From positions 1-48,311 of the IMG/VR virus record IMGVR_UViG_3300027704_000041: a DNA stretch of 48,311 bases; one strand, given 5' to 3'. The position numbers were made by a program, and so were the translations under genes. Shown here piece after piece: positions 1-48,311 of the stretch. The notes below the pieces were generated by a model, which saw only the letters and a list, made by a program, of their open reading frames with translations, was not told the DNA's origin and did not search any database. The stretch is from a virus. How positions within the stretch are numbered: position 1 is the first letter of the stretch; each line of letters opens with the position of its first letter.

Positions 1-65
1 GTAGTAGATACTGGCAAGGCGCTACAATGACTATAGTATTAGAATTTTTACAATATAACTCATAA
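1..65 (+). CDS. 3' end of a truncated virion gene
   Basis: Frame 3 is open from the left edge and stops with TAA at 63-65, leaving about 20 C-terminal residues that include WQGATMTIVLEF. The stop overlaps the start of the next gene (TAATG), an arrangement seen repeatedly in this window, so this is probably a real upstream gene of the same operon cut by the window edge. The fragment is too short to assign a function; its position before a fibre gene suggests a tail or fibre component. Confidence 0.5.
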   Translation, partial: SRYWQGATMTIVLEFLQYNS

Positions 66-1210
66 TGGCAAATTTAAATAACAAAATAAGAGGTAAGAAA
101 CTATTTAAAGAAGGTGGTAGCGGAGCTATTGCCTCAAAAGGTAGTGATGGAGAAATAACTGTATCAAAAGAAAAGTCTGATGATTTAGCTAGTCTAAGTG
201 ATATAAGTGAATTATTTAACGACAATGCTCTTTACACTTCTAATAGACACTTATTAAAACAAACGGAAGACTTACGAGAAGACGTTGAAGAATTACACAC
301 GTATATAAAAGACGCGTTTGGAAGCGACTCATCTGCGGCAGCTTCAAAAGGTGGTAAAGGAGATACGGGTAATACAGGTTCTGCGGGTGGAAAAGGAGAC
401 AAAGGAGACAAAGGAGATACAGGATCTACTGGTTCAGCTGGTTCAGCTGGAGGTAAAGGAGACAAGGGTGATACGGGTAGTACTGGATCCGCAGGAGCAA
501 AAGGTAGTACTGGATCCGCAGGATCGAATGGATCAAATGGATCAAATGGTTCAGCTGGTGGTAAAGGAGATAAAGGTGATACAGGAAGCACAGGTGCTAA
601 AGGTGATACAGGCGGTGCTGGAAAAAATGGTAGTAATGGATCTGCTGGAGGCAAGGGTGATAAAGGTGATACAGGTAGTACAGGTTCAACAGGACCAGCT
701 GGTAGTAATGGATCAAATGGTAGTGCTGGAGCAAAAGGTGATAAAGGGGATACTGGTAGCGCGGGTAGTAAAGGTAGTACTGGTAGTGCTGGATCTAATG
801 GATCTAACGGTAGTGCTGGAGCAAAAGGTGCTACGGGAGCTGCAGGATCAACATCATATTCCGCAGGTAACTTAACAAACGTAGGTTATGGTAGCAGTAA
901 TTTAACATGGCGTCAGGGTAGTTCGGACTTTGCTGGTCATGGTGGTTGGGCTAGTAATATAATTAGTAATCACGGAAATGGTTCTAATTACTATAATCAA
1001 ATTATTACATTACCATTCTGGGGAGCGCCTAGCTATTCTAGATTAGAAAGTGGTACTCAAAAAGGACCATGGGTTTTTCTAACTGAAGAAAATCAAGGTA
1101 ATTACATAAAAGGATTTTCAGGATCTCAAGAAATAATCGTACCAGACGGTAAAGGAACTAAAATAAAAACGTTTACATATCGTAACGGTTTATTAGACTC
1201 AATAAAATAA
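65..1210 (+). CDS. Collagen-like phage fibre protein
   Basis: A 381-residue protein in three parts. Residues 1-95 are mostly helical and charged, with a possible coiled-coil or trimerising stretch around 60-85. Residues 96-263 form 56 uninterrupted Gly-X-Y triplets, dominated by GSN, GSA, GDK, GDT and GST with a single proline (GPA). Residues 264-381 are a Gly/Ser/aromatic-rich C-terminal domain that could be the distal knob. Phage collagen-like proteins are usually trimeric tail fibres or head decorations, so a virion surface role is inferred. The start ATG overlaps the stop of the preceding gene (TAATG). Long open frames on the opposite strand and in frame +3 here are by-products of the repeat. 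Confidence 0.8.
   Translation: MANLNNKIRGKKLFKEGGSGAIASKGSDGEITVSKEKSDDLASLSDISELFNDNALYTSNRHLLKQTEDLREDVEELHTYIKDAFGSDSSAAASKGGKGDTGNTGSAGGKGDKGDKGDTGSTGSAGSAGGKGDKGDTGSTGSAGAKGSTGSAGSNGSNGSNGSAGGKGDKGDTGSTGAKGDTGGAGKNGSNGSAGGKGDKGDTGSTGSTGPAGSNGSNGSAGAKGDKGDTGSAGSKGSTGSAGSNGSNGSAGAKGATGAAGSTSYSAGNLTNVGYGSSNLTWRQGSSDFAGHGGWASNIISNHGNGSNYYNQIITLPFWGAPSYSRLESGTQKGPWVFLTEENQGNYIKGFSGSQEIIVPDGKGTKIKTFTYRNGLLDSIK
350..853 (+). repeat. Gly-X-Y coding repeat
   Basis: 504 bases encode 56 consecutive Gly-X-Y triplets. Blocks such as GGK-GDK-GDT-GST and GSN-GSN-GSA recur, with synonymous changes among GGA/GGT and TCA/AGT codons. The region is therefore prone to recombination and length change, and to short-read assembly errors. 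Confidence 0.85.
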
Positions 1211-1228
1211 AAAACAAAAAACAAAAAA

Positions 1229-1570
1229 ATGGCAATTACTTACAAGTGGGATATTTCAGAAATGAAAGCTGATATTCAATCAGAAGGCAAAGACAACGTT
1301 ATTACAAAAGTGATGTATAGTTACCAAGGTTCTGAAGAAGTTGGAGGAGTAACTTATTACTCTGATGTTAATGGAGTGCAAGGTTATGTATACAAAGCTG
1401 GAGATCCTTTTACAGATTATGCAAACACAGAAGCTTTTGAAGACATAGTTATAGGATGGCTGGTAGCATCATTAGATGTATCTGCAATGAAAACTAGAAT
1501 AGACGCAGATATAGATTCTCAAAAAACACCAGTTGAAACAGACTTGTATTTTACATGGCAAATGGCTTAG
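1229..1570 (+). CDS. Small phage protein next to the fibre gene, unknown
   Basis: A 113-residue acidic protein beginning MAITYKWDI. It holds a repeated idea: SEMKADIQSEGK near the N-terminus and SAMKTRIDADIDSQK near the C-terminus, around a Tyr/Gly-rich middle. It follows the collagen-like gene after 18 bases of almost pure A (AAAACAAAAAACAAAAAA), a leader typical of Bacteroidota translation starts. No enzyme motif is visible. Similar small proteins sit beside fibre genes in marine phages from memory, so a virion accessory or fibre chaperone role is possible but not shown. Confidence 0.6.
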   Translation: MAITYKWDISEMKADIQSEGKDNVITKVMYSYQGSEEVGGVTYYSDVNGVQGYVYKAGDPFTDYANTEAFEDIVIGWLVASLDVSAMKTRIDADIDSQKTPVETDLYFTWQMA

Positions 1571-1632
1571 TGATTACAAATTAAAAGAAATGAGTGATAC
1601 TATATATAAGTTAAACAATTAAATATAATAAA

Positions 1633-1887
1633 ATGGCAAAGAAAATTAAGAAAAAAGAATTAGAAGCTTTACAAGGTGTAATTAGCGAGTTAAACCAAAT
1701 TAAATTACAGATAGGAGATCTTGAAGTTTCTAAACATTTACTACTTCATAAGGCAGCTTCTGTAGAAGGTACTGACTTAAAAGAATTACAGGATAAGCTA
1801 GAAGAAGAGTACGGTAAGGTTAATATAAATATATCTGACGGAACCATAACTGAAATGCAAGAAGATGGGCCTAGTAAGGAAGATTAG
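1633..1887 (+). CDS. Small coiled-coil protein
   Basis: 84 residues, starting MAKKIKKKELEAL. Residues 5-65 have heptad-like Leu/Ile spacing and high charge, consistent with a coiled coil; the C-terminus is acidic. A lysine-rich start and A/T-rich leader precede it. It overlaps the next gene by 23 bases, so the two are probably co-translated. The function is unknown; nothing enzymatic is visible. Confidence 0.6.
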   Translation: MAKKIKKKELEALQGVISELNQIKLQIGDLEVSKHLLLHKAASVEGTDLKELQDKLEEEYGKVNINISDGTITEMQEDGPSKED

Positions 1888-2083
1888 TATAGGTAAAGAT
1901 TATAAAAATGATTCAATGCACTATTCCGTAGGCCAAGAGGTTTACGGAGGGCATACTATCGATTGTATAGTAGAAGAGAATGATAAGTTTTCAGTATATA
2001 TTAAGAAAGGTGTAAACGTGTTACCTTGGAAAGATTTCAATAAAAACATGGCTATATCTGTTGAGTATAACTTAGATTACTAA
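1865..2083 (+). CDS. Small hypothetical protein
   Basis: 72 residues if started at 1865, overlapping the preceding gene by 23 bases. A second in-frame ATG at 1916 (MHYSVGQEVYGGH) would give a 55-residue form that avoids the overlap and begins at the more protein-like beta-rich segment. The sequence looks like a small SH3-like or beta-barrel domain (VGQEVYGGHTIDCIVEEND, then VYIKKG), but this is only an impression. It shares its final base with the next start (TAATG), which supports it as a real operon member. Confidence 0.5.
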   Translation: MGLVRKISIGKDYKNDSMHYSVGQEVYGGHTIDCIVEENDKFSVYIKKGVNVLPWKDFNKNMAISVEYNLDY

Positions 2084-2679
2084 TGAAGAGTGTAACCAAT
2101 TTTATAATAAAACCAAAAGAAACCAGATACAACAATACTAAGAAAATAGGTGATAAAAGTCTTATATTAAACACTGAGATATTTACTCATCAAAATGTTA
2201 GTAGAAATGCTATAGTGTTACAAACACCAACAGTAGGTTGTACTGAAATAAAACAAGGTGACGAAGTTATAGTACATCACAATGTTTTTAGAAGATGGAA
2301 AGATATAAAGGGTAGAGAGAAAAACTCAAAATCATTTTACAAAGAAGATATGTATTTCGTTATGCCTGATCAAATATTTGCATATAAGAGAAACGACGTC
2401 TGGAGAGCTGTAAAAGGTTTTAGCTTTGTACAACCATTAGAGAGTGTAGATATGTTGTCTATGGATAAAGAAACGCCGCTCATGGGAGTTGTTAAGCATG
2501 TTGATCCTGATTTAATGGATCAAAAGGTTTACTTAAATTCTTTAATAGGTTTTTCACCTAATTCAGAATATGAATTCATCATAGACGGTAGAAGATTATA
2601 CAGAGTTCCAACGAATGCAATTACAATTAAATATGAATATCAAGGAAACGAAAAGGAATATAATCCAAGCTGGGCATAA
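2083..2679 (+). CDS. Possible tandem GroES-like co-chaperonin
   Basis: 198 residues with two halves that each resemble the GroES beta-barrel pattern. In the first, IVLQTPTVGCTEIKQGDEVI is followed by an exposed loop and then FVMPDQIFAYKR. In the second, PLMGVVKH leads to SEYEFIIDGRRLYRVP and a final ITIKY strand. In GroES the order is: glycine-containing strand, GD-x-V strand, then a strand ending in an acidic-Ile-x-Ala motif. Phage co-chaperonins such as T4 gp31 help the host chaperonin fold the capsid protein, and this gene lies just upstream of the head module. Similarity is read by eye only; an unrelated beta-barrel structural protein is the main alternative. No GroEL gene is in the window. 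Confidence 0.45.
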   Translation: MKSVTNFIIKPKETRYNNTKKIGDKSLILNTEIFTHQNVSRNAIVLQTPTVGCTEIKQGDEVIVHHNVFRRWKDIKGREKNSKSFYKEDMYFVMPDQIFAYKRNDVWRAVKGFSFVQPLESVDMLSMDKETPLMGVVKHVDPDLMDQKVYLNSLIGFSPNSEYEFIIDGRRLYRVPTNAITIKYEYQGNEKEYNPSWA

Positions 2680-2908
2680 AGCAGTTGAGGAATTAATAAA
2701 GGTAGCAGGTGAAAAGATCGTAGACTCAGGAGATGACATATCAGCTGACAGACTTAAAAATGCTGCTGCCACTAAAAAGCTGGCTATATTCGATGCTTTT
2801 GAAATATTAAATAGAATACAAGAAGAAGAAGATTTGCTAAACAATAAACCTAAAGAACAAGCTCAAGAAGTTGCTTTTGGTGGATTTGCAGAAAGGAGAT
2901 CTAAATAA
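2633..2908 (+). CDS. Probable small terminase subunit
   Basis: 91 residues from the ATG at 2633 (MNIKETKRNI); an earlier in-frame ATG at 2615 would add six residues inside the preceding gene. The protein is almost entirely helical: AGHKAVEELIKVAGEKI, then ADRLKNAAATKKLAIFDAFEIL, then an acidic tail. It sits directly before the large terminase and overlaps it by one base (TAATG). Position, size and helical character fit a small terminase subunit that binds the packaging site, but no clear helix-turn-helix is visible, so the call rests mainly on context. Confidence 0.5.
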   Translation: MNIKETKRNIIQAGHKAVEELIKVAGEKIVDSGDDISADRLKNAAATKKLAIFDAFEILNRIQEEEDLLNNKPKEQAQEVAFGGFAERRSK

Positions 2909-5145
2909 TGTATAATCAAACATTATACAAGGTCATAGAACCTATAAAAATAAATACCATAAAAAGACTTAACAAGTCCAAGAAGTGGGATTACGGGTAT
3001 AACAAAGAGCACGACGTAATTGTCATAAGCAAGACCGGTGAGATTGGTGAAATATATGAGATTCAAAACCTTAGAATAGCACTACCAAAAGCCGTAAACC
3101 CTCATAAATTTAGTAAGGATAAGTGGGAGGTTACTGAGTACCCTAGTGAATTAAAGCGAATTAAAAGTATTTTTGATTGGCGAGATTATCCTGAGGACTT
3201 TAAAGAGAAGTGGTATGAGTACATTAATACAGAATTTAAAAAACGTGAAGATGGCTTTTGGTTTAATTCCAAAGGTAAGCCTACTTACATTACTGGTTCT
3301 CATTACATGTACCTGCAGTGGTCCAAGATTGATGTTGGGTTCCCAGACTTTAGAGAGGCCAACCGTCTTTTTTTCATATTCTGGGCCGCCTGTGTTGCAG
3401 ACCCACGGTGTTACGGTATGTCCTATCTCAAGAATAGACGTTCTGGCTTCTCGTATATGGCATCCGGAGTTTGCGTCGACATGGCTACCATATCAACCGA
3501 CTCACGTTTTGGGATACTGTCCAAATCTGGCCCCGATGCTAAGAAGATGTTCACAGACAAGGTTGTCCCTATTTCCGTTAATTATCCGTTCTTCTTTAAA
3601 CCAATACAAGACGGAATGGACCGTCCAAAGACCGAATTGGCCTATCGTGTACCCGCTAGTAAACTTACCAGAAAATCCATTACCAGAACCAGTTCTAACC
3701 AATCCAAGACCAATGAAGCGAATGAAGAACTTACCGGTTTGGACTCAACGATCGACTGGAAGAATACAGGGGACAACTCCTATGATGGTGAGAAGCTCAA
3801 GCTCCTCGTCCACGATGAATCAGGTAAGTGGGAACGCCCGAACAACATCCTCAACAACTGGCGTGTCACGAAAACCACCCTTAGATTAGGTAGTAGAATT
3901 ATAGGTAAGTGTATGATGGGATCAACATCAAACGCTTTAGACAAAGGAGGAGATAATTTTAAGAAATTATACAAAGCATCAGATGTTACAAAAAGAAACC
4001 GCAATGGACAGACTAGCTCAGGACTATATAGTTTGTTCATACCTATGGAATGGAATTACGAAGGATTCATTGACGCTCATGGCTTACCTGTATTCGACAC
4101 ACCCGAGCAGGAAACTTTTGGCCCATATGGGGAAAACATTGATATAGGAATACTAGAGCATTGGCAAAATGAAGTTGATGGATTAAAAACAGATGGTGAT
4201 GCTTTAAACGAGTTTTATCGTCAGTTTCCAAGAACTGAAGAACATGCTTTTAGAGATGAAACAAAAAACAGTATATTCAACCTAGCGAAAATATACGAAC
4301 AAATAGATTTTAATGAGGATCTTAACAATGATTCTCAACTTACAACAGGAAGTTTTCAATGGATGAATGGAATGAAAGATACTAGAGTTATGTTTTATCC
4401 AAATCCAGCTGGTAGATTTAAAGTCAGTTGGGTTCCACCATTAAACAAACAAAACCTTAGTATTGTTAAAAACGGTATGAAATACCCAGCTAACGAACAT
4501 ATGGGTGCTTTTGGTTGTGATAGTTACGATATATCAGGAACAGTTGACGGAAAAGGTTCTAACGGAGCTTTACACGGTCTTACAAAGTTTAGTATGGAAG
4601 ATTGTCCACCTAATCAATTGTTTTTAGAGTACGTAGCAAGACCACAAACTGCTGAGATCTTCTTTGAAGACGTTCTAATGGCACTTGTATTCTACGGGAT
4701 GCCTATATTAGCAGAAAACAATAAACCTCGTCTATTGTATTATTTAAGAAGACGTGGTTACAGAGGTTATTCAATGAATAGGCCTGATAAGATTTGGAAT
4801 AAACTATCTGTTGCTGAAAAGGAAATAGGTGGTATACCAAACTCAAGTGAAGATATAAAGCAAGCACATGCGGCTGCTATTGAAATGTATATACAAGATC
4901 ATGTTGGCATGAAGGCAGATAATACATTTGGAACATGTTATTTTAATGAAACATTACAAGACTGGGCAAAGTTTGATATTAATAATCGTACTAAATTTGA
5001 TGCGGCTATTAGTTCAGGATTAGCTATAATGGCTTGTAACAGACACTTGTATAGAGCAAACCCAATTATGAAGAAAGAAAAATTAAACTTAAGCATATCT
5101 AAATACGGACAGGCAGGTATGACTTCAAAACTAATAGAAAATTAA
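2908..5145 (+). CDS. terL: Large terminase subunit (packaging ATPase-nuclease)
   Basis: 745 residues. The N-terminal ATPase shows a deviant Walker A around residues 175-182 (KNRRSGFS) and a Walker B with catalytic acid at D303-E304 (LLVHDES). The C-terminal RNase H-like nuclease starts around residue 530, with likely metal-binding D538 and D541 in FGCDSYD. It powers DNA translocation into the prohead and cuts the concatemer. Small terminase lies upstream, portal follows two bases downstream. Oddity: from roughly 2960 to 3885, covering the ATPase, the DNA is clearly richer in G+C and in CGN arginine codons than the rest of the gene and genome, with a sharp return to AT-rich sequence just after Walker B. 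Confidence 0.9.
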   Translation: MYNQTLYKVIEPIKINTIKRLNKSKKWDYGYNKEHDVIVISKTGEIGEIYEIQNLRIALPKAVNPHKFSKDKWEVTEYPSELKRIKSIFDWRDYPEDFKEKWYEYINTEFKKREDGFWFNSKGKPTYITGSHYMYLQWSKIDVGFPDFREANRLFFIFWAACVADPRCYGMSYLKNRRSGFSYMASGVCVDMATISTDSRFGILSKSGPDAKKMFTDKVVPISVNYPFFFKPIQDGMDRPKTELAYRVPASKLTRKSITRTSSNQSKTNEANEELTGLDSTIDWKNTGDNSYDGEKLKLLVHDESGKWERPNNILNNWRVTKTTLRLGSRIIGKCMMGSTSNALDKGGDNFKKLYKASDVTKRNRNGQTSSGLYSLFIPMEWNYEGFIDAHGLPVFDTPEQETFGPYGENIDIGILEHWQNEVDGLKTDGDALNEFYRQFPRTEEHAFRDETKNSIFNLAKIYEQIDFNEDLNNDSQLTTGSFQWMNGMKDTRVMFYPNPAGRFKVSWVPPLNKQNLSIVKNGMKYPANEHMGAFGCDSYDISGTVDGKGSNGALHGLTKFSMEDCPPNQLFLEYVARPQTAEIFFEDVLMALVFYGMPILAENNKPRLLYYLRRRGYRGYSMNRPDKIWNKLSVAEKEIGGIPNSSEDIKQAHAAAIEMYIQDHVGMKADNTFGTCYFNETLQDWAKFDINNRTKFDAAISSGLAIMACNRHLYRANPIMKKEKLNLSISKYGQAGMTSKLIEN
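2960..3885 (+). other. GC-rich compositional segment inside terL
   Basis: By hand count, 3301-3900 holds about 279 G/C in 600 bases (about 46%), while four 60-base lines just downstream (3901-4080 and 4261-4320) hold about 80 in 240 (about 33%). Within 3361-3890 arginine is mostly CGT/CGG/CGC, whereas flanking genes use almost only AGA, and codons ending in C (GCC, ACC, TCC, CTC, AAC) are common. The right edge is sharp near 3885; the left edge is gradual, with AAG- and CGN-type codons from about 2960. The reading frame is unbroken. Confidence 0.7.
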
Positions 5146-5146
5146 T

Positions 5147-7570
5147 ATGGCTGAGTCAGTTGTAAAAGGTTATTTTCCGAGTCAAGTTGTACCTGACGCA
5201 GAAAAAGTGAGTGCTGAGTATGGTTTACAAGTTGGTAAAGCTATTGAGTACGAGTGGTTTGATAGATCTAATTCTAATCAAAGGTATAATCAACATCAAG
5301 CAGAGTTTCATAAACTGAGACTTTACGCTAGAGGCGAACAGCCAATTCAAAAATATAAAGATGAGTTATCTATAAATGGTGACTTAAGCTATTTAAACTT
5401 AGACTGGAAACCAGTACCTATTATTCCTAAATTTGTGGATATAGTAGTTAATGGTATTTCAGAAAGATCCTATGATATAAAATGTTTCTCTCAAGATCCT
5501 TATGGTATCAGCAAGAGAACAAAGTATATGGAATCTATAATAAGAGATATGGAAACTCAAGAACTAAGTGACTTTGCGCAAGAAGCGTTTGGAATATCTT
5601 TGTTTGAAAATCCACCTGAAAAATTACCAGACAGTCAAGAAGAACTAGATCTTCACATGCAACTTAGCTACAAGCAAGGTATAGAGCTAGCTGAAGAGCA
5701 AGCTATAAACGTGTTGTTAAAAGGTAATAGATACGATTTAGTTAAAAGAAGAGTTAACTATGATCTAACCACTATTGGTATAGGTTGTGTTAAAAACACT
5801 TTCAGTAAGTCAGAAGGTGTTAAAGTTGAATATGTAGATCCAGCTAATATAGTTTATTCTTACACAGAAGATCCTGACTTTCAAGATATATACTACGTGG
5901 GTGAGGTTAAAACCATACCTATAAATGAATTAAAGAAAGAATTTCCTAGTCTAACAGATGAGGATTTAAAAAGCATAGCTAATCAAAGTATACATAGTTC
6001 TGGTTATTCTAATAATAGATACGATTCTGCTTACTATGACGACAAGAATCAAATTCAAGTTTTGTATTTTAACTACAAGACATACATGAATGAAGTATAC
6101 AAAGTTAAAGAAACGTCTACAGGTGCTGAAAAAATAATACTAAGAGATGATACATTTGATCCACCTATAAACGAGATGACTGGTAATTTTGGTAAAATAT
6201 CAAGATCATTAGAAGTGTTGTATGAAGGTGTGTTAATATTAGGTAGTGATTACTTGTTAAAGTGGGAACTAGCTAAGAACATGATGAGACCTAAGAGTGA
6301 TTATAGTAAAGTTAAAATGAACTACGCTATCAACGCTCCTAGAATGTATAAAGGTAATATTGATTCACTAGTAAAACGTATAACAGGTTTTGCTGATATG
6401 ATTCAACTAACGCATCTAAAATTACAACAAGTCATGTCTAGGATGGTTCCAGACGGTGTTTATCTAGACGCTGACGGATTAGCTGAGGTTGATCTTGGTA
6501 ATGGAACAAATTATAATCCACAAGAAGCGTTAAATATGTTCTTTCAGACGGGATCTATAATAGGTAGGTCTTTCACTTCTGAAGGAGATATGAATCCAGG
6601 AAAAATACCGATACAAGAGATATCAAGCGGTAGTGGTGGTCAAAAAATGCAATCATTGATTCAAAATTACAACTACTATTTACAAATGATACGTGACGTT
6701 ACTGGCTTAAACGAAGCTAGAGATGGTAGTACGCCAGATAGTAGAGCTCTAGTAGGTGTTCAAAAACTAGCGGCAGCAAATTCAAACACAGCTACAAGAC
6801 ACATACTACAGTCTGGATTATCTTTAACTCAAGAATTAGCAGAGGGTTTATCACTTAGAATATCAGATATATTAGAGTTCTCTCCAACAAGAGAGGCTTT
6901 TATACAGAAAATAGGTAATCAAAACGTTGGAGTGTTAGAAGATATATCTAATTTATATTTACATGATTTTGGCATATTCATAGAGTTAACTCCAGATGAA
7001 GAAGAAAAAGCTATACTAGAAAACAATATACAGGCAGCTGTTGCTGGTGGTTTGATAGATTTAGAAGATGCTATAGATCTTAGAGAGATTAAAAACATAA
7101 AACTTGCAAATCAATTATTAAAAATACGTAGAAAGAAAAAGCAAGAAAGAGAACAGCAAGTGCAGCAAGAGAACATTCAAGCTCAAGCACAAGCAAATGC
7201 TCAAGCTCAGCAGGTAGCTGCTCAAGCAGAAGTTCAAAAAGCACAGCAGTTGTTTCAAATAGAAACCCAAATGGAGCAAATGAAAGGTCAAATAGCAAGT
7301 CAAAAAATGCAAGAAGAGGCTATGCTTAAGAAAGAACTAATGGCTTTAGAGTTTGACTTTAACATGCAATTAAAAGGCATGGAGGTTGATAACGCTAAAG
7401 GCAAAGAGCAATACAAAGAAGATCGTAAAGACGATAGAACAAAAATACAAGCTACTCAACAAAGTGAGTTGATAGCTCAAAGACAAAACGACTCACCTCC
7501 TAAGAAGTTTGAATCTTCCGGGAACGACAATATGAGTGGATTTGACTTAGGTTCGTTTGGACCTATGTAA
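5147..7570 (+). CDS. Portal protein
   Basis: 807 residues, directly downstream of terL, the usual portal position. The core includes the segment around residues 390-560 with SSGSGGQKMQSLIQNYNYYL and the conserved-looking PDSRALVGVQKLAAANSNTA, typical of long podovirus/crAss-like portals. From about residue 665 the C-terminus is a long Gln/Ala/Glu-rich coiled coil, ending in a low-complexity tail. It forms the dodecameric channel at the capsid vertex. The Gln/Ala-rich tail likely lies inside or beneath the head. Assignment uses length, order and sequence feel; the alternative of another large structural protein is unlikely. Confidence 0.85.
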   Translation: MAESVVKGYFPSQVVPDAEKVSAEYGLQVGKAIEYEWFDRSNSNQRYNQHQAEFHKLRLYARGEQPIQKYKDELSINGDLSYLNLDWKPVPIIPKFVDIVVNGISERSYDIKCFSQDPYGISKRTKYMESIIRDMETQELSDFAQEAFGISLFENPPEKLPDSQEELDLHMQLSYKQGIELAEEQAINVLLKGNRYDLVKRRVNYDLTTIGIGCVKNTFSKSEGVKVEYVDPANIVYSYTEDPDFQDIYYVGEVKTIPINELKKEFPSLTDEDLKSIANQSIHSSGYSNNRYDSAYYDDKNQIQVLYFNYKTYMNEVYKVKETSTGAEKIILRDDTFDPPINEMTGNFGKISRSLEVLYEGVLILGSDYLLKWELAKNMMRPKSDYSKVKMNYAINAPRMYKGNIDSLVKRITGFADMIQLTHLKLQQVMSRMVPDGVYLDADGLAEVDLGNGTNYNPQEALNMFFQTGSIIGRSFTSEGDMNPGKIPIQEISSGSGGQKMQSLIQNYNYYLQMIRDVTGLNEARDGSTPDSRALVGVQKLAAANSNTATRHILQSGLSLTQELAEGLSLRISDILEFSPTREAFIQKIGNQNVGVLEDISNLYLHDFGIFIELTPDEEEKAILENNIQAAVAGGLIDLEDAIDLREIKNIKLANQLLKIRRKKKQEREQQVQQENIQAQAQANAQAQQVAAQAEVQKAQQLFQIETQMEQMKGQIASQKMQEEAMLKKELMALEFDFNMQLKGMEVDNAKGKEQYKEDRKDDRTKIQATQQSELIAQRQNDSPPKKFESSGNDNMSGFDLGSFGPM

Positions 7571-7600
7571 TTAATTTTTATAATTTTATAATATTTTATT

Positions 7601-8761
7601 ATGGCTAAAAAAGAAAATGTAGTCGAAGAAGTGGTAGAGCTGGTTGAAGAAACAAATGCTCCTACTGAAAAGACTGAACAAGGTGATCTAGTACCTGAAG
7701 TTACTGTCAAAGAAGATGGAACACATAAAATAGATTTTGACAAGTTAGTAGCTAAGCCAGAAAAAGGCAAGGTAGCTAAAGAAGAAGTTAAAGAAGAAGT
7801 TAAGGTTGAGGAGCCTGTAACTGTTGTTGAAGAAGAGGTTGTGCCTAAAGAGCCAACTGTTCTTGAGGAAATAACAGAAGAAAAGATTGTGGAAAAAGCT
7901 GAAGAAATTGCAGAAGCAGTTGTTGAGGCTCAAGAAACCGGAATAGATTTGCCAGAAAACATTCAAAAAGTTGTAGACTTCATGGATGAGACTGGTGGTA
8001 GTTTAGAAGACTATGTTAAGCTTAATACAGATATAGAAGCTTTAAATGAAGAACAACTACTTATGGAGTATTATCAAAATACTAAACCACATTTAGATGT
8101 ATCAGAAATAAACTTTCTACTTGAGGACAAGTTTTCCTACGAGGACGAGGTTGATGAAGAGAGAGATATTAAGAGAAAAAAACTAGCTAAAAAAGAAGAA
8201 CTAGCAAATGCTAAGAATCATCTTAACGGCTTAAAATCAAAATACTATGAAGAAATAAAAGCTGGCTCTAGGTTAGCTCCTGAGCAAAAGAAAGCTGTGG
8301 ATTTTTTTAATAGATATAATAAAAATCAAGAGGTTGCTGATAAGCAAACTAAAACATTCAACAATAAAACTAACCAAGTTTTTAATGACGATTTCAAAGG
8401 TTTTGAATACAACGTCGGAGACAAGAGGTATAGATTTAATGTTAAAAACCCGAATGAGATTAAAGATAAACAAGGCAACATTAATAATTTTGTTAAGAAG
8501 TTTCTTGACAAGAACAATGAAATGGAAGACGCTGCAGGTTATCATAAGTCTTTATTCACCGCGATGAATCCCGATGCAATCGCTAACCATTTTTACGAAC
8601 AAGGAAAATCTGATGCTATGAGGCAAAGTATTGCTTCTACAAAAAACATCAGCATGGATCCTAGAAAGGCTCAAGGAGCAGCACCTAAATCAGGTACTAC
8701 TTATAAGTCTGTAGATTCAGATGGTTCAACAGTTAATTGGGGATTCAAAAAAAGAAAATAA
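7601..8761 (+). CDS. Scaffold-like head assembly protein
   Basis: 386 residues, very acidic and low-complexity in the first 130 (runs of Glu, Val and Lys), then helical with a basic coiled coil (RDIKRKKLAKKEELANAKNH). It lies between portal and major capsid genes, the standard position of scaffolding proteins in tailed phages, and its composition fits one. No separate prohead protease was found between portal and capsid, so this may be a releasable scaffold rather than a cleaved one. The start follows an A/T-rich leader (ATATTTTATTATGG). Confidence 0.7.
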   Translation: MAKKENVVEEVVELVEETNAPTEKTEQGDLVPEVTVKEDGTHKIDFDKLVAKPEKGKVAKEEVKEEVKVEEPVTVVEEEVVPKEPTVLEEITEEKIVEKAEEIAEAVVEAQETGIDLPENIQKVVDFMDETGGSLEDYVKLNTDIEALNEEQLLMEYYQNTKPHLDVSEINFLLEDKFSYEDEVDEERDIKRKKLAKKEELANAKNHLNGLKSKYYEEIKAGSRLAPEQKKAVDFFNRYNKNQEVADKQTKTFNNKTNQVFNDDFKGFEYNVGDKRYRFNVKNPNEIKDKQGNINNFVKKFLDKNNEMEDAAGYHKSLFTAMNPDAIANHFYEQGKSDAMRQSIASTKNISMDPRKAQGAAPKSGTTYKSVDSDGSTVNWGFKKRK

Positions 8762-8787
8762 TTAACAAAAATTAAAAATTAAAAATT

Positions 8788-10242
8788 ATGGCATTAGCTG
8801 GAACTGGCGCTGAGTTATCACATGTGGTACCTCGCCCAAACAAACTTGCCTTTGACAACAATTACTTGTCAATCGCAGATAATGATTTTAACTTTGCAAG
8901 ACAATTCTTACCAGAAGTATATGAGAAAGAAGTAGAAAGATACGGTAACCGTACTATCTCTGGTTTCTTAAGAATGGTAGGAGCTGAAATGCCTATGGCA
9001 TCTGATCAAGTAGTTTGGTCTGAACAAGGTAGAATACACGTAGCATCAAACAACGCTACAATAGCAAACACCACTGCAACAACAGATACTATTACATTAG
9101 TAGCTGATCCTGTTGGAAATGGTGACGGATTAACCGCTGCTCAACAATTTGCTCTATATTCTGTAGGTGATACTTTAGTTGTATCTCAAGGAAATAGAAC
9201 TGTAAAAGCAAGAGTGCAATCAAAAGCTGGAGTTACTTTAGTAGTATCTGCTTATGATTTTGCTGGTATTGTACTTGCAGGTGCTAATGATGCTGGATTT
9301 ACTGCTGCTGCAGTACAACTATTCATCTTTGGTTCTGAGTATGCAAAAGGAACAAACAACGAGTCTCAACAATCTGTAGATTCTCCATTCACTAAATTTG
9401 ACAACAAGCCTATCATAATGAAAGGTAAGTATGAAATTAGTGGATCTGATACTGCACAAATTGGATGGGTTGAAGTTGCTACTGAAGCTGGAGCTTCTGG
9501 GTACTTATGGTACTTAAAATCTGAATCAGAAACAAGAATTAGATTTGAAGATAAATTAGAGATGGCAATGATTGAGGCTGAAAAAGCTGTTGCTGCATCT
9601 GGTTTAGCTGCAACTTTTACTGGATCTGAAGGTTTATTTGCTGCAATTGAGTCTAGAGGATTAGTATATAACAATCAACAATTTGCTAACGCTTGTGTTG
9701 GTGGAGGAATTGATGAGTTTGATGCTATCTTACAAGAGCTTGACAAGCAAGGAGCTATTGAAGAGAACATGATGTTCTTAGATAGATCTACTGCTTTAAG
9801 TATCGACAAGATGCTTGCTAACCAAAATTCTTACGGAGCTGGAGGTACATCTTATGGTGTATTCGATAACTCTGAGGATATGGCTTTAAATTTAGGTTTC
9901 TCTGGATTTAGACGTGGATCTTACGATTTCTACAAGTCTGACTGGAAATACTTAAACGATGCAACAACTCGTGGATTAATTGCTGACGTAGAAGGAGTTA
10001 TTGTTCCTGCTGGAACTTCAACTGTATACGATCAATCAATGGGGAAAAATATCTCTAGACCATTCTTACACATCCGTTACAGAGCTTCTGAAGCAGATGA
10101 TAGAAGAATGAAGTCTTGGATCACTGGATCTGTTGGTGGAAGTTACACTTCTGACGTAGATGCGATGACTGTAAACTTCTTATCAGAAAGATGTTTATGT
10201 GTACAAGCAGCTAACAATTTCGTATTATTGAAAAAATCATAA
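8788..10242 (+). CDS. Major capsid protein
   Basis: 484 residues following the scaffold-like gene. The body has SDTAQIGWVEV, a Gly/Tyr/Trp segment (GYLWYLKSESETRIRFED) and a beta-rich C-terminal half, reminiscent of capsid proteins from crAss-like and related Bacteroidota phages, which adopt the HK97 fold; the fold itself is inferred. The central part around residues 90-190 (Thr/Val/Gly-rich) may be an inserted surface domain. Very regular codon use, a strong A/T-rich leader (AAATTAAAAATTATG) and a hairpin directly after the gene fit an abundantly expressed product. Confidence 0.85.
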   Translation: MALAGTGAELSHVVPRPNKLAFDNNYLSIADNDFNFARQFLPEVYEKEVERYGNRTISGFLRMVGAEMPMASDQVVWSEQGRIHVASNNATIANTTATTDTITLVADPVGNGDGLTAAQQFALYSVGDTLVVSQGNRTVKARVQSKAGVTLVVSAYDFAGIVLAGANDAGFTAAAVQLFIFGSEYAKGTNNESQQSVDSPFTKFDNKPIIMKGKYEISGSDTAQIGWVEVATEAGASGYLWYLKSESETRIRFEDKLEMAMIEAEKAVAASGLAATFTGSEGLFAAIESRGLVYNNQQFANACVGGGIDEFDAILQELDKQGAIEENMMFLDRSTALSIDKMLANQNSYGAGGTSYGVFDNSEDMALNLGFSGFRRGSYDFYKSDWKYLNDATTRGLIADVEGVIVPAGTSTVYDQSMGKNISRPFLHIRYRASEADDRRMKSWITGSVGGSYTSDVDAMTVNFLSERCLCVQAANNFVLLKKS

Positions 10243-10259
10243 TACAACACAGGTAATCT

Positions 10260-10286
10260 TTACCCTCGTTATATCAACGGGGGTAA
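10260..10286 (+). terminator. Hairpin after the capsid gene
   Basis: An 11-bp stem (TTACCCTCGTT with AACGGGGGTAA, one G-U pair) closes a 5-base ATATC loop, followed by CTATTACTTTTATTT. The downstream T run is imperfect, so this could be a partial terminator or an mRNA-stabilising structure that sets capsid gene expression apart from downstream genes. Confidence 0.6.
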
Positions 10287-10324
10287 CTATTACTTTTATT
10301 TAAATTATTTAATTATATTATATC

Positions 10325-11095
10325 ATGGAAAAAAAAGAAAAAAAAAGGCCAACTAAAATAGACGGTTGGGAAATAAAGGATAGACTTTACGAATTAGTAG
10401 GTAGACATAAACCATTAGTGTTTACGGTACCATCACTACATACGCCAGAAAGATCTTTGCTTTATTTTGATGAAAAAGAAGGTTACAATAGAGAACTTAA
10501 GTACGCTACAAACCACTGGTCTCCATTTGTGGACGAGCAAGATGGTAACGCTACTTTAGGTAGAATAATAATGAGAAATGGTAAACTGTTTGTATCTAAA
10601 AAAGATCAAAGTTTACAGAAACTATTATCATTATATCATCCTATGAAAGACCAGATGTATAAAGAGTTTGACAAGGTTGAAGAAGCTAATGATGATTTAG
10701 CTTACATGGAATACGAGATAGAAGCTTTACTAGCTGCTAAGTCGTTAGATGTAGACGCTGCAGAAGCTATATTAAGATCTGAAGTTGGTAGTAATGTAAA
10801 CAACATGACTAGCAAAGAGATCAAAAGAGATGTGCTTTTAATGGCTAGAAGAAATCCAGGTATGTTCTTACAATTAGCTAATGATGAAAATGTAGAACTT
10901 AAAAACATTGGAGCTAAGTTTGTTGAAAACAACTTAATAAAACTTTCAGCTGATCAAAGGATATTTAGTTACCCTAACGGTAAGAAACTATGTGCTGTTC
11001 CTTATGATGAACACCCAATGAATGCGTTGGCTGCTTATTTCAAGACAGATGATGGTATGGAAATGTTTAAAAACTTATCCAAAAAATTAAAATAA
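10325..11095 (+). CDS. Head-module protein, function unknown
   Basis: 256 residues immediately after the capsid gene and its hairpin. The N-terminal half is mixed (WEIKDRLYELVGRHKPLVF; then RIIMRNGKLFVSKKDQSLQK and LSLYHPMKDQMYKEFDKVEE), the C-terminal half helical. In related marine phages a gene of this size commonly follows the capsid gene, so a minor head, decoration or head-completion role is plausible. I see no catalytic motif and do not recognise the family by name. It begins MEKKEKKRP, behind an A/T-rich leader. Confidence 0.6.
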   Translation: MEKKEKKRPTKIDGWEIKDRLYELVGRHKPLVFTVPSLHTPERSLLYFDEKEGYNRELKYATNHWSPFVDEQDGNATLGRIIMRNGKLFVSKKDQSLQKLLSLYHPMKDQMYKEFDKVEEANDDLAYMEYEIEALLAAKSLDVDAAEAILRSEVGSNVNNMTSKEIKRDVLLMARRNPGMFLQLANDENVELKNIGAKFVENNLIKLSADQRIFSYPNGKKLCAVPYDEHPMNALAAYFKTDDGMEMFKNLSKKLK

Positions 11096-11102
11096 AAACA
11101 AT

Positions 11103-11135
11103 GTAAAGTGACCGTCTTCGGGCGGTTACATTTAC
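11103..11135 (+). terminator. UUCG tetraloop hairpin
   Basis: A 9-bp stem GTGACCGTC/GGCGGTTAC (with two G-U pairs) closes a C(UUCG)G tetraloop, an exceptionally stable RNA loop. The lower part GTAAA/TTTAC extends the stem past one bulged A. It is followed by TTAAAAATATTATT. It lies between the 256-residue head gene and a small gene, and could act as a terminator, attenuator or mRNA stabiliser. Confidence 0.7.
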
Positions 11136-11149
11136 TTAAAAATATTATT

Positions 11150-11311
11150 ATGGCTTTTAAAATGAAACATATTGGCTTCGGCGATACAGTTGAGGCTATA
11201 ACAAAGGCAACAGGAATAAAGAAAGTTGTTGATAAAATTAGCGAAGCTACAGGAAAAGATTGTGGCTGCGATAAAAGAAAAGAATATTTAAATAAAAAAT
11301 TCCCTTATTAA
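11150..11311 (+). CDS. Small Cys-containing phage protein
   Basis: 53 residues from the ATG at 11150 (MAFKMKHIGFGDTVEAI). A GTG at 11108 in the same frame would make a longer protein, but it lies inside the UUCG hairpin and is unlikely to be used. The end, CGCDKRKEYLNKKFPY, with two cysteines next to a basic patch, recalls a short motif found in many marine phage proteins from memory. It sits between head and connector genes with only two bases before the next ATG. The role is unknown; a small virion component or metal-binding peptide is possible. Confidence 0.6.
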   Translation: MAFKMKHIGFGDTVEAITKATGIKKVVDKISEATGKDCGCDKRKEYLNKKFPY

Positions 11312-11313
11312 TT

Positions 11314-12015
11314 ATGGCTGTAAATGTAGATACTGTTTATCAAACTGTTTTAAGTACATTAAACAAAGAGCAACGTGGATACGTTACACCTCAAGAGTTT
11401 AATCTATTTGCTGAGCAAGCTCAATTAGATATCTTTGAACAATATTTTTATGACATAAACCAATTTGGTAGACTTCATGGAAACAGTACAGAGTACTCAG
11501 ACATGTTAACTATATTAGAAGAAAAAATAAGTATATTTGAAAGTGTACCTCAAGCGGTTGTTATGGCCAATACAGGTATAGGAACTTTACCAGCTAACTA
11601 TAGATTAGGTAGCGTAATACATACTGCTTCAGGTGTTTCTAGAATAGTAGAAAAACTAAGTAAAAAAGATATAACAATAATAGAATCTTCACCACTAACA
11701 ACTCCTAATTTAATTAGACCAGCCTACACTAGAACTACTGAGACTACAATACAACTTTATCCGGCATCAATAATTGCAGGTATAACATGTAATATTATAG
11801 CTAGACCAGCAGCTCCTAATTGGGGTTATGTAATGGTTTATGGAGAAGCTCTATACAATTCAGTTACAAGTACCAACTTTCAACTAGCTTCATCAGAAGA
11901 AGTTGCATTGGTAGAAAAGATATTAGAACTTGCTAGTCTTTCTACAAAAGAAATGCAAATGTATCAAGTTGCTAATCAAGAAGAAATGCAAACAATCCAA
12001 CAAGAAAAACAATAA
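11314..12015 (+). CDS. Putative head-tail adaptor/neck protein
   Basis: 233 residues. The helical N-terminus (QTVLSTLNKEQRGYVTPQEFNLFAEQAQLDIFEQYF) resembles connector adaptor proteins that plug into the portal; a beta-rich middle and Gln/Glu/Met-rich helical tail follow. It lies after the head genes and directly before a second connector-like protein, where neck genes are usually found. The assignment is by position and overall character. The next gene starts three bases downstream, so the two are likely co-translated. Confidence 0.55.
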   Translation: MAVNVDTVYQTVLSTLNKEQRGYVTPQEFNLFAEQAQLDIFEQYFYDINQFGRLHGNSTEYSDMLTILEEKISIFESVPQAVVMANTGIGTLPANYRLGSVIHTASGVSRIVEKLSKKDITIIESSPLTTPNLIRPAYTRTTETTIQLYPASIIAGITCNIIARPAAPNWGYVMVYGEALYNSVTSTNFQLASSEEVALVEKILELASLSTKEMQMYQVANQEEMQTIQQEKQ

Positions 12016-12018
12016 GAT

Positions 12019-13185
12019 ATGCCATTATTTTCAGGTACACAACAAGGTTATTATAGCCAAAGTCAAAGTTTCACTGGAGCAGGTGCTGGCAACGTTACTG
12101 TTGGCCCAGTTACAACGGCTTTCTTTCCAGTAAGACCTTTACAACAAGCTGGAATACAGGTTTTTATAAATAACATAGAAATCAGTAAAAACAGTTACTC
12201 TTACAATGGTACAAATCCAGGTGATGTAACAGCTGATGGTAGTTTTAATCTAGTGTTTAACAATACAAATATAAATGCTAATGTACAGGCTGCTGATGGT
12301 TCACCTTTATTAGGTTTAACTATATTATTTAGAGAGACTGTAGCTAACGAGCAATTTGGTAATTATCAATATATACCTCTTCAAGATATTATAAGTAACT
12401 TTATTATATCATATGTTGGTGAGGATAAAATAATAAGTAAAATAAGAAGAACTGATGTAGCATTTCACGCTCAGAGAGGTCTAGCTGAATTAAGCTATGA
12501 TACACTAAAGTCTTTTAAATCTCAAGAAATAGAGATACCACCTTCACTTGTAATGAAACTACCACATGACTTTGTTAACTATGTTAAGTTATCTTGGGTC
12601 GGTAGAGACGGTATTGAAAGAACTTTAATGCCTACTAGTAAAACAAGTAATCCAGAAGCGCTTCTTCAAGATGCTTCTTACGATTACACATTTGATAACG
12701 ACGGTACGTTACTAACTGCAAATGATTCTGAAACTTGGGAGAAGTTTAGAGCAGCTACAAATAGAAACTCATCTAATGTAGATTCAACAGAACAATTCCC
12801 TGTGAACTTTGGAAGTGCTGGTGGTAGATATGGGTTAAGTCCTGAGAACGCTAATACTAATGGAGTTTATTTTATTGATAATCTAAGAGGTAAGATATTC
12901 TTTGATTCTAGTTTAACTGGTAAAATAGTTACGCTAAAGTACATAAGTGATTCACTTGGCACTGACGCTGAGATGGTTGTTCACAAGTTTGCAGAAGAAG
13001 CTATGTATAAGCATATAGCTTACGCTATATTAGCGACAAGAGCAAACACTCAAGAGTATTTAGTAATGAGATTTAAAAAAGAAAAGTTTGCAGCTACTCG
13101 CCAAGCTAAATTAAGATTATCAAATTTAAAATCAGAGGAGCTTACTCAAGTAATGAGAGGTAAGTCTAAGATTATAAAACACTAA
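12019..13185 (+). CDS. Putative neck/tail-tube-like structural protein
   Basis: 388 residues. The N-terminal ~110 residues are beta-rich (FFPVRPLQQAGIQVFINNIE). A connector-like helical part follows around residues 130-190 (ISNFIISYVGEDKIISKIRR), and the protein ends in a basic C-terminus with RGKSKIIKH. A closing basic 'GxSKxIKH' tail recurs from memory in structural proteins of related marine phages. Position between the adaptor and the very large tail protein suggests a role in the portal-tail junction, comparable with T7 gp11-type proteins in place though not shown in sequence. Confidence 0.55.
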   Translation: MPLFSGTQQGYYSQSQSFTGAGAGNVTVGPVTTAFFPVRPLQQAGIQVFINNIEISKNSYSYNGTNPGDVTADGSFNLVFNNTNINANVQAADGSPLLGLTILFRETVANEQFGNYQYIPLQDIISNFIISYVGEDKIISKIRRTDVAFHAQRGLAELSYDTLKSFKSQEIEIPPSLVMKLPHDFVNYVKLSWVGRDGIERTLMPTSKTSNPEALLQDASYDYTFDNDGTLLTANDSETWEKFRAATNRNSSNVDSTEQFPVNFGSAGGRYGLSPENANTNGVYFIDNLRGKIFFDSSLTGKIVTLKYISDSLGTDAEMVVHKFAEEAMYKHIAYAILATRANTQEYLVMRFKKEKFAATRQAKLRLSNLKSEELTQVMRGKSKIIKH

Positions 13186-13188
13186 AAT

Positions 13189-16100
13189 ATGCCAGAATTT
13201 ATTCATAATTTTACTCAGGGAAAGATGAATCATGATCTCGACGAGAGAATGGTTCCAAACGGTCAATACAGAGATGCTTTAAATGTTTCTGTGTCTACTT
13301 CTGAATCTAGCAACGTTGGTGCTTTACAAAACATAAAAGGTAACACTGAAATGAAAGGTTCGCCTTCTTCAGAGTCGAATTGGACTGCTGGATACATAGA
13401 TAGTTTAAAAAATCCTGTATGTATAGGTTCTATTAGACATGAGCCAACAGAGTGTATATATTGGTTTATTACATCTGATAGAGATACTAGAAAAGATTCA
13501 ATAAATACTATAGCAGAGTTTAATCAAAAAACAGGTGACGTTACTCCTGTTATTGTTGATACTAAAAATATATTAAAGTTTAGCTCTCAAAAATTAATAA
13601 CTGGTATAAACATAGTAGATGATCTGTTGTTCTTTACAGATGATAATAGTGAACCTAAGAAAATAAACATTGTAAAGTTTAAAAAAGGTTCTTCAAATGG
13701 TGGTAGTCCAAATTTTGTAACTCATACAAAAATACCAGCATATTCCACATCAAGCAAAACATATTCTTTTAACGCCGCTGGGGCAGACTTTACAGAAGCA
13801 GATGTTACTGTTATTAAAAAATCACCTTTATGTAAGCCTGATTTAACTCTAGCTACAAGTAGTAGATCTTATTCTGGAGAAGAAGTTCCAGGTACAGGTG
13901 TTAGTCCTTTAAATACTACTTATGACTTTGTAGGGAATTTCCCAGCAAGTGGTGATACATATACTAACTTTACTTATATATCTGATCAAGCTAGTGGTAC
14001 TGCCGCTGCTGAATACACGCCTCTACCAACTTTTCAGGAATGGGTTGTTGATCAAGCTTTAGGTTCACCTGTGTTTCCAGTTAACATGGCAAGCGTTACA
14101 TTAGCGTTTAATCAAACACCTACTGGTTGGGAGGATGGTGATACAATAGCTTTAACTGGTAGTGCCGTTGGAGATTATAATAACATAGACGAATATACTC
14201 TTAGGTTAAAGATAGTTGCTAATGGTATAAACGGTAACGAAGTAGAATTTCAAATAATGTCTATACCTTCAAAGATACTAAGATTTGGAGTAGCTGAAGA
14301 TGAGCTTGTTTCTTGGGAAGCTCTTTTAGAGGAAAAAGATCCTATGTTTGAATTTGAGTTTCCTAGATTTGCATATAGATGGAAGTATGAGAACGGAGAG
14401 TATTCTTGTTTCTCACCATTTACTTCACCGGCTTTTGAAGGTGACGACTTTGAATATTTATCTAGTGACGGTTATAATTTAGGCATGCAAAACCGTTTAA
14501 GATCTTTAATAATAAGCGGTTTTAATTGGGGTAGTTTAGAGGTTGTTGAGGTTGATGTTTTAATGAAAAAATCTAGATCAAACAATATATACGTTGTTGA
14601 CACTTTAAAAAGATCTGAGTCTGATGTTTTAAATGTTTCTCCACCAAATACATTTAAGTTAAAGACAGAATTAATTGGCGCGGTAGTAGAGTCTAATCAA
14701 TTATTAAGACCTTGGGATAACGTTCCAAGAAAAGCTAAAGCTCAAGAGGTTACAGCTAATAGATTAATATTTGCTAATTATTTACAAAACTTTGACGTAC
14801 CTAAATTAAAATTAGACCTTAGCATAGCTAGCTCAACACACCCTGGCTTCATTGATTCTGATAATGATGGTGATTTAACTGATGAGCAAAACTTTAAAAG
14901 ACCAATACCTTCGCTTAAGAGTATTAGAAAATACCAAGTAGGTATAGTACTTCAAGATGCTTATGGTAGACAAACACCAGTATTCACTAACCCACAAGCT
15001 ACTGTTAATTTAGATAAAGTTAACGCTGTTAAAACTAATAAGTTTGTAATAGAAGCTTTACCAATAGCTAATACTATTGCTAATAACTTCACTCATTACA
15101 AATACTTTATAAAAGATACATCTAACGAGTACTACAACTTAGCATTAGATAGATTTTATTTTGCTGAAGACGGTAACGTTTGGTTAAGCTTTCCTTCATC
15201 TGAAACAAGCAAAGTACAAATAGATAGTTATTTAATACTAAAAAAACAACACGACACAAATAGTCCTTCTATAGGACCTTCAAGATACAAAGTGTTAGAC
15301 GTTCAGTCAAAGGCTCCAGATTTTATATCTAGGTCTAAAAAAATATTTTCAACAGCTAACGCAACAGTTTTAAGTGGATTTAAAGAAGGTTTTTCTACGA
15401 TAAGTTTTAGTTCCGCTGCTGATATTAATGGCGCTTTTGCTAATGGTTTTAACGGTGACACATCTTTAAGGATTTCACAAGGAGCAAACTCAACTGATAT
15501 AATAGGTGTTAAGAGTGGTGGTAGAACTGGAGTTGGTGAGACATATGTAGTTAATTTAGACACACCACTTGGCGCAGAGTCTTTGTGGATGGGTACTACA
15601 GGTTTGGAAGACGGTGAGGAAATAACTATTGACTTGTTTAAAGAAGAAGAAGATAGGTTACCTGAGTTTGAAGGAAGAGTTTTTGTTAAAATAAACAGAG
15701 ATACGGATTTTGAAGTAAACATAGTAAAAACATTTGAACAAGCAAATAAGAGATATGGAATAAAAGCTCACGTGGATATAGTTTCACCTAGACATGTGTG
15801 TGGAAATAGTTTAGGTAGGTCTGAGAGATGGGGTTATTGGCACGGATCAGCTGGTCAAGGTAGATCTGGTTGTTTCTGTGACGCGTGTGAAGACCAAAGA
15901 AGATTTAACGCTCCTTTTAACAACAATGGTAGCAGGTGCAAAGGAACTTCGGGCGGCGGCGGGCCTAGAGCAAACACTGTAGCGGAAGGTAATCCTGACT
16001 GGAAGTTTGCAGATGTCTTTAGAGTAGGTTGCGCTACTAATGAAAAAATGATTGGTATAGCCGTAATTGGTACTGATGATTGGTCTAATTCTCTCGTGCA

Positions 16101-18944
16101 ACCAGGTGATGGTGGTGATAAGGGAACTAGTAGTGGTGATTTTATGAGAACAACAGCTAGCAATGGTGAGTTAATAAGAATTATTCATACTGATGGTAGA
16201 GTTACAAAACCTTACGAGATTGATAAAAACTGGAGAGTTGGATTAGCAAGAGGTTGTAAAAAAGGTTGCTTTGCTGGTGTTAACCCAGGTTGCGACGCAG
16301 ATAAACAGAGTGGTAAAGACGGAAACAAGCATCTAGGACTTGCTTTAAAATTAAAAGAACCAATACAAGAAGACTGGGTTGGCGATCGTACAGCTAGTGG
16401 TATGAGTTCAATAAAAGGATACGAAATAGTAGAAGAAATTGTAACTGATAACAATAGCGTTTTAACATCTACAAATCCAGCTGTTTTTGAAACAGAACCA
16501 AAAGAAGCTGTTGATATAGATATATACTACGAAGCTTCATGTGCTTTTCCAATATCTGATTTAATATCAGGTTCAACTAGCAATAACATTAAAGTTTTAG
16601 ATTATTTCAATTGTTATTCTTTTGGTCAAGGTGTAGAATCTGATCGTATTAGAGATGATTTTAACGCCCCTGTGATAGGTAAAGGTGTTAAAGTTTCTAG
16701 TATATTAGATGAGCCATATAGAGAAGAAAGAAGATCAAATGGTCTTATATTCTCTCAAATATATAATTCAACTTCAGGTGTAAATAGATTGAATCAATTT
16801 ATACACCATATAGAGAAGAAAGAAGATCAAATGGTCTTATATTCTCTCAAATATATAATTCAACTTCAGGTGTAAATAGATTGAATCAATTTATACAGGC
16901 AGAGGCTATAACAAAAGATCTTAACCCAGAGTACGGTTCAATACAAAAACTACACTCTAGAAACACTAATCTAGTTACTTTATGCGAAGACAAATGTCTA
17001 AGTATATTAGCTAATAAAGATGCATTGTTTAATGCTGACGGTAGCGCTAACATAACCTCTAACAAAGCTGTTTTAGGTCAAGCTCAACCTTACGCTGGTG
17101 AGTTTGGTATAAGCACCAACCCAGAGTCATTCGCTGCTTATGGTTTTAGAAGTTATTTTTCAGACAGAAACAGAGGTGCTGTTATTAGATTATCACAAGA
17201 TGGTATAACTAATATAGCTTTAAAAGGTCTTACAGACTTCTTTGCAGATAACTTACCAGTATGTACTAAAATAATTGGTAGTTACAATGATGACAAAGAA
17301 AACTACAATATAACTTTAGACAAGTTAACAGATGAATGGCAAGACAAGTTCTCTAAGACACCGAAAGATAAAACACATTGTGAAGTACCTAATGACGAGT
17401 CTGATGACGTGGAAACAACTACAGTGTCATTTAAAGAGACAGTAGGTGGTTGGCCTAGTAGAAAATCTTATTATTCTAAAACAGGTAATGTTTTTTATCC
17501 ATTAGAAGGTGGTGTGTCTATAAACGACAAGTATTACACTTTTAATAAAGGATTAATATGGGAGCACGCCTCTAATAGCGTTCACAATAATTTTTACGGA
17601 ACTCAATACGATAGCTCTGTTAATGTTATTATAAACGATGCTACTGAATCTGTGAAAGGTTTTAAAACTCTTAACTATTCTGGAAGTGATTCTAGAAGAT
17701 ATACCTACGGGACGAGTGCTGGTTTAACTGGTTTGAGTATAGCAGAGCTTGTTGATCTACGTATAGTACCTTCTACTGTAAACAGCGAAGCTTTTACACC
17801 TGGATGGTATACTAATTATATAAACACTGACATGGAAGAAGGTCAGATAAAAGAGTTTATTAAAAAAGAAAACAAATACTTTAATAAAATAAAAGGTTTA
17901 AATACTTTTTGGAAAGACAATTGCGACAACAACGTTGATTCTAGCGCTTTCCCAACACAAGGTTTAGGCTTTGCAACCATATCAGCTAGCGCACCAAGTG
18001 CTTTTGACTTGACTATTAACATAGATTTAAGTTGTTCCACTACTGGTAATAGCGATATACCAGATACAACTAAGAAGTTCTGGTACTACTGGTCCTGTAA
18101 CAAGCCTGGCTCTAATATAAACATAGACATAAGACAAAAAGCAACAGATCAATTAGTTAAATGTGGTATTGAAGAGTTTTACAACAACTTCTCTAACGGG
18201 TATGCTGAAATAGATAAAAACTATTTTGATTTTAAGTTTTTCAACTCTTCAGGTGTAAATGTTAATACAACTTTGTATAATCAAGATAATGAAATAATGA
18301 ACGTGAGTGGTAAGTTTCTTTATATAGAACCAGCCACTACTCCTGATAATAATGCTTTAAATAAAAATGTTACTGGAACGTCAGTACCTAACACATATCT
18401 TATCATAACTGTTACCAACGGTGTTATAACAGCTAAAACTCAATACAACACGCTAAGCGCTTGCTCATTAACTCCTGACGCTCAGTTTAAAAGTTTTCTT
18501 GGTTATAGATACACTAGTGGTGCAGGGGTTTACTTTATAAACTTAATAACATATGCGGCTAGTATTTCAACACCTTCTCAAAGAGCAGCTGCTACAAAAA
18601 CACAACTTAAAAACTGGTTAACTAGTTCTGCTATAGTAAATGTTCCTAGTCGTGATTTAATGAGACTTAGTAATGAGTTTACTTATTCTGCAGGAGCTGG
18701 TATTGCTGTTGGAGCTACCTTGTACGGAAACGGTGGAGTTGCTTTAACTCCTAACTATAGAAAAGGTATAATGATATACAACACGTTGTCAACATTAAGT
18801 GAATCTGGTTACTATCTATATACTAACCCACCAACAGCGTTGTTAAAAACAGACGCAGGGTGGAGTAGTTTACCTAGCAATTGGAAGTTTATAACATTTG
18901 AAAATAGCGTAATTACTCACATAACAACTATGAACACTCTATAA
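13189..18944 (+). pseudogene. Giant tail protein split by a 92-bp duplication
   Basis: Two open frames, 13189-16875 (1228 residues) and 16881-18944 (687 residues), are one gene interrupted by a perfect 92-bp tandem duplication at 16714-16897. Removing one copy joins them in frame into a 1887-residue protein. The start (FIHNFTQGKMNHDLDERMVP, then NGQYRDALNVSVS and NIKGN) matches the opening of large tail stabilisation/nozzle proteins in crAss-like and other podoviruses. Around the break the text is conserved-looking on both sides (NGLIFSQIYNS then NQFIQAEAITKDLNPEYGS). Residues 871-1034 contain nine cysteines. It probably forms the tail nozzle or stalk. The break may be an assembly artefact or a real recent mutation. 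Confidence 0.75.
16714..16897 (+). repeat. Perfect 92-bp tandem duplication
   Basis: Copy one is 16714-16805 and copy two 16806-16897; all 92 bases match, starting CCATATAGAGAAGAAAG and ending AATCAATTTATACA. Because 92 is not a multiple of 3, the second copy shifts the frame of the tail gene and stops it at 16875. Confidence 0.95.
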
Positions 18945-20968
18945 TGGCTACACAATCAAACAATAATTATACTATAACAAACGTAATATACTCTGTTACA
19001 GGTGGAGCAAATGTTGTCACAAACCATCCAACAGCAGTGTTAACTATAACTGCAGACTCGGGCTATTCTGTTGACGCAGAAGATTTCACGTGGACAAACA
19101 CTACTTTAGCTAACATAAACACTGTAGTGTTCACTCAAGGAGCTTCTAACACTATTGTAATATGTACAGTTACTTTTGATAGTCCTTTTGCCATGCCTAG
19201 CGCTGACACGGTTCGAAGTCTTTGTATAACTGGTGCTGCTGTAAAGTCTAGAGTTTCTATTGATGGTTTATATCAGGCCAATGTAGTTTCAGCGGCTAAC
19301 ATGACAATAATATCTGGCAGTCCTGCTCCGGAAGTTATATCATACAATACCTCTGGTGTTGTTGGTAACGAAGTGTTGATTATTGAAAAAACGTACACAG
19401 CTGCAAGTAATTATTATTTTTCTCAAGATTTTTTAATAGAGTATGAATTAGGTTCTTCAAGTTTAGACTATTACGATTGTGTGGAAGTAAAAACAATAGA
19501 TTCTAGTGGTAGATTAACATCTATTAATTTAAAGTTTTATTACACTTTTCCTTCTTTATCTTATGTTAACGATAAGATTAAAGTTTCAATACCTGCTACT
19601 AAAGCAATAAAAGTAACACCAGTTAAAATAACAAGTTATTCAGTTAACATTTCTAACACCGGTGCTCAAGGTGACATAAGAACAGTAAGAATATTTGGAG
19701 CGCCTACAGCTACTTTTACACTGGCCAGTAATAATGGTACTATACTAAGTTTTAATACATTTAATGCAGATGATGAATTGTTATTATATGCAACAACACC
19801 AACATTGACTATACCAGCTGCTGGTTACTTTGATATAAATATAAAAATACCTGCAGTAAGCTCGAACGCGGTGTACTGTTTTACTATAGCTGGTGGTAAT
19901 TTAATATCTCCTTTTACTCAAGTAAATCCATTTTGCATATATCAATATGTAGATACTACATTAACGTTTACAGCTTCAGGAACTAATATGTCAACGTCAG
20001 GAACTTCCACGTACACTAAAAGTTTCCCAGCTCTTTCTCAGGCTTCGGTAAATGGAGACGCTTATAATAACCCTATGACTTTTACCGTGGCTGGTTCAAG
20101 TGGTCAAGCACTTAGTTTAGCTACTAATTTCGACGAAGAGTCTTGGAGTAATTCTTTTGACGTATTAAAAGATCTTCAAGCAACTATTAGTAATGCCAAT
20201 GTTTTAGTACTTGCTAATACTACAAATTTAGCAGTTGGTTCAGAATTACAAATAATTCCAAACATCGTAACCACTGTTAGAAAGATAACAGCTATATCAG
20301 GTAACAATGTTACTATAGATGGAGCGGCTATAACAGTTAGTAATTTAACAAACTTTCCAACCTTAGCTTTTACTAATAGGAAAAAATCAGAACTAGCTTT
20401 ACCTGCTGTAGCTACATTAAATGATTCTAATACAGTTGCCACTGTAACTTCTAATGGTTATATTTCAAAATATGGCGACGGTAACGTGACATTTAATTTA
20501 AATCTAGCTGATCTATTAACTGTTGGTAGTGCTAACGGCTGTGTTGAATACAATATAACTGTAGGAGCGTTAGGTGGTACTGTCACTTACTTTGACTGTA
20601 TAACAAAATCAAAAAGAGTAATATTTGTAAGTAAAGGTGATGGTAATTTTTCTATATGTGCTTTAAGTAGTCCTGCTGTTGTAGTAACTGGATCTGTTTC
20701 TGTTGGGTTATCTGGAGATACTTGTGATTCTACAGGTGTAGATCAAACATGTGCAACATGGAGTGTTGTATACAATCCTATTAGACCTTTAAGTAAATCA
20801 GTAGACATTAAGTTTATAAATTGTGAAACACTAGCTGTTCAGGTTGTAAGCATAGGATTAGGTTCCACAGCAACAACACAATGTGCTACAAGACAACCAC
20901 CAATTAGTAGTGATCCTGGAGATGGCGGAGCTACAATAACATTAACAAATCTATCATGTACACCTTAA
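18944..20968 (+). CDS. Beta-rich tail/adhesin-like protein
   Basis: 674 residues, overlapping the preceding stop by one base (TAATG). The sequence is Thr/Ser/Asn/Val-rich with alternating hydrophobics throughout and no long helices, suggesting stacked beta-sandwich (Ig-like) domains. Repeated cysteine-containing short motifs (SNTIVICTVTF, DYYDCVEVK, VEYNITV ... YFDCITK) hint at related repeat units. It likely forms part of the tail or a receptor-binding projection. No enzyme motif is visible, and no family name can be given from the sequence alone. Confidence 0.55.
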   Translation: MATQSNNNYTITNVIYSVTGGANVVTNHPTAVLTITADSGYSVDAEDFTWTNTTLANINTVVFTQGASNTIVICTVTFDSPFAMPSADTVRSLCITGAAVKSRVSIDGLYQANVVSAANMTIISGSPAPEVISYNTSGVVGNEVLIIEKTYTAASNYYFSQDFLIEYELGSSSLDYYDCVEVKTIDSSGRLTSINLKFYYTFPSLSYVNDKIKVSIPATKAIKVTPVKITSYSVNISNTGAQGDIRTVRIFGAPTATFTLASNNGTILSFNTFNADDELLLYATTPTLTIPAAGYFDINIKIPAVSSNAVYCFTIAGGNLISPFTQVNPFCIYQYVDTTLTFTASGTNMSTSGTSTYTKSFPALSQASVNGDAYNNPMTFTVAGSSGQALSLATNFDEESWSNSFDVLKDLQATISNANVLVLANTTNLAVGSELQIIPNIVTTVRKITAISGNNVTIDGAAITVSNLTNFPTLAFTNRKKSELALPAVATLNDSNTVATVTSNGYISKYGDGNVTFNLNLADLLTVGSANGCVEYNITVGALGGTVTYFDCITKSKRVIFVSKGDGNFSICALSSPAVVVTGSVSVGLSGDTCDSTGVDQTCATWSVVYNPIRPLSKSVDIKFINCETLAVQVVSIGLGSTATTQCATRQPPISSDPGDGGATITLTNLSCTP

Positions 20969-20978
20969 TAAATAAAAT

Positions 20979-21323
20979 ATGCCTACACAAGCAATAACAC
21001 TAACTTTTCCAACAGCAGTCAACGTATCTTTACAAATAGGAGATACGTTGTATTACGCTGGAGCTAATGACACTACTGTTGAAATAGGTGTTGTTACTAG
21101 TATAACTGTAAGCGCTGTCAACGGTACCGTGGCTGTTGTAGCTCAAATAGATACTCAAACCACACCGCCAGGAAACAATAGCTACATATTTTTTACTAAA
21201 GAAGCTAGAGGAAATACTTCAAATTTAAAAGGATATTACGCGGAGGCTCAGTTTAGAAACGACAAAATAACATCTGTTGAATTGTTTTCAGTTGGTTCAG
21301 AGGTATTTGAAAGTAGTAAATAG
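20979..21323 (+). CDS. Small virion protein
   Basis: 114 residues, beta-rich in the first two thirds (TLYYAGANDTTVEIGVV, then VNGTVAVVAQIDTQ) and ending NSYIFFTKEARGNTSNLKGYYAEAQFRND...ELFSVGSEVFESSK. The 'Y-I-F-F-[TS]-K ... L-x-G-Y-Y-A-E ... [GS]SE-[IV]FESSK' type ending recurs, from memory, in small structural proteins of uncultured marine phages. It starts 10 bases after the preceding gene and is likely a minor tail component. Confidence 0.6.
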   Translation: MPTQAITLTFPTAVNVSLQIGDTLYYAGANDTTVEIGVVTSITVSAVNGTVAVVAQIDTQTTPPGNNSYIFFTKEARGNTSNLKGYYAEAQFRNDKITSVELFSVGSEVFESSK

Positions 21324-21373
21324 TTAACTTACTCTTTTAAAATGTAATAATAATAACATAAACAACAATTAAA

Positions 21374-22033
21374 ATGGCACAAGGATTATATAAAAAAGGA
21401 TCACCCTTAAAAATATCGGGTGGATTAATAAAAGCAGGAGTTGGTGGGCTAATGGGTATCGCTGGTGGTATTATAGGTGGTGGTCAAAGAAGAAGAGAGC
21501 AGAGAGAGGCGCAGGCAGAAATGCAAGCTAACAAAGCTAGATTTACTAATTTAGACACTTCTAACCTAGCTTCTAATCTTGACAATGCTTATGAAGATAT
21601 GAGTGTTAATACAGGCGCTGCTGATTTTGCTAGAGAGCAATCACAACAAAACATGTCAAATACAATGGGTAGCATGGGTGCCGCGGCTGGAGGATCTGGT
21701 ATAGCCGCTATGGCTCAGGCTTTAGCTGGTGCTGGTAACCAACAAGCGCAACAAGCATCTGTTAGTATAGGTCAACAAGAACAAAGCAATCAACTTAGAG
21801 CTGCTCAAGGTAGAATGAGTGTACAAAACGCTGAGCTACAAGGCGAACAACAATCTAGAAACGCTGAAAAAGATAAAACAGAAACATTATTTGGAATGAG
21901 TCAACAAAGACTTGGAGCTGCTAATGCTGCTAGAGATGCAGCTACACAGTCCATAACAGGTGGTATAGGCCAAATGGTTGGTGGGGTTGCTGATCACAGT
22001 GATATCATGGGCGCTTCTGGAGTTACACAATAA
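21374..22033 (+). CDS. Internal virion protein (T7 gp14-like character)
   Basis: 219 residues. After a basic start containing YKKGSPLK comes a Gly/Ala/Ile stretch (residues 16-35, GLIKAGVGGLMGIAGGIIGG) that could insert in a membrane. The rest is a Gln/Ala/Asn-rich helical and Gly-rich body (SNTMGSMGAAAGGSGIAAMA). This composition, size and position just before a large internal protein match ejected inner-core proteins of podoviruses, such as T7 gp14, which help form the DNA channel in the host envelope. Function is inferred from character, not homology. An A/T-rich leader precedes the ATG. Confidence 0.6.
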   Translation: MAQGLYKKGSPLKISGGLIKAGVGGLMGIAGGIIGGGQRRREQREAQAEMQANKARFTNLDTSNLASNLDNAYEDMSVNTGAADFAREQSQQNMSNTMGSMGAAAGGSGIAAMAQALAGAGNQQAQQASVSIGQQEQSNQLRAAQGRMSVQNAELQGEQQSRNAEKDKTETLFGMSQQRLGAANAARDAATQSITGGIGQMVGGVADHSDIMGASGVTQ

Positions 22034-22043
22034 TAAAACTTAA

Positions 22044-23138
22044 ATGGCAAATTCAAACTTAATACAAGGCGCAGGTATAGCTGCAGATAGATTCGATAAT
22101 ATCCAAGGTGGTTTTAACGCAGGTGCTGGTGGAATAGGACCTAGTGAAGGTGCTTTGGCAGAGATGAGAAACACTCTATACAAGCAAAGGCAGGATGAAG
22201 TTGAGTTAAAAAACTATGTTAATAGCATGGACACTATAGAGGTTTCTAAAGTTGAACCTGGCATGAGAGACGAGGTTAATAGTTTCTTGATATCAAATAG
22301 AAACAAATATGCTAAAGCAGCCAAGGCAGCATCTACGCTAGATGCCGATGACCCAGCGTATATGAAAGCTATAGCTACAATGAACTCTATTAACTCAGAT
22401 TTTAAATCATTAAGTACTAATTTAGATGAATTTAAGAAAAAAAGAGAACAATACTACACTGATACTAAAAACAACTCTATAAGTGAATCTTCTATTGTAA
22501 ACGGAAACACAGCTAATTTAAATTCTTTGTATAAAAACAATGATTTTGATATAGTCATAGAACCTGGAGGAACTTTTCAAATTTCTCATGAAGGTGAATT
22601 CGTTCCATTTTCTGACTTTGAAAAAGATACAGACTGGAATTATCATTTAATTAACGCTCAAGGCTTTGATGATATAATGAAACTTACTAACAAGGCTCAA
22701 AATGGAGGTGCTAAGATTGAGGGTGGTTTAGAAACAAATTATAAATACCAGTTAAACGGAATGTTTAACACCATGGGTAGAGAAGATATGATGTCTATGG
22801 TTTACGACACAGTTATAAGTGATACTCCTATGAATGACAGATCTGATTGGAATGATGATCTTTTAGACATAGAAAATGATCAAGCGTTAAGATCTTACTT
22901 ATCAGGAGTATATCTTGAAGGTTTGAAAAAAGTTGCATCATCTGCTTTCAATGAAAAGAGAGCTATTGCAAATCAAAAAATTCAAGATGCAGCTAATAAA
23001 TCTAGAAGAATAGCACAAGCAAAAGCATCGGTTGTAAGTAATAAACCATTTATTGATCAATTTCAAGGCTTGAGCGATAAGGAAAAAGCTAAATTTTTAG
23101 CTGACCTTCAAAAAAGCCAAACACTTCCAACCAAATAA
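22044..23138 (+). CDS. Internal virion-type protein, unknown
   Basis: 364 residues, starting MANSNLIQGAGIAADRF after a leader AAACTTAAATG, ten bases past the gp14-like gene. A Gly-rich N-terminus leads into long charged helices (residues ~45-150) with a beta-containing middle (DIVIEPGGTFQISHEGEFVPF) and a basic helical end. It sits between the gp14-like gene and the giant polyvalent protein, where inner-core/ejection proteins are usually encoded. No enzyme motif is visible. Confidence 0.55.
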   Translation: MANSNLIQGAGIAADRFDNIQGGFNAGAGGIGPSEGALAEMRNTLYKQRQDEVELKNYVNSMDTIEVSKVEPGMRDEVNSFLISNRNKYAKAAKAASTLDADDPAYMKAIATMNSINSDFKSLSTNLDEFKKKREQYYTDTKNNSISESSIVNGNTANLNSLYKNNDFDIVIEPGGTFQISHEGEFVPFSDFEKDTDWNYHLINAQGFDDIMKLTNKAQNGGAKIEGGLETNYKYQLNGMFNTMGREDMMSMVYDTVISDTPMNDRSDWNDDLLDIENDQALRSYLSGVYLEGLKKVASSAFNEKRAIANQKIQDAANKSRRIAQAKASVVSNKPFIDQFQGLSDKEKAKFLADLQKSQTLPTK

Positions 23139-23153
23139 AATAAAATTAAAAAT

Positions 23154-26100
23154 ATGAAAGGCACACCTTTAAAACAAGCCCAACAGTATTCTTACAATGG
23201 TAAAGATTTTTCTATAGAAGAAATACAAGTTGCGGCTGATTCTAGCGGATTAAGTTTCGACGACTACGTTAGCAAGCATAAACTGATTAATGATGATTTT
23301 CAAACAGATCCTGTAAATGTGGAGGCAGTTGCGGGGTCGGAGATACAACCAATAAATACGGCCTCCAAATTGGAAAAATCTTTATCGGATTTCAAATTTA
23401 GACTAACAGGTGATAGAGATAAAAACGAAGTAAAACGCGTCGATCCACAAATTAAGAACGTTGTGCAAGATAGCACAAACCCAAACCAATACATAAAACG
23501 TATACCTAAAAAAATAAAAACTGCCGAAACTTTAGAGAAAGATATATTTGATGACATAGTTAATCCCGAAAATATAGACTTCGGTGTACCCGGATCAGAA
23601 GTTGCCGCTGCTGCTGCTGTTAAATTTGAAAAACTACAAAAACAAGGTGCGGACTTTTTAAGAAGAATATCTGTTAGAAGGATTAAAAATACAAACAAAT
23701 CTAACATCTTAAACGCAGCTTCTTCTGAAGAAAAAGTAACAACTTTATTAGAGGTTCTTAAACCTAGCGTTAATAAAGAAGGTGTTCAAGATTTTAGTAG
23801 TACATCTTTTATTGGTAGAGTCTTAGGATCAGATGAAGAGGAAGGAAAAATAACCTTTGACAAAATATTTAGTGGAACTAATTTAGAGTTTGAAGAAGTA
23901 AACCAAGGCCAGTTTCAAGGTGATAATTACGCAGTACTTAATGCAGCGTCTGGAGGAACAACAGGTGGTTTTGAATTTATAAAAGTTAAAATACCTGGCT
24001 CGGAAGGGCATGTTGTATTAGAGCTTAATACTGATAGTCTTTTTACAGGTCAACAGACATCGGCTTTAAATAAAGCTAATTACAAGTTGCTACAAGACTA
24101 CATGACTAAAAATGCTAGTCTAATAAAAACAGATAGAGACTTTTTTCAAAACAAAGAAAGTTTAAGAGATGAGGCAAGAGCTATTACTGAAATAGCTACA
24201 GAGAATAATCCAATTTTTATTGAAGAAAAACAAGAAATAAAGTCAAGATTTAATGTACTTAATCTTGATAAATCTACAGCGGTAAATAATACTGAGTTTT
24301 ACAAAATAAATCAACTATTTGATGGTAAATACTCAACCGACAGAATGCCATATTCTGATGAAACTGGTAGTTCTCATGAAAGAGGTGTATTAGCAGATAA
24401 GTTTGATGCTGTTTCTAAAGAGCTAAGTGCGCTTAGCGATGATCGTATAGATACTCTTAAAGAAAAATACAAAGCTAAAACCATTGACGATCTTGCTAAG
24501 ATGATGGTTTTGAATCAAGAAGCCCAAACTGAGACCTTAGGTTTAATTAATAAGTTTTCTCAACTATATATAGAAGATAATTTTCAAAGCAGGGATACAG
24601 CTGCCGCGTTAAACGTTGGTACAAGGATGCTAGATTTAGATCTAAATAAAGAGCTAGAAAGTATAACAAGTACGCAGAGTACTATATTAGATAAGTCTAA
24701 AGAAAATAAAAACATTCAACAAATAATACAAGACGTCATTGATCAAAAAGGCGGAATGACCCAGTTGCAGGAGGAACAATTAACTATAGCTTTAAATAAC
24801 AATGGTATTGTTATAGACCCTTACGATAACGAAACTTATTCAGAAACTACAATTGATGAAAACGGTGTTGAGACTACAACGGTGTTTAATAAAGCGATTC
24901 TTAGTAATTTAAAAACACTATATGATCAAGCCTACATGGATAACGCTTCTTATTATAGTATATTTAACACATTAAACGACAAAGCTCAAAACATAGCTGA
25001 TAAAAAAAATGAATTAAACGTGTCTATGGACGCGGCTTCTAGAAACTATGATTTAAGTGAAAAATATATATCTAACATTGCTTTAGGTACTCTTGACATT
25101 GGTGCTGGTATCGCAAACTTAGGTTTTAATGTTTTTACAGGTGGTGTTTACATGGACGAAGAAAGTCCGTTTCAAGACCTTTATAAAACTACAAATAGAG
25201 TTAGAGGTAGTTATGTTAGAGACGTAGACTTTAGTAGTGGAGCAGGTGGAGCTTTCAATTCAATAGGAAATTTTGGTAAATTTTTAATGCAAGAAGGTTC
25301 AAATCAACTTCCTATATTAGCAGCTATGGTTGCTAGTGGTGGTTATGCTGCTCTTGTAGTAGGCGCTTCCTCTACTGGTCAAAAGCAGATGGATATGACT
25401 TACCAGCTTGTAAATGGTTTAAAAGATCATTCACATACTTCAATGTGGTTAACAAGTTTAGGTTATGGTCTTGCTGAAGGTGGATTTGCGCATTTAACAA
25501 CTGTACCTATTTTAGCAAGAGCAAAAAGAAACTTCTTAAAATCTGGCAAGCTAAAAGGTATGCAGGCTTTAAATACCTCGTCAAAAAACTGGGCTAAAGA
25601 AAATGCTAGAGGAACAGTTACAGATATACTTTTAGAACCTTTAGGTGAAATAGCAACTGTTGGTGTTCAAAACATGTTAGATGGAGTTGATGTCACTAGA
25701 GGTATGGACCATGCTGGTTTCTCTGGTTTTGGTTTTGGATTATTGTTTAGTGGTTTACCTTTTCTTAGAGGAGCTTATAATTCTAAATTTTCTTCATATG
25801 AAAGCATGAGTGAAATGCGAGGTTTGCAAAACAGCATCAATGAGATGGGTAGCAAATTAGACAGGATGAACTATGGTATGGGAGATATTAATCCTAATTT
25901 TTTCAAGACAAAGAAACAGTTAATGGATAACATGGCTAAAAAACAAGCCAAGCTTAATAAGTTAATTGAATCTAACACTACACTAATACAAAACACTTTA
26001 GGTGAAGAAGCGATTGGTGCTACTATATTCGTAAGGAACAAGCAGTTTGGGATTCAGAATAAGATTAAGGATATTAAAAATAATCCAGATATAGATGCGG

Positions 26101-29100
26101 CTACTAAGCAAAAATTAATATCTGATTTAGTTGCAGATTTTGACATAATAGAAAGTCGACTGCAGGATATGTTGTCTGATACAAATAAGAAAAAACTTAG
26201 AACTGCTTTTGTAGGTTTAGAGGTTACTAACAAAGAAAAATATGATAACTTCATTTCAGAAGCAGACGCTAATTTAATAGCTAAAGATCCTGACAAAAAA
26301 CACACGCCAGAGGACGTAAAGAAAGAAGCATATAATCTTTATATGAAAGACAAGTTTGAAGCTACTGATGCTCAAGCCGCTGCTGAAGGTATTAATATAT
26401 CTCAATTTAATACAGTAGACGAAGCTGTTACAGGCGTGCAAGCATTGGTTGATAACGGAACTTTAGATGAGCAAGTTGGTGCTGATTTTATAGATGGTAT
26501 AAAAAACAATAATGCAGATGGCGCGGCATACGTTGATGCTAATGGTGTTAAGACTACTATTTCCGTAATGGAGAATAGAATTAAAAACGAACAACAATTT
26601 ACAAAAACACATGAAATAGGTCACCAAGTATTTTGGGAGCTGTTTACTGGTAAAGGTGCTGATAGAATAGGTTTTGGTAATGTATCTAATCAACTTCTTA
26701 CTTCAATGGAGATGATTGATAATAAAACTTACCAAAGCTTTATAAAAGACCAACGTATATACGACGGAGATGGTAACGTTGATCCTAAAGAAGTTATATC
26801 TGTTTTTCTTGAGTATATTGCCCAAGGTAAATTTGGTGAGAAAAAAGCAAAAGGTTTATCTGGTTTATTTGGTGTTCTTACTCAGCAGAAGTTTAAAGAA
26901 AAATATAAGTTTGATTTCAAAGGAGAAACTGATTCTTATAATTTTGTTGTTAATTTAGCTAAAAAAATACAAGACGGAACTTTAACAAAAGAAGATATAG
27001 CTGATGCTAAAGAGTCTAGCGTGGTGACAGATGCTCAGACTAATGACATAAAAGATTTTATAAATCAAACAAAAGAAGCTCCATCTGACGTAGCTAATAG
27101 TGCTGGTACTAATTTAGAAGGTTTATTAAATGACTTTGTTGTAGGGAAAATGAACATCGATAGGTCTAAGAAAGGACTACCTGTTTTACCTGAAGGATTT
27201 ATTCCAAAGCCTGAAAAGAAAAGAGAAAAAATAAGATCTTTTGTTAACGGCATGTTAAGCACAGATGTTAACGGCAATCAAGTAACGGATTTTATGAAAT
27301 CAAGATTAGTTGCTGAATCTGACGCTATGGGTCCTTATGTAACAACTATTTCTAATAAAATTTGGAACGGTTTAGATCCAATGAACAGAGAAGGTCAAAC
27401 TATAGATACTTGGAAGCAACTTGTAGCTACAGAGTTATCTACAATGATACAGCAAGAGTATTTAAAACCAAATAAAGAAGGTGTTACTAAGTTTCAAGAT
27501 TTAGATAAGTTCGTAAGAAACAGAGGTTACTTTAGAGTGTTTGAGTTAGCGAAAGCTACTTTTAAGCAAACTGCAGCTACTTTAGGTTTAGAGAATGTTG
27601 GAGACGTTGCTGACACAGAGGTTGATTTAGATGCTGAGCAAGCTGATCTTGATGCTGCTAAAAAACTAAGAGATAGTAAGGTTGATTTTGTTAACAAAGT
27701 TAAATTTATAGACAGCAGTAATAAAGCTGTTAATCTACCAAATAGTGTAGTAGATGCGATAACTAATAATATTGTAAAAACATTTAAAACTAAAAAGTTT
27801 AAGAATGAGTTAGGTACTAACAAGTTTAGAACAGAGCTAGCTAAAGAGTATGGCGGAAGCATAGGAACTATGTTTAAAAATGTAATGCAACGTGGTGAAA
27901 ACTTTAACAACGATGTAGAGCTAACAAATGCAGATAAAAAAGGTAACTATTCTCAGTTTTTATCACAAAACTTTAACTTAATATACGATCTACCTATAGA
28001 TGTATTGAATAAAAAATATCCTTTCTTAACTGAAAGCACAGGTGTTAGAATGAATGCTGAGCAAATCAGAGGTCATAATGATGCTATAGACAAAGGCTTG
28101 AGTGTTGGTAAAAAAATAACTGATATAAAGTCTGGGCCTTTTATATTTGAAAAAGTAAAAGACAAGATAAAAGCTAAAATAGATTATTTAAATTACTTTG
28201 AAGGAACAGGTGTTAAGCCTAACACTAAAGGAGCTAGACAGTTATCTTTAGCTGATACGATGGGTCAAGAATCTGCTTATGATATTCAAGGAGATGCTCT
28301 TAGAGAAGCTGGTTTTAAAACAGAGGCTTTTATACAAGAGTTAAATAAAAACGTAGGTAGAGTAGCTTTTAGTTCTGTTAGAGGTCTAGATTTTGGTAAA
28401 CAATCTCAGTTTTATGCATCACTACCAGGTGTTGCTAGTATGTTAGACCCAAGCTCAACAAACTGGGCTGATCCTAAAAAAGTAGAAACAACGTTCAGAG
28501 AAATATTAAAAGATCAGTTACCTAATTTTACTAATTCAGAGGTAAACGCTATAGCAAAAGAACTAGCCGCTTACGCTAAGAAATTTAATCTTGTTGATCC
28601 TATAGTTAAAGATGGAGCTAAAGATTCTGGAATTCTTCTAGATTATATAAGTGACATGTTTTCTGAGAACCAGGTAAACCAAGCTCTAAGATCGTTTTTA
28701 AACTTAAACGAAGCTATTGCTCAAGGATTTGAGAATGACGTTAGAATACAAAGACATCGAGCTATACCTTTAGATTACATAAGACAGTTTGATAATGATC
28801 CAGTAAGACAAAGACAGGCTATTATTGACGTCATACAAAATAAACCTATGTATGCTGGTGCTGGTAAAATTGGCGATGGTAGATATCAAGTGTTTGAAAA
28901 TACAAATGATTTTTACAAGCACTTAAACACTTTGCCTGGTATTGAAATTGATATACCTAACTCAAGAAAATCTACACAATCTTGGCTTAAGATAAACGGT
29001 AAAGAAGTAGCGCAAAGTGAAATTACTTTAATAGCAGAGACAAGTGCTGGCGGATTAAAAGATAAAAACTTTACTGGAAGATTAGAACAAGCTAAAAACG

Positions 29101-32100
29101 CTAGACGATATGTTAAAGGCATGATGGAATTAGTTGTTGATGGTGAATATGACAATATGGATTTAGCTATGTTAGTTAAACAAATGGATTCTCAAATGAC
29201 AGCTCCATTAAAAAGAGCAGCTAACTTAGAATACATTGTACCAGGATTAAATCCTAAAAACGCTAGGTACGAGCACATGATACCTACTAATTTTGTTTTA
29301 ATGAACTTAGTTGATTACTACAAGAATGACAGAGCTAATGCTGATACAAAAGCAGACGAGTTATTTGAAGAGTATAAAGTGGCTATTATACCTAAAAAAA
29401 TGGATGATTTTCTAACCAAGGTTGGTTTACAATCAAAAATGAACTTAGGTTATAAGATAGGTGATCCTGCTTTTAAAAGATATTACAACATAAGAACTTG
29501 GGGTAACAAAAACTTTGTTGCTATAACAAGTATAAACCCAGACGCTACAACTAAAATTATTGGTGAGTCTTGGGAAATTGCAGGTAAAGCAGTCAACAAA
29601 CAAAACTTGTTCCAAGAGTTACAACAATACAGAGCTGAGACTAAAGCTGTTGAATTAGGCTCTAAAGTAGCTTTTTCAGCCAAAGGTATAAGTGTTTGGG
29701 ATTTTGATGATACATTGGCTCAAACTAAATCTAACGTGCTTTATACGCTTCCAGATGGAACGAAAGGAAAAATAGACGCTACAGAGTTTGCGTTACAATC
29801 TGCTGAACTAGAGTCTAAAGGTGCTAAGTTTGACTTTAGTGAATTTACTAAAGTTATGAAAGGTAAAAAGGGCCCTATGTTTGAGAAGGCTGTTGCTCGT
29901 AATAAAAAATTTGGAAATGAAAATGTTTTCATACTTACCGCTAGACCTCAAGGTGCTGCAAATGCTATACATACTTTTCTAAAAGGTATTGATCTTGATA
30001 TACGTCTAGAAAATATAGTTGGATTAGCTGATGGTACAGCTAAAGCAAAAGCTGACTGGATGATAACTAAAATAGCTGACGGTTACAATGATTTCTACTT
30101 TGCTGACGATGCTATTAAAAATGTTAAAGCAGTAAAACAAATATACGATAATTTTGATATAAAAGGTAGAGTTCAACTAGCTAAAGTTGCTTTTAGCAAA
30201 GGTCTAAGTGAAGATTTTAACAGCATGATGGAGCGTCAAAAAGGAGTAGATCCTAATAAAACGTTTTCCGAAGTAGTAGCTAGAAGAAGAGGTAAGAAGA
30301 AAGGTGGTTTTAAATTCTTTATTCCGCCTTCAGCAGAAGATTTTAGAGGTTTAACTCAATATACTTTTGCTGGTAAAGGAAAACAAGGTGATGCAGATCA
30401 AACTTTCTTTGAAGACGCTTTAATGGCACCTTATTTTAAAGGTATAGCTGCTATTGAATCGTCTAGACAATCTATCAAAAATGATACTTCAGGTTTATTA
30501 AAGATGTATAAGCCAGTGGTTAAAAAATTAAACAAATTAATTCCAGGAGGAGACTTCACGTATGACGCTGCTATAAGAGTATATCTTTGGACAGAGGCTG
30601 GTATTGAAATACCTGGTATATCTAAAAGAGATCAAAAAAAATTACATGACTTAGTTAAGAATGATTCAGATTTATCTGGCTACGCTGCTGGATTACTTAC
30701 CGTGTCAAAAGTAGATGTATGGCCAGAGCCTAGTAAGTACTGGGATACACAAACAACCTTAAGTGATTTACAAAACCTAACTGACAAAGTAAATAGAAAG
30801 CAATACTTATCTGAGTTTATTGAAAACGTAGATACTATATTTAGTGAAAAGAATTTATTTAAAATAGAGGCGCTTTACGGTAAGGCTACTAGAAGTGCTA
30901 TAGAAGATTCTATTTACGCTATGAAAACAGGTAGTAACAGAACAACAGGTTCTAATAGCATTAACAACTCTTGGTTGAACTGGATAAACAACTCTGTAGG
31001 TACTATAATGTTCTTCAATAGAAGATCAGCATTACTACAGTTAATATCTTCAACAAACTTTATAAACTGGAGTGATAACAATGTTTTACAAGCTGGTTTA
31101 GCTTTTGCTAACCAACCACAATATTGGAAAGATTTCGTAATGATATTTAATTCTGACAAGTTAAAACAAAGACGTGGTGGTTTAAAATCAGATGTTCAAT
31201 CAGCTGAGATAGCTAATGCAGCTAAGAATACAAAAGACAAAGCTAACGCAGCTATATCTTATTTGCTTAAAATAGGTTTTACACCTACACAAATAGCGGA
31301 TAGTTTTGCTATAGCTTCAGGTGGAGCTTCTTTTTATAGAAATAGAGTTAAAACCTATACAAAAAAAGGCATGTCTAAAGCTGATGCTGAAGCTGCTGCT
31401 TTTCAAGATTTCAGTAAAGTATCAGATGAAGCTCAACAATCTGGTGATCCTGCTTTAGTTTCACAACAACAAAGAAGTACGGCGGGTAGATTAATACTGG
31501 CTTTCCAGAATACGCCGATGCAGTATACTAGGTTGATGAAGAAAGCTGGCCAAGATATAATAAATGGTAGAGGAGATTTTAAAACAAATTTTAGTAAAAT
31601 AATATACTACGGAGCTGTGCAGAATTTAATATTCAATGCGTTACAGCAAGCGTTGTTTGCTTTAATACCTGGGTTTGACGATGACGATACTGATGAAAGT
31701 CTAGAAATTAGTCAATCTAGAAAACAAGCAAATATATTAAACGGAATGATGGATTCTATCATTAGAGGTAGTGGTATATATGGCGCTATCGCAACCACTC
31801 TTAAAAATACTATAAGAAAATTTTATCAACAAGAGAAAAAAGGATTTACAGCTGATCATACTTACACTATAATAGAAGCTGCAAACATATCACCTCCTGT
31901 AGGTTCTAAGTTAAGAAAAATATATAGTGCTATTCAAACTTATAGGTTTAACAAAGACGTTATAGCTAAACACCCTTGGGATTTAACCATAGAAGGTAGA
32001 TACAATCCATCTCCTAATTACGAAATAATGGGAAGTCTTGCTTCTGCTTTAGTAAACATACCTCTTGATAGGGTCATGATAGAATCACGAGGCATAGCTG

Positions 32101-32450
32101 AGGCTTTAGATGCTAGGAATTCATCTATGCAAAGAATAGCTCTAGCTTTAGGTTGGAGATCTTGGGGTGTAGGTGCTGAAAACGAGGAGTTTGATGAGAT
32201 TAAAGAAGAAGCTAAAGCTGTTAGGAAAGCAGAAGGTATAGAAAAAGGTAAACAAACTAGAAAGGATAATAAACTAAAAGAATTACTTGAGTACAATGCT
32301 AAAACGCCTGAAGAAAGAGCGGCTATAGATGCTGAAAAGAAAAGAAAAAGATCTGAGTCAGCGAGAAAAGGAGCTGCTACTAGGAAAGAAAATAAAAGAA
32401 TAAAAGATTCTATATTAACCAGTGATTTAATAAAACTACTACAACAATGA
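23154..32450 (+). CDS. Giant polyvalent (probably ejected) protein with zincin and HAD motifs
   Basis: 3098 residues, nearly a fifth of the window. The start contains GTPLKQAQQYSY. Hydrophobic Gly-rich segments lie around residues 640-860 (for instance LGTLDIGAGIANLGF and LPILAAMVASGGYAALVVG). A zinc-peptidase motif HEIGH at 1153-1157 has possible third ligands at E1213 or E1220. A HAD-type phosphatase domain shows DFDDTL at 2183-2188, ILTARP with T2262, and DD at 2318-2319. The C-terminal ~600 residues are helical with hydrophobic stretches and end in a very basic tail (SARKGAATRKENKR). Giant multi-domain proteins after the gp14-like genes are typically packaged in the head and injected with the DNA. 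No RNA polymerase signature was found. The frame is uninterrupted. Confidence 0.8.
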   Translation: MKGTPLKQAQQYSYNGKDFSIEEIQVAADSSGLSFDDYVSKHKLINDDFQTDPVNVEAVAGSEIQPINTASKLEKSLSDFKFRLTGDRDKNEVKRVDPQIKNVVQDSTNPNQYIKRIPKKIKTAETLEKDIFDDIVNPENIDFGVPGSEVAAAAAVKFEKLQKQGADFLRRISVRRIKNTNKSNILNAASSEEKVTTLLEVLKPSVNKEGVQDFSSTSFIGRVLGSDEEEGKITFDKIFSGTNLEFEEVNQGQFQGDNYAVLNAASGGTTGGFEFIKVKIPGSEGHVVLELNTDSLFTGQQTSALNKANYKLLQDYMTKNASLIKTDRDFFQNKESLRDEARAITEIATENNPIFIEEKQEIKSRFNVLNLDKSTAVNNTEFYKINQLFDGKYSTDRMPYSDETGSSHERGVLADKFDAVSKELSALSDDRIDTLKEKYKAKTIDDLAKMMVLNQEAQTETLGLINKFSQLYIEDNFQSRDTAAALNVGTRMLDLDLNKELESITSTQSTILDKSKENKNIQQIIQDVIDQKGGMTQLQEEQLTIALNNNGIVIDPYDNETYSETTIDENGVETTTVFNKAILSNLKTLYDQAYMDNASYYSIFNTLNDKAQNIADKKNELNVSMDAASRNYDLSEKYISNIALGTLDIGAGIANLGFNVFTGGVYMDEESPFQDLYKTTNRVRGSYVRDVDFSSGAGGAFNSIGNFGKFLMQEGSNQLPILAAMVASGGYAALVVGASSTGQKQMDMTYQLVNGLKDHSHTSMWLTSLGYGLAEGGFAHLTTVPILARAKRNFLKSGKLKGMQALNTSSKNWAKENARGTVTDILLEPLGEIATVGVQNMLDGVDVTRGMDHAGFSGFGFGLLFSGLPFLRGAYNSKFSSYESMSEMRGLQNSINEMGSKLDRMNYGMGDINPNFFKTKKQLMDNMAKKQAKLNKLIESNTTLIQNTLGEEAIGATIFVRNKQFGIQNKIKDIKNNPDIDAATKQKLISDLVADFDIIESRLQDMLSDTNKKKLRTAFVGLEVTNKEKYDNFISEADANLIAKDPDKKHTPEDVKKEAYNLYMKDKFEATDAQAAAEGINISQFNTVDEAVTGVQALVDNGTLDEQVGADFIDGIKNNNADGAAYVDANGVKTTISVMENRIKNEQQFTKTHEIGHQVFWELFTGKGADRIGFGNVSNQLLTSMEMIDNKTYQSFIKDQRIYDGDGNVDPKEVISVFLEYIAQGKFGEKKAKGLSGLFGVLTQQKFKEKYKFDFKGETDSYNFVVNLAKKIQDGTLTKEDIADAKESSVVTDAQTNDIKDFINQTKEAPSDVANSAGTNLEGLLNDFVVGKMNIDRSKKGLPVLPEGFIPKPEKKREKIRSFVNGMLSTDVNGNQVTDFMKSRLVAESDAMGPYVTTISNKIWNGLDPMNREGQTIDTWKQLVATELSTMIQQEYLKPNKEGVTKFQDLDKFVRNRGYFRVFELAKATFKQTAATLGLENVGDVADTEVDLDAEQADLDAAKKLRDSKVDFVNKVKFIDSSNKAVNLPNSVVDAITNNIVKTFKTKKFKNELGTNKFRTELAKEYGGSIGTMFKNVMQRGENFNNDVELTNADKKGNYSQFLSQNFNLIYDLPIDVLNKKYPFLTESTGVRMNAEQIRGHNDAIDKGLSVGKKITDIKSGPFIFEKVKDKIKAKIDYLNYFEGTGVKPNTKGARQLSLADTMGQESAYDIQGDALREAGFKTEAFIQELNKNVGRVAFSSVRGLDFGKQSQFYASLPGVASMLDPSSTNWADPKKVETTFREILKDQLPNFTNSEVNAIAKELAAYAKKFNLVDPIVKDGAKDSGILLDYISDMFSENQVNQALRSFLNLNEAIAQGFENDVRIQRHRAIPLDYIRQFDNDPVRQRQAIIDVIQNKPMYAGAGKIGDGRYQVFENTNDFYKHLNTLPGIEIDIPNSRKSTQSWLKINGKEVAQSEITLIAETSAGGLKDKNFTGRLEQAKNARRYVKGMMELVVDGEYDNMDLAMLVKQMDSQMTAPLKRAANLEYIVPGLNPKNARYEHMIPTNFVLMNLVDYYKNDRANADTKADELFEEYKVAIIPKKMDDFLTKVGLQSKMNLGYKIGDPAFKRYYNIRTWGNKNFVAITSINPDATTKIIGESWEIAGKAVNKQNLFQELQQYRAETKAVELGSKVAFSAKGISVWDFDDTLAQTKSNVLYTLPDGTKGKIDATEFALQSAELESKGAKFDFSEFTKVMKGKKGPMFEKAVARNKKFGNENVFILTARPQGAANAIHTFLKGIDLDIRLENIVGLADGTAKAKADWMITKIADGYNDFYFADDAIKNVKAVKQIYDNFDIKGRVQLAKVAFSKGLSEDFNSMMERQKGVDPNKTFSEVVARRRGKKKGGFKFFIPPSAEDFRGLTQYTFAGKGKQGDADQTFFEDALMAPYFKGIAAIESSRQSIKNDTSGLLKMYKPVVKKLNKLIPGGDFTYDAAIRVYLWTEAGIEIPGISKRDQKKLHDLVKNDSDLSGYAAGLLTVSKVDVWPEPSKYWDTQTTLSDLQNLTDKVNRKQYLSEFIENVDTIFSEKNLFKIEALYGKATRSAIEDSIYAMKTGSNRTTGSNSINNSWLNWINNSVGTIMFFNRRSALLQLISSTNFINWSDNNVLQAGLAFANQPQYWKDFVMIFNSDKLKQRRGGLKSDVQSAEIANAAKNTKDKANAAISYLLKIGFTPTQIADSFAIASGGASFYRNRVKTYTKKGMSKADAEAAAFQDFSKVSDEAQQSGDPALVSQQQRSTAGRLILAFQNTPMQYTRLMKKAGQDIINGRGDFKTNFSKIIYYGAVQNLIFNALQQALFALIPGFDDDDTDESLEISQSRKQANILNGMMDSIIRGSGIYGAIATTLKNTIRKFYQQEKKGFTADHTYTIIEAANISPPVGSKLRKIYSAIQTYRFNKDVIAKHPWDLTIEGRYNPSPNYEIMGSLASALVNIPLDRVMIESRGIAEALDARNSSMQRIALALGWRSWGVGAENEEFDEIKEEAKAVRKAEGIEKGKQTRKDNKLKELLEYNAKTPEERAAIDAEKKRKRSESARKGAATRKENKRIKDSILTSDLIKLLQQ

Positions 32451-33670
32451 AAAAACTCTTACTAACATTAACATTACTAACAACAACAATAGCTTTTTCT
32501 CAATCTCCTGAAGCTTTAGGTAAACAAAAATTCTTTAAAGGTTTATATGAAGATTTTTTAAAGTACAGTACAGTTTATGGAGCTGGTGATATAAGTAATT
32601 CAATTGAAGCATCAGAGTCTACTTTCTTCTTAAGAACTAATCCTGACGGAAGTCTATATTCTATTCCAGACGTAGTAGATAACACACCTGTTTTCCCTTA
32701 TGATTATAGATATGGATTTGGAATTAGAAAATTAGCTAGATTCGATTACGAAAGAAAACCTAAAAACTTTTATGATGGTACAGAAAATCAATTAGCTTTC
32801 TCTGCACCTACATCTGCTTTTAAAGGTTTAGAATATCAATTCCACTTTGAAAAAGAAAGATGGAGAGGTGAAGATTTTACTAACTTTAATTACTTCCTAA
32901 AACATACAGGTAAATACCACATTGTAAAGATACAAGCTAGAGAAGTAGGTAAGATCAACTTAAACTATAACTCAGCCGAGGTTAGAGCTAGATTGCCAAT
33001 AGGCAAGAAGTTTTCTATATCAGCAGGAGCTATAGTAAGAGGACATGAAAGAGCGTATGGATATAATCCAGTAGAAATATGGTTAAATGAAACAACAACA
33101 ATAACAGGCCCAGATGGTGATACTCAAGAGTTTCCAGTTAATCAATGGTATGGGTTAGGTAGAGAATATGGATACACAGACCACTTTACAGAAACAACAA
33201 CAGATGGAGTAACTACTCAAGATTGGATATGGAGAGATGCAGATGGGAATCAAGTAGCGTCTTCTGATCTAGACTTTAGAGAAAGAATAATGCCAGGATT
33301 AATGAATCGTTTTAACGGTGAAGCTTGGGATGAATTGGATGCATGGGTAGAAGTAGCTCCAGTAGTAGGTGTTGATTTTTACCATTATAAAAGAAATTTT
33401 TGGTTACACGCATACGCAAACTACATTTTACCTTATCACAAATATATAGCTGGAGAGGAAAAATTTAGCTACCTTAATAGAAACAATTGGGGTAAAGGTG
33501 GATTAATACTAGACAATGAATTAGAGCAATGGAATGATTATTCTGCAGGAATTAGCTTAGGAACAAAAATAGGGAAAAATTTAGGAATATTTGTTGAAGG
33601 AGAATATTCTAAAATGTGGGACAGTGAATTGTTCCAAACAACATTTGGATTAAATTACACATTTAAATAA
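32447..33670 (+). CDS. Predicted outer-membrane beta-barrel protein
   Basis: 407 residues, overlapping the giant gene's stop by four bases (ATGA). Residues 1-19 are a Bacteroidota-style signal peptide (MKKLLLTLTLLTTTIAFSQS). The mature part is rich in alternating hydrophobic/aromatic strands (FHFEKERW, KYHIVKIQAREVGK, VGVDFYHYKRNFWLHAYANY), and the last strands end FGLNYTFK, the kind of C-terminal aromatic strand recognised by the outer-membrane assembly machinery. It lies before the lysis/export genes. Possible roles are superinfection exclusion (masking or replacing a receptor), envelope weakening at lysis, or nutrient uptake; none is shown. A secreted non-barrel beta protein is the alternative. 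Confidence 0.65.
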   Translation: MKKLLLTLTLLTTTIAFSQSPEALGKQKFFKGLYEDFLKYSTVYGAGDISNSIEASESTFFLRTNPDGSLYSIPDVVDNTPVFPYDYRYGFGIRKLARFDYERKPKNFYDGTENQLAFSAPTSAFKGLEYQFHFEKERWRGEDFTNFNYFLKHTGKYHIVKIQAREVGKINLNYNSAEVRARLPIGKKFSISAGAIVRGHERAYGYNPVEIWLNETTTITGPDGDTQEFPVNQWYGLGREYGYTDHFTETTTDGVTTQDWIWRDADGNQVASSDLDFRERIMPGLMNRFNGEAWDELDAWVEVAPVVGVDFYHYKRNFWLHAYANYILPYHKYIAGEEKFSYLNRNNWGKGGLILDNELEQWNDYSAGISLGTKIGKNLGIFVEGEYSKMWDSELFQTTFGLNYTFK

Positions 33671-33673
33671 AAC

Positions 33674-33961
33674 ATGAGCGCACCACAGATAGGAGAAGGG
33701 ACTAAAGTAACTGTTGATTTAAAAACAATAAGTCTTATAGTCGGAGGAGCTATATCTTTAGCTAGCATGTATTTTGTAATGCAAGCGGATATTGCGGAGG
33801 CAAAAACATTGCCCAAGCCGTCAATAGAAAGAATAGAATATGATTTAAAAGATGAGTTAATTCGTCAGACTATAATGGATACTCAAGAAGATGTTGACAA
33901 CATACTTGACAAGCTAGAGAAACTTGATGAAAGATTGTATGAGATAAGTAAAAATAGATAA
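33674..33961 (+). CDS. Membrane-anchored coiled-coil protein (holin/spanin-like)
   Basis: 95 residues. A single hydrophobic segment at about residues 19-37 (ISLIVGGAISLASMYFVM) is followed by an acidic periplasm-facing-type coiled coil (KDELIRQTIMDTQEDVDNIL). Topology matches a type II membrane protein with the C-terminus outside, as in inner-membrane spanins or some small holins. It lies between the outer-membrane protein and the endolysin cluster, four bases after the former. Lysis role is inferred. Confidence 0.6.
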   Translation: MSAPQIGEGTKVTVDLKTISLIVGGAISLASMYFVMQADIAEAKTLPKPSIERIEYDLKDELIRQTIMDTQEDVDNILDKLEKLDERLYEISKNR

Positions 33962-33962
33962 C

Positions 33963-34367
33963 ATGAAACTAATTAAATTTATATTAATCATATTTACAAT
34001 GAGCTCATATGCTCAATCTGACGTACCTGATAAGTATTGGATAACTGACGCTACTTTTGCTGAAGCTGTAAAAGGTAATGCATTTGAAGACAAAGACATA
34101 GTTGTTGTTGAATTCTGGGCAGAGTTTAATAAAGTTAATTGCTTTGTTGACTGGGACAAGCTAGATGTACCTTATTATAGAGTTAATATAGCTGATGCTC
34201 CAGAAGCGAAGAAGAAATACAGAGTACGTATGGCTCCTACTATAATAATATTTAAACAAGGTTCAAAAGAAAAAGTTTTCAAAGCAGGTTTAGATCTACT
34301 ATTACCTACAAATCTAAAAGAAATACAAGAAACAATAAATGAAATTAATACTGCTTCTAGCTTTTAG
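33963..34367 (+). CDS. Exported thioredoxin-fold protein lacking CxxC
   Basis: 134 residues. Signal peptide MKLIKFILIIFTMSSYAQS, then a thioredoxin-like pattern: IVVVEFWAEFNKVNCF (beta strand then helix), PYYRVNIADAPEAKKKYRVR, and MAPTIIIFKQGSKEKVF carrying the cis-proline APT motif, followed by a closing helix. The WCxxC active site is replaced by FWAEFNKVNC, leaving a single cysteine, so disulfide exchange of the usual kind is unlikely. Export to the periplasm is expected. It might scaffold another protein or act as a single-Cys redox or binding partner. It overlaps the next gene by 29 bases. Confidence 0.6.
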   Translation: MKLIKFILIIFTMSSYAQSDVPDKYWITDATFAEAVKGNAFEDKDIVVVEFWAEFNKVNCFVDWDKLDVPYYRVNIADAPEAKKKYRVRMAPTIIIFKQGSKEKVFKAGLDLLLPTNLKEIQETINEINTASSF

Positions 34368-34674
34368 TATACTAACAACAAGCATGTCGGCTCAAATAGC
34401 TGAAGATAAATATAAACATTACTTTGCTGGCGTAGCTACGAGCGGAGTTGCTTATAGATACGTATACGAAAAAACTAAAAATAAAAACAAAGCTTTAATC
34501 TACAGTATTGGTACGGCAATAATAGTTGGCGCGATAAAAGAAACTGTTGATTCTACTCAAAAAGGTAACAAGTTTGACCCCGAGGACTTGTTAGCTACCA
34601 CTTTAGGTGGTTTAACTGTTGGGATAACCATTAAATTGTTTGACAATGATAAAAATAACAAAAAAATTTTTTAA
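34339..34674 (+). CDS. Exported YfiM/DUF2279-like protein
   Basis: 111 residues. Signal peptide MKLILLLAFSILTTSMSAQ, then DKYKHYFAGVATSGVAYRYV, IVGAIKETVDSTQKGNKFD and EDLLATTLGGLTVGITI. The spacing DKxxH...KE-x-x-D...DLLATxxGG matches, from memory, the YfiM-type periplasmic/lipoprotein family found in many Bacteroidota and their phages. The motif pairs charged residues with membrane-like Gly-rich helices. Located in the lysis region, it may act in the envelope at infection or lysis. It overlaps the preceding gene by 29 bases, suggesting coupled translation. Confidence 0.6.
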   Translation: MKLILLLAFSILTTSMSAQIAEDKYKHYFAGVATSGVAYRYVYEKTKNKNKALIYSIGTAIIVGAIKETVDSTQKGNKFDPEDLLATTLGGLTVGITIKLFDNDKNNKKIF

Positions 34675-34879
34675 AGATATTTGGAAATATTTCTGGAGTA
34701 AAACTACTATAGATGAAAAAGCTATAGCTACAATTAAAGAAACTAAGAAGAGAGTTAAAGCCATCAAAACTGAGATGGAAGATGTAGCTGAAGCTATCAA
34801 AGAAGTTGGTGATCAAATTGGAGACATTGGTGATGCTGCTGCTGGTAAGTCTAGAAAAGGTAGAAAAAAATCTAAATAA
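34646..34879 (+). CDS. Small basic coiled-coil protein
   Basis: 77 residues from the ATG at 34646 (MIKITKKFFKDIWKYFW); an upstream TTG at 34640 is a less likely start. It has a basic aromatic N-terminus, a helical acidic/basic repeat (ATIKETKKRVKAIKTEMEDV) and a Lys/Arg-rich C-terminus (GKSRKGRKKSK). Such a layout suggests an amphipathic, membrane- or nucleic-acid-binding peptide. It overlaps the preceding gene by 29 bases and shares one base with the following endolysin start (TAATG), so it belongs to the lysis operon. A holin-like or spanin-like role is possible; no transmembrane helix is clear. Confidence 0.55.
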   Translation: MIKITKKFFKDIWKYFWSKTTIDEKAIATIKETKKRVKAIKTEMEDVAEAIKEVGDQIGDIGDAAAGKSRKGRKKSK

Positions 34880-35340
34880 TGAAAAAAATTAGTAAACACG
34901 TTAGCTACCGAGAAGGTATGTATAGCAGAACGGCAGAAAGACTTGGAATACAAAATGATCCTACGGATGACCATTTAACAAACATGGAGATTACAGCTGA
35001 AAAGCTATTTGAACCTCTTAGAGATCACGTAGGAGCTCCAGTTAAGATCAATTCGTTCTATCGTGGACCTAAACTTAACAAAGCTATAGGAGGTTCTAAA
35101 AAATCTCAGCATATGTCTGGTCAAGCTATGGATATTGATGATACATTTGGTCACATGTCTAATGCTGATATGTATTATTGGATAAAAGATAATTTAAGCT
35201 TTGATCAAATTATTTGGGAGTTTGGTACAAGTGAAAATCCTAATTGGTTACACGTATCATACGTTAGTGAAGAAGAAAATAGAAACAGATGTTTACAAGC
35301 ATATAAATCAAACGGTAAAACAAAATACAAAGTAATATGA
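34879..35340 (+). CDS. Peptidoglycan peptidase (M15-type endolysin)
   Basis: 153 residues. The zinc-site pattern of M15 peptidases is present: SQHMSGQAMDID with H78 and D85, then the downstream NWLH with H125; E114 in IIWEF is the likely catalytic acid. It should cleave peptide cross-links in the cell wall at the end of infection. No signal peptide is seen, so a holin or another export route would be needed; the neighbouring membrane proteins could provide it. It shares its last bases with the next start (ATGA). Confidence 0.85.
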   Translation: MKKISKHVSYREGMYSRTAERLGIQNDPTDDHLTNMEITAEKLFEPLRDHVGAPVKINSFYRGPKLNKAIGGSKKSQHMSGQAMDIDDTFGHMSNADMYYWIKDNLSFDQIIWEFGTSENPNWLHVSYVSEEENRNRCLQAYKSNGKTKYKVI

Positions 35341-35522
35341 ACTCACCATTATACAAAAAAGGATGTGGACCAAGGAATCTAGGCGCGTCAAAAGCTTCAC
35401 CTTTTAAAAAAGCACCATCATGCTGGGAAGGTTATAAAGCTGAAGGCAAAAAAAAATCACCAAGCGGTAAGAAAACCTCTGGTGGCAGTACTAAAATGGT
35501 TAACAACTGTGTAAAAAAATAA
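35337..35522 (+). CDS. Small Lys/Gly/Ser-rich protein
   Basis: 61 residues, MNSPLYKKGCGPRN..., ending GGSTKMVNNCVKK, with four cysteines. It is basic and disordered-looking, and the N-terminal 'SPLYKKG' recalls 'YKKGSPLK' and 'TPLKQ' at the starts of two internal virion proteins here. Start overlaps the endolysin stop (ATGA). The role is unknown; a small virion-packaged or DNA-binding peptide is possible. Confidence 0.55.
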   Translation: MNSPLYKKGCGPRNLGASKASPFKKAPSCWEGYKAEGKKKSPSGKKTSGGSTKMVNNCVKK

Positions 35523-35524
35523 TT

Positions 35525-35650
35525 ATGGCAGCAAAATTCAAACCACATAAAATGTACAGTAAAGATAAAATTGTTAAGATGGCTAAAACAATGAAAGAAC
35601 ACTTGGACTTAAAAGAAAAAGGATTCAATCATGATAGCAGACGTAAATAA
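35525..35650 (+). CDS. 41-residue basic small protein
   Basis: ATG at 35525 begins MAAKFKPHKMYSKDKIVKMA, ending in DLKEKGFNHDSRRK before TAA at 35648-35650. It starts two bases after the preceding stop, follows an A/T-rich AATTATGG leader and ends just before the convergent terminator, as the last gene of the plus-strand arm. Strongly basic, with a repeated Lys/Met pattern. Function unknown. Confidence 0.6.
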   Translation: MAAKFKPHKMYSKDKIVKMAKTMKEHLDLKEKGFNHDSRRK

Positions 35651-35654
35651 AAAA

Positions 35655-35682
35655 AGGGAGGCTAACTAAACCTCCCTATTTT
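35655..35682. terminator. Bidirectional terminator at convergent junction
   Basis: A 7-bp stem AGGGAGG/CCTCCCT with a 9-base loop is flanked by AAAAA on its left and TATTTT on its right. It can therefore act as an intrinsic terminator for the plus-strand late operon and, read in reverse, for the minus-strand nrdA operon. Confidence 0.85.
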
Positions 35683-35701
35683 AACTAACTAACTAACTAA
35701 C
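35682..35701. repeat. (TAAC)n repeat, stops in all frames
   Basis: Five tandem copies of TAAC (TAACTAACTAACTAACTAAC). The 4-base period places TAA in all three plus-strand frames and TTAG-derived TAG in all three minus-strand frames. It includes the nrdA stop codon at 35697-35699. Confidence 0.8.
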
Positions 35702-37415
35702 CATCACACGCAACGCAATCTTCGTTCATCGCTTGCTGTGCAATATCTCCACGTAAGACAGATTCTGTCCTCGTATAATATAAGGTTTTAACACCTTTTT
35801 TCCAAGCATCAAAGTGAACCTTGTTAAGCCATTTAGGCGTAGCTTCACTAGGAAATGCTAAGTTTAAACTCACTGACTGATCTACATATTGCTGTCTCAG
35901 TCCAGCTTGATTGACTAATTCTAGTTGATTAATCTCCTTAAAAGTTTTAAATACCTCCTTTGCGGTGACGTCGTGCGCCATAACAACATCATCAAGCTCA
36001 GTAATGTTTTGTACGCTACCACCGTCGGCCAGTATCTTGTCCCATGTCTCATTATTATTTATTTTAAGTTTTCTTAATAGTTTAACTAATGTAGGGTTTT
36101 TTCTTATAAAAGTACCTCTAGCAGATTGCTCTGTAAAAACGTTTGCTGCCCAAGGTTCTATTCCCGGAGATACGTTACCAGATAACTTAGAATTAGAAAC
36201 GGTGGGAGCAATAGCACGCAAATGAGTATTACGCATACCAGTACCAACACACCAAAGAGGTTCACCATAAATCTCTGCAAGGTCCATTGAAGCTCGCTCA
36301 CTTTCAATTTTAATTTGCGAAAAAATCTTCCTAGTTTCAAACTGAGATAGTAGACCTTCGAAAGCAATACCTTTCTCTTGGAGATACGTGTGCCATCCAA
36401 GTACTCCCAAGCCCAATGCTCTCCCTTTCTGCGCAGATCGTATAGAGTTTTCGAACCCGCGTAATCCTTTGGCTCTTTGAATAAATTCTTCCATAACGCC
36501 GTCAAGAAAGAATATGGCGTCATATATAAGGTTAGTGTCTTTCCATTCTTCATATTTAGCTAAATTTAATGATGACAAACAACATACGAAACTATGATTT
36601 TCATCTGTATGTAATGTTATTTCAGAACATATGTTAGTCATATGAACTTTTAATCCGTTTTGCTTATAAGCTTTAGGATTCTTTTTGTTAACGTTTCCTT
36701 TAAAGAGTATATAAGGTTCTCCAGTTGCTTTTCTTTTTCTAAGCAATTTACTCCACTTGTTTCTAGCTCCTGTATCTCCTTGCTCAAGCTTTCGCATGAA
36801 CTTATCCCCAACAATAGCGCACTGGTGAAGGTTAAGTGACTGTCTGTTAACATCTCCTTTAGGTTCTCGTATTTCCAACCAGTCTTCGAAGTCTTCGTGT
36901 TCGATATTAATGTTAACACTTGCAGCTCCTCTTCGAACTGATCCTTGATTAGTGGCAAGTATTGTTGAGTCATATATTTTACAAAAAGGGACAACTCCGT
37001 CTGATGTTCCATTACCTGTTATTCTAGCGCCAGCGGGTCTAATTTGATTTATACCGATACCTACTCCACCGCCGTGCTTAGCGAGTAACATCATCTCTAA
37101 ATTCTTTTGCCCTATGTCTTGGATAGAGTCTGCAACATCAATGCCAAAGCAACTGATAGGGAGGCCACGGTCAGTACCAGTATTACTAAGTACAGGACTT
37201 GCGAGGCATAACCACCCGTTCCAAATATACTGGAAGAAAGTTTCTGCCATTTCTGGCTTATATAATCGTCTAGCAACTGTCCTCGATACTCTTTCATAAG
37301 CTTCCTTTGGTGTCTCTCCTTCCAATAAATATCCTCCAGATATCGTTTTCTTGTAGACATCTGTGTCTCCCCATCTTGGGTAATCTTCTCCTTTAATCCA
37401 CTCATTATTCCACAT
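35697..37415 (-). CDS. nrdA: Ribonucleotide reductase large subunit, class Ia
   Basis: 572 residues against about 760 for E. coli NrdA; the N-terminal ATP-cone is absent, the protein beginning at MWNNEWIKGEDYPRWGDTDV. Catalytic features: C89 in ISCFG, N261/C263/E265 in TNICSEI, the second redox cysteine in CCLSSLNL (C278/C279), the radical-transfer tyrosines in LYYTRTES, and a C-terminal CVAC pair for electron delivery. It reduces ribonucleoside diphosphates to supply dNTPs, with NrdB as partner. Lack of the ATP-cone predicts loss of dATP feedback inhibition, common in phage versions. It overlaps the upstream gene by 11 bases and ends at the all-frame stop repeat and terminator. Confidence 0.93.
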   Translation of the reverse strand: MWNNEWIKGEDYPRWGDTDVYKKTISGGYLLEGETPKEAYERVSRTVARRLYKPEMAETFFQYIWNGWLCLASPVLSNTGTDRGLPISCFGIDVADSIQDIGQKNLEMMLLAKHGGGVGIGINQIRPAGARITGNGTSDGVVPFCKIYDSTILATNQGSVRRGAASVNINIEHEDFEDWLEIREPKGDVNRQSLNLHQCAIVGDKFMRKLEQGDTGARNKWSKLLRKRKATGEPYILFKGNVNKKNPKAYKQNGLKVHMTNICSEITLHTDENHSFVCCLSSLNLAKYEEWKDTNLIYDAIFFLDGVMEEFIQRAKGLRGFENSIRSAQKGRALGLGVLGWHTYLQEKGIAFEGLLSQFETRKIFSQIKIESERASMDLAEIYGEPLWCVGTGMRNTHLRAIAPTVSNSKLSGNVSPGIEPWAANVFTEQSARGTFIRKNPTLVKLLRKLKINNNETWDKILADGGSVQNITELDDVVMAHDVTAKEVFKTFKEINQLELVNQAGLRQQYVDQSVSLNLAFPSEATPKWLNKVHFDAWKKGVKTLYYTRTESVLRGDIAQQAMNEDCVACDG

Positions 37416-37902
37416 ATTTTTTATTTATTAGTAAGGGTTCTTTTTTATATTCTCTATTCTTAGCATTAAACTTAAGTTGCATATGATACAACCCGTCTTT
37501 CTTCCATTTACCATTCCAAGGTTTAAAGTTTGATGATAACCTGTCATATGATTTAGCAAACTTCCATATTCTACTTCCGTCACCCTTTATCTTGTCTAGT
37601 GACTTAACCCAGAACATATCTAAAGGACCTAGCTCTCTACAAATATCTAACAAAGCTACTAATTCTTTTGTTCTCTTACCGGTGACACATATGTCTATAT
37701 CAGTTGTTTTCCAACCGTTAAGTATTCCACCAACTAAATATAGATCATAATGCAACCAATCAAGCTTTAATATTTCTTCTACGTATCTTTTATATATTGG
37801 ATCATCTATTCCTTGCATGTATGGTATAAAAACACCGTGAGGTCCTTTTACTCTACCATCTGTTTCATGGTTGTAATCATCTTCATTCCAAAAGGTTTTC
37901 AT
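37405..37902 (-). CDS. Nucleotidyltransferase-like protein
   Basis: 165 residues from the ATG at 37902, whose ATGA overlaps the stop of the upstream gene; a longer 185-residue frame exists but this overlap decides the start. The motif LVGGILNGWKTTDIDICV supplies GG (58-59) and two acids (D68, D70) with spacing like the Pol-beta superfamily minimal nucleotidyltransferases (GG/GS then DxD), followed by a helical part. Such proteins transfer a nucleotide to a protein, RNA or small molecule, or are antitoxin/toxin relatives. Placed between a membrane protein and nrdA. The substrate cannot be told. Confidence 0.6.
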   Translation of the reverse strand: MKTFWNEDDYNHETDGRVKGPHGVFIPYMQGIDDPIYKRYVEEILKLDWLHYDLYLVGGILNGWKTTDIDICVTGKRTKELVALLDICRELGPLDMFWVKSLDKIKGDGSRIWKFAKSYDRLSSNFKPWNGKWKKDGLYHMQLKFNAKNREYKKEPLLINKKYVE

Positions 37903-38165
37903 AAAAATAAATGTTTGGTCCAAGCAAATAAACCGTTTATATTTAAAACAACTAAGTTCCATTGCTTTCTAGCTGACGTTTGAATAACAACACAACAGAA
38001 ACCTATGATAAATAACATAGGTTCCAGTGTCCATTGTCCAGCTATAAGAAAGCCTGCTCCGAAGTAACCAATTCTAGTTGATAACCTCTCACTCCAAGTC
38101 AAGCGTCTTTGCCTGACTAGATTCCTTGCTAGCTTCAGCTTTAAGCTTTTCCAACGCTTCATCAT
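37899..38165 (-). CDS. Small membrane protein with two helices
   Basis: Up to 88 residues. From about residue 30 two hydrophobic stretches are visible (RIGYFGAGFLIAGQWTL and PMLFIIGFCCVVIQTSA), followed by ARKQWNLVVLNINGLFAWTK. The N-terminal 25 residues overlap the upstream coiled-coil gene; a TTG start at about 38102, where that gene ends, may be the real one. Its stop overlaps the next start as ATGA. Probably an inner-membrane protein; function unknown. Confidence 0.55.
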   Translation of the reverse strand: MMKRWKSLKLKLARNLVRQRRLTWSERLSTRIGYFGAGFLIAGQWTLEPMLFIIGFCCVVIQTSARKQWNLVVLNINGLFAWTKHLFL

Positions 38166-38304
38166 ATTCTTTAAAGTTTTGTATTGTTTTTAACGTGCCA
38201 ACTGCTAGCTCTCTTAAATGATTTTGCTCTTCAGCAACTTGATTTAATAGTTTAGCTATCTGCATTAGCCTTTGCTCCATTTGTATTAACTTACTTTCTT
38301 TCAT
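38089..38304 (-). CDS. Small coiled-coil protein
   Basis: 71 residues, MKESKLIQMEQRLMQIAKLL and onward with heptad-like spacing, acidic/Gln-rich, and a charged C-terminus. It starts 14 bases inside the end of the lipoprotein gene upstream and its end overlaps the membrane-protein gene, a chain of overlapping small genes typical of a translationally coupled operon. Function unknown. Confidence 0.55.
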   Translation of the reverse strand: MKESKLIQMEQRLMQIAKLLNQVAEEQNHLRELAVGTLKTIQNFKEYDEALEKLKAEASKESSQAKTLDLE

Positions 38305-38713
38305 TGTTCTTTTTGTTTACGTTTGGTTTTACAACAGGTATATTATTCATCGGCTTATAAGGTTTGATAATAACAGGAGTGTTGACCGGTTTGGTTCTTG
38401 GTTTAACTCTTGGCTTTACATTGCTGTTAGGTTTATTATAATTATTATAACCTTGATTGTTATATCTAATAGGATACCCATTATAATTACCAGGATACCA
38501 ATTCTGTCTAAACCTAAATTGTTCACGATTTATTATTTCACGTACCCTGCTATCAAGTACTCTAAACTTAAAATCTCTAACTGGCACCGCTATAGTGTCT
38601 CCACTTTCAGCTATTGTTAATATACTTTTTATCCTATAATCTGTTGAAAGATTATACGTACTACTACAAGATGCTAGTGTTAATGCTAACACAATAATTA
38701 TTGTTTTTTTCAT
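38291..38713 (-). CDS. Phage-encoded lipoprotein, Asn/Pro-rich
   Basis: 140 residues. Signal peptide ending in a lipobox LASC with the acylated cysteine at C16 (MKKTIIIVLALTLASCSS), then a beta/charged part (YRIKSILTIAESGDTIAVPV) and an Asn/Tyr-rich then Lys/Pro/Val-rich tail (KPRVKPRTKPVNTPVIIKPY). It should be anchored in the outer or inner membrane. Lipoproteins of temperate and virulent phages often act in superinfection exclusion, and Pro-rich ones can be outer-membrane spanins; here it lies among nucleotide-metabolism genes, not next to the endolysin. Role not determined. Confidence 0.6.
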   Translation of the reverse strand: MKKTIIIVLALTLASCSSTYNLSTDYRIKSILTIAESGDTIAVPVRDFKFRVLDSRVREIINREQFRFRQNWYPGNYNGYPIRYNNQGYNNYNKPNSNVKPRVKPRTKPVNTPVIIKPYKPMNNIPVVKPNVNKKNNERK

Positions 38714-38803
38714 GTTTTTTGTTTTTTATTATCTTTTTTAACAAAGTCTCGCATACCATTCCAGTTAAGATCTTTGTATATTTCTTCTTCTGTTATGTTT
38801 ATT

Positions 38804-39772
38804 TTACCAAATATCTTCGAAGTCTTCTCCTTCGTTCGCTTTAGAATAGTCAGTCGGCCTAATAGCGAAGAAATCAGTATGAGTGACGCCCCCGGTAAGA
38901 TGGTAAAACCAATCAAGATTACCTGCTGCTTCCTTGTCATACGCGAAATACGATCCAAGATCGATATAACCCAATTCCAATAGTTTTTCATTAGTTCTCT
39001 TTTTTATAAATTGTTTTAGATCATAAGACTTAATACCTTCAATGTCACCCATTTCAAACATCTTGTCTATATACTTTTCTTCAAGCTCTACCATTGTCTC
39101 CGCCGCTTTGATTATATCATCTCTACACTCTACTAATAAGCTATCATCTTCGTTGCACATGTGTCTAAATAATTGACAACCCATTTTACTGTGAAGAGAT
39201 TCATCTCTTACAGACCATTTCATTTGCTGACCTATACCTTTAAGTAAATTACGTAACTGAAAAGAATAAAGAACAGCAAAGGCACTATATAAGCTAACGC
39301 CTTCTGCAAATGCTGAAAATATGGCCAATGAAGTTCCAATCCCCACAGTGCTATTGCCATCATAAGCAACCAAGTTATCAAAACGATCGGCTGTCGCAGG
39401 TTCGTGTAAAAACGCTTCATAATCTTCTAGTTTTAATGTTTCATTTAAATAACTATATGCTACAGCATGTACAGTTTCTTGTGAACCAAACATCATAGCC
39501 ATTTGTCTTATTTCGTGTTTAGGAAACCACGATACAACCTTCTGTGTCCAATAGTCTGATACCGCGCATTCTGTCTGAGCGAATCCAAGAAGTATGTTCC
39601 CGACGAGGTTTTTTTCTTTTTCATTAAGTTTCTCATTCCAATCTTTTATATCACTCTGCATTGAGATTTCAGTATGTAACCAAAATGCTTGTGCTTGTTT
39701 TAACCAACCTTCTGTGTAATATTCAGGGTAATCAAACGGTTTGTACGCTACGCGCTCATCAAATAATCCCAT
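38804..39772 (-). CDS. nrdB: Ribonucleotide reductase small subunit, class Ia
   Basis: 322 residues. Iron ligands and the radical tyrosine are in place: E68, E99 and H102 with Y106 in the ETVHAVAY motif, E157 in FAEGVSLY, and E191/H194 in RDESLHSK. The C-terminus (EDFEDIW) is acidic and aromatic, as needed to dock on NrdA. The subunit generates the tyrosyl radical for ribonucleotide reduction. It starts by overlapping the stop of a 47-residue gene (TAATG). The partner nrdA lies 1.4 kb downstream, separated by five small genes. Confidence 0.94.
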   Translation of the reverse strand: MGLFDERVAYKPFDYPEYYTEGWLKQAQAFWLHTEISMQSDIKDWNEKLNEKEKNLVGNILLGFAQTECAVSDYWTQKVVSWFPKHEIRQMAMMFGSQETVHAVAYSYLNETLKLEDYEAFLHEPATADRFDNLVAYDGNSTVGIGTSLAIFSAFAEGVSLYSAFAVLYSFQLRNLLKGIGQQMKWSVRDESLHSKMGCQLFRHMCNEDDSLLVECRDDIIKAAETMVELEEKYIDKMFEMGDIEGIKSYDLKQFIKKRTNEKLLELGYIDLGSYFAYDKEAAGNLDWFYHLTGGVTHTDFFAIRPTDYSKANEGEDFEDIW

Positions 39773-39915
39773 TACTTGTAAATTTCTAAGGCAACATCTA
39801 CGAAAGGCATGTATAGCACATAAGCGGTTTGATGTGGTTCTTCATATGTTCTCATACCTAATAATATACCTGGGTAATACCCTAGGCTAATAGACCAGTT
39901 CTTTTTTTCTTTCAT
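39772..39915 (-). CDS. 47-residue microprotein upstream of nrdB
   Basis: MKEKKNWSISLGYYPGILLG, then MRTYEEPHQTAYVLYMPFVD and a short end. Stop TAA overlaps the nrdB ATG (TAATG), and its ATG overlaps the upstream stop (ATGA), so it is a coupled gene. The ISLGYYPGILLG...VLYMPFVDVALEIY pattern is beta-rich and, from memory, similar small proteins sit beside RNR genes in marine phages. Function unknown. Confidence 0.65.
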   Translation of the reverse strand: MKEKKNWSISLGYYPGILLGMRTYEEPHQTAYVLYMPFVDVALEIYK

Positions 39916-40073
39916 ATTTTATACTCTTTACATTGATTAATTAAATCTTTATATCTAATCCTGCCGAACTGTTGCCATTTCCATTTCCACCATTTCTCAA
40001 ACTGACGTTCGCCATATTTCTGCCTAGCTATTCTTTTAGCTTCGAAAGGATTAACCTTACTGTTTCGTCGCAT
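39912..40073 (-). CDS. 53-residue Trp/basic microprotein
   Basis: MRRNSKVNPFEAKRIARQKY, then a Trp-rich stretch (FEKWWKWKWQQFGRIRYK) and DLINQCKEYKI. It overlaps the nuclease gene upstream by 46 bases and the 47-residue gene by ATGA. Strongly basic and aromatic, compatible with nucleic-acid or membrane binding. Function unknown. Confidence 0.55.
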   Translation of the reverse strand: MRRNSKVNPFEAKRIARQKYGERQFEKWWKWKWQQFGRIRYKDLINQCKEYKI

Positions 40074-40483
40074 TCTTTATGATTTTGTGGTTTATATAAT
40101 GTAAGTGGTCCTAATCGTCTTTCTGTTATTAGCTTTTTAAACAACTTCCATCTAAGAGGAAATGATTCATTAGCTCTACCTTTAGTTTCGATTATAAAAC
40201 CCTTACCTACAAAGTCTGGCGTGTATTTTATATTTAGTATCTTTTTATTACCTCTGTTTTTATACTCTCCTTTACCATTTCCACATCTTTCATAAGATTC
40301 AAATGGAAAATCAAAGGCTTCGGACAACTCAAATGTTTGACCTTCATACAAAGATGTTATTTTAGCTTTTCTTAAAGCCATATACATATAACGCTCTAGC
40401 CCGGAGGCGAAGTTGATCCCATCATATGAGACCTTCTTCGACTGCACAGGACCTTTTTTTCTTTTAAAGTTTTTCTTCTTCAT
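40028..40483 (-). CDS. PD-(D/E)xK endonuclease (T7 endonuclease I-like)
   Basis: 151 residues from the ATG at 40483, which is preceded by a GGAG at a good distance; a 161-residue form starts ten codons earlier. The nuclease core is visible: E30 in FASGLERYMYMALRKA, D90 in YTPDF, and E99-T-K101 in GFIIETKGR, the D...ExK pattern of PD-(D/E)xK enzymes. The fold is like phage Holliday-junction or branch-resolving nucleases such as T7 gp3, needed to process recombination intermediates before packaging. It is part of the recombination/replication arm; the preceding MazG-like gene overlaps it by 20 bases. Confidence 0.7.
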   Translation of the reverse strand: MKKKNFKRKKGPVQSKKVSYDGINFASGLERYMYMALRKAKITSLYEGQTFELSEAFDFPFESYERCGNGKGEYKNRGNKKILNIKYTPDFVGKGFIIETKGRANESFPLRWKLFKKLITERRLGPLTLYKPQNHKECDETVRLILSKLKE

Positions 40484-40760
40484 AATGTTCTCCAGTGTTT
40501 CCGTTTTGACCAATGATATTCATTCTTGCTAACATAGATTCTTCTATTTCATCTGTCAAGCACCGTTTAGCTGATTCAATATACAATAACGCATCCATTA
40601 ATTCTTCTTGCACGTCAATTAAAAATCTATTAAGATCTTTCTTCTGACCTACAATCTCTTCCATCATAGTTGCGCCATACTTTTCTTGGCCTATGATACT
40701 GCGTTGATCCATTTTCTTTAATACTGATAATACAATTTCATCTTTAGTTTCTATATTCAT
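40464..40760 (-). CDS. MazG-like (all-alpha NTP pyrophosphatase) candidate
   Basis: 98 residues, all helical. After QEKYGATMMEE, a second helix reads DVQEELMDALLYIESAK, resembling the acidic metal-binding helices of MazG-like/dCTPase-type pyrophosphatases, though the full EExxE...ExxD pattern is not clear. It lies between a clear MazG-domain fusion and the resolvase-like nuclease. It would hydrolyse an unwanted (d)NTP. Alternative: an unrelated helical phage protein. Confidence 0.45.
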   Translation of the reverse strand: MNIETKDEIVLSVLKKMDQRSIIGQEKYGATMMEEIVGQKKDLNRFLIDVQEELMDALLYIESAKRCLTDEIEESMLARMNIIGQNGNTGEHYEEEKL

Positions 40761-41555
40761 TTATTTATCTTTTACAAATGTTCCATTAATCATTTTACCT
40801 GTTCTAGTTGCTATAACTTTATAAGCTTCATCAATACAATATTCAATATCATATCCCTGCATGTGAGCTAAGTTAGTTAATACTACAACCATATCACCTA
40901 TTGCATCCACAATTTCAGGCTTATCATCTTGCAGCAAAGCTTTAGCTAGTTCACCAGCTTCTTCTTGTAGCTTAACATATTGCGTATGTGGATTACCTTC
41001 ATCATATAAGCCTCTTCTAGCTGCCCAGTCTCTAATAAGATCAAATCTTTCATTTGTCTCTGGCACTGTTTGGTTAGCCATCATTAATAACATGTCAACT
41101 TGAGGTGTATGTGCTGGGTTAAAATAAGCTTCATAAAAAGCTTTATTATATATGTAAGATCTATCAGCGTTAAACATAGATATCTTAGCATTCTTCATTA
41201 TCCATTTTATGTTCTCATTTGTTATTTCAAACTGGCCGAACTCTGTTTTCCAATTTAAACCTATGTTATCCATTAATCTACCTTTTAGTTTATTTAAAGG
41301 CACTGGGAATGTTGAGGTTTGTTCTGTTGCGTTTATTTTCATTTTTTTAAATAAGTTTTTATATTTTTTAATATCTACCTTATAGCCATAAGACTTTTGA
41401 AGTTCTATTTCACGGTCTGATATATACTCTATATCGTCTGACTGTTCAAGAACTTCATACTCATTCTCCTTATAGCCTTGCATAAGGGTAACCCTGTTAT
41501 TAAGATTACGTGTAACTCCTATTTTTTTACCTGGTATGTGGTATAAATAATACAT
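40761..41555 (-). CDS. GIY-YIG-like / MazG fusion protein
   Basis: 264 residues with two parts. Residues 1-65 resemble a GIY-YIG domain: YYLYHI, KIGVTRNLNNR with R21, and a later acid in REIELQ (E49/E51). A linker of about 110 residues follows, then residues 171-264 show a MazG domain with E198/E199/E202 (QEEAGE) and E214/D217/D221 (EIVDAIGD), the metal-binding signature of all-alpha NTP pyrophosphatases. MazG-type enzymes remove a nucleotide from the pool, including dCTP or dUTP in phages. Whether the GIY-YIG part still cuts DNA is unclear. It is next to the thymidylate-synthase-family gene, which suggests a shared nucleotide pathway. Confidence 0.65.
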   Translation of the reverse strand: MYYLYHIPGKKIGVTRNLNNRVTLMQGYKENEYEVLEQSDDIEYISDREIELQKSYGYKVDIKKYKNLFKKMKINATEQTSTFPVPLNKLKGRLMDNIGLNWKTEFGQFEITNENIKWIMKNAKISMFNADRSYIYNKAFYEAYFNPAHTPQVDMLLMMANQTVPETNERFDLIRDWAARRGLYDEGNPHTQYVKLQEEAGELAKALLQDDKPEIVDAIGDMVVVLTNLAHMQGYDIEYCIDEAYKVIATRTGKMINGTFVKDK

Positions 41556-41558
41556 ATT

Positions 41559-42203
41559 TTAAAGTTTATTGTTATACAAGTGCATATTATGAGCGTGATG
41601 ATAGTAAGTACCTGTTTCAATACTTAGTCTCTTAGCAATCATTCGCTGCAACATTGAGAATTGATACTGATCATTACAGAAGCCGTACCAGATGTCATTA
41701 GAACGCATATAGACAGACATATTAAGTTTGTCGTTTAGTATTGTAAACTGAACTGCGTATGTACATGGTGTATCTTTTCTATAAGTTTCCCACTCTTTAC
41801 CGTCATATATACTTAAAGCTGCGTGTCTAGTGTTTTTGTTCTGTCTTAGCTTAGCGACAACAAGATCTATTTGATTATTTCTTTGCCATTGCCAACCGTA
41901 ATTAGATCTTACTTCTCTGTTTGAATCAGCCATCTTTTCCCATATCGGTGGTATCTTACCGTATATCTCACCTAGCTTGTCTATACTAGGATCACCTGAT
42001 AAATACCATTCCCATTCAGCTTCAGCGTACTTTAAGCTCCATTTACGCTCTTTGTTTACTATATGGTTATCTTGTGGATTCATAATATAAAACCCACAAT
42101 TAAACAAAGCTTTAGTGTCATCAAAATCATCACCGTAACAGATGATCTGATCTAATAAAAACTCGTATGCTTCGTTTGCATTTTCAAATCTTGTGTTTAT
42201 CAT
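41559..42203 (-). CDS. Thymidylate synthase family, probable dCMP hydroxymethylase/methylase
   Basis: 214 residues. Family hallmarks: YGWQW near 102-106, catalytic Cys147 in TPCTYAVQF, the RSND segment at 167-170, and an HNMHLY end. At the position of the dUMP-binding Asn of E. coli ThyA (N177), an ungapped alignment from RSND puts Asp178 (GFCND). In this family Asn-to-Asp marks dCMP-using enzymes such as T4 dCMP hydroxymethylase (gp42). The enzyme would therefore modify dCMP at C5 with methylene-tetrahydrofolate. Its neighbour is a MazG fusion, matching the role of T4 dCTPase (gp56). Being one residue beside N177, the Asp call depends on the alignment. Confidence 0.6.
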   Translation of the reverse strand: MINTRFENANEAYEFLLDQIICYGDDFDDTKALFNCGFYIMNPQDNHIVNKERKWSLKYAEAEWEWYLSGDPSIDKLGEIYGKIPPIWEKMADSNREVRSNYGWQWQRNNQIDLVVAKLRQNKNTRHAALSIYDGKEWETYRKDTPCTYAVQFTILNDKLNMSVYMRSNDIWYGFCNDQYQFSMLQRMIAKRLSIETGTYYHHAHNMHLYNNKL

Positions 42204-42426
42204 AATAATATTTATAGTAACTGTGAATTTTCTCCCATATTTCAGTCTTCTTAAAGACTTGAGGGGATCTGTTTAATTTATTGTTAATGACTATGTCGAC
42301 ATTCCATTCAAAAGTACTGTGTGCCCAAGCTGATATTTTAATGCCGTTTGCTATACACCATTGCATATGCTTGAAGTTCTCTGTCGTGGGCATATGTTCA
42401 CCCATATTTATACCTTTCTTAGCCAT
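42184..42426 (-). CDS. Small hypothetical protein
   Basis: 80 residues, starting MAKKGINMGEHMPTTENFKH. Mixed helical and Trp/Tyr-rich (HMQWCIANGIKISAWAHSTF, then WEKIHSYYKYYYDKHKI). Its 3' end overlaps the thymidylate-synthase-family gene by 20 bases, and it starts directly after the primase-helicase stop, so it is an operon member. No family recognised. Confidence 0.55.
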   Translation of the reverse strand: MAKKGINMGEHMPTTENFKHMQWCIANGIKISAWAHSTFEWNVDIVINNKLNRSPQVFKKTEIWEKIHSYYKYYYDKHKI

Positions 42427-44154
42427 TTATTCCCAAGGCATTTTTTCTCCAGCAACATTTAATTGCTCATGAGGTATAAAACAACCTGACCTTGGTTCCC
42501 ACTTAAAATGAGCTTCAGCGCCGTTTTCACCTAAGTTTTGAAACTTAACTTTTAAAACCTTAGCTTTAACGGTCTTAGCTTCATAGTCTCTGTGAACTAA
42601 TATACCATGATAACTAGCATCATACCATTCACCACCACCTTTAATGTTATACATAGTTGGCTCTTCCATTTTGCCATCCTTATCTTTATACATTTTAGTT
42701 GGGTGAGCAACTACAAAAACTAATACATCATACTTCTTAGCAAAGATTTCAATCTTGCTTAAGTATTCCATAGTATATCTATTAACATCTTCTAACTTAG
42801 AATCTATATCTCTTACCTTATTAAAAGGATCAATAACTAAACACTTAATACCTTTACGTTTAACTAGCTCAGCTCCCTTACGCAGAACCGATTCTAGTGT
42901 GTAACGTTCCATATCTATATGAAAGTAATTAGTATTACAATGATCAGCTATTTGATTCCATTTATCTCCATGTATATCCTCAGCAGTTGGCATACCTTCC
43001 CAGGTTTTACGCATTAGCTTGTGAGCATGTAGATAAGTAGGAGCATTCTCGGGTGATGCAAAGGCTGTTTTCCAACCATAGTTACGATTGTAACCTACAA
43101 CCATTTGATCAACAAAATCAGACTTACCACTACTAGGTATCCCAGTAACAGTAATAAACTGGCCGGTATATGTAGAAAAAATTTCATCGAAGTTTGATAG
43201 GCCAACTTGAAATCCTTTCTTAAAACCATTGCGAACAAAATCCGTAATCTCGTTTTCAATATCATTAAATGTCGTGACATTCTCCAACGGTACTGGTCTT
43301 GCTTTTGCAATACGCTCTGATAGTTTTTCTTTTCCATGTTTTTGTAGGTATTCGTTTGCATCTTTACAGTCATCAAATGATGCTAAGTAACAAACTTCAG
43401 CTCCAAGTCTACGGACTAATTCTGATTGTAATGCTTGCCCTGCCTCATCTGAATCTACCGCTAGTATTACTTTGTCTTTATCTTCAAAGTAATCTATACA
43501 GTTATCAAGATAGTCTAGGTTGTTAGAGTTTAGTGTAGCGCCATTAGGTACTGATATAGTGTTTGGTATACCAGCTTCATGAAATGCTAACACATCCATC
43601 TCGCCTTCAGTTATAACACAATAGTCATAACCTACTATACTGTTTATATTATAGAATACTTTTTCAGCACCCTTATATAATTTAAAGTTCTTTCTTCCAT
43701 CGCGATACTTAACATTAATAAGTTGATCGCCCATAAAGTAATTAAACTTAATCGTGTTCTCATTCTTACCTGTCTGAGGCATCCACTCTGTACCCTCTCC
43801 AACTTTACAGTCGTTGAGAGTATGAGCTGATATTCCTCTAGTTTTAAACCACTCAGCTACTTTATCACTTATGCCAAAGTCTTCATCTGGAACTTCAGGA
43901 TTTGGTTGCGTAGGTCTTATGTAGACTTTCTCACTAGCTCCTTTACGTTGATATGTATGTAGTTGAAATGATGTATTACAGTTGTGACAAGTACCGAGAC
44001 CCCGTTCCCAATCATATGAAGCACATTTTGCTTTCACATTTTTAGGTTTTCTATCAGTAGAACAGTTAGGGCATATACCCTGTTTCTTTCCTTCCTCAAG
44101 CTTATGTTGATTGAACTCGTCAATCAAAAATCCATTGATCTCTGTTGTTTGCAT
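42427..44154 (-). CDS. Primase-helicase (T7 gp4-like)
   Basis: 575 residues. The zinc-binding primase start has C28/C31 and C56/C59 (CPNC ... CHNC). A TOPRIM region carries E183/E185 in ITEGEMD and D234/D236 in AVDSDEAG. The RecA-type helicase domain has Walker A GIPSSGKS (338-345), Walker B with D442 in LVIDPFNK, and the sensor histidine in VVAHPTKM. It makes RNA primers and unwinds the fork as a ring helicase, working with the SSB encoded just upstream. The whole set of motifs is intact. The DNA polymerase it would serve is not in the window. Confidence 0.92.
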   Translation of the reverse strand: MQTTEINGFLIDEFNQHKLEEGKKQGICPNCSTDRKPKNVKAKCASYDWERGLGTCHNCNTSFQLHTYQRKGASEKVYIRPTQPNPEVPDEDFGISDKVAEWFKTRGISAHTLNDCKVGEGTEWMPQTGKNENTIKFNYFMGDQLINVKYRDGRKNFKLYKGAEKVFYNINSIVGYDYCVITEGEMDVLAFHEAGIPNTISVPNGATLNSNNLDYLDNCIDYFEDKDKVILAVDSDEAGQALQSELVRRLGAEVCYLASFDDCKDANEYLQKHGKEKLSERIAKARPVPLENVTTFNDIENEITDFVRNGFKKGFQVGLSNFDEIFSTYTGQFITVTGIPSSGKSDFVDQMVVGYNRNYGWKTAFASPENAPTYLHAHKLMRKTWEGMPTAEDIHGDKWNQIADHCNTNYFHIDMERYTLESVLRKGAELVKRKGIKCLVIDPFNKVRDIDSKLEDVNRYTMEYLSKIEIFAKKYDVLVFVVAHPTKMYKDKDGKMEEPTMYNIKGGGEWYDASYHGILVHRDYEAKTVKAKVLKVKFQNLGENGAEAHFKWEPRSGCFIPHEQLNVAGEKMPWE

Positions 44155-44202
44155 TTAGTTTGATTTATTATATTATCATATAGTATTCGTATTTAGTTTG
44201 TA

Positions 44203-44511
44203 TTAAAAAGGAAGATCGTCTGGTGGAGCTGATTGAGCTTGTGCTTGCTGAGGTTGATCATCTCTAGGTGCAGTCGCTACGTTGTCTCCGTTTGTCCATA
44301 CTACCTTCACGTTACCAAGATAAGTTTTAGCTACCTTAGCCTCTCTTTCTTCTTTTGATTGTTCTACAACCACTGGTCCTTGATTACCGAACTGATCGAC
44401 TTCATCGTTTAAGGTTATCGTGATTGGTAAGTATTTACCTTTTTTACCTACGTAGATTTTCTCTTTAGGTATTTCATTTAAGTTAATACTTGCTTTGATA
44501 ATTGATGCCAT
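44203..44511 (-). CDS. ssb: Single-stranded DNA-binding protein
   Basis: 102 residues: a beta-rich OB-fold-like body (IIKASINLNEI, KYLPITITLND, VKVVWTNGDNVAT), a disordered Gln/Ala/Pro linker (QPQQAQAQSAPP), and an acidic tip DDLPF. That tip matches the DDDIPF-type tail by which bacterial SSBs recruit repair and replication partners, so it may engage the same host factors. It lies upstream of the primase-helicase and directly downstream of the RecE-like/Erf genes, consistent with a replication-recombination role. Confidence 0.8.
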   Translation of the reverse strand: MASIIKASINLNEIPKEKIYVGKKGKYLPITITLNDEVDQFGNQGPVVVEQSKEEREAKVAKTYLGNVKVVWTNGDNVATAPRDDQPQQAQAQSAPPDDLPF

Positions 44512-44513
44512 TT

Positions 44514-45245
44514 TTAAAGTGTTTTAGTTAAAAAATATTGTTTAGGATCAAAGTCCTCAGACTTATAAAATAATTCATAAGCCTGTACTGCTCTTTCTAC
44601 TTTATCCTTGCCTCGAGCATAAAACTCTGGAGAGCAATCAAAGATACCTATTTGGTGAGTGCTTTTATCTATTACGATAAACAACATCTCGTAACCAAAC
44701 AGCTTACTGTAAATATAAGCTTGTGAGTCGTAATTGTATTTAGAAGCTGAATATTTAAATTTAGTGATGTCTGCTGTTGTCTTTAAATCGATAATCAGCT
44801 TTTCATCATGGTTTACAATATCGGCTTTACCCTTCCACAATTGACCTTCAAGCTCTGTAATCCCTGGTCTTTCGTATTCCACGTTACCTGATCTTATTAA
44901 GTCATTACATACTTCGTTGCTTAGCATCTTTTCTGTCATTAAATCAATTTGATCAACCTCGTGTTTTAATAAACACATTTCACCATCTGAGATCTCCTTA
45001 TATACTTTAGTATTTCTAGTTGTAGCTTCTACTATCTTAAAATTCTTAAGCTTTTCTGGCTCAAGTATTGCTGTGTGAAAGTATCCACCGACTAGAAACG
45101 CAGGTCTGTTAGCCTGCTTTTGTCCTAAAGCTAAAGGGTTTGTTAATAGCGTAGAGATGTCTGAATTACTTAGATACTTTTTACCAAAGTCTCCATAGTA
45201 ATTACTATCATCCTCTAACGCTTTCAAAGCTTCTTGCTTGTTCAT
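44514..45245 (-). CDS. RecE-like/PD-(D/E)xK exonuclease
   Basis: 243 residues. GGYFHTAI (with H57) is followed by GKADIV (D142) and LIIDLKTT (D153, K155), then QAYIY (Q175), which together form the RecE/lambda-exonuclease-like nuclease core. It would resect DNA ends to give single strands for the adjacent Erf protein. It overlaps neither neighbour but starts two bases after the erf stop, so the pair is an exonuclease-annealing module. SSB follows two bases later. Confidence 0.8.
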   Translation of the reverse strand: MNKQEALKALEDDSNYYGDFGKKYLSNSDISTLLTNPLALGQKQANRPAFLVGGYFHTAILEPEKLKNFKIVEATTRNTKVYKEISDGEMCLLKHEVDQIDLMTEKMLSNEVCNDLIRSGNVEYERPGITELEGQLWKGKADIVNHDEKLIIDLKTTADITKFKYSASKYNYDSQAYIYSKLFGYEMLFIVIDKSTHQIGIFDCSPEFYARGKDKVERAVQAYELFYKSEDFDPKQYFLTKTL

Positions 45246-45246
45246 A

Positions 45247-45804
45247 CTACAGTGTTGTTAATTGTTGCTCTACTTCTTTAGATAGAGAGTATTTAGCTTT
45301 AATAGCATCTACCTTGCCACCTGCTTTTACGTAGTCCTTAGCTTTAGTAAAAGCTGGATCTTTAGTCGAGGTTAAGGTTGGTTTAGATGCTGTTGGCGGC
45401 GTAAATTTCTTCTTACCGTGATCGTTTGTTGCATCACTATCAGCTGTATCATCTATTAAGAATAAGTTACCTAACGCGTATTTTTTGGCATACGAAGATG
45501 CAGAGCCAAACTGTTGAGGTACGTTCATACCTTTTTGGTTTAAGTCGACACCAACGATAGACGTAGCGTGTATAGCATTGTCGCCATCACTAACTGTTGC
45601 AGTTGACTGCATCATTGGTAAGGGATCAACGCTAATGATAGTCTCATTAATCGTTACTGATACTCCTAACTCTAAGAGAAAGGGTTTTGTTGCTTCTAGG
45701 ATGTCTTCGGCTGATCTGAAGTTGTACTTGCCGAATGAATTAAATCTGGATTTTTTAGATTTAAATTTTGTCTGGATATTTGCCAGTTTTTCATTTATGG
45801 TCAT
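45247..45804 (-). CDS. erf: Erf-family single-strand annealing protein
   Basis: 185 residues. The family hallmark is visible: FRSAEDILEATKPFL near residue 30-45 and GSASSYAKKYALGNLFLIDD near 100-120, followed by a disordered Lys/Thr/Pro linker and a small C-terminal helical part. Erf proteins form rings on single-stranded DNA and anneal complementary strands, circularising or recombining phage DNA. Its partner exonuclease follows directly. Together with the SSB this is a complete recombination set. Confidence 0.85.
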   Translation of the reverse strand: MTINEKLANIQTKFKSKKSRFNSFGKYNFRSAEDILEATKPFLLELGVSVTINETIISVDPLPMMQSTATVSDGDNAIHATSIVGVDLNQKGMNVPQQFGSASSYAKKYALGNLFLIDDTADSDATNDHGKKKFTPPTASKPTLTSTKDPAFTKAKDYVKAGGKVDAIKAKYSLSKEVEQQLTTL

Positions 45805-45876
45805 ATGGTTATTTATTTGGTCTATATATATAATTACACATAAACGTTATTAATTAAATTTTATTTTTCGCTTAAC

Positions 45877-46629
45877 TTACAGGTAGTCAATCACTTGTGA
45901 AGGATCTGTATTAGCTATTAAGTTTTTTATACCGTCTCTTTTTATCTGTGAAACTCTTACTATAGCTGTGTTAACTTTCATGTTTAGTTTTCTAGCTATT
46001 TCAATAGCAGAATGTTTATCACAATCAAGACCGTAGCTCATTCTAATAACTTCACCTTGCTCTTGAGTTAAGTGTTGTTTTATTAAACCTACTAAGTAAG
46101 CATTCATCAAATGAATGTTATAAGATGGTGATTTGTCTTCTATGTTTTCAAAAGGATTTATATCATCTCCAACAGATTCATCTATGCTAGAAAATACAGA
46201 GTTAAAGAACATAGACACCATCTTGTTGTCTTCAGGGTTATTTCTAATCTCATTAAGCTTATGCTCAGGTATACGTATGTCACCTCGTTTCATATCGATA
46301 GCTCTACGTATTTGACCTTTTATTCTCTTAGATAAAAAAGACTTTAATGTTTTTTCTTTGTCTTCAGATTCACCCATCATTTCCCATGATATCTTATCCA
46401 CTGCTAGTACTAAACCTATACTACCTTCTTGCAGAAGATCGTTGATACTTAGTACACCAGAGGCTTGCTGTGATGTAGCAAATTTTCTAGCTAAACTCTC
46501 TACTAAAGGTAGGAATTTAACGATAAGTTCATCTCTCGAATAATCAGAGTACTCTGTCTTGTTATCAGGCATGGTACGCTTTATATCTTCCTTATATCTT
46601 ATATAGTTTTGTATGTTATATTTTTTCAT
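45877..46629 (-). CDS. Phage sigma-70 family sigma factor
   Basis: 250 residues. Region 2 reads FLPLVESLARKFATSQQA then NDLLQEGSIGLVLAVDK, followed by a promoter-recognition stretch ending IKGQIRRAIDMKRGD. Region 4 carries HSAIEIARKLNMKVNTAIVR, the helix-turn-helix that reads the -35 element. No region 1.1 is seen. It should direct host RNA polymerase to phage promoters, most likely for late genes. It overlaps the upstream HTH gene by 14 bases. No phage RNA polymerase was found in the window, so it may be the main transcription switch. Confidence 0.85.
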   Translation of the reverse strand: MKKYNIQNYIRYKEDIKRTMPDNKTEYSDYSRDELIVKFLPLVESLARKFATSQQASGVLSINDLLQEGSIGLVLAVDKISWEMMGESEDKEKTLKSFLSKRIKGQIRRAIDMKRGDIRIPEHKLNEIRNNPEDNKMVSMFFNSVFSSIDESVGDDINPFENIEDKSPSYNIHLMNAYLVGLIKQHLTQEQGEVIRMSYGLDCDKHSAIEIARKLNMKVNTAIVRVSQIKRDGIKNLIANTDPSQVIDYL

Positions 46630-47239
46630 TATCCATGTTTAATATTTCTTTTTCGTCTCTTAACTGCTTTGTTAAGTTACGTTGAACTGTTCTAGTGGAG
46701 CAATCGAGTAAACCTGCTATTTTTGCCCATGTTATATTCTCATATTTGTAAGATATATCTAACATAGCATTATATATAGCTTCTTCGTTTACTCTACTTG
46801 ATCTACCTATTAATTTTCCTACAATACTCATCTTCTCGCTAGCAGTTAAACCGCTATAGTCTTTAAATATTATCTTTCTAATCTTATTCTTAGGTGCTTC
46901 GCCGCCTATTAAAAATACATCGTCTATCATTTCACTTAGCTTACGTTCGCCTATAAAAAATGTAACGAATCCATTATCTTTGTCTGCTATAAATTCATAA
47001 ACATGCGATGGTAATAATCCATTATCTTGGTTTAGATAATATAGAACTAGAAAATGCCACTTTAAAGATCTATACGTTGTGATCTTTGCTTTGCTACGAA
47101 ACAAGTGATAACATTCGTATGTACCATTCTTATAGTAGCTATACAAAGCGGTTTCTTCTGTTGGTACATCGTTAATAGGATCTTGACGATACGCTATTCT
47201 ACGATTATTCAACCATTTCATGTTTCTATCTTGTGACAT
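46616..47239 (-). CDS. HTH protein, probable regulator
   Basis: 207 residues. The C-terminal HTH is clear: ENITWAKIAGLLDCSTRTVQ, followed by RNLTKQLRDEKEIL. The N-terminal 140 residues are basic and aromatic (YHLFRSKAKITTYRSLKWHF, and a later GERKLSEMIDDVFLIGG), possibly a DNA- or polymerase-contacting domain. It overlaps the sigma factor start by 14 bases, suggesting coupled expression, and may control early-to-late transcription with it. An alternative is a replication initiator, since such HTH proteins can bind origins. Confidence 0.6.
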   Translation of the reverse strand: MSQDRNMKWLNNRRIAYRQDPINDVPTEETALYSYYKNGTYECYHLFRSKAKITTYRSLKWHFLVLYYLNQDNGLLPSHVYEFIADKDNGFVTFFIGERKLSEMIDDVFLIGGEAPKNKIRKIIFKDYSGLTASEKMSIVGKLIGRSSRVNEEAIYNAMLDISYKYENITWAKIAGLLDCSTRTVQRNLTKQLRDEKEILNMDNEKI

Positions 47240-47361
47240 TAGCCTCTTACTTTATTCCCTCTACGGGCTGTTGTCACCCTAGGTTTTATAAAATTTTTAA
47301 TTTTAGTTCTTATTCCGAAGGAATCATTTGATTCCATGTGTTTGTATAATATTCTACTCAT
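47239..47361 (-). CDS. 40-residue basic small protein
   Basis: MSRILYKHMESNDSFGIRTK, then IKNFIKPRVTTARRGNKVRG. Its ATG overlaps the upstream stop as ATGAGTAG and its own TAA overlaps the HTH gene's ATG (TAATG), so it is embedded in a tightly coupled chain. Basic C-terminus. Function unknown. Confidence 0.6.
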   Translation of the reverse strand: MSRILYKHMESNDSFGIRTKIKNFIKPRVTTARRGNKVRG

Positions 47362-47689
47362 AAATTATTTCTATTTTTACGGCTTCCCATTTCCCACCTC
47401 TTACGTCTGTGTCGACTAAGAAATCTATCCTGTTTGTCCATCGTTTATTCATTCTATCTTGTACTGTCCATACTCCATCCATATCTCCAGCGCCTGACAC
47501 TAGCACCTTAACGCCAAATATAAAGCCTAAGTTTTCTAGGTCTCTACTAACAGCTAACCATCTATGATCACCTGGGCAGCACTCTTCTATGTGAGCTCCT
47601 GACGCAGTTATAAATGGTGTGCTATCTGTTTGACTTGGATCAGCATGGTATATAGTCGCGGTTACCAATATGTAAGTTAATATATTCAT
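47354..47689 (-). CDS. 3D-domain (RlpA/MltA-like) protein
   Basis: 111 residues. The 3D motif region is visible: TDSTPFITASGAH, then LAVSRDLENL with D50, VLVSGAGDMDGVWTVQDRMN with D71 and D78, and IDFLVD with D89. Three aspartates in a double-psi beta-barrel give the 3D name; some relatives cut peptidoglycan glycan strands. A hydrophobic start (MNILTYILVTATIYHA) could be a weak export signal or simply the first strand. Position in the minus-strand early arm, away from the endolysin, suggests an entry-time or early role rather than lysis. Confidence 0.65.
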   Translation of the reverse strand: MNILTYILVTATIYHADPSQTDSTPFITASGAHIEECCPGDHRWLAVSRDLENLGFIFGVKVLVSGAGDMDGVWTVQDRMNKRWTNRIDFLVDTDVRGGKWEAVKIEIIYE

Positions 47690-48155
47690 CTGGTCTAAAT
47701 TTAAAATCTTCGTTCTTGTTAGCTACAGTGTGTTTATCACGCTCGTAGTAATTCCAATAAGCTGTAACGCTACAACCCTCAACCTTATAATCGTCCGGCA
47801 TACATTGAGGAGGTTCTGTAAAAGTACTTTCCGGAATTGTGGGTGGTAAATGTTTTAAAGTTTCTGCGCATTTTGTTATTGTTAAGTGTGTTCGTTTATA
47901 TCTCTTTGTGTATTCTTCTCCTAGTGCAATCATGTGGTTGTAAAGCCATAGATACTGACTAGCATTCTGCCTACACCATATGGTAGACGGATGGTTGTAA
48001 TGCGCTTTTTTATAAGGCACATTGTCTCCGTTACCATAATGATGATGAGCAGTGCAAAGCATTTGAGCACATTCTAGTATCATTTTTACTTTATGCTTAT
48101 CGTAGAAATAGCTTGCTGCTTTGGCTGGATCATTGTCTAAATAAAATATATTCAT
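47640..48155 (-). CDS. Conserved phage protein, function unknown
   Basis: 171 residues, MNIFYLDNDPAKAASYFYDK, with a His/Tyr/Trp-rich middle (MILECAQMLCTAHHHY, HPSTIWCRQNASQYLWLYNH, LGEEYTKRYKRTHLT) and CMPDDYKVEGCSVTAYWNYY near the end. This N-terminal pattern (D-x-D/N-P-x-x-A-A ... DKH-x-VKMI-x-E ... AHxxY) recurs in T4-like and marine phages from memory and has been called pyrimidine-dimer glycosylase-like in annotations I cannot verify. It overlaps the 3D-domain gene by 50 bases. Confidence 0.6.
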   Translation of the reverse strand: MNIFYLDNDPAKAASYFYDKHKVKMILECAQMLCTAHHHYGNGDNVPYKKAHYNHPSTIWCRQNASQYLWLYNHMIALGEEYTKRYKRTHLTITKCAETLKHLPPTIPESTFTEPPQCMPDDYKVEGCSVTAYWNYYERDKHTVANKNEDFKFRPDEYINLHIGNRDYIPC

Positions 48156-48262
48156 TAGTATTTTCTTTTACTTATTCTATTGTAGTGTGCATCTAATAAT
48201 AAGTGTACTACTTCTTCGCTTATCATATTGTCGTTAAACAATTGGTATATTAACTTACTCAT
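48155..48262 (-). CDS. 35-residue small protein
   Basis: MSKLIYQLFNDNMISEEVVH, then LLLDAHYNRISKRKY. The TAA overlaps the next gene's ATG (TAATG). ATG at 48262 is the first seen in the window for this operon, but the operon probably begins beyond the right edge. Confidence 0.55.
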   Translation of the reverse strand: MSKLIYQLFNDNMISEEVVHLLLDAHYNRISKRKY

Positions 48263-48311
48263 AGTTACGTAGGGTTTTGTAATGTGGATGTCTGTAGCTG
48301 TTTGCTTTAGT

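Follow-up and report, generated by a model that had tools for sequence, protein, structure and literature searches.

Structure of the duplicated locus

The window analysed here is the whole 48,311-nucleotide record IMGVR_UViG_3300027704_000041, an IMG/VR contig from a crAss-like phage whose genes include those for terminase, portal, nucleotide metabolism and recombination. A long gene in its first half is interrupted by two adjacent 92-bp copies, which together form an array of exactly 184 bp without overhang. The features of the locus are as follows:

13189–16875, plus strand: N-terminal part of the muzzle, 1228 aa, of which about 1206 are native and 22 foreign, stop codon TAA at 16873–16875
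16714–16805, plus strand: copy 1 of the 92-bp duplication, translated in the native frame
16805–16806, no strand assigned: novel junction, with zero microhomology
16788–18944, plus strand: C-terminal muzzle frame, first possible start TTG at 16881 (687 aa), first in-frame ATG at 17832
16806–16897, plus strand: copy 2, identical to copy 1, out of frame in the first fragment and in the native frame in the second

Sequence comparison confirmed the identity of the two copies, as given in the preliminary description; divergence between them is zero, and the expectation of such a perfect 92-bp tandem repeat arising by chance in the window is about 1e-47. On the left, the array is entered from AGATGAG directly into CCATATAG; on the right, the unit ends in TTTATACA and is followed by GGCAGAGG. 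Microhomology is absent at the junction, since the AGATGAG before copy 1 is unlike the unit end. Measured against relatives, the two outer boundaries of the array are native, and the only foreign element is the central junction.

Since the 92-bp unit is not a whole number of codons, the gene is split into two frames, which overlap by about 85 nt (16788–16872). The arithmetic of the preliminary description, in which removal of one copy restores a single frame of 1887 residues, is correct. The native continuation is open from 16788, and its first ATG, GTG or TTG is the TTG at 16881, placed 5 nt past the stop of the first fragment with AGGTG upstream. All 30 of the other genes of the phage that were checked start with ATG, mostly behind A/T-rich leaders, and the leader of the TTG resembles none of theirs; expression signals for the second half are thus lacking. 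The frames of 1228 and 687 codons exist as had been described, but the two polypeptides predicted from them fare less well: a stable second product is doubtful, because the 687-residue frame has neither an ATG nor a leader of the native type.

Relation to the crAss-like muzzle family

Judged from profile comparisons, the split gene is the muzzle of a crAss-like phage, a homologue of gp44 of phicrAss001. The families used were PF25731/PF25729 and PHROG 14478. The first fragment matches Pfam crAss_MUZ with 36.8 bits (curated cut-off 27, E 1.8e-9) and the second reaches 26 bits against crAss_MUZ_C, just under the cut-off of 27 (E 1.2e-5), while PHROG 14478 matches both (E 2.8e-91 for the first and 2.5e-37 for the second). 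A profile of the intact relatives can be aligned along the whole length of gp44, hhalign giving 1193 columns at 21% identity with a pairwise E of 6.6e-6 and a probability of 85%. The earlier assignment to large tail stabilisation proteins was right in seeing one long virion-gene frame and imprecise as to the protein.

The gp44 protein forms hexamers at the tail tip and comprises a ring-joining domain, a seven-bladed propeller, two IG domains and the crass fold (PMC10172136). On this alignment, which is weak here, the joint would correspond to about residues 1020–1080 of gp44, right after IG2 (which ends at 1021) and close to where the last propeller blades begin. For the closely placed relative L002, the C-terminal 885 residues were modelled with AlphaFold; pLDDT averaged 53 and fell under 30 across most of the joint region, and the model was set aside for this reason. 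A search of solved structures by sequence gave one chance-level match and nothing else, no muzzle relatives were found in the cellular genomes searched, and there was no near nucleotide match among sequenced phages.

The site in relatives

Comparison with relatives, which the preliminary description had proposed, found one copy and a single long frame. The whole muzzle gene is one frame of 1814–1894 codons in 14 contigs. Aligned on L002, the window's fragments cover residues 1–1209 and 1179–1886, and the 31 residues that they share are the duplicated unit. Altogether, 62 muzzle sequences of the unsplit type, including that of the window, could be placed at the joint, and the other 61 all read through it with one copy. 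In relatives the unit reads PYMEERRSSGLIFSQIYNSQSGINRLNQFIQ or similarly, and it ranks among the most conserved 5% of the muzzle protein. Exact matches to the junction or to the repeat core were absent from other viral contigs, which leaves the virus without a second assembly to compare.

Three of the 61 (L015, L017 and L030) are frameshifted at different places in the muzzle gene, in each case without a tandem duplication. Two of these, L015 and L030, share one sample of origin (3300046167), pointing to indel errors in its assembly.

Rarity of the duplication and state of the genome

We scanned 383 sequences including the window (5.36 Mb, 4.15 million distinct 31-mers) for two-copy tandem repeats with units of 20–500 bp and a matching run of at least 28 bases and at least the unit length minus 10. 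The window's own duplication was the only perfect one of its kind in this material. It is no family trait, no recurrent switch and no frequent assembly fault in the sequences surveyed; a recurrent or phase-variable repeat would have its like in other members, and none of the 383 sequences provided one.

The genes of the window that can be compared with relatives are full-length, the comparison being partial for a few, including the collagen-like and 3098-aa genes. A decaying genome was rejected on the intactness of these comparable genes. DNA identity to relatives is alike to the left and right of the joint; both sides thus derive from one lineage, and a chimeric join of two strains was rejected on the same ground.

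Three further regions of the window were noted. At 65–1210 lies a collagen-like Gly-X-Y repeat protein with 13 partial 90-nt repeats, whose PHROG matches are tail-fibre-like. Within 2083–10242 the nearest relatives change, the small upstream genes, terminase and portal being closest to L035/L036 (about 83–91%) and the major-capsid-like gene to L011/L025 (96%); this could reflect mosaicism, or merely short reference contigs. The 3098-aa frame at 23154–32450 has only partial matches, to the giant proteins of relatives, and probably encodes virion cargo or a protein of polymerase type.

Two-gene muzzles in a sister clade

A sister clade of marine crAss-like contigs carries the muzzle in two successive genes (L212–L220, L222–L224, L364, L378, L380, L382), an arrangement present, by our reading, in 31 of the 50 contigs of one surveyed set. 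A search of one literature library found no paper on the two-gene muzzle of this clade. The second gene is an open frame of 427–637 aa that matches the end of crAss_MUZ together with crAss_MUZ_C, and it has its own start codon 5–45 nt past the stop of the first gene (ATG in all 12 natural second genes compared). The cut lies after the crass/IG2 part and upstream of the conserved block, which the second gene keeps whole; in this clade, the second chain would complete the propeller.

In the tree of this block, the 16 split sequences need a single label change. They form a 100/100 group with one unsplit sequence (L360), the branch uniting split sequences only being weak (84/2), and the window falls with L011, L003 and L002 in an unsplit clade (98/98). 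Cut position, start codon and phylogeny therefore reject the window's split as an ordinary two-ORF muzzle: its only start at the break is the TTG at 16881, it is cut inside the block and it belongs to the unsplit clade, the natural split being different and older. Since the window is cut inside the conserved block, its event differs from that of the sister clade and looks non-functional.

Origin of the duplication

Every relative examined is single-copy at the site, so the 92-base repeat most likely reflects an error of sequence assembly or a newly arisen, dead-end mutation, and not new biology. The preliminary description had opposed an assembly join to a real recent duplication, which is the right pair; the repeated k-mer that it named as the route remains a candidate. 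Between the two, we believe that an artefact of assembly is the more probable, a minority duplication that the assembler promoted being included in this reading. In its favour count the nature of the record, an uncultured IMG/VR contig, the 61 single-copy relatives, the conservation of the unit, the intact comparable genes, the undiverged copies, the zero microhomology, the want of any parallel and the single lineage on both sides.

Overlapping pieces of the same sequence, be they the ends of contigs, mates that overlap or an assembly-graph loop that is chimeric or of low frequency, would have been joined end to end with the shared 92 bases left unmerged, and the duplication would then represent no population consensus. 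The underlying genome would be that of an otherwise intact crAss-like phage with its muzzle gene in one frame of about 1887 codons. We can envisage three routes. Firstly, contigs overlapping by k−1 bases may have been placed end to end, 92 being 93−1; nodes of assembly graphs overlap by k−1 bases (PMC9215042), k=93 occurs in the older JGI SOAPdenovo series, and overlaps of 80 or more were used in merging (PMC5369317, PMC4149020). Secondly, overlapping mates may have been joined end to end, 2×150 reads from a 208-bp insert giving an overlap of 92; the reported inserts of 196–216 bp with 2×150 reads correspond to mate overlaps of about 84–104 bp (PMC5369317, PMC4149020). Thirdly, a minority or chimeric duplication may have produced a graph loop that the assembler walked. 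Against an artefact, however, most assemblers now in use have k values that 92 does not match, and such artefacts are absent from the related contigs surveyed, so they too are rare.

Phages do acquire tandem duplications, and 92-bp direct repeats can be deleted again via recombination or slippage. A real recent duplication that destroyed the muzzle, caught in the sample as a defective or rapidly reverting allele, is the strongest competitor, although we regard it as unlikely. It accounts for the junction in the deposited sequence, for identical copies, which are expected of a recent event, and for a single lineage on both sides of the joint; it also requires that a genome intact elsewhere should have a conserved tail-tip gene disrupted in its assembled consensus, has no parallel in the 383 sequences, and does not predict zero microhomology if simple slippage was the source. 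If the duplication is real, the gene for the gatekeeper at the tail tip of these crAss-like phages would have undergone loss of function or fission.

A functional fission like that of the sister clade, with both fragments made and assembling in trans, seems very improbable to us. The sister clade's cut lies not far upstream, the weak alignment puts the joint just after IG2 of gp44 near the last blades, and the TTG with its AGGTG closely follows the first stop. These points are outweighed by a cut within the block that stays whole in natural second genes, by a TTG and leader unlike those of the 30 other genes, by the window's place in the unsplit clade and by the 22 foreign residues on the first fragment. 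Slighter still is the chance of a fission in progress, in which a real duplication, now fixed, would recently have turned the muzzle into two polypeptides, close to the inter-domain site of the sister clade's ancient split. Programmed ribosomal frameshifting, in which a −1 shift within the overlap would join the two frames, merits practically no credence, as a search of the overlap for a slippery X_XXY_YYZ heptamer found none and relatives need no frameshift at the joint.

The finding serves mainly as a warning over annotation: in this record, gene calling will yield two structural proteins and a truncated muzzle where relatives show one protein.

Comparison with known systems

Both fragments of the window match the muzzle family to which gp44 of phicrAss001 belongs. 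In gp44 and the unsplit relatives the muzzle is one frame, whereas in the window it is in two, broken at the 92-bp duplication. The window's duplication resembles misassemblies at repeats and at overlaps between contigs in being a perfect repeat shorter than a read, with undiverged copies and arbitrary breakpoints, and for the window such errors are a candidate source only. The natural two-gene muzzle (L212–L220, L222–L224) is similar in having two successive muzzle frames, and differs in that it has no duplication, an ATG on the second gene and a cut upstream of the block, the window standing outside its clade. The sister clade thus shows where a muzzle can be cut yet maintained, and is the more useful by-product of this analysis.

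Follow-up and report, generated by a model that had tools for sequence, protein, structure and literature searches.

The 48,311-base IMG/VR virus record analysed here over its whole length (the window) encodes a 3098-residue polyvalent protein that unites a zincin-like domain and a HAD phosphatase domain in one chain, as originally predicted. The HAD is a module of a swappable slot; in related giants this slot can hold a P-loop kinase instead, or a kinase nested within the HAD. Family matches and a structural model predict Pnkp as the nearest known relative of the HAD, and our preferred reading is an enzyme, delivered in the virion, for healing nucleic-acid ends rather than a phosphatase of nucleotides or signals. 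Features of the protein are listed in Table 1.

Table 1. Coordinates of the giant gene, its parts and the two genes before it
Feature	Window coordinates	Strand	Basis or detail
Two genes directly upstream of the giant gene, 219 and 364 aa	21374..23138	+	Order as phi18:3 gp120, gp121
Giant polyvalent protein P0001, 3098 aa	23154..32450	+	ORF; closes structural gene module
Sole strongly hydrophobic segment, aa 719-737	25308..25364	+	Kyte-Doolittle 1.82
Zincin-like domain, ~aa 1090-1305	26421..27068	+	HExxH 26610-26624; E1213 26790-26792
HAD phosphatase module (predicted), ~aa 2174-2345	29673..30188	+	Motifs, PHROG 415, VIA
HAD catalytic sites (predicted)	D2183/D2185 29700-29708; TAR 29937-29945; K2299 30048-30050; DD 30105-30110	+	Conservation
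Insert site past HAD motif I, ~aa 2200-2207	29751..29774	+	Kinase, ART-like or ~55-aa inserts in relatives; empty in window
All-helical C-terminal module, ~aa 2346-3020	30189..32213	+	Conservation; model pLDDT 83

The giant gene and its surroundings

The ORF is uninterrupted, and its reading frame has a stop codon upstream, at 23136. It is the final gene of a structural module that opens with TerL and portal genes (PHROG 6681, 6547) and also encodes a protein resembling the Crassvirus muzzle (Pfam E 1.8e-9); giant genes hold the same module-final position in Elemovirus and in Cellulophaga phage phi18:3. TerL is 61% identical to that of MW202828, an uncultured spring podovirus, 45% to those of Flavobacterium Elemovirus phages and, among the matches listed, 31-38% to those of Cellulophaga and Tenacibaculum phages. 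Because these relatives are phages of Flavobacterium, Cellulophaga and Tenacibaculum, the host is likely a member of the Bacteroidota.

Elsewhere in the window, the adjoining ORFs 13189-16875 and 16881-18944 match separate parts of PHROG 14478 (1474 positions), the former additionally matching the Crassvirus muzzle protein; the PHROG 14478 gene may be split into two ORFs here relative to its relatives. On the minus strand at 35697-37962, the match to the ribonucleotide reductase large subunit begins at position 204 of the 975 in the profile. The 185-aa ORF upstream of it has no PHROG match, and the front part of the reductase looks missing or divergent. Early genes, also on the minus strand (40761-46629), encode a MazG-like pyrophosphatase, a thymidylate synthase, a primase-helicase, an exonuclease, an Erf-like annealing protein and a phage-borne sigma factor. 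No tRNA genes were found in the 48,311-base window.

Two general properties that had been ascribed to the giant protein were confirmed in part. The membrane-like segments reduce to a single strongly hydrophobic one, four segments exceeding 1.2 with the Kyte-Doolittle values, and the very basic tail is moderately so (final 50 residues net +7, whole protein net -3). The remark that no RNA polymerase motif could be seen was borne out: the giant protein has no Pfam or PHROG match to an RNA polymerase, and no D[FYW]DGD[EQ]-type motif was found in six frames, which rules out a virion RNA polymerase of the N4 or crAss type. A PHROG scan of 20 other ORFs likewise found no RNA polymerase. PF18823, the first family guess, was uninformative.

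Collection of relatives

Searched against IMG/VR, the HAD piece brought in 64 related loci (51-84% identity), the C-terminal piece 284 and the alignment query at least 575; from each of the last two sets 80 loci were kept. The resulting 162 distinct giant relatives are a mix of loci fetched via the HAD, via the kinase and via the C-terminus. Aligning the window's protein with HAD-fetched relatives (50 full-length sequences in all) shows strong conservation over positions 2165-3000 and poor conservation over 1-2160, save near HExxH and E1213.

A genome scan gave 17 loci, every one of them on a MAG contig; over half are labelled Bacteroidota. Searching 50,697 phage records by tblastn with the two halves of the giant protein and with the HAD returned no match; we thus found no cultured phage with this giant family, although TerL relatives exist (MW202828, Elemovirus). 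The giants of MW202828 and Elemovirus, in a profile search, gave no HAD, kinase or C-terminal module.

Shuffle control. In shuffled versions of the protein any HExxH arose in 4 of 1000 and DxDxT[LIV] in 176 of 1000. HAD motif I alone therefore means little, and conservation among relatives, rather than motif occurrence, decides whether the two domains are there by other than chance. That conservation, together with the control, rules out chance matches.

Zincin-like domain

The HEIGH motif lies at residues 1153-1157, the position claimed for it, and 156 of the 162 distinct relatives have an HExxH ahead of the C-terminal module. The residues of a zincin-like metallopeptidase are present, with H1153, E1154 and H1157 on one helix and E1213, the candidate third ligand, on a later one. 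Across the 99 rows of an alignment, E1213 has a conservation of at least 90%; as those rows were chosen by HExxH, it alone counts there as independent evidence.

A model of the domain (pLDDT 79) has strands, the HExxH helix and the later Glu-bearing helix (model helices 103-117 and 164-176). This fits the polyvalent metallopeptidase of PMC5512222, whose available text describes an HExxH helix plus a Glu-bearing helix and gives ART and Zeta-type kinase domains as known partners. The best VIA match is weak, to the Pro-Pro endopeptidase PPEP-2 (Z 5.2); collagenases, lugdulysin and MATCAP follow at Z 3.3-3.9, intermixed with globins. Foldseek of the model against the PDB gave nothing significant, and Pfam returned scattered weak peptidase matches (M78 in 9 of the 99 rows). 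The same zincin-like domain is carried by Elemovirus gp18 (E 1.9e-13). Taken together, a zincin fold in the giant protein is very probable.

HAD phosphatase module

The HAD signature had been read correctly: DFDDTL occupies 2183-2188, T2262 lies in TARP and the DD pair is at 2318-2319. Placed in the HAD scheme of motifs I-IV, TAR 2262-2264, K2299 and D2318-D2319 are invariant in all 125 HAD copies, the window's included. Motif I, DxDxT (D2183, D2185 and T2187 in the window), is likewise kept in 125 of 125, a pattern script having found it in 122 of the 124 relatives and the remaining two, L194 (DFDQT) and L202 (DFDET), having been read by eye. Variant forms of motif I (DFDQT, DFDET) with both aspartates kept occur in L194, L202, L217, L221, L228, L230 and L234. 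Over 129 close pairs, median dN/dS is 0.10 for the HAD and 0.09 for the C-terminal piece.

A model of residues 2155-3070 (pLDDT 83), used for structure comparison, shows a Rossmann-type HAD fold that matches many HADs at Z 9.4-14.0. The five closest solved structures by VIA are all Pnkp phosphatases (5uj0, 1rc8, 4xru, 1ltq and 2ia5; Z 14.0, 13.3, 13.2, 13.1 and 12.6; 2.2-2.4 A), entries of T4 Pnkp and of Capnocytophaga Pnkp1, the match at 14.0 being the T4 Pnkp 3'-phosphatase. Other HADs reach at most 11.4, at least 1.2 Z below the lowest Pnkp row. The window HAD also matches PHROG 415, 'polynucleotide kinase' (E 5e-6), as does the phosphatase half of T4 PseT (E 3e-24). Three further searches count against this link: Foldseek of the HAD/C-terminal model against the PDB had no significant match, the HAD profile matched nothing among PDB sequences, and hhalign of that profile against T4 PseT alone aligned only motif I (probability 12.5%). 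We found no match to a kinase in the window's own giant protein, which is therefore Pnkp-phosphatase-like rather than a Pnkp.

From its model and its invariant motifs, the module is predicted with near certainty to be an active phosphatase, so this part of the original prediction holds. The nucleotide or signalling substrate proposed with it fares less well, the closest relatives being polynucleotide 3'-phosphatases instead; we give even weight to the view that the substrate would be a polynucleotide end. In the rival account the HAD would dephosphorylate nucleotides or linearised second messengers of host immune signalling, and the kinase that can replace it would modify nucleotides of that sort. 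Many HADs are phosphatases of small molecules, and RNA ligases are mostly absent from the related contigs (below). Polyvalent proteins are also thought to act on nucleotide signals, according to the text available on them. With the nearest folds and families all on the polynucleotide side, we consider this account unlikely.

A swappable slot

Ahead of the helical C-terminus, the 162 distinct relatives have a HAD in 124 cases, a kinase without HAD in 9 and neither in 29, proportions that differ from natural frequencies because the relatives were fetched by three different domains. Within the C-terminus-fetched set alone (2 of the 80 loci were left out as too short), 53 of the 78 proteins with enough upstream sequence have a HAD and 25 have none, 8 of the latter with a kinase. 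Of the 124 HADs, 100 run without a break; inserts of ~55 aa occur in 10 and ART-like ones in 4, and in the other 10 a P-loop kinase sits directly after HAD motif I. Slot classes were corrected by reading the sequences for the nested kinases of L060, L205 and L236 and for 8 unplaced HADs.

Both motif sets are intact in the nested kinase-HADs of L106/L108/L149, L142, L060, L153-L156, L160, L205 and L236. L158 has a nested-type kinase with no surrounding HAD, as if the phosphatase had been lost and the insert retained. Several hundred extra residues lie between the HAD and the C-terminal module in L037, L040, L043, L060, L205 and L236, with a recurring NPWC[VI]...W..Y...WDRMD; the stretch in L037 has no Pfam match.

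The exchange is visible, with clean borders, between sisters. L176 has a HAD and L182 has none, both flanks being closely alike, and the pairs L024/L058 and L018/L057 differ by an insert within the HAD. On a C-terminus tree made by a quick method after removal of near-copies (139 rows), the five slot states need at least 19 changes; taken by itself, the kinase-in-HAD state requires 5, each of them forced by starred branches.

ART-like insert. The insert nested in L057 scores E 0.032 against ART-PolyVal, and the insert of L058 gave nothing usable in Pfam. The pattern FHGG/YYHGTS in the nested insert is one that we take to be ART-like. 'ART-like' is a weak label, based on this pattern and with a score below the Pfam cut-off.

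Slot kinase. The P-loop and a DGTG motif are kept in all 19 kinases examined. Pfam places the nested kinase P0002 nearer AAA_33 (E 7e-16) than Zeta_toxin (E 1e-10), and two other kinases score near-equally on both families. PHROG 505 is matched (E 6e-11) over the portion that holds the T4 Pnkp kinase half, and one nested copy matches the NCBIfam bacterial Pnkp (E 1.7e-4). Against the PDB, the kinase profile ranks 4gp7-type structures first (E 3e-5), then Zeta toxin (2.5e-4), T4 Pnk (0.0037) and Pnkp1 (0.01). The entries 4gp6, 4gp7, 4jst and 4mde are labelled 'Metallophosphoesterase'; we read them as the Pnkp kinase domain from Clostridium thermocellum. The slot kinase is of Pnkp or Zeta type; its pairing with a Pnkp-type phosphatase inclines us to Pnkp.

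If the kinase were of Zeta type, the slot might be cell-wall-directed or toxin-like, with a UDP-N-acetylglucosamine kinase weakening the wall at entry and the HAD acting on sugar phosphates or reversing the damage. Three kinases do score above the Zeta_toxin Pfam cut-off (E 1e-10 to 5e-14), one UniProt relative is named UDP-N-acetylglucosamine kinase, and both polyvalent proteins and MuF fusions are known to include Zeta-like kinases (PMC5512222, available text). We nevertheless hold this account to be quite improbable: the Pnkp kinase outranks Zeta, though closely, in the PDB profile search, the nested kinase fits AAA_33 better, and the HAD is Pnkp-like.

C-terminal helical module

The C-terminal module is the most conserved part of the family, with many invariant positions over 81 rows. 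Compared with predicted viral structures, its model finds four members of the same family first (31-45% identity) and then many viral giants, mostly at 10-15% identity, with E down to 7e-13. Some of these giants are annotated 'large polyvalent protein-associated domain', 'ART-PolyVal' or MuF, and by these fold matches the module looks like a scaffold shared among polyvalent giants.

The HAD directly precedes this module, as might suit a role in virion assembly or self-regulation (dephosphorylating virion proteins, for example, rather than acting on the host), but a HAD that 38 of the 162 relatives lack, whose slot changes state at least 19 times on the tree, that a kinase can replace and that can take up an ART-like domain is dispensable, which makes such a role very improbable.

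Probable virion location and proposed function

The two genes directly upstream of the giant gene show weak similarity to gp120 and gp121 of phi18:3 (blastp E 2.7e-4 and 0.003). These two proteins and gp123 are annotated from MS/MS proteomics, gp123 as structural, and gp123, which follows the same two genes, is the positional counterpart of the giant. No homology to the zincin, the HAD or the C-terminus could be detected in it, so that the argument for virion location is one of position. Elemovirus gp18, in the same place and with the shared zincin-like domain, is annotated 'structural protein'. By this synteny the giant is probably virion-borne and ejected.

We propose that a short-tailed Bacteroidota phage would carry the giant in its head as a polyvalent virion protein and eject it along with its genome. 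The zincin-like domain probably cleaves the long chain, freeing its modules in the cell. The HAD, a phosphatase of the Pnkp kind, would take 3'-phosphates off broken RNA (or DNA) ends, which may arise from host self-attack nucleases, and such healing would precede any phage protein synthesis. Relatives with a Pnkp/Zeta-type kinase could treat the 5' end as well.

There are precedents for phage end repair. Against the anticodon nuclease PrrC, T4 deploys Pnkp together with an RNA ligase (PMC3400036, available text), and jumbo phages encode HAD phosphatases for RNA repair, as the available text of PMC7824862 has it. The RNA ligase family PF09414 was found in 5 of 50 related contigs. PF09511 was found in none of the 50, but its control likewise gave no match, which makes this zero uninformative. 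The scarcity of PF09414 counts against full RNA repair, since repair of the T4 type needs a ligase; sealing would have to come from a host ligase, or the ends would be healed but left unsealed. The absence of ligase is used in the available text of PMC5512222 (Iyer et al.) as an argument against repair for polyvalent 2H domains. Among the ligase contigs, three (G023, G027 and G028; L080, L090 and L096) belong to a clade without HAD and kinase, and those of L110 and L132 have both HAD and RNA ligase (PF09414).

Weighing these points, we regard the whole reading, virion delivery, release by the zincin and Pnkp-type 3'-end healing by the HAD module, as finely balanced. More tentative is its extension, in which marine Bacteroidota phages would carry Pnkp-type end healing in their virions as a domain-swapping cassette, pre-empting host nucleases that cleave RNA upon infection, some with a 5'-kinase in the cap position of the 3'-phosphatase, so that a single nested enzyme with two active heads would stand in place of the tandem one of T4.

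Comparison with known systems

Polyvalent proteins. Like those of Iyer et al. 2017 (PMC5512222, available text), the window's protein is a giant multidomain phage protein with a zincin-like metallopeptidase hub, and its C-terminal fold is common to viral giants annotated as polyvalent. A word search of the main text of that paper found no HAD phosphatase named, and the slot of HAD, kinase or nested kinase-in-HAD is not described in the text available.

N4 virion RNA polymerase. This ejected protein of ~3500 aa likewise carries a zincin-type HExxH subdomain, after which comes a large region of helices at the C-terminus (PMC12633501, available text). The window's giant differs in having no RNA polymerase, and in the HAD/kinase slot between the zincin and the helical end.

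PNK-HAD and 'Swiss-army-knife' HADs of jumbo phages. These phage HADs, too, are thought to clear 3'-phosphates for RNA repair. They differ in being standalone or fused to an N-terminal kinase, in being generally congruent with RNA ligases and in not being modules of giant virion proteins (PMC7824862, available text).

T4 Pnkp (PseT). The window HAD is closest to its 3'-phosphatase domain, PHROG 415 being common to both, and relatives of the window pair the HAD with a kinase of PHROG 505, as T4 does. In T4, Pnkp is small and free-standing and has its kinase before the phosphatase, whereas the window HAD is a module of a giant protein; moreover, its relatives place the kinase inside the HAD, and the ligase is usually missing.

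Capnocytophaga Pnkp1. Capnocytophaga is a flavobacterium. Its Pnkp1 has a T4-like phosphatase fold and is the third-best HAD match (4xru, Z 13.2), but it works in a cellular three-protein complex with ligase and methyltransferase.

In the open-access literature we found no polyvalent protein with a haloacid dehalogenase, no fusion of a polyvalent protein with a polynucleotide kinase (within the text available) and no kinase inserted within a HAD phosphatase. Polyvalent proteins are known, yet the function of most of their cargo is not. The slot names testable chemistry (3'-phosphate removal, 5'-phosphorylation), and its phosphatase, kinase, nested and ART-like states, with sister pairs that differ only there, form a natural comparison set. 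If end-healing enzymes are indeed carried in the particles, these phages would counter RNA-cleaving host defence before their first gene is read, whereas T4 first has to make Pnkp and ligase.

Follow-up and report, generated by a model that had tools for sequence, protein, structure and literature searches.

A predicted dCMP hydroxymethylase paired with a MazG-type pyrophosphatase in a marine flavophage genome

We analyzed a 48,311-base IMG/VR virus record (IMGVR_UViG_3300027704_000041, positions 1 to 48,311; hereafter the window) and found a protein of the thymidylate synthase superfamily that is predicted with high confidence, from its sequence, to be a dCMP hydroxymethylase. Its gene directly adjoins that of a MazG-type pyrophosphatase. 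We consider it probable that the two enzymes serve the replacement of cytosine by 5hmC in the phage DNA, with host activation of the modified nucleotide and blocking of restriction as the outcome; 5-hydroxymethyl-dCMP would be the enzyme product and 5hmC would be present in virions. A first-pass annotation of the window had proposed this core reading, a cytosine-specific enzyme of the T4 type acting with MazG against restriction, and it is well supported by residues, fold, gene neighborhood, exchange of genes in a shared slot, and relaxed avoidance of palindromes.

Three relatives with terminal overlaps (G003, G007, and G014) were taken as complete circular genomes of 66–69 kb, so the window represents roughly 70% of a genome. 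The proposed Bacteroidota origin was supported to the level of Flavobacteriia, as those terminase-search records that name a host were Flavobacterium, Cellulophaga, Tenacibaculum, or Maribacter phages. Host bins from MAG contigs disagree (Aliivibrio, Flavobacteriaceae, and Verrucomicrobiales); therefore, the host assignment was taken from the terminase relatives. A single scan of IMG/VR with the hydroxymethylase gene gave 220 matching stretches, of which the best 80 share 70–82% identity, and these 80 plus the window are the 81 loci used for neighborhood counts below. With the gene this common, modified cytosine may be frequent in ocean phage DNA, where it would be invisible to standard sequencing. 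See Table 1 for the features of the operon.

Table 1. Genes of the predicted cytosine-modification module and its operon neighbors, by position in the window
Feature	Position	Strand	Basis or remark
Ribonucleotide reductase (RNR) large subunit	35697..37415	-	Operon neighbor
Ribonucleotide reductase (RNR) small subunit	38804..39772	-	Operon neighbor
DUF1064/Holliday-junction-resolvase-like endonuclease	40028..40483	-	Same operon; outside the mobile module
98-aa helical partner protein	40464..40760	-	Accompanies the pair in both phage backbones
MazG/PRA-PH-type pyrophosphatase, domain at residues ~170-255 after an N-terminal extension of ~165 aa	40761..41555	-	Pfam, residue pattern
Predicted dCMP hydroxymethylase, thymidylate-synthase superfamily, 214 aa	41559..42203	-	Pfam, alignment, residues, fold
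80-aa protein, function unassigned	42184..42426	-	Directly upstream; 20-base overlap with the hydroxymethylase start
Primase-helicase (Toprim + DnaB-like)	42427..44154	-	Pfam

The hydroxymethylase reading frame is uninterrupted, and its product matches the Pfam family Thymidylat_synt (PF00303) at 8.6e-26. The residues of the thymidylate synthase fold are kept, including the catalytic Cys and the Glu58/60, Arg166/168, His207/216, and Tyr209/218 positions. The key residues of the window protein are E63, S100-x-Y102, R126, D144, C147, T148, R167, S168, D170, D178, H208, and Y210. An Asp at position 177/179 separates cytosine enzymes from uracil enzymes (PMC6400193, PMC5175136, PMC8670742). In an alignment of 23 sequences, residue 178 falls in the column of ThyA N177 and T4 dCH D179, which holds Asp in the window protein, T4 gp42, and relatives, and Asn in E. 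coli ThyA, SPO1 gp29, and Vi01. Asp again stood in the N177 column when the alignment was repeated on a smaller set, so the first-pass placement of Asp178 at the ThyA Asn position, in a protein of this family, was borne out. D178 and the signature residues for hydroxymethylation and for a deoxy substrate are invariant in the window protein and 42 relatives (43 sequences), and purifying selection acts on the gene, with a dN/dS of about 0.07–0.14. Therefore, neither chance nor decay accounts for Asp178.

Hydroxymethylases are told from methylases by an acidic residue at the third position ahead of the catalytic Cys, a Ser-x-Tyr motif, and the lack of a C-terminal tail (PMC6400193). The window protein has D144-T-P-C147 and S100-N-Y102, and only 4 residues follow its HxY motif, compared with 55 in ThyA and 28 in T4 gp42, so that a ThyA-like folate-sealing tail is absent. 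Neither of the ThyA marks, Asn177 and the C-terminal tail, was found in the protein. The two phosphate-binding Arg of the partner subunit (R123 and R124) differ in conservation: the first is kept as R126, and the second (Arg124 of T4 dCH) is His127 here, a departure from the T4 enzyme, and Gln in SPO1 and Vi01.

An AlphaFold model of the hydroxymethylase was obtained with a pLDDT of 85.6 and a pTM of 0.85. A Foldseek search indicates the top match is MilA, the CMP 5-hydroxymethylase of mildiomycin biosynthesis, at a TM score of 0.87; E. coli ThyA reaches about 0.81 and T4 dCH 0.73–0.75. Sequence searches of the PDB gave T4 dCH and MilA as the best matches by phmmer with the single sequence, and MilA first and T4 dCH second with a profile of the clade, in both cases ahead of ThyA. 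Judged by these searches and by the predicted fold, the closest solved relatives are (d)CMP hydroxymethylases, not ThyA. MilA is thus nearest in both fold and profile, but differs in the residues that read the sugar: deoxy enzymes have Ser and Arg in place of Ala176 and Lys133 of MilA (PMC5175136). The ribose marks of MilA are not present in the window protein, which has S168 and R126, and a deoxy substrate is therefore expected.

The MazG-type gene adjoins the hydroxymethylase gene in all 81 loci, and the junction is usually a 4-bp overlap (30 loci) or a gap of a few bases. The C-terminal domain of its product is intact and passes the Pfam cut-offs for both PF01503 (9.5e-6, the best Pfam match) and PF03819 (6.7e-5). 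The metal-binding EExxE...[ED]xxxD pattern, formed by E198, E199, E202, D217, and D221, is invariant, in agreement with the clear MazG-type pyrophosphatase annotated here at first pass. A parallel with the T4 dCTPase had also been drawn. The pairing of a hydroxymethylase with a MazG-type pyrophosphatase stands, but there is no sequence relation to T4 gp56: orthology was ruled out at an hhalign probability of 2.5%, and gp56 matches PF08761 (dUTPase_2), whereas the window protein does not. Specificity for dCTP was therefore taken from context, and the enzyme is predicted to remove unmodified dCTP and to supply dCMP. In the MetaGPA study, Asp177 is the hallmark of the thymidylate-synthase-family genes carried by modified-cytosine contigs, and on these contigs PF01503 domains accompany those of thymidylate synthase (PMC8670742).

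The 98-aa gene, found in 68 loci, had been suggested as a possible second MazG. This assignment was dropped, as the protein has no Pfam family above the cut-off, hhalign to a MazG alignment gave 0.5%, and its low-confidence model (pLDDT 69) returned no PDB match in Foldseek.

The likely role of the hydroxymethylase is in cytosine replacement in phage DNA. In the mechanism that we propose, Cys147 would attack C6 of dCMP, Asp178 would select and protonate the cytosine, and Glu63 would activate methylene-tetrahydrofolate. Asp144 and a water molecule would then complete 5-hydroxymethyl-dCMP (5-hm-dCMP), in place of the hydride transfer that forms a methyl group. The MazG-type enzyme probably hydrolyses dCTP to dCMP, which would both keep cytosine out of the phage DNA and feed the hydroxymethylase. 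Conversion of 5-hm-dCMP to the triphosphate would apparently proceed via host kinases, and the host polymerase would probably incorporate the modified nucleotide into the phage DNA. Host type II restriction would be blocked by this modified cytosine, present as bare 5hmC or further decorated.

About ten loci (L016, L018, L025, L026, L031, L034, L035, L036, L040, and L042) have a different, siphovirus-like backbone. In this second backbone, the hydroxymethylase adjoins a MazG that has just the C-terminal domain (104 aa), and the pair is present with or without the 98-aa gene, which lies directly upstream in L025. No RNR was seen in this backbone. The RNR is left behind when the pair moves and therefore lies outside the mobile module; of the first-pass claim that it belongs to the set, only the presence of both subunits nearby was upheld. 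We surveyed the corresponding slot by scanning with the terminase of the second backbone and found a hotspot between the 5'-3' exonuclease and terminase genes. Some loci hold the hydroxymethylase with MazG in this slot, whereas L225 has a ThyA-like enzyme flanked by the same two partners. In others the slot is filled by an N6/N4-methyltransferase (L226), a C5-methyltransferase-like gene (L222), or a cassette that includes a Tet_JBP (TET/JBP) dioxygenase (L211 and others). Genes that swap in one slot tend toward related jobs. A function of the hydroxymethylase in DNA modification is thus backed by its replacement with DNA-modification genes in the same slot, and the hotspot may be a cheap route to further modification genes. 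Two gene clusters adjoining the hydroxymethylase in L042 (54 and 58) were also considered as hypermodification enzymes and rejected, with no functional family in Pfam or PHROGs.

Next to the gene content, the DNA composition of the loci bears on restriction. We compared observed with expected counts of 4-bp palindromes, with the expectation taken from tri- and dinucleotide counts, in loci of at least 6 kb. A strongly avoided palindrome was present in 1 of 65 loci with the gene versus 61 of 72 loci of a sister clade, a contrast between two non-independent clades that counts as about one evolutionary event and for which p-values are overstated. The median ratio for C-containing palindromes was 0.96 in gene-carrying loci and 0.70 in the sister clade, and the GATC ratio was 1.14 and 0.17, respectively. 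The lack of the gene was verified over the full record for 18 of the sister-type contigs (six of 54–65 kb) and for two database records. The database relatives are elemo phage, in which GGCC, CCGG, and CATG are at zero, and ctfjg026, with GATC at 0/321 and CCGG at 0/45; PF00303 is absent over the whole record of each. The paired clades may offer a natural experiment on the way in which a modified base loosens the avoidance of restriction sites.

The contrast could also come from different hosts with different restriction systems and not from DNA modification. That the main test sets only two clades against each other speaks for this, as does the mixed picture in the second backbone: L025 and L026 carry the hydroxymethylase yet lack CATG, and L228 and L240 avoid no site without it. 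In the other direction, hydroxymethylase loci with a PALP cassette in that backbone have GATC ratios of 0.5–0.85, and GATC is lacking in six close relatives. The main contrast persists when both members of a pair come from one metagenome or one sampling series (e.g., GATC at 130/129 in L057 versus 0/104 in L187). It also spans several unrelated sites (GATC, CATG, CTAG, GGCC, and CGCG), and palindromes without C differ very little, at 0.98 in gene-carrying loci and 0.95 in the sister clade. We therefore regard host difference as an unlikely, if serious, explanation and favor relaxed avoidance through cytosine modification.

The nearest cultured homologue is from Bacteroides fragilis phage BF486P2, at 44% identity, where a carbamoyltransferase and a possible kinase share the island with the gene; this phage still avoids GATC and CTAG. 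The carbamoyltransferase family in question has been shown to act on 5hmC (PMC8670742). The next homologues, from ATCCB and nattely, adjoin beta-glucosyltransferases. The MetaGPA islands (PMC8670742) and the BF486P2 island resemble the window in combining an Asp177 thymidylate-synthase-family gene with a PF01503 pyrophosphohydrolase, there in modified-cytosine DNA. They differ in that a 5hmC carbamoyltransferase was found in none of 21 records of the flavophage clade, and no deaminase was seen in the window.

Some parts of the T4 pathway could not be located. The textbook example of cytosine replacement comes from the T-even phages; the T4 set comprises gp42 with the gp56 dCTPase, the gp1 dNMP kinase, and alpha- and beta-glucosyltransferases; the phage-coded kinase gp1 is needed to activate 5-hm-dCMP. 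The first-pass annotation had expected the kinase and any glycosyltransferase to lie beyond the window, and the relatives did not bear this out. We searched for a kinase with PF21448, T4 gp1, and Walker-A patterns widened to take in the GKD motif. The DNMK kinase (PF21448; T4 gp1) was not found in 20 relatives, including the three complete genomes, with the T4 control positive at 2e-108. Walker-A patterns revealed no obvious P-loop kinase in the three complete genomes, where only the primase-helicase ORF has such a motif in a plausible P-loop context. Similarly, a family-A DNA polymerase was not found in the 20 relatives, complete genomes included, and the sole glycosyltransferase-like genes seen among relatives lie in a cassette that 13 loci carry. 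With neither the kinase nor the polymerase found in the relatives, the T4 pathway was not copied whole. If no phage kinase is present, activation of 5-hm-dCMP must fall to host kinases, or else the product stays out of the DNA. By contrast, an annotated kinase lies nearby in several phages that carry related genes.

Failure of incorporation would make the pair a nucleotide-pool device, in which dCTP or other NTPs are broken down by MazG, while hydroxymethyl-dCMP fails to enter DNA for want of a phage kinase. We consider this improbable. The missing kinase and polymerase would fit it, as would the general abundance of MazG-like enzymes in phages, but it sits poorly with palindrome avoidance being lost precisely in the loci that carry the gene, with exchange for other DNA-modification genes, and with the 5hmC carbamoyltransferase-family gene next to the BF486P2 homologue. 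If the module does modify DNA without a phage kinase, either 5-hm-dCMP is a substrate for the CMP kinases of the hosts or the module may hide a new activity.

Cytosine specificity through Asp177 is also a property of XP12-type dCMP methylases. An enzyme of this kind would use dCMP and complete the hydride transfer of ThyA, giving 5-methylcytosine DNA like that of Xanthomonas phage XP12. The Asp would be expected there too, and a ThyA N-to-D mutant yields 5-methyl-dCMP (cited in PMC8670742). Furthermore, a local candidate exists in L225, a relative with a 96% identical terminase whose ThyA-like enzyme fills the same slot. The L225 enzyme has Asp177, keeps the C-terminal tail, and lacks an acid before the Cys, from which we predict a dCMP methylase. 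The window enzyme shows the opposite: Asp144, Ser100-x-Tyr102, and the missing tail are all hydroxymethylase features (PMC6400193), which makes a methylase highly improbable here.

In a tree of the family, support for the deep branches is poor and T4 gp42 sits on a long branch, so we used the tree only for the window clade and for the dUMP-type SPO1 gp29 and Vi01 enzymes, which form a separate supported pair. A dUMP enzyme (a thymidylate synthase or a dUMP hydroxymethylase) supplying dTMP or hmdU, as superfamily membership and the many public homologues annotated as thymidylate synthase might suggest, is hardly credible given this pairing apart, the invariant Asp178, and the confinement of Asn to the uracil enzymes of the alignment.

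In general, the window enzyme resembles T4 gp42 in its catalytic and specificity residues, its short, tail-less architecture, and its pairing with a pyrophosphatase, despite an identity of about 25% in a structure alignment. Unlike in T4, the pyrophosphatase is a MazG/PRA-PH protein, for which no relation to gp56 could be detected, and the two genes are directly adjacent. Searches of 20 relatives turned up neither a DNMK kinase nor a carbamoyltransferase nor a family-A polymerase. As far as can be seen, the flavophage module is therefore a modular, kinase-free variant of the T4-type pathway. We tentatively suggest, for an abundant marine flavophage lineage, a module of hydroxymethylase, MazG, and small helical partner that may work with no phage kinase, family-A polymerase, or glycosyltransferase, rely on host enzymes for the activation and insertion of 5-hm-dCMP, carry cytosine chemistry that can be swapped in a slot (for a dCMP methylase or a TET-type oxygenase), and release restriction-site avoidance. 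A further comparison is offered by Shewanella phage Thanatos, for which modified cytosine was detected by mass spectrometry together with restriction resistance (PMC12838424). Thanatos likewise has a predicted dCTP pyrophosphatase and a dCMP hydroxymethylase-type enzyme, but it is a different phage, which carries sugar genes and in which the cytosine receives a pentose (PMC12838424).

The slot between the 5'-3' exonuclease and terminase genes of the second, siphovirus-like backbone (the hotspot) holds, in locus L225, a ThyA-like enzyme that is a candidate phage dCMP methylase. It is 32% identical to E. coli ThyA, has the cytosine-specificity residue Asp177 (ThyA numbering), and lacks the acid preceding the catalytic Cys. 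The Tet_JBP cassette of L211, in the same hotspot, also encodes a P-loop NTPase-like protein and recurs in L207, L230, L243, and L250. The PALP gene of L042 and its two companions are possible hypermodification genes. The Bacteroides fragilis phage BF486P2, which has the nearest cultured homologue of the predicted dCMP hydroxymethylase, encodes two Asp177 family members sited near each other. In the second, Leu replaces the equivalent of catalytic Glu58, and Asp177 is kept.

The early operon of 13 relatives has an extra cassette immediately downstream of nrdA, the RNR large subunit gene. This cassette encodes a JmjC-like cupin, a small cupin, and two glycosyltransferase-like proteins; in 3 of the 13 it also includes genes resembling those for KdsA (DAHP_synth_1) and CMP-sugar synthetase (CTP_transf_3). 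Its role could be either surface-sugar or base decoration. The possible nucleotidyltransferase gene of the window was seen in three loci only.

Features of the window and related loci
Feature	Location	Remarks
ThyA-like enzyme, Asp177	L225:7542-8291	flanked by 98-aa gene and MazG
Five-gene cassette with Tet_JBP dioxygenase	L211:5846-9014	hotspot also occupied by L225 enzyme
PLP-dependent enzyme (PALP), two proteins without a functional family in Pfam or PHROGs	L042:7294-10004	directly upstream of hydroxymethylase
Divergent second Asp177 family member	L004:19770-20531	BF486P2
nrdA-downstream cassette	L046:11235-13881; L080:15467-19354	and 11 other loci
Possible nucleotidyltransferase	window 37405-37962	between two RNR genes; PF01909, below cut-off
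Pyrimidine-dimer DNA glycosylase	window 47640-48155	window end; PF03013, T4 endonuclease V family
GroES-like co-chaperonin	window 2083-2679	
GroEL	G014:52609-54177	complete relative
Single 3098-aa ORF	window 23154-32450	structural region
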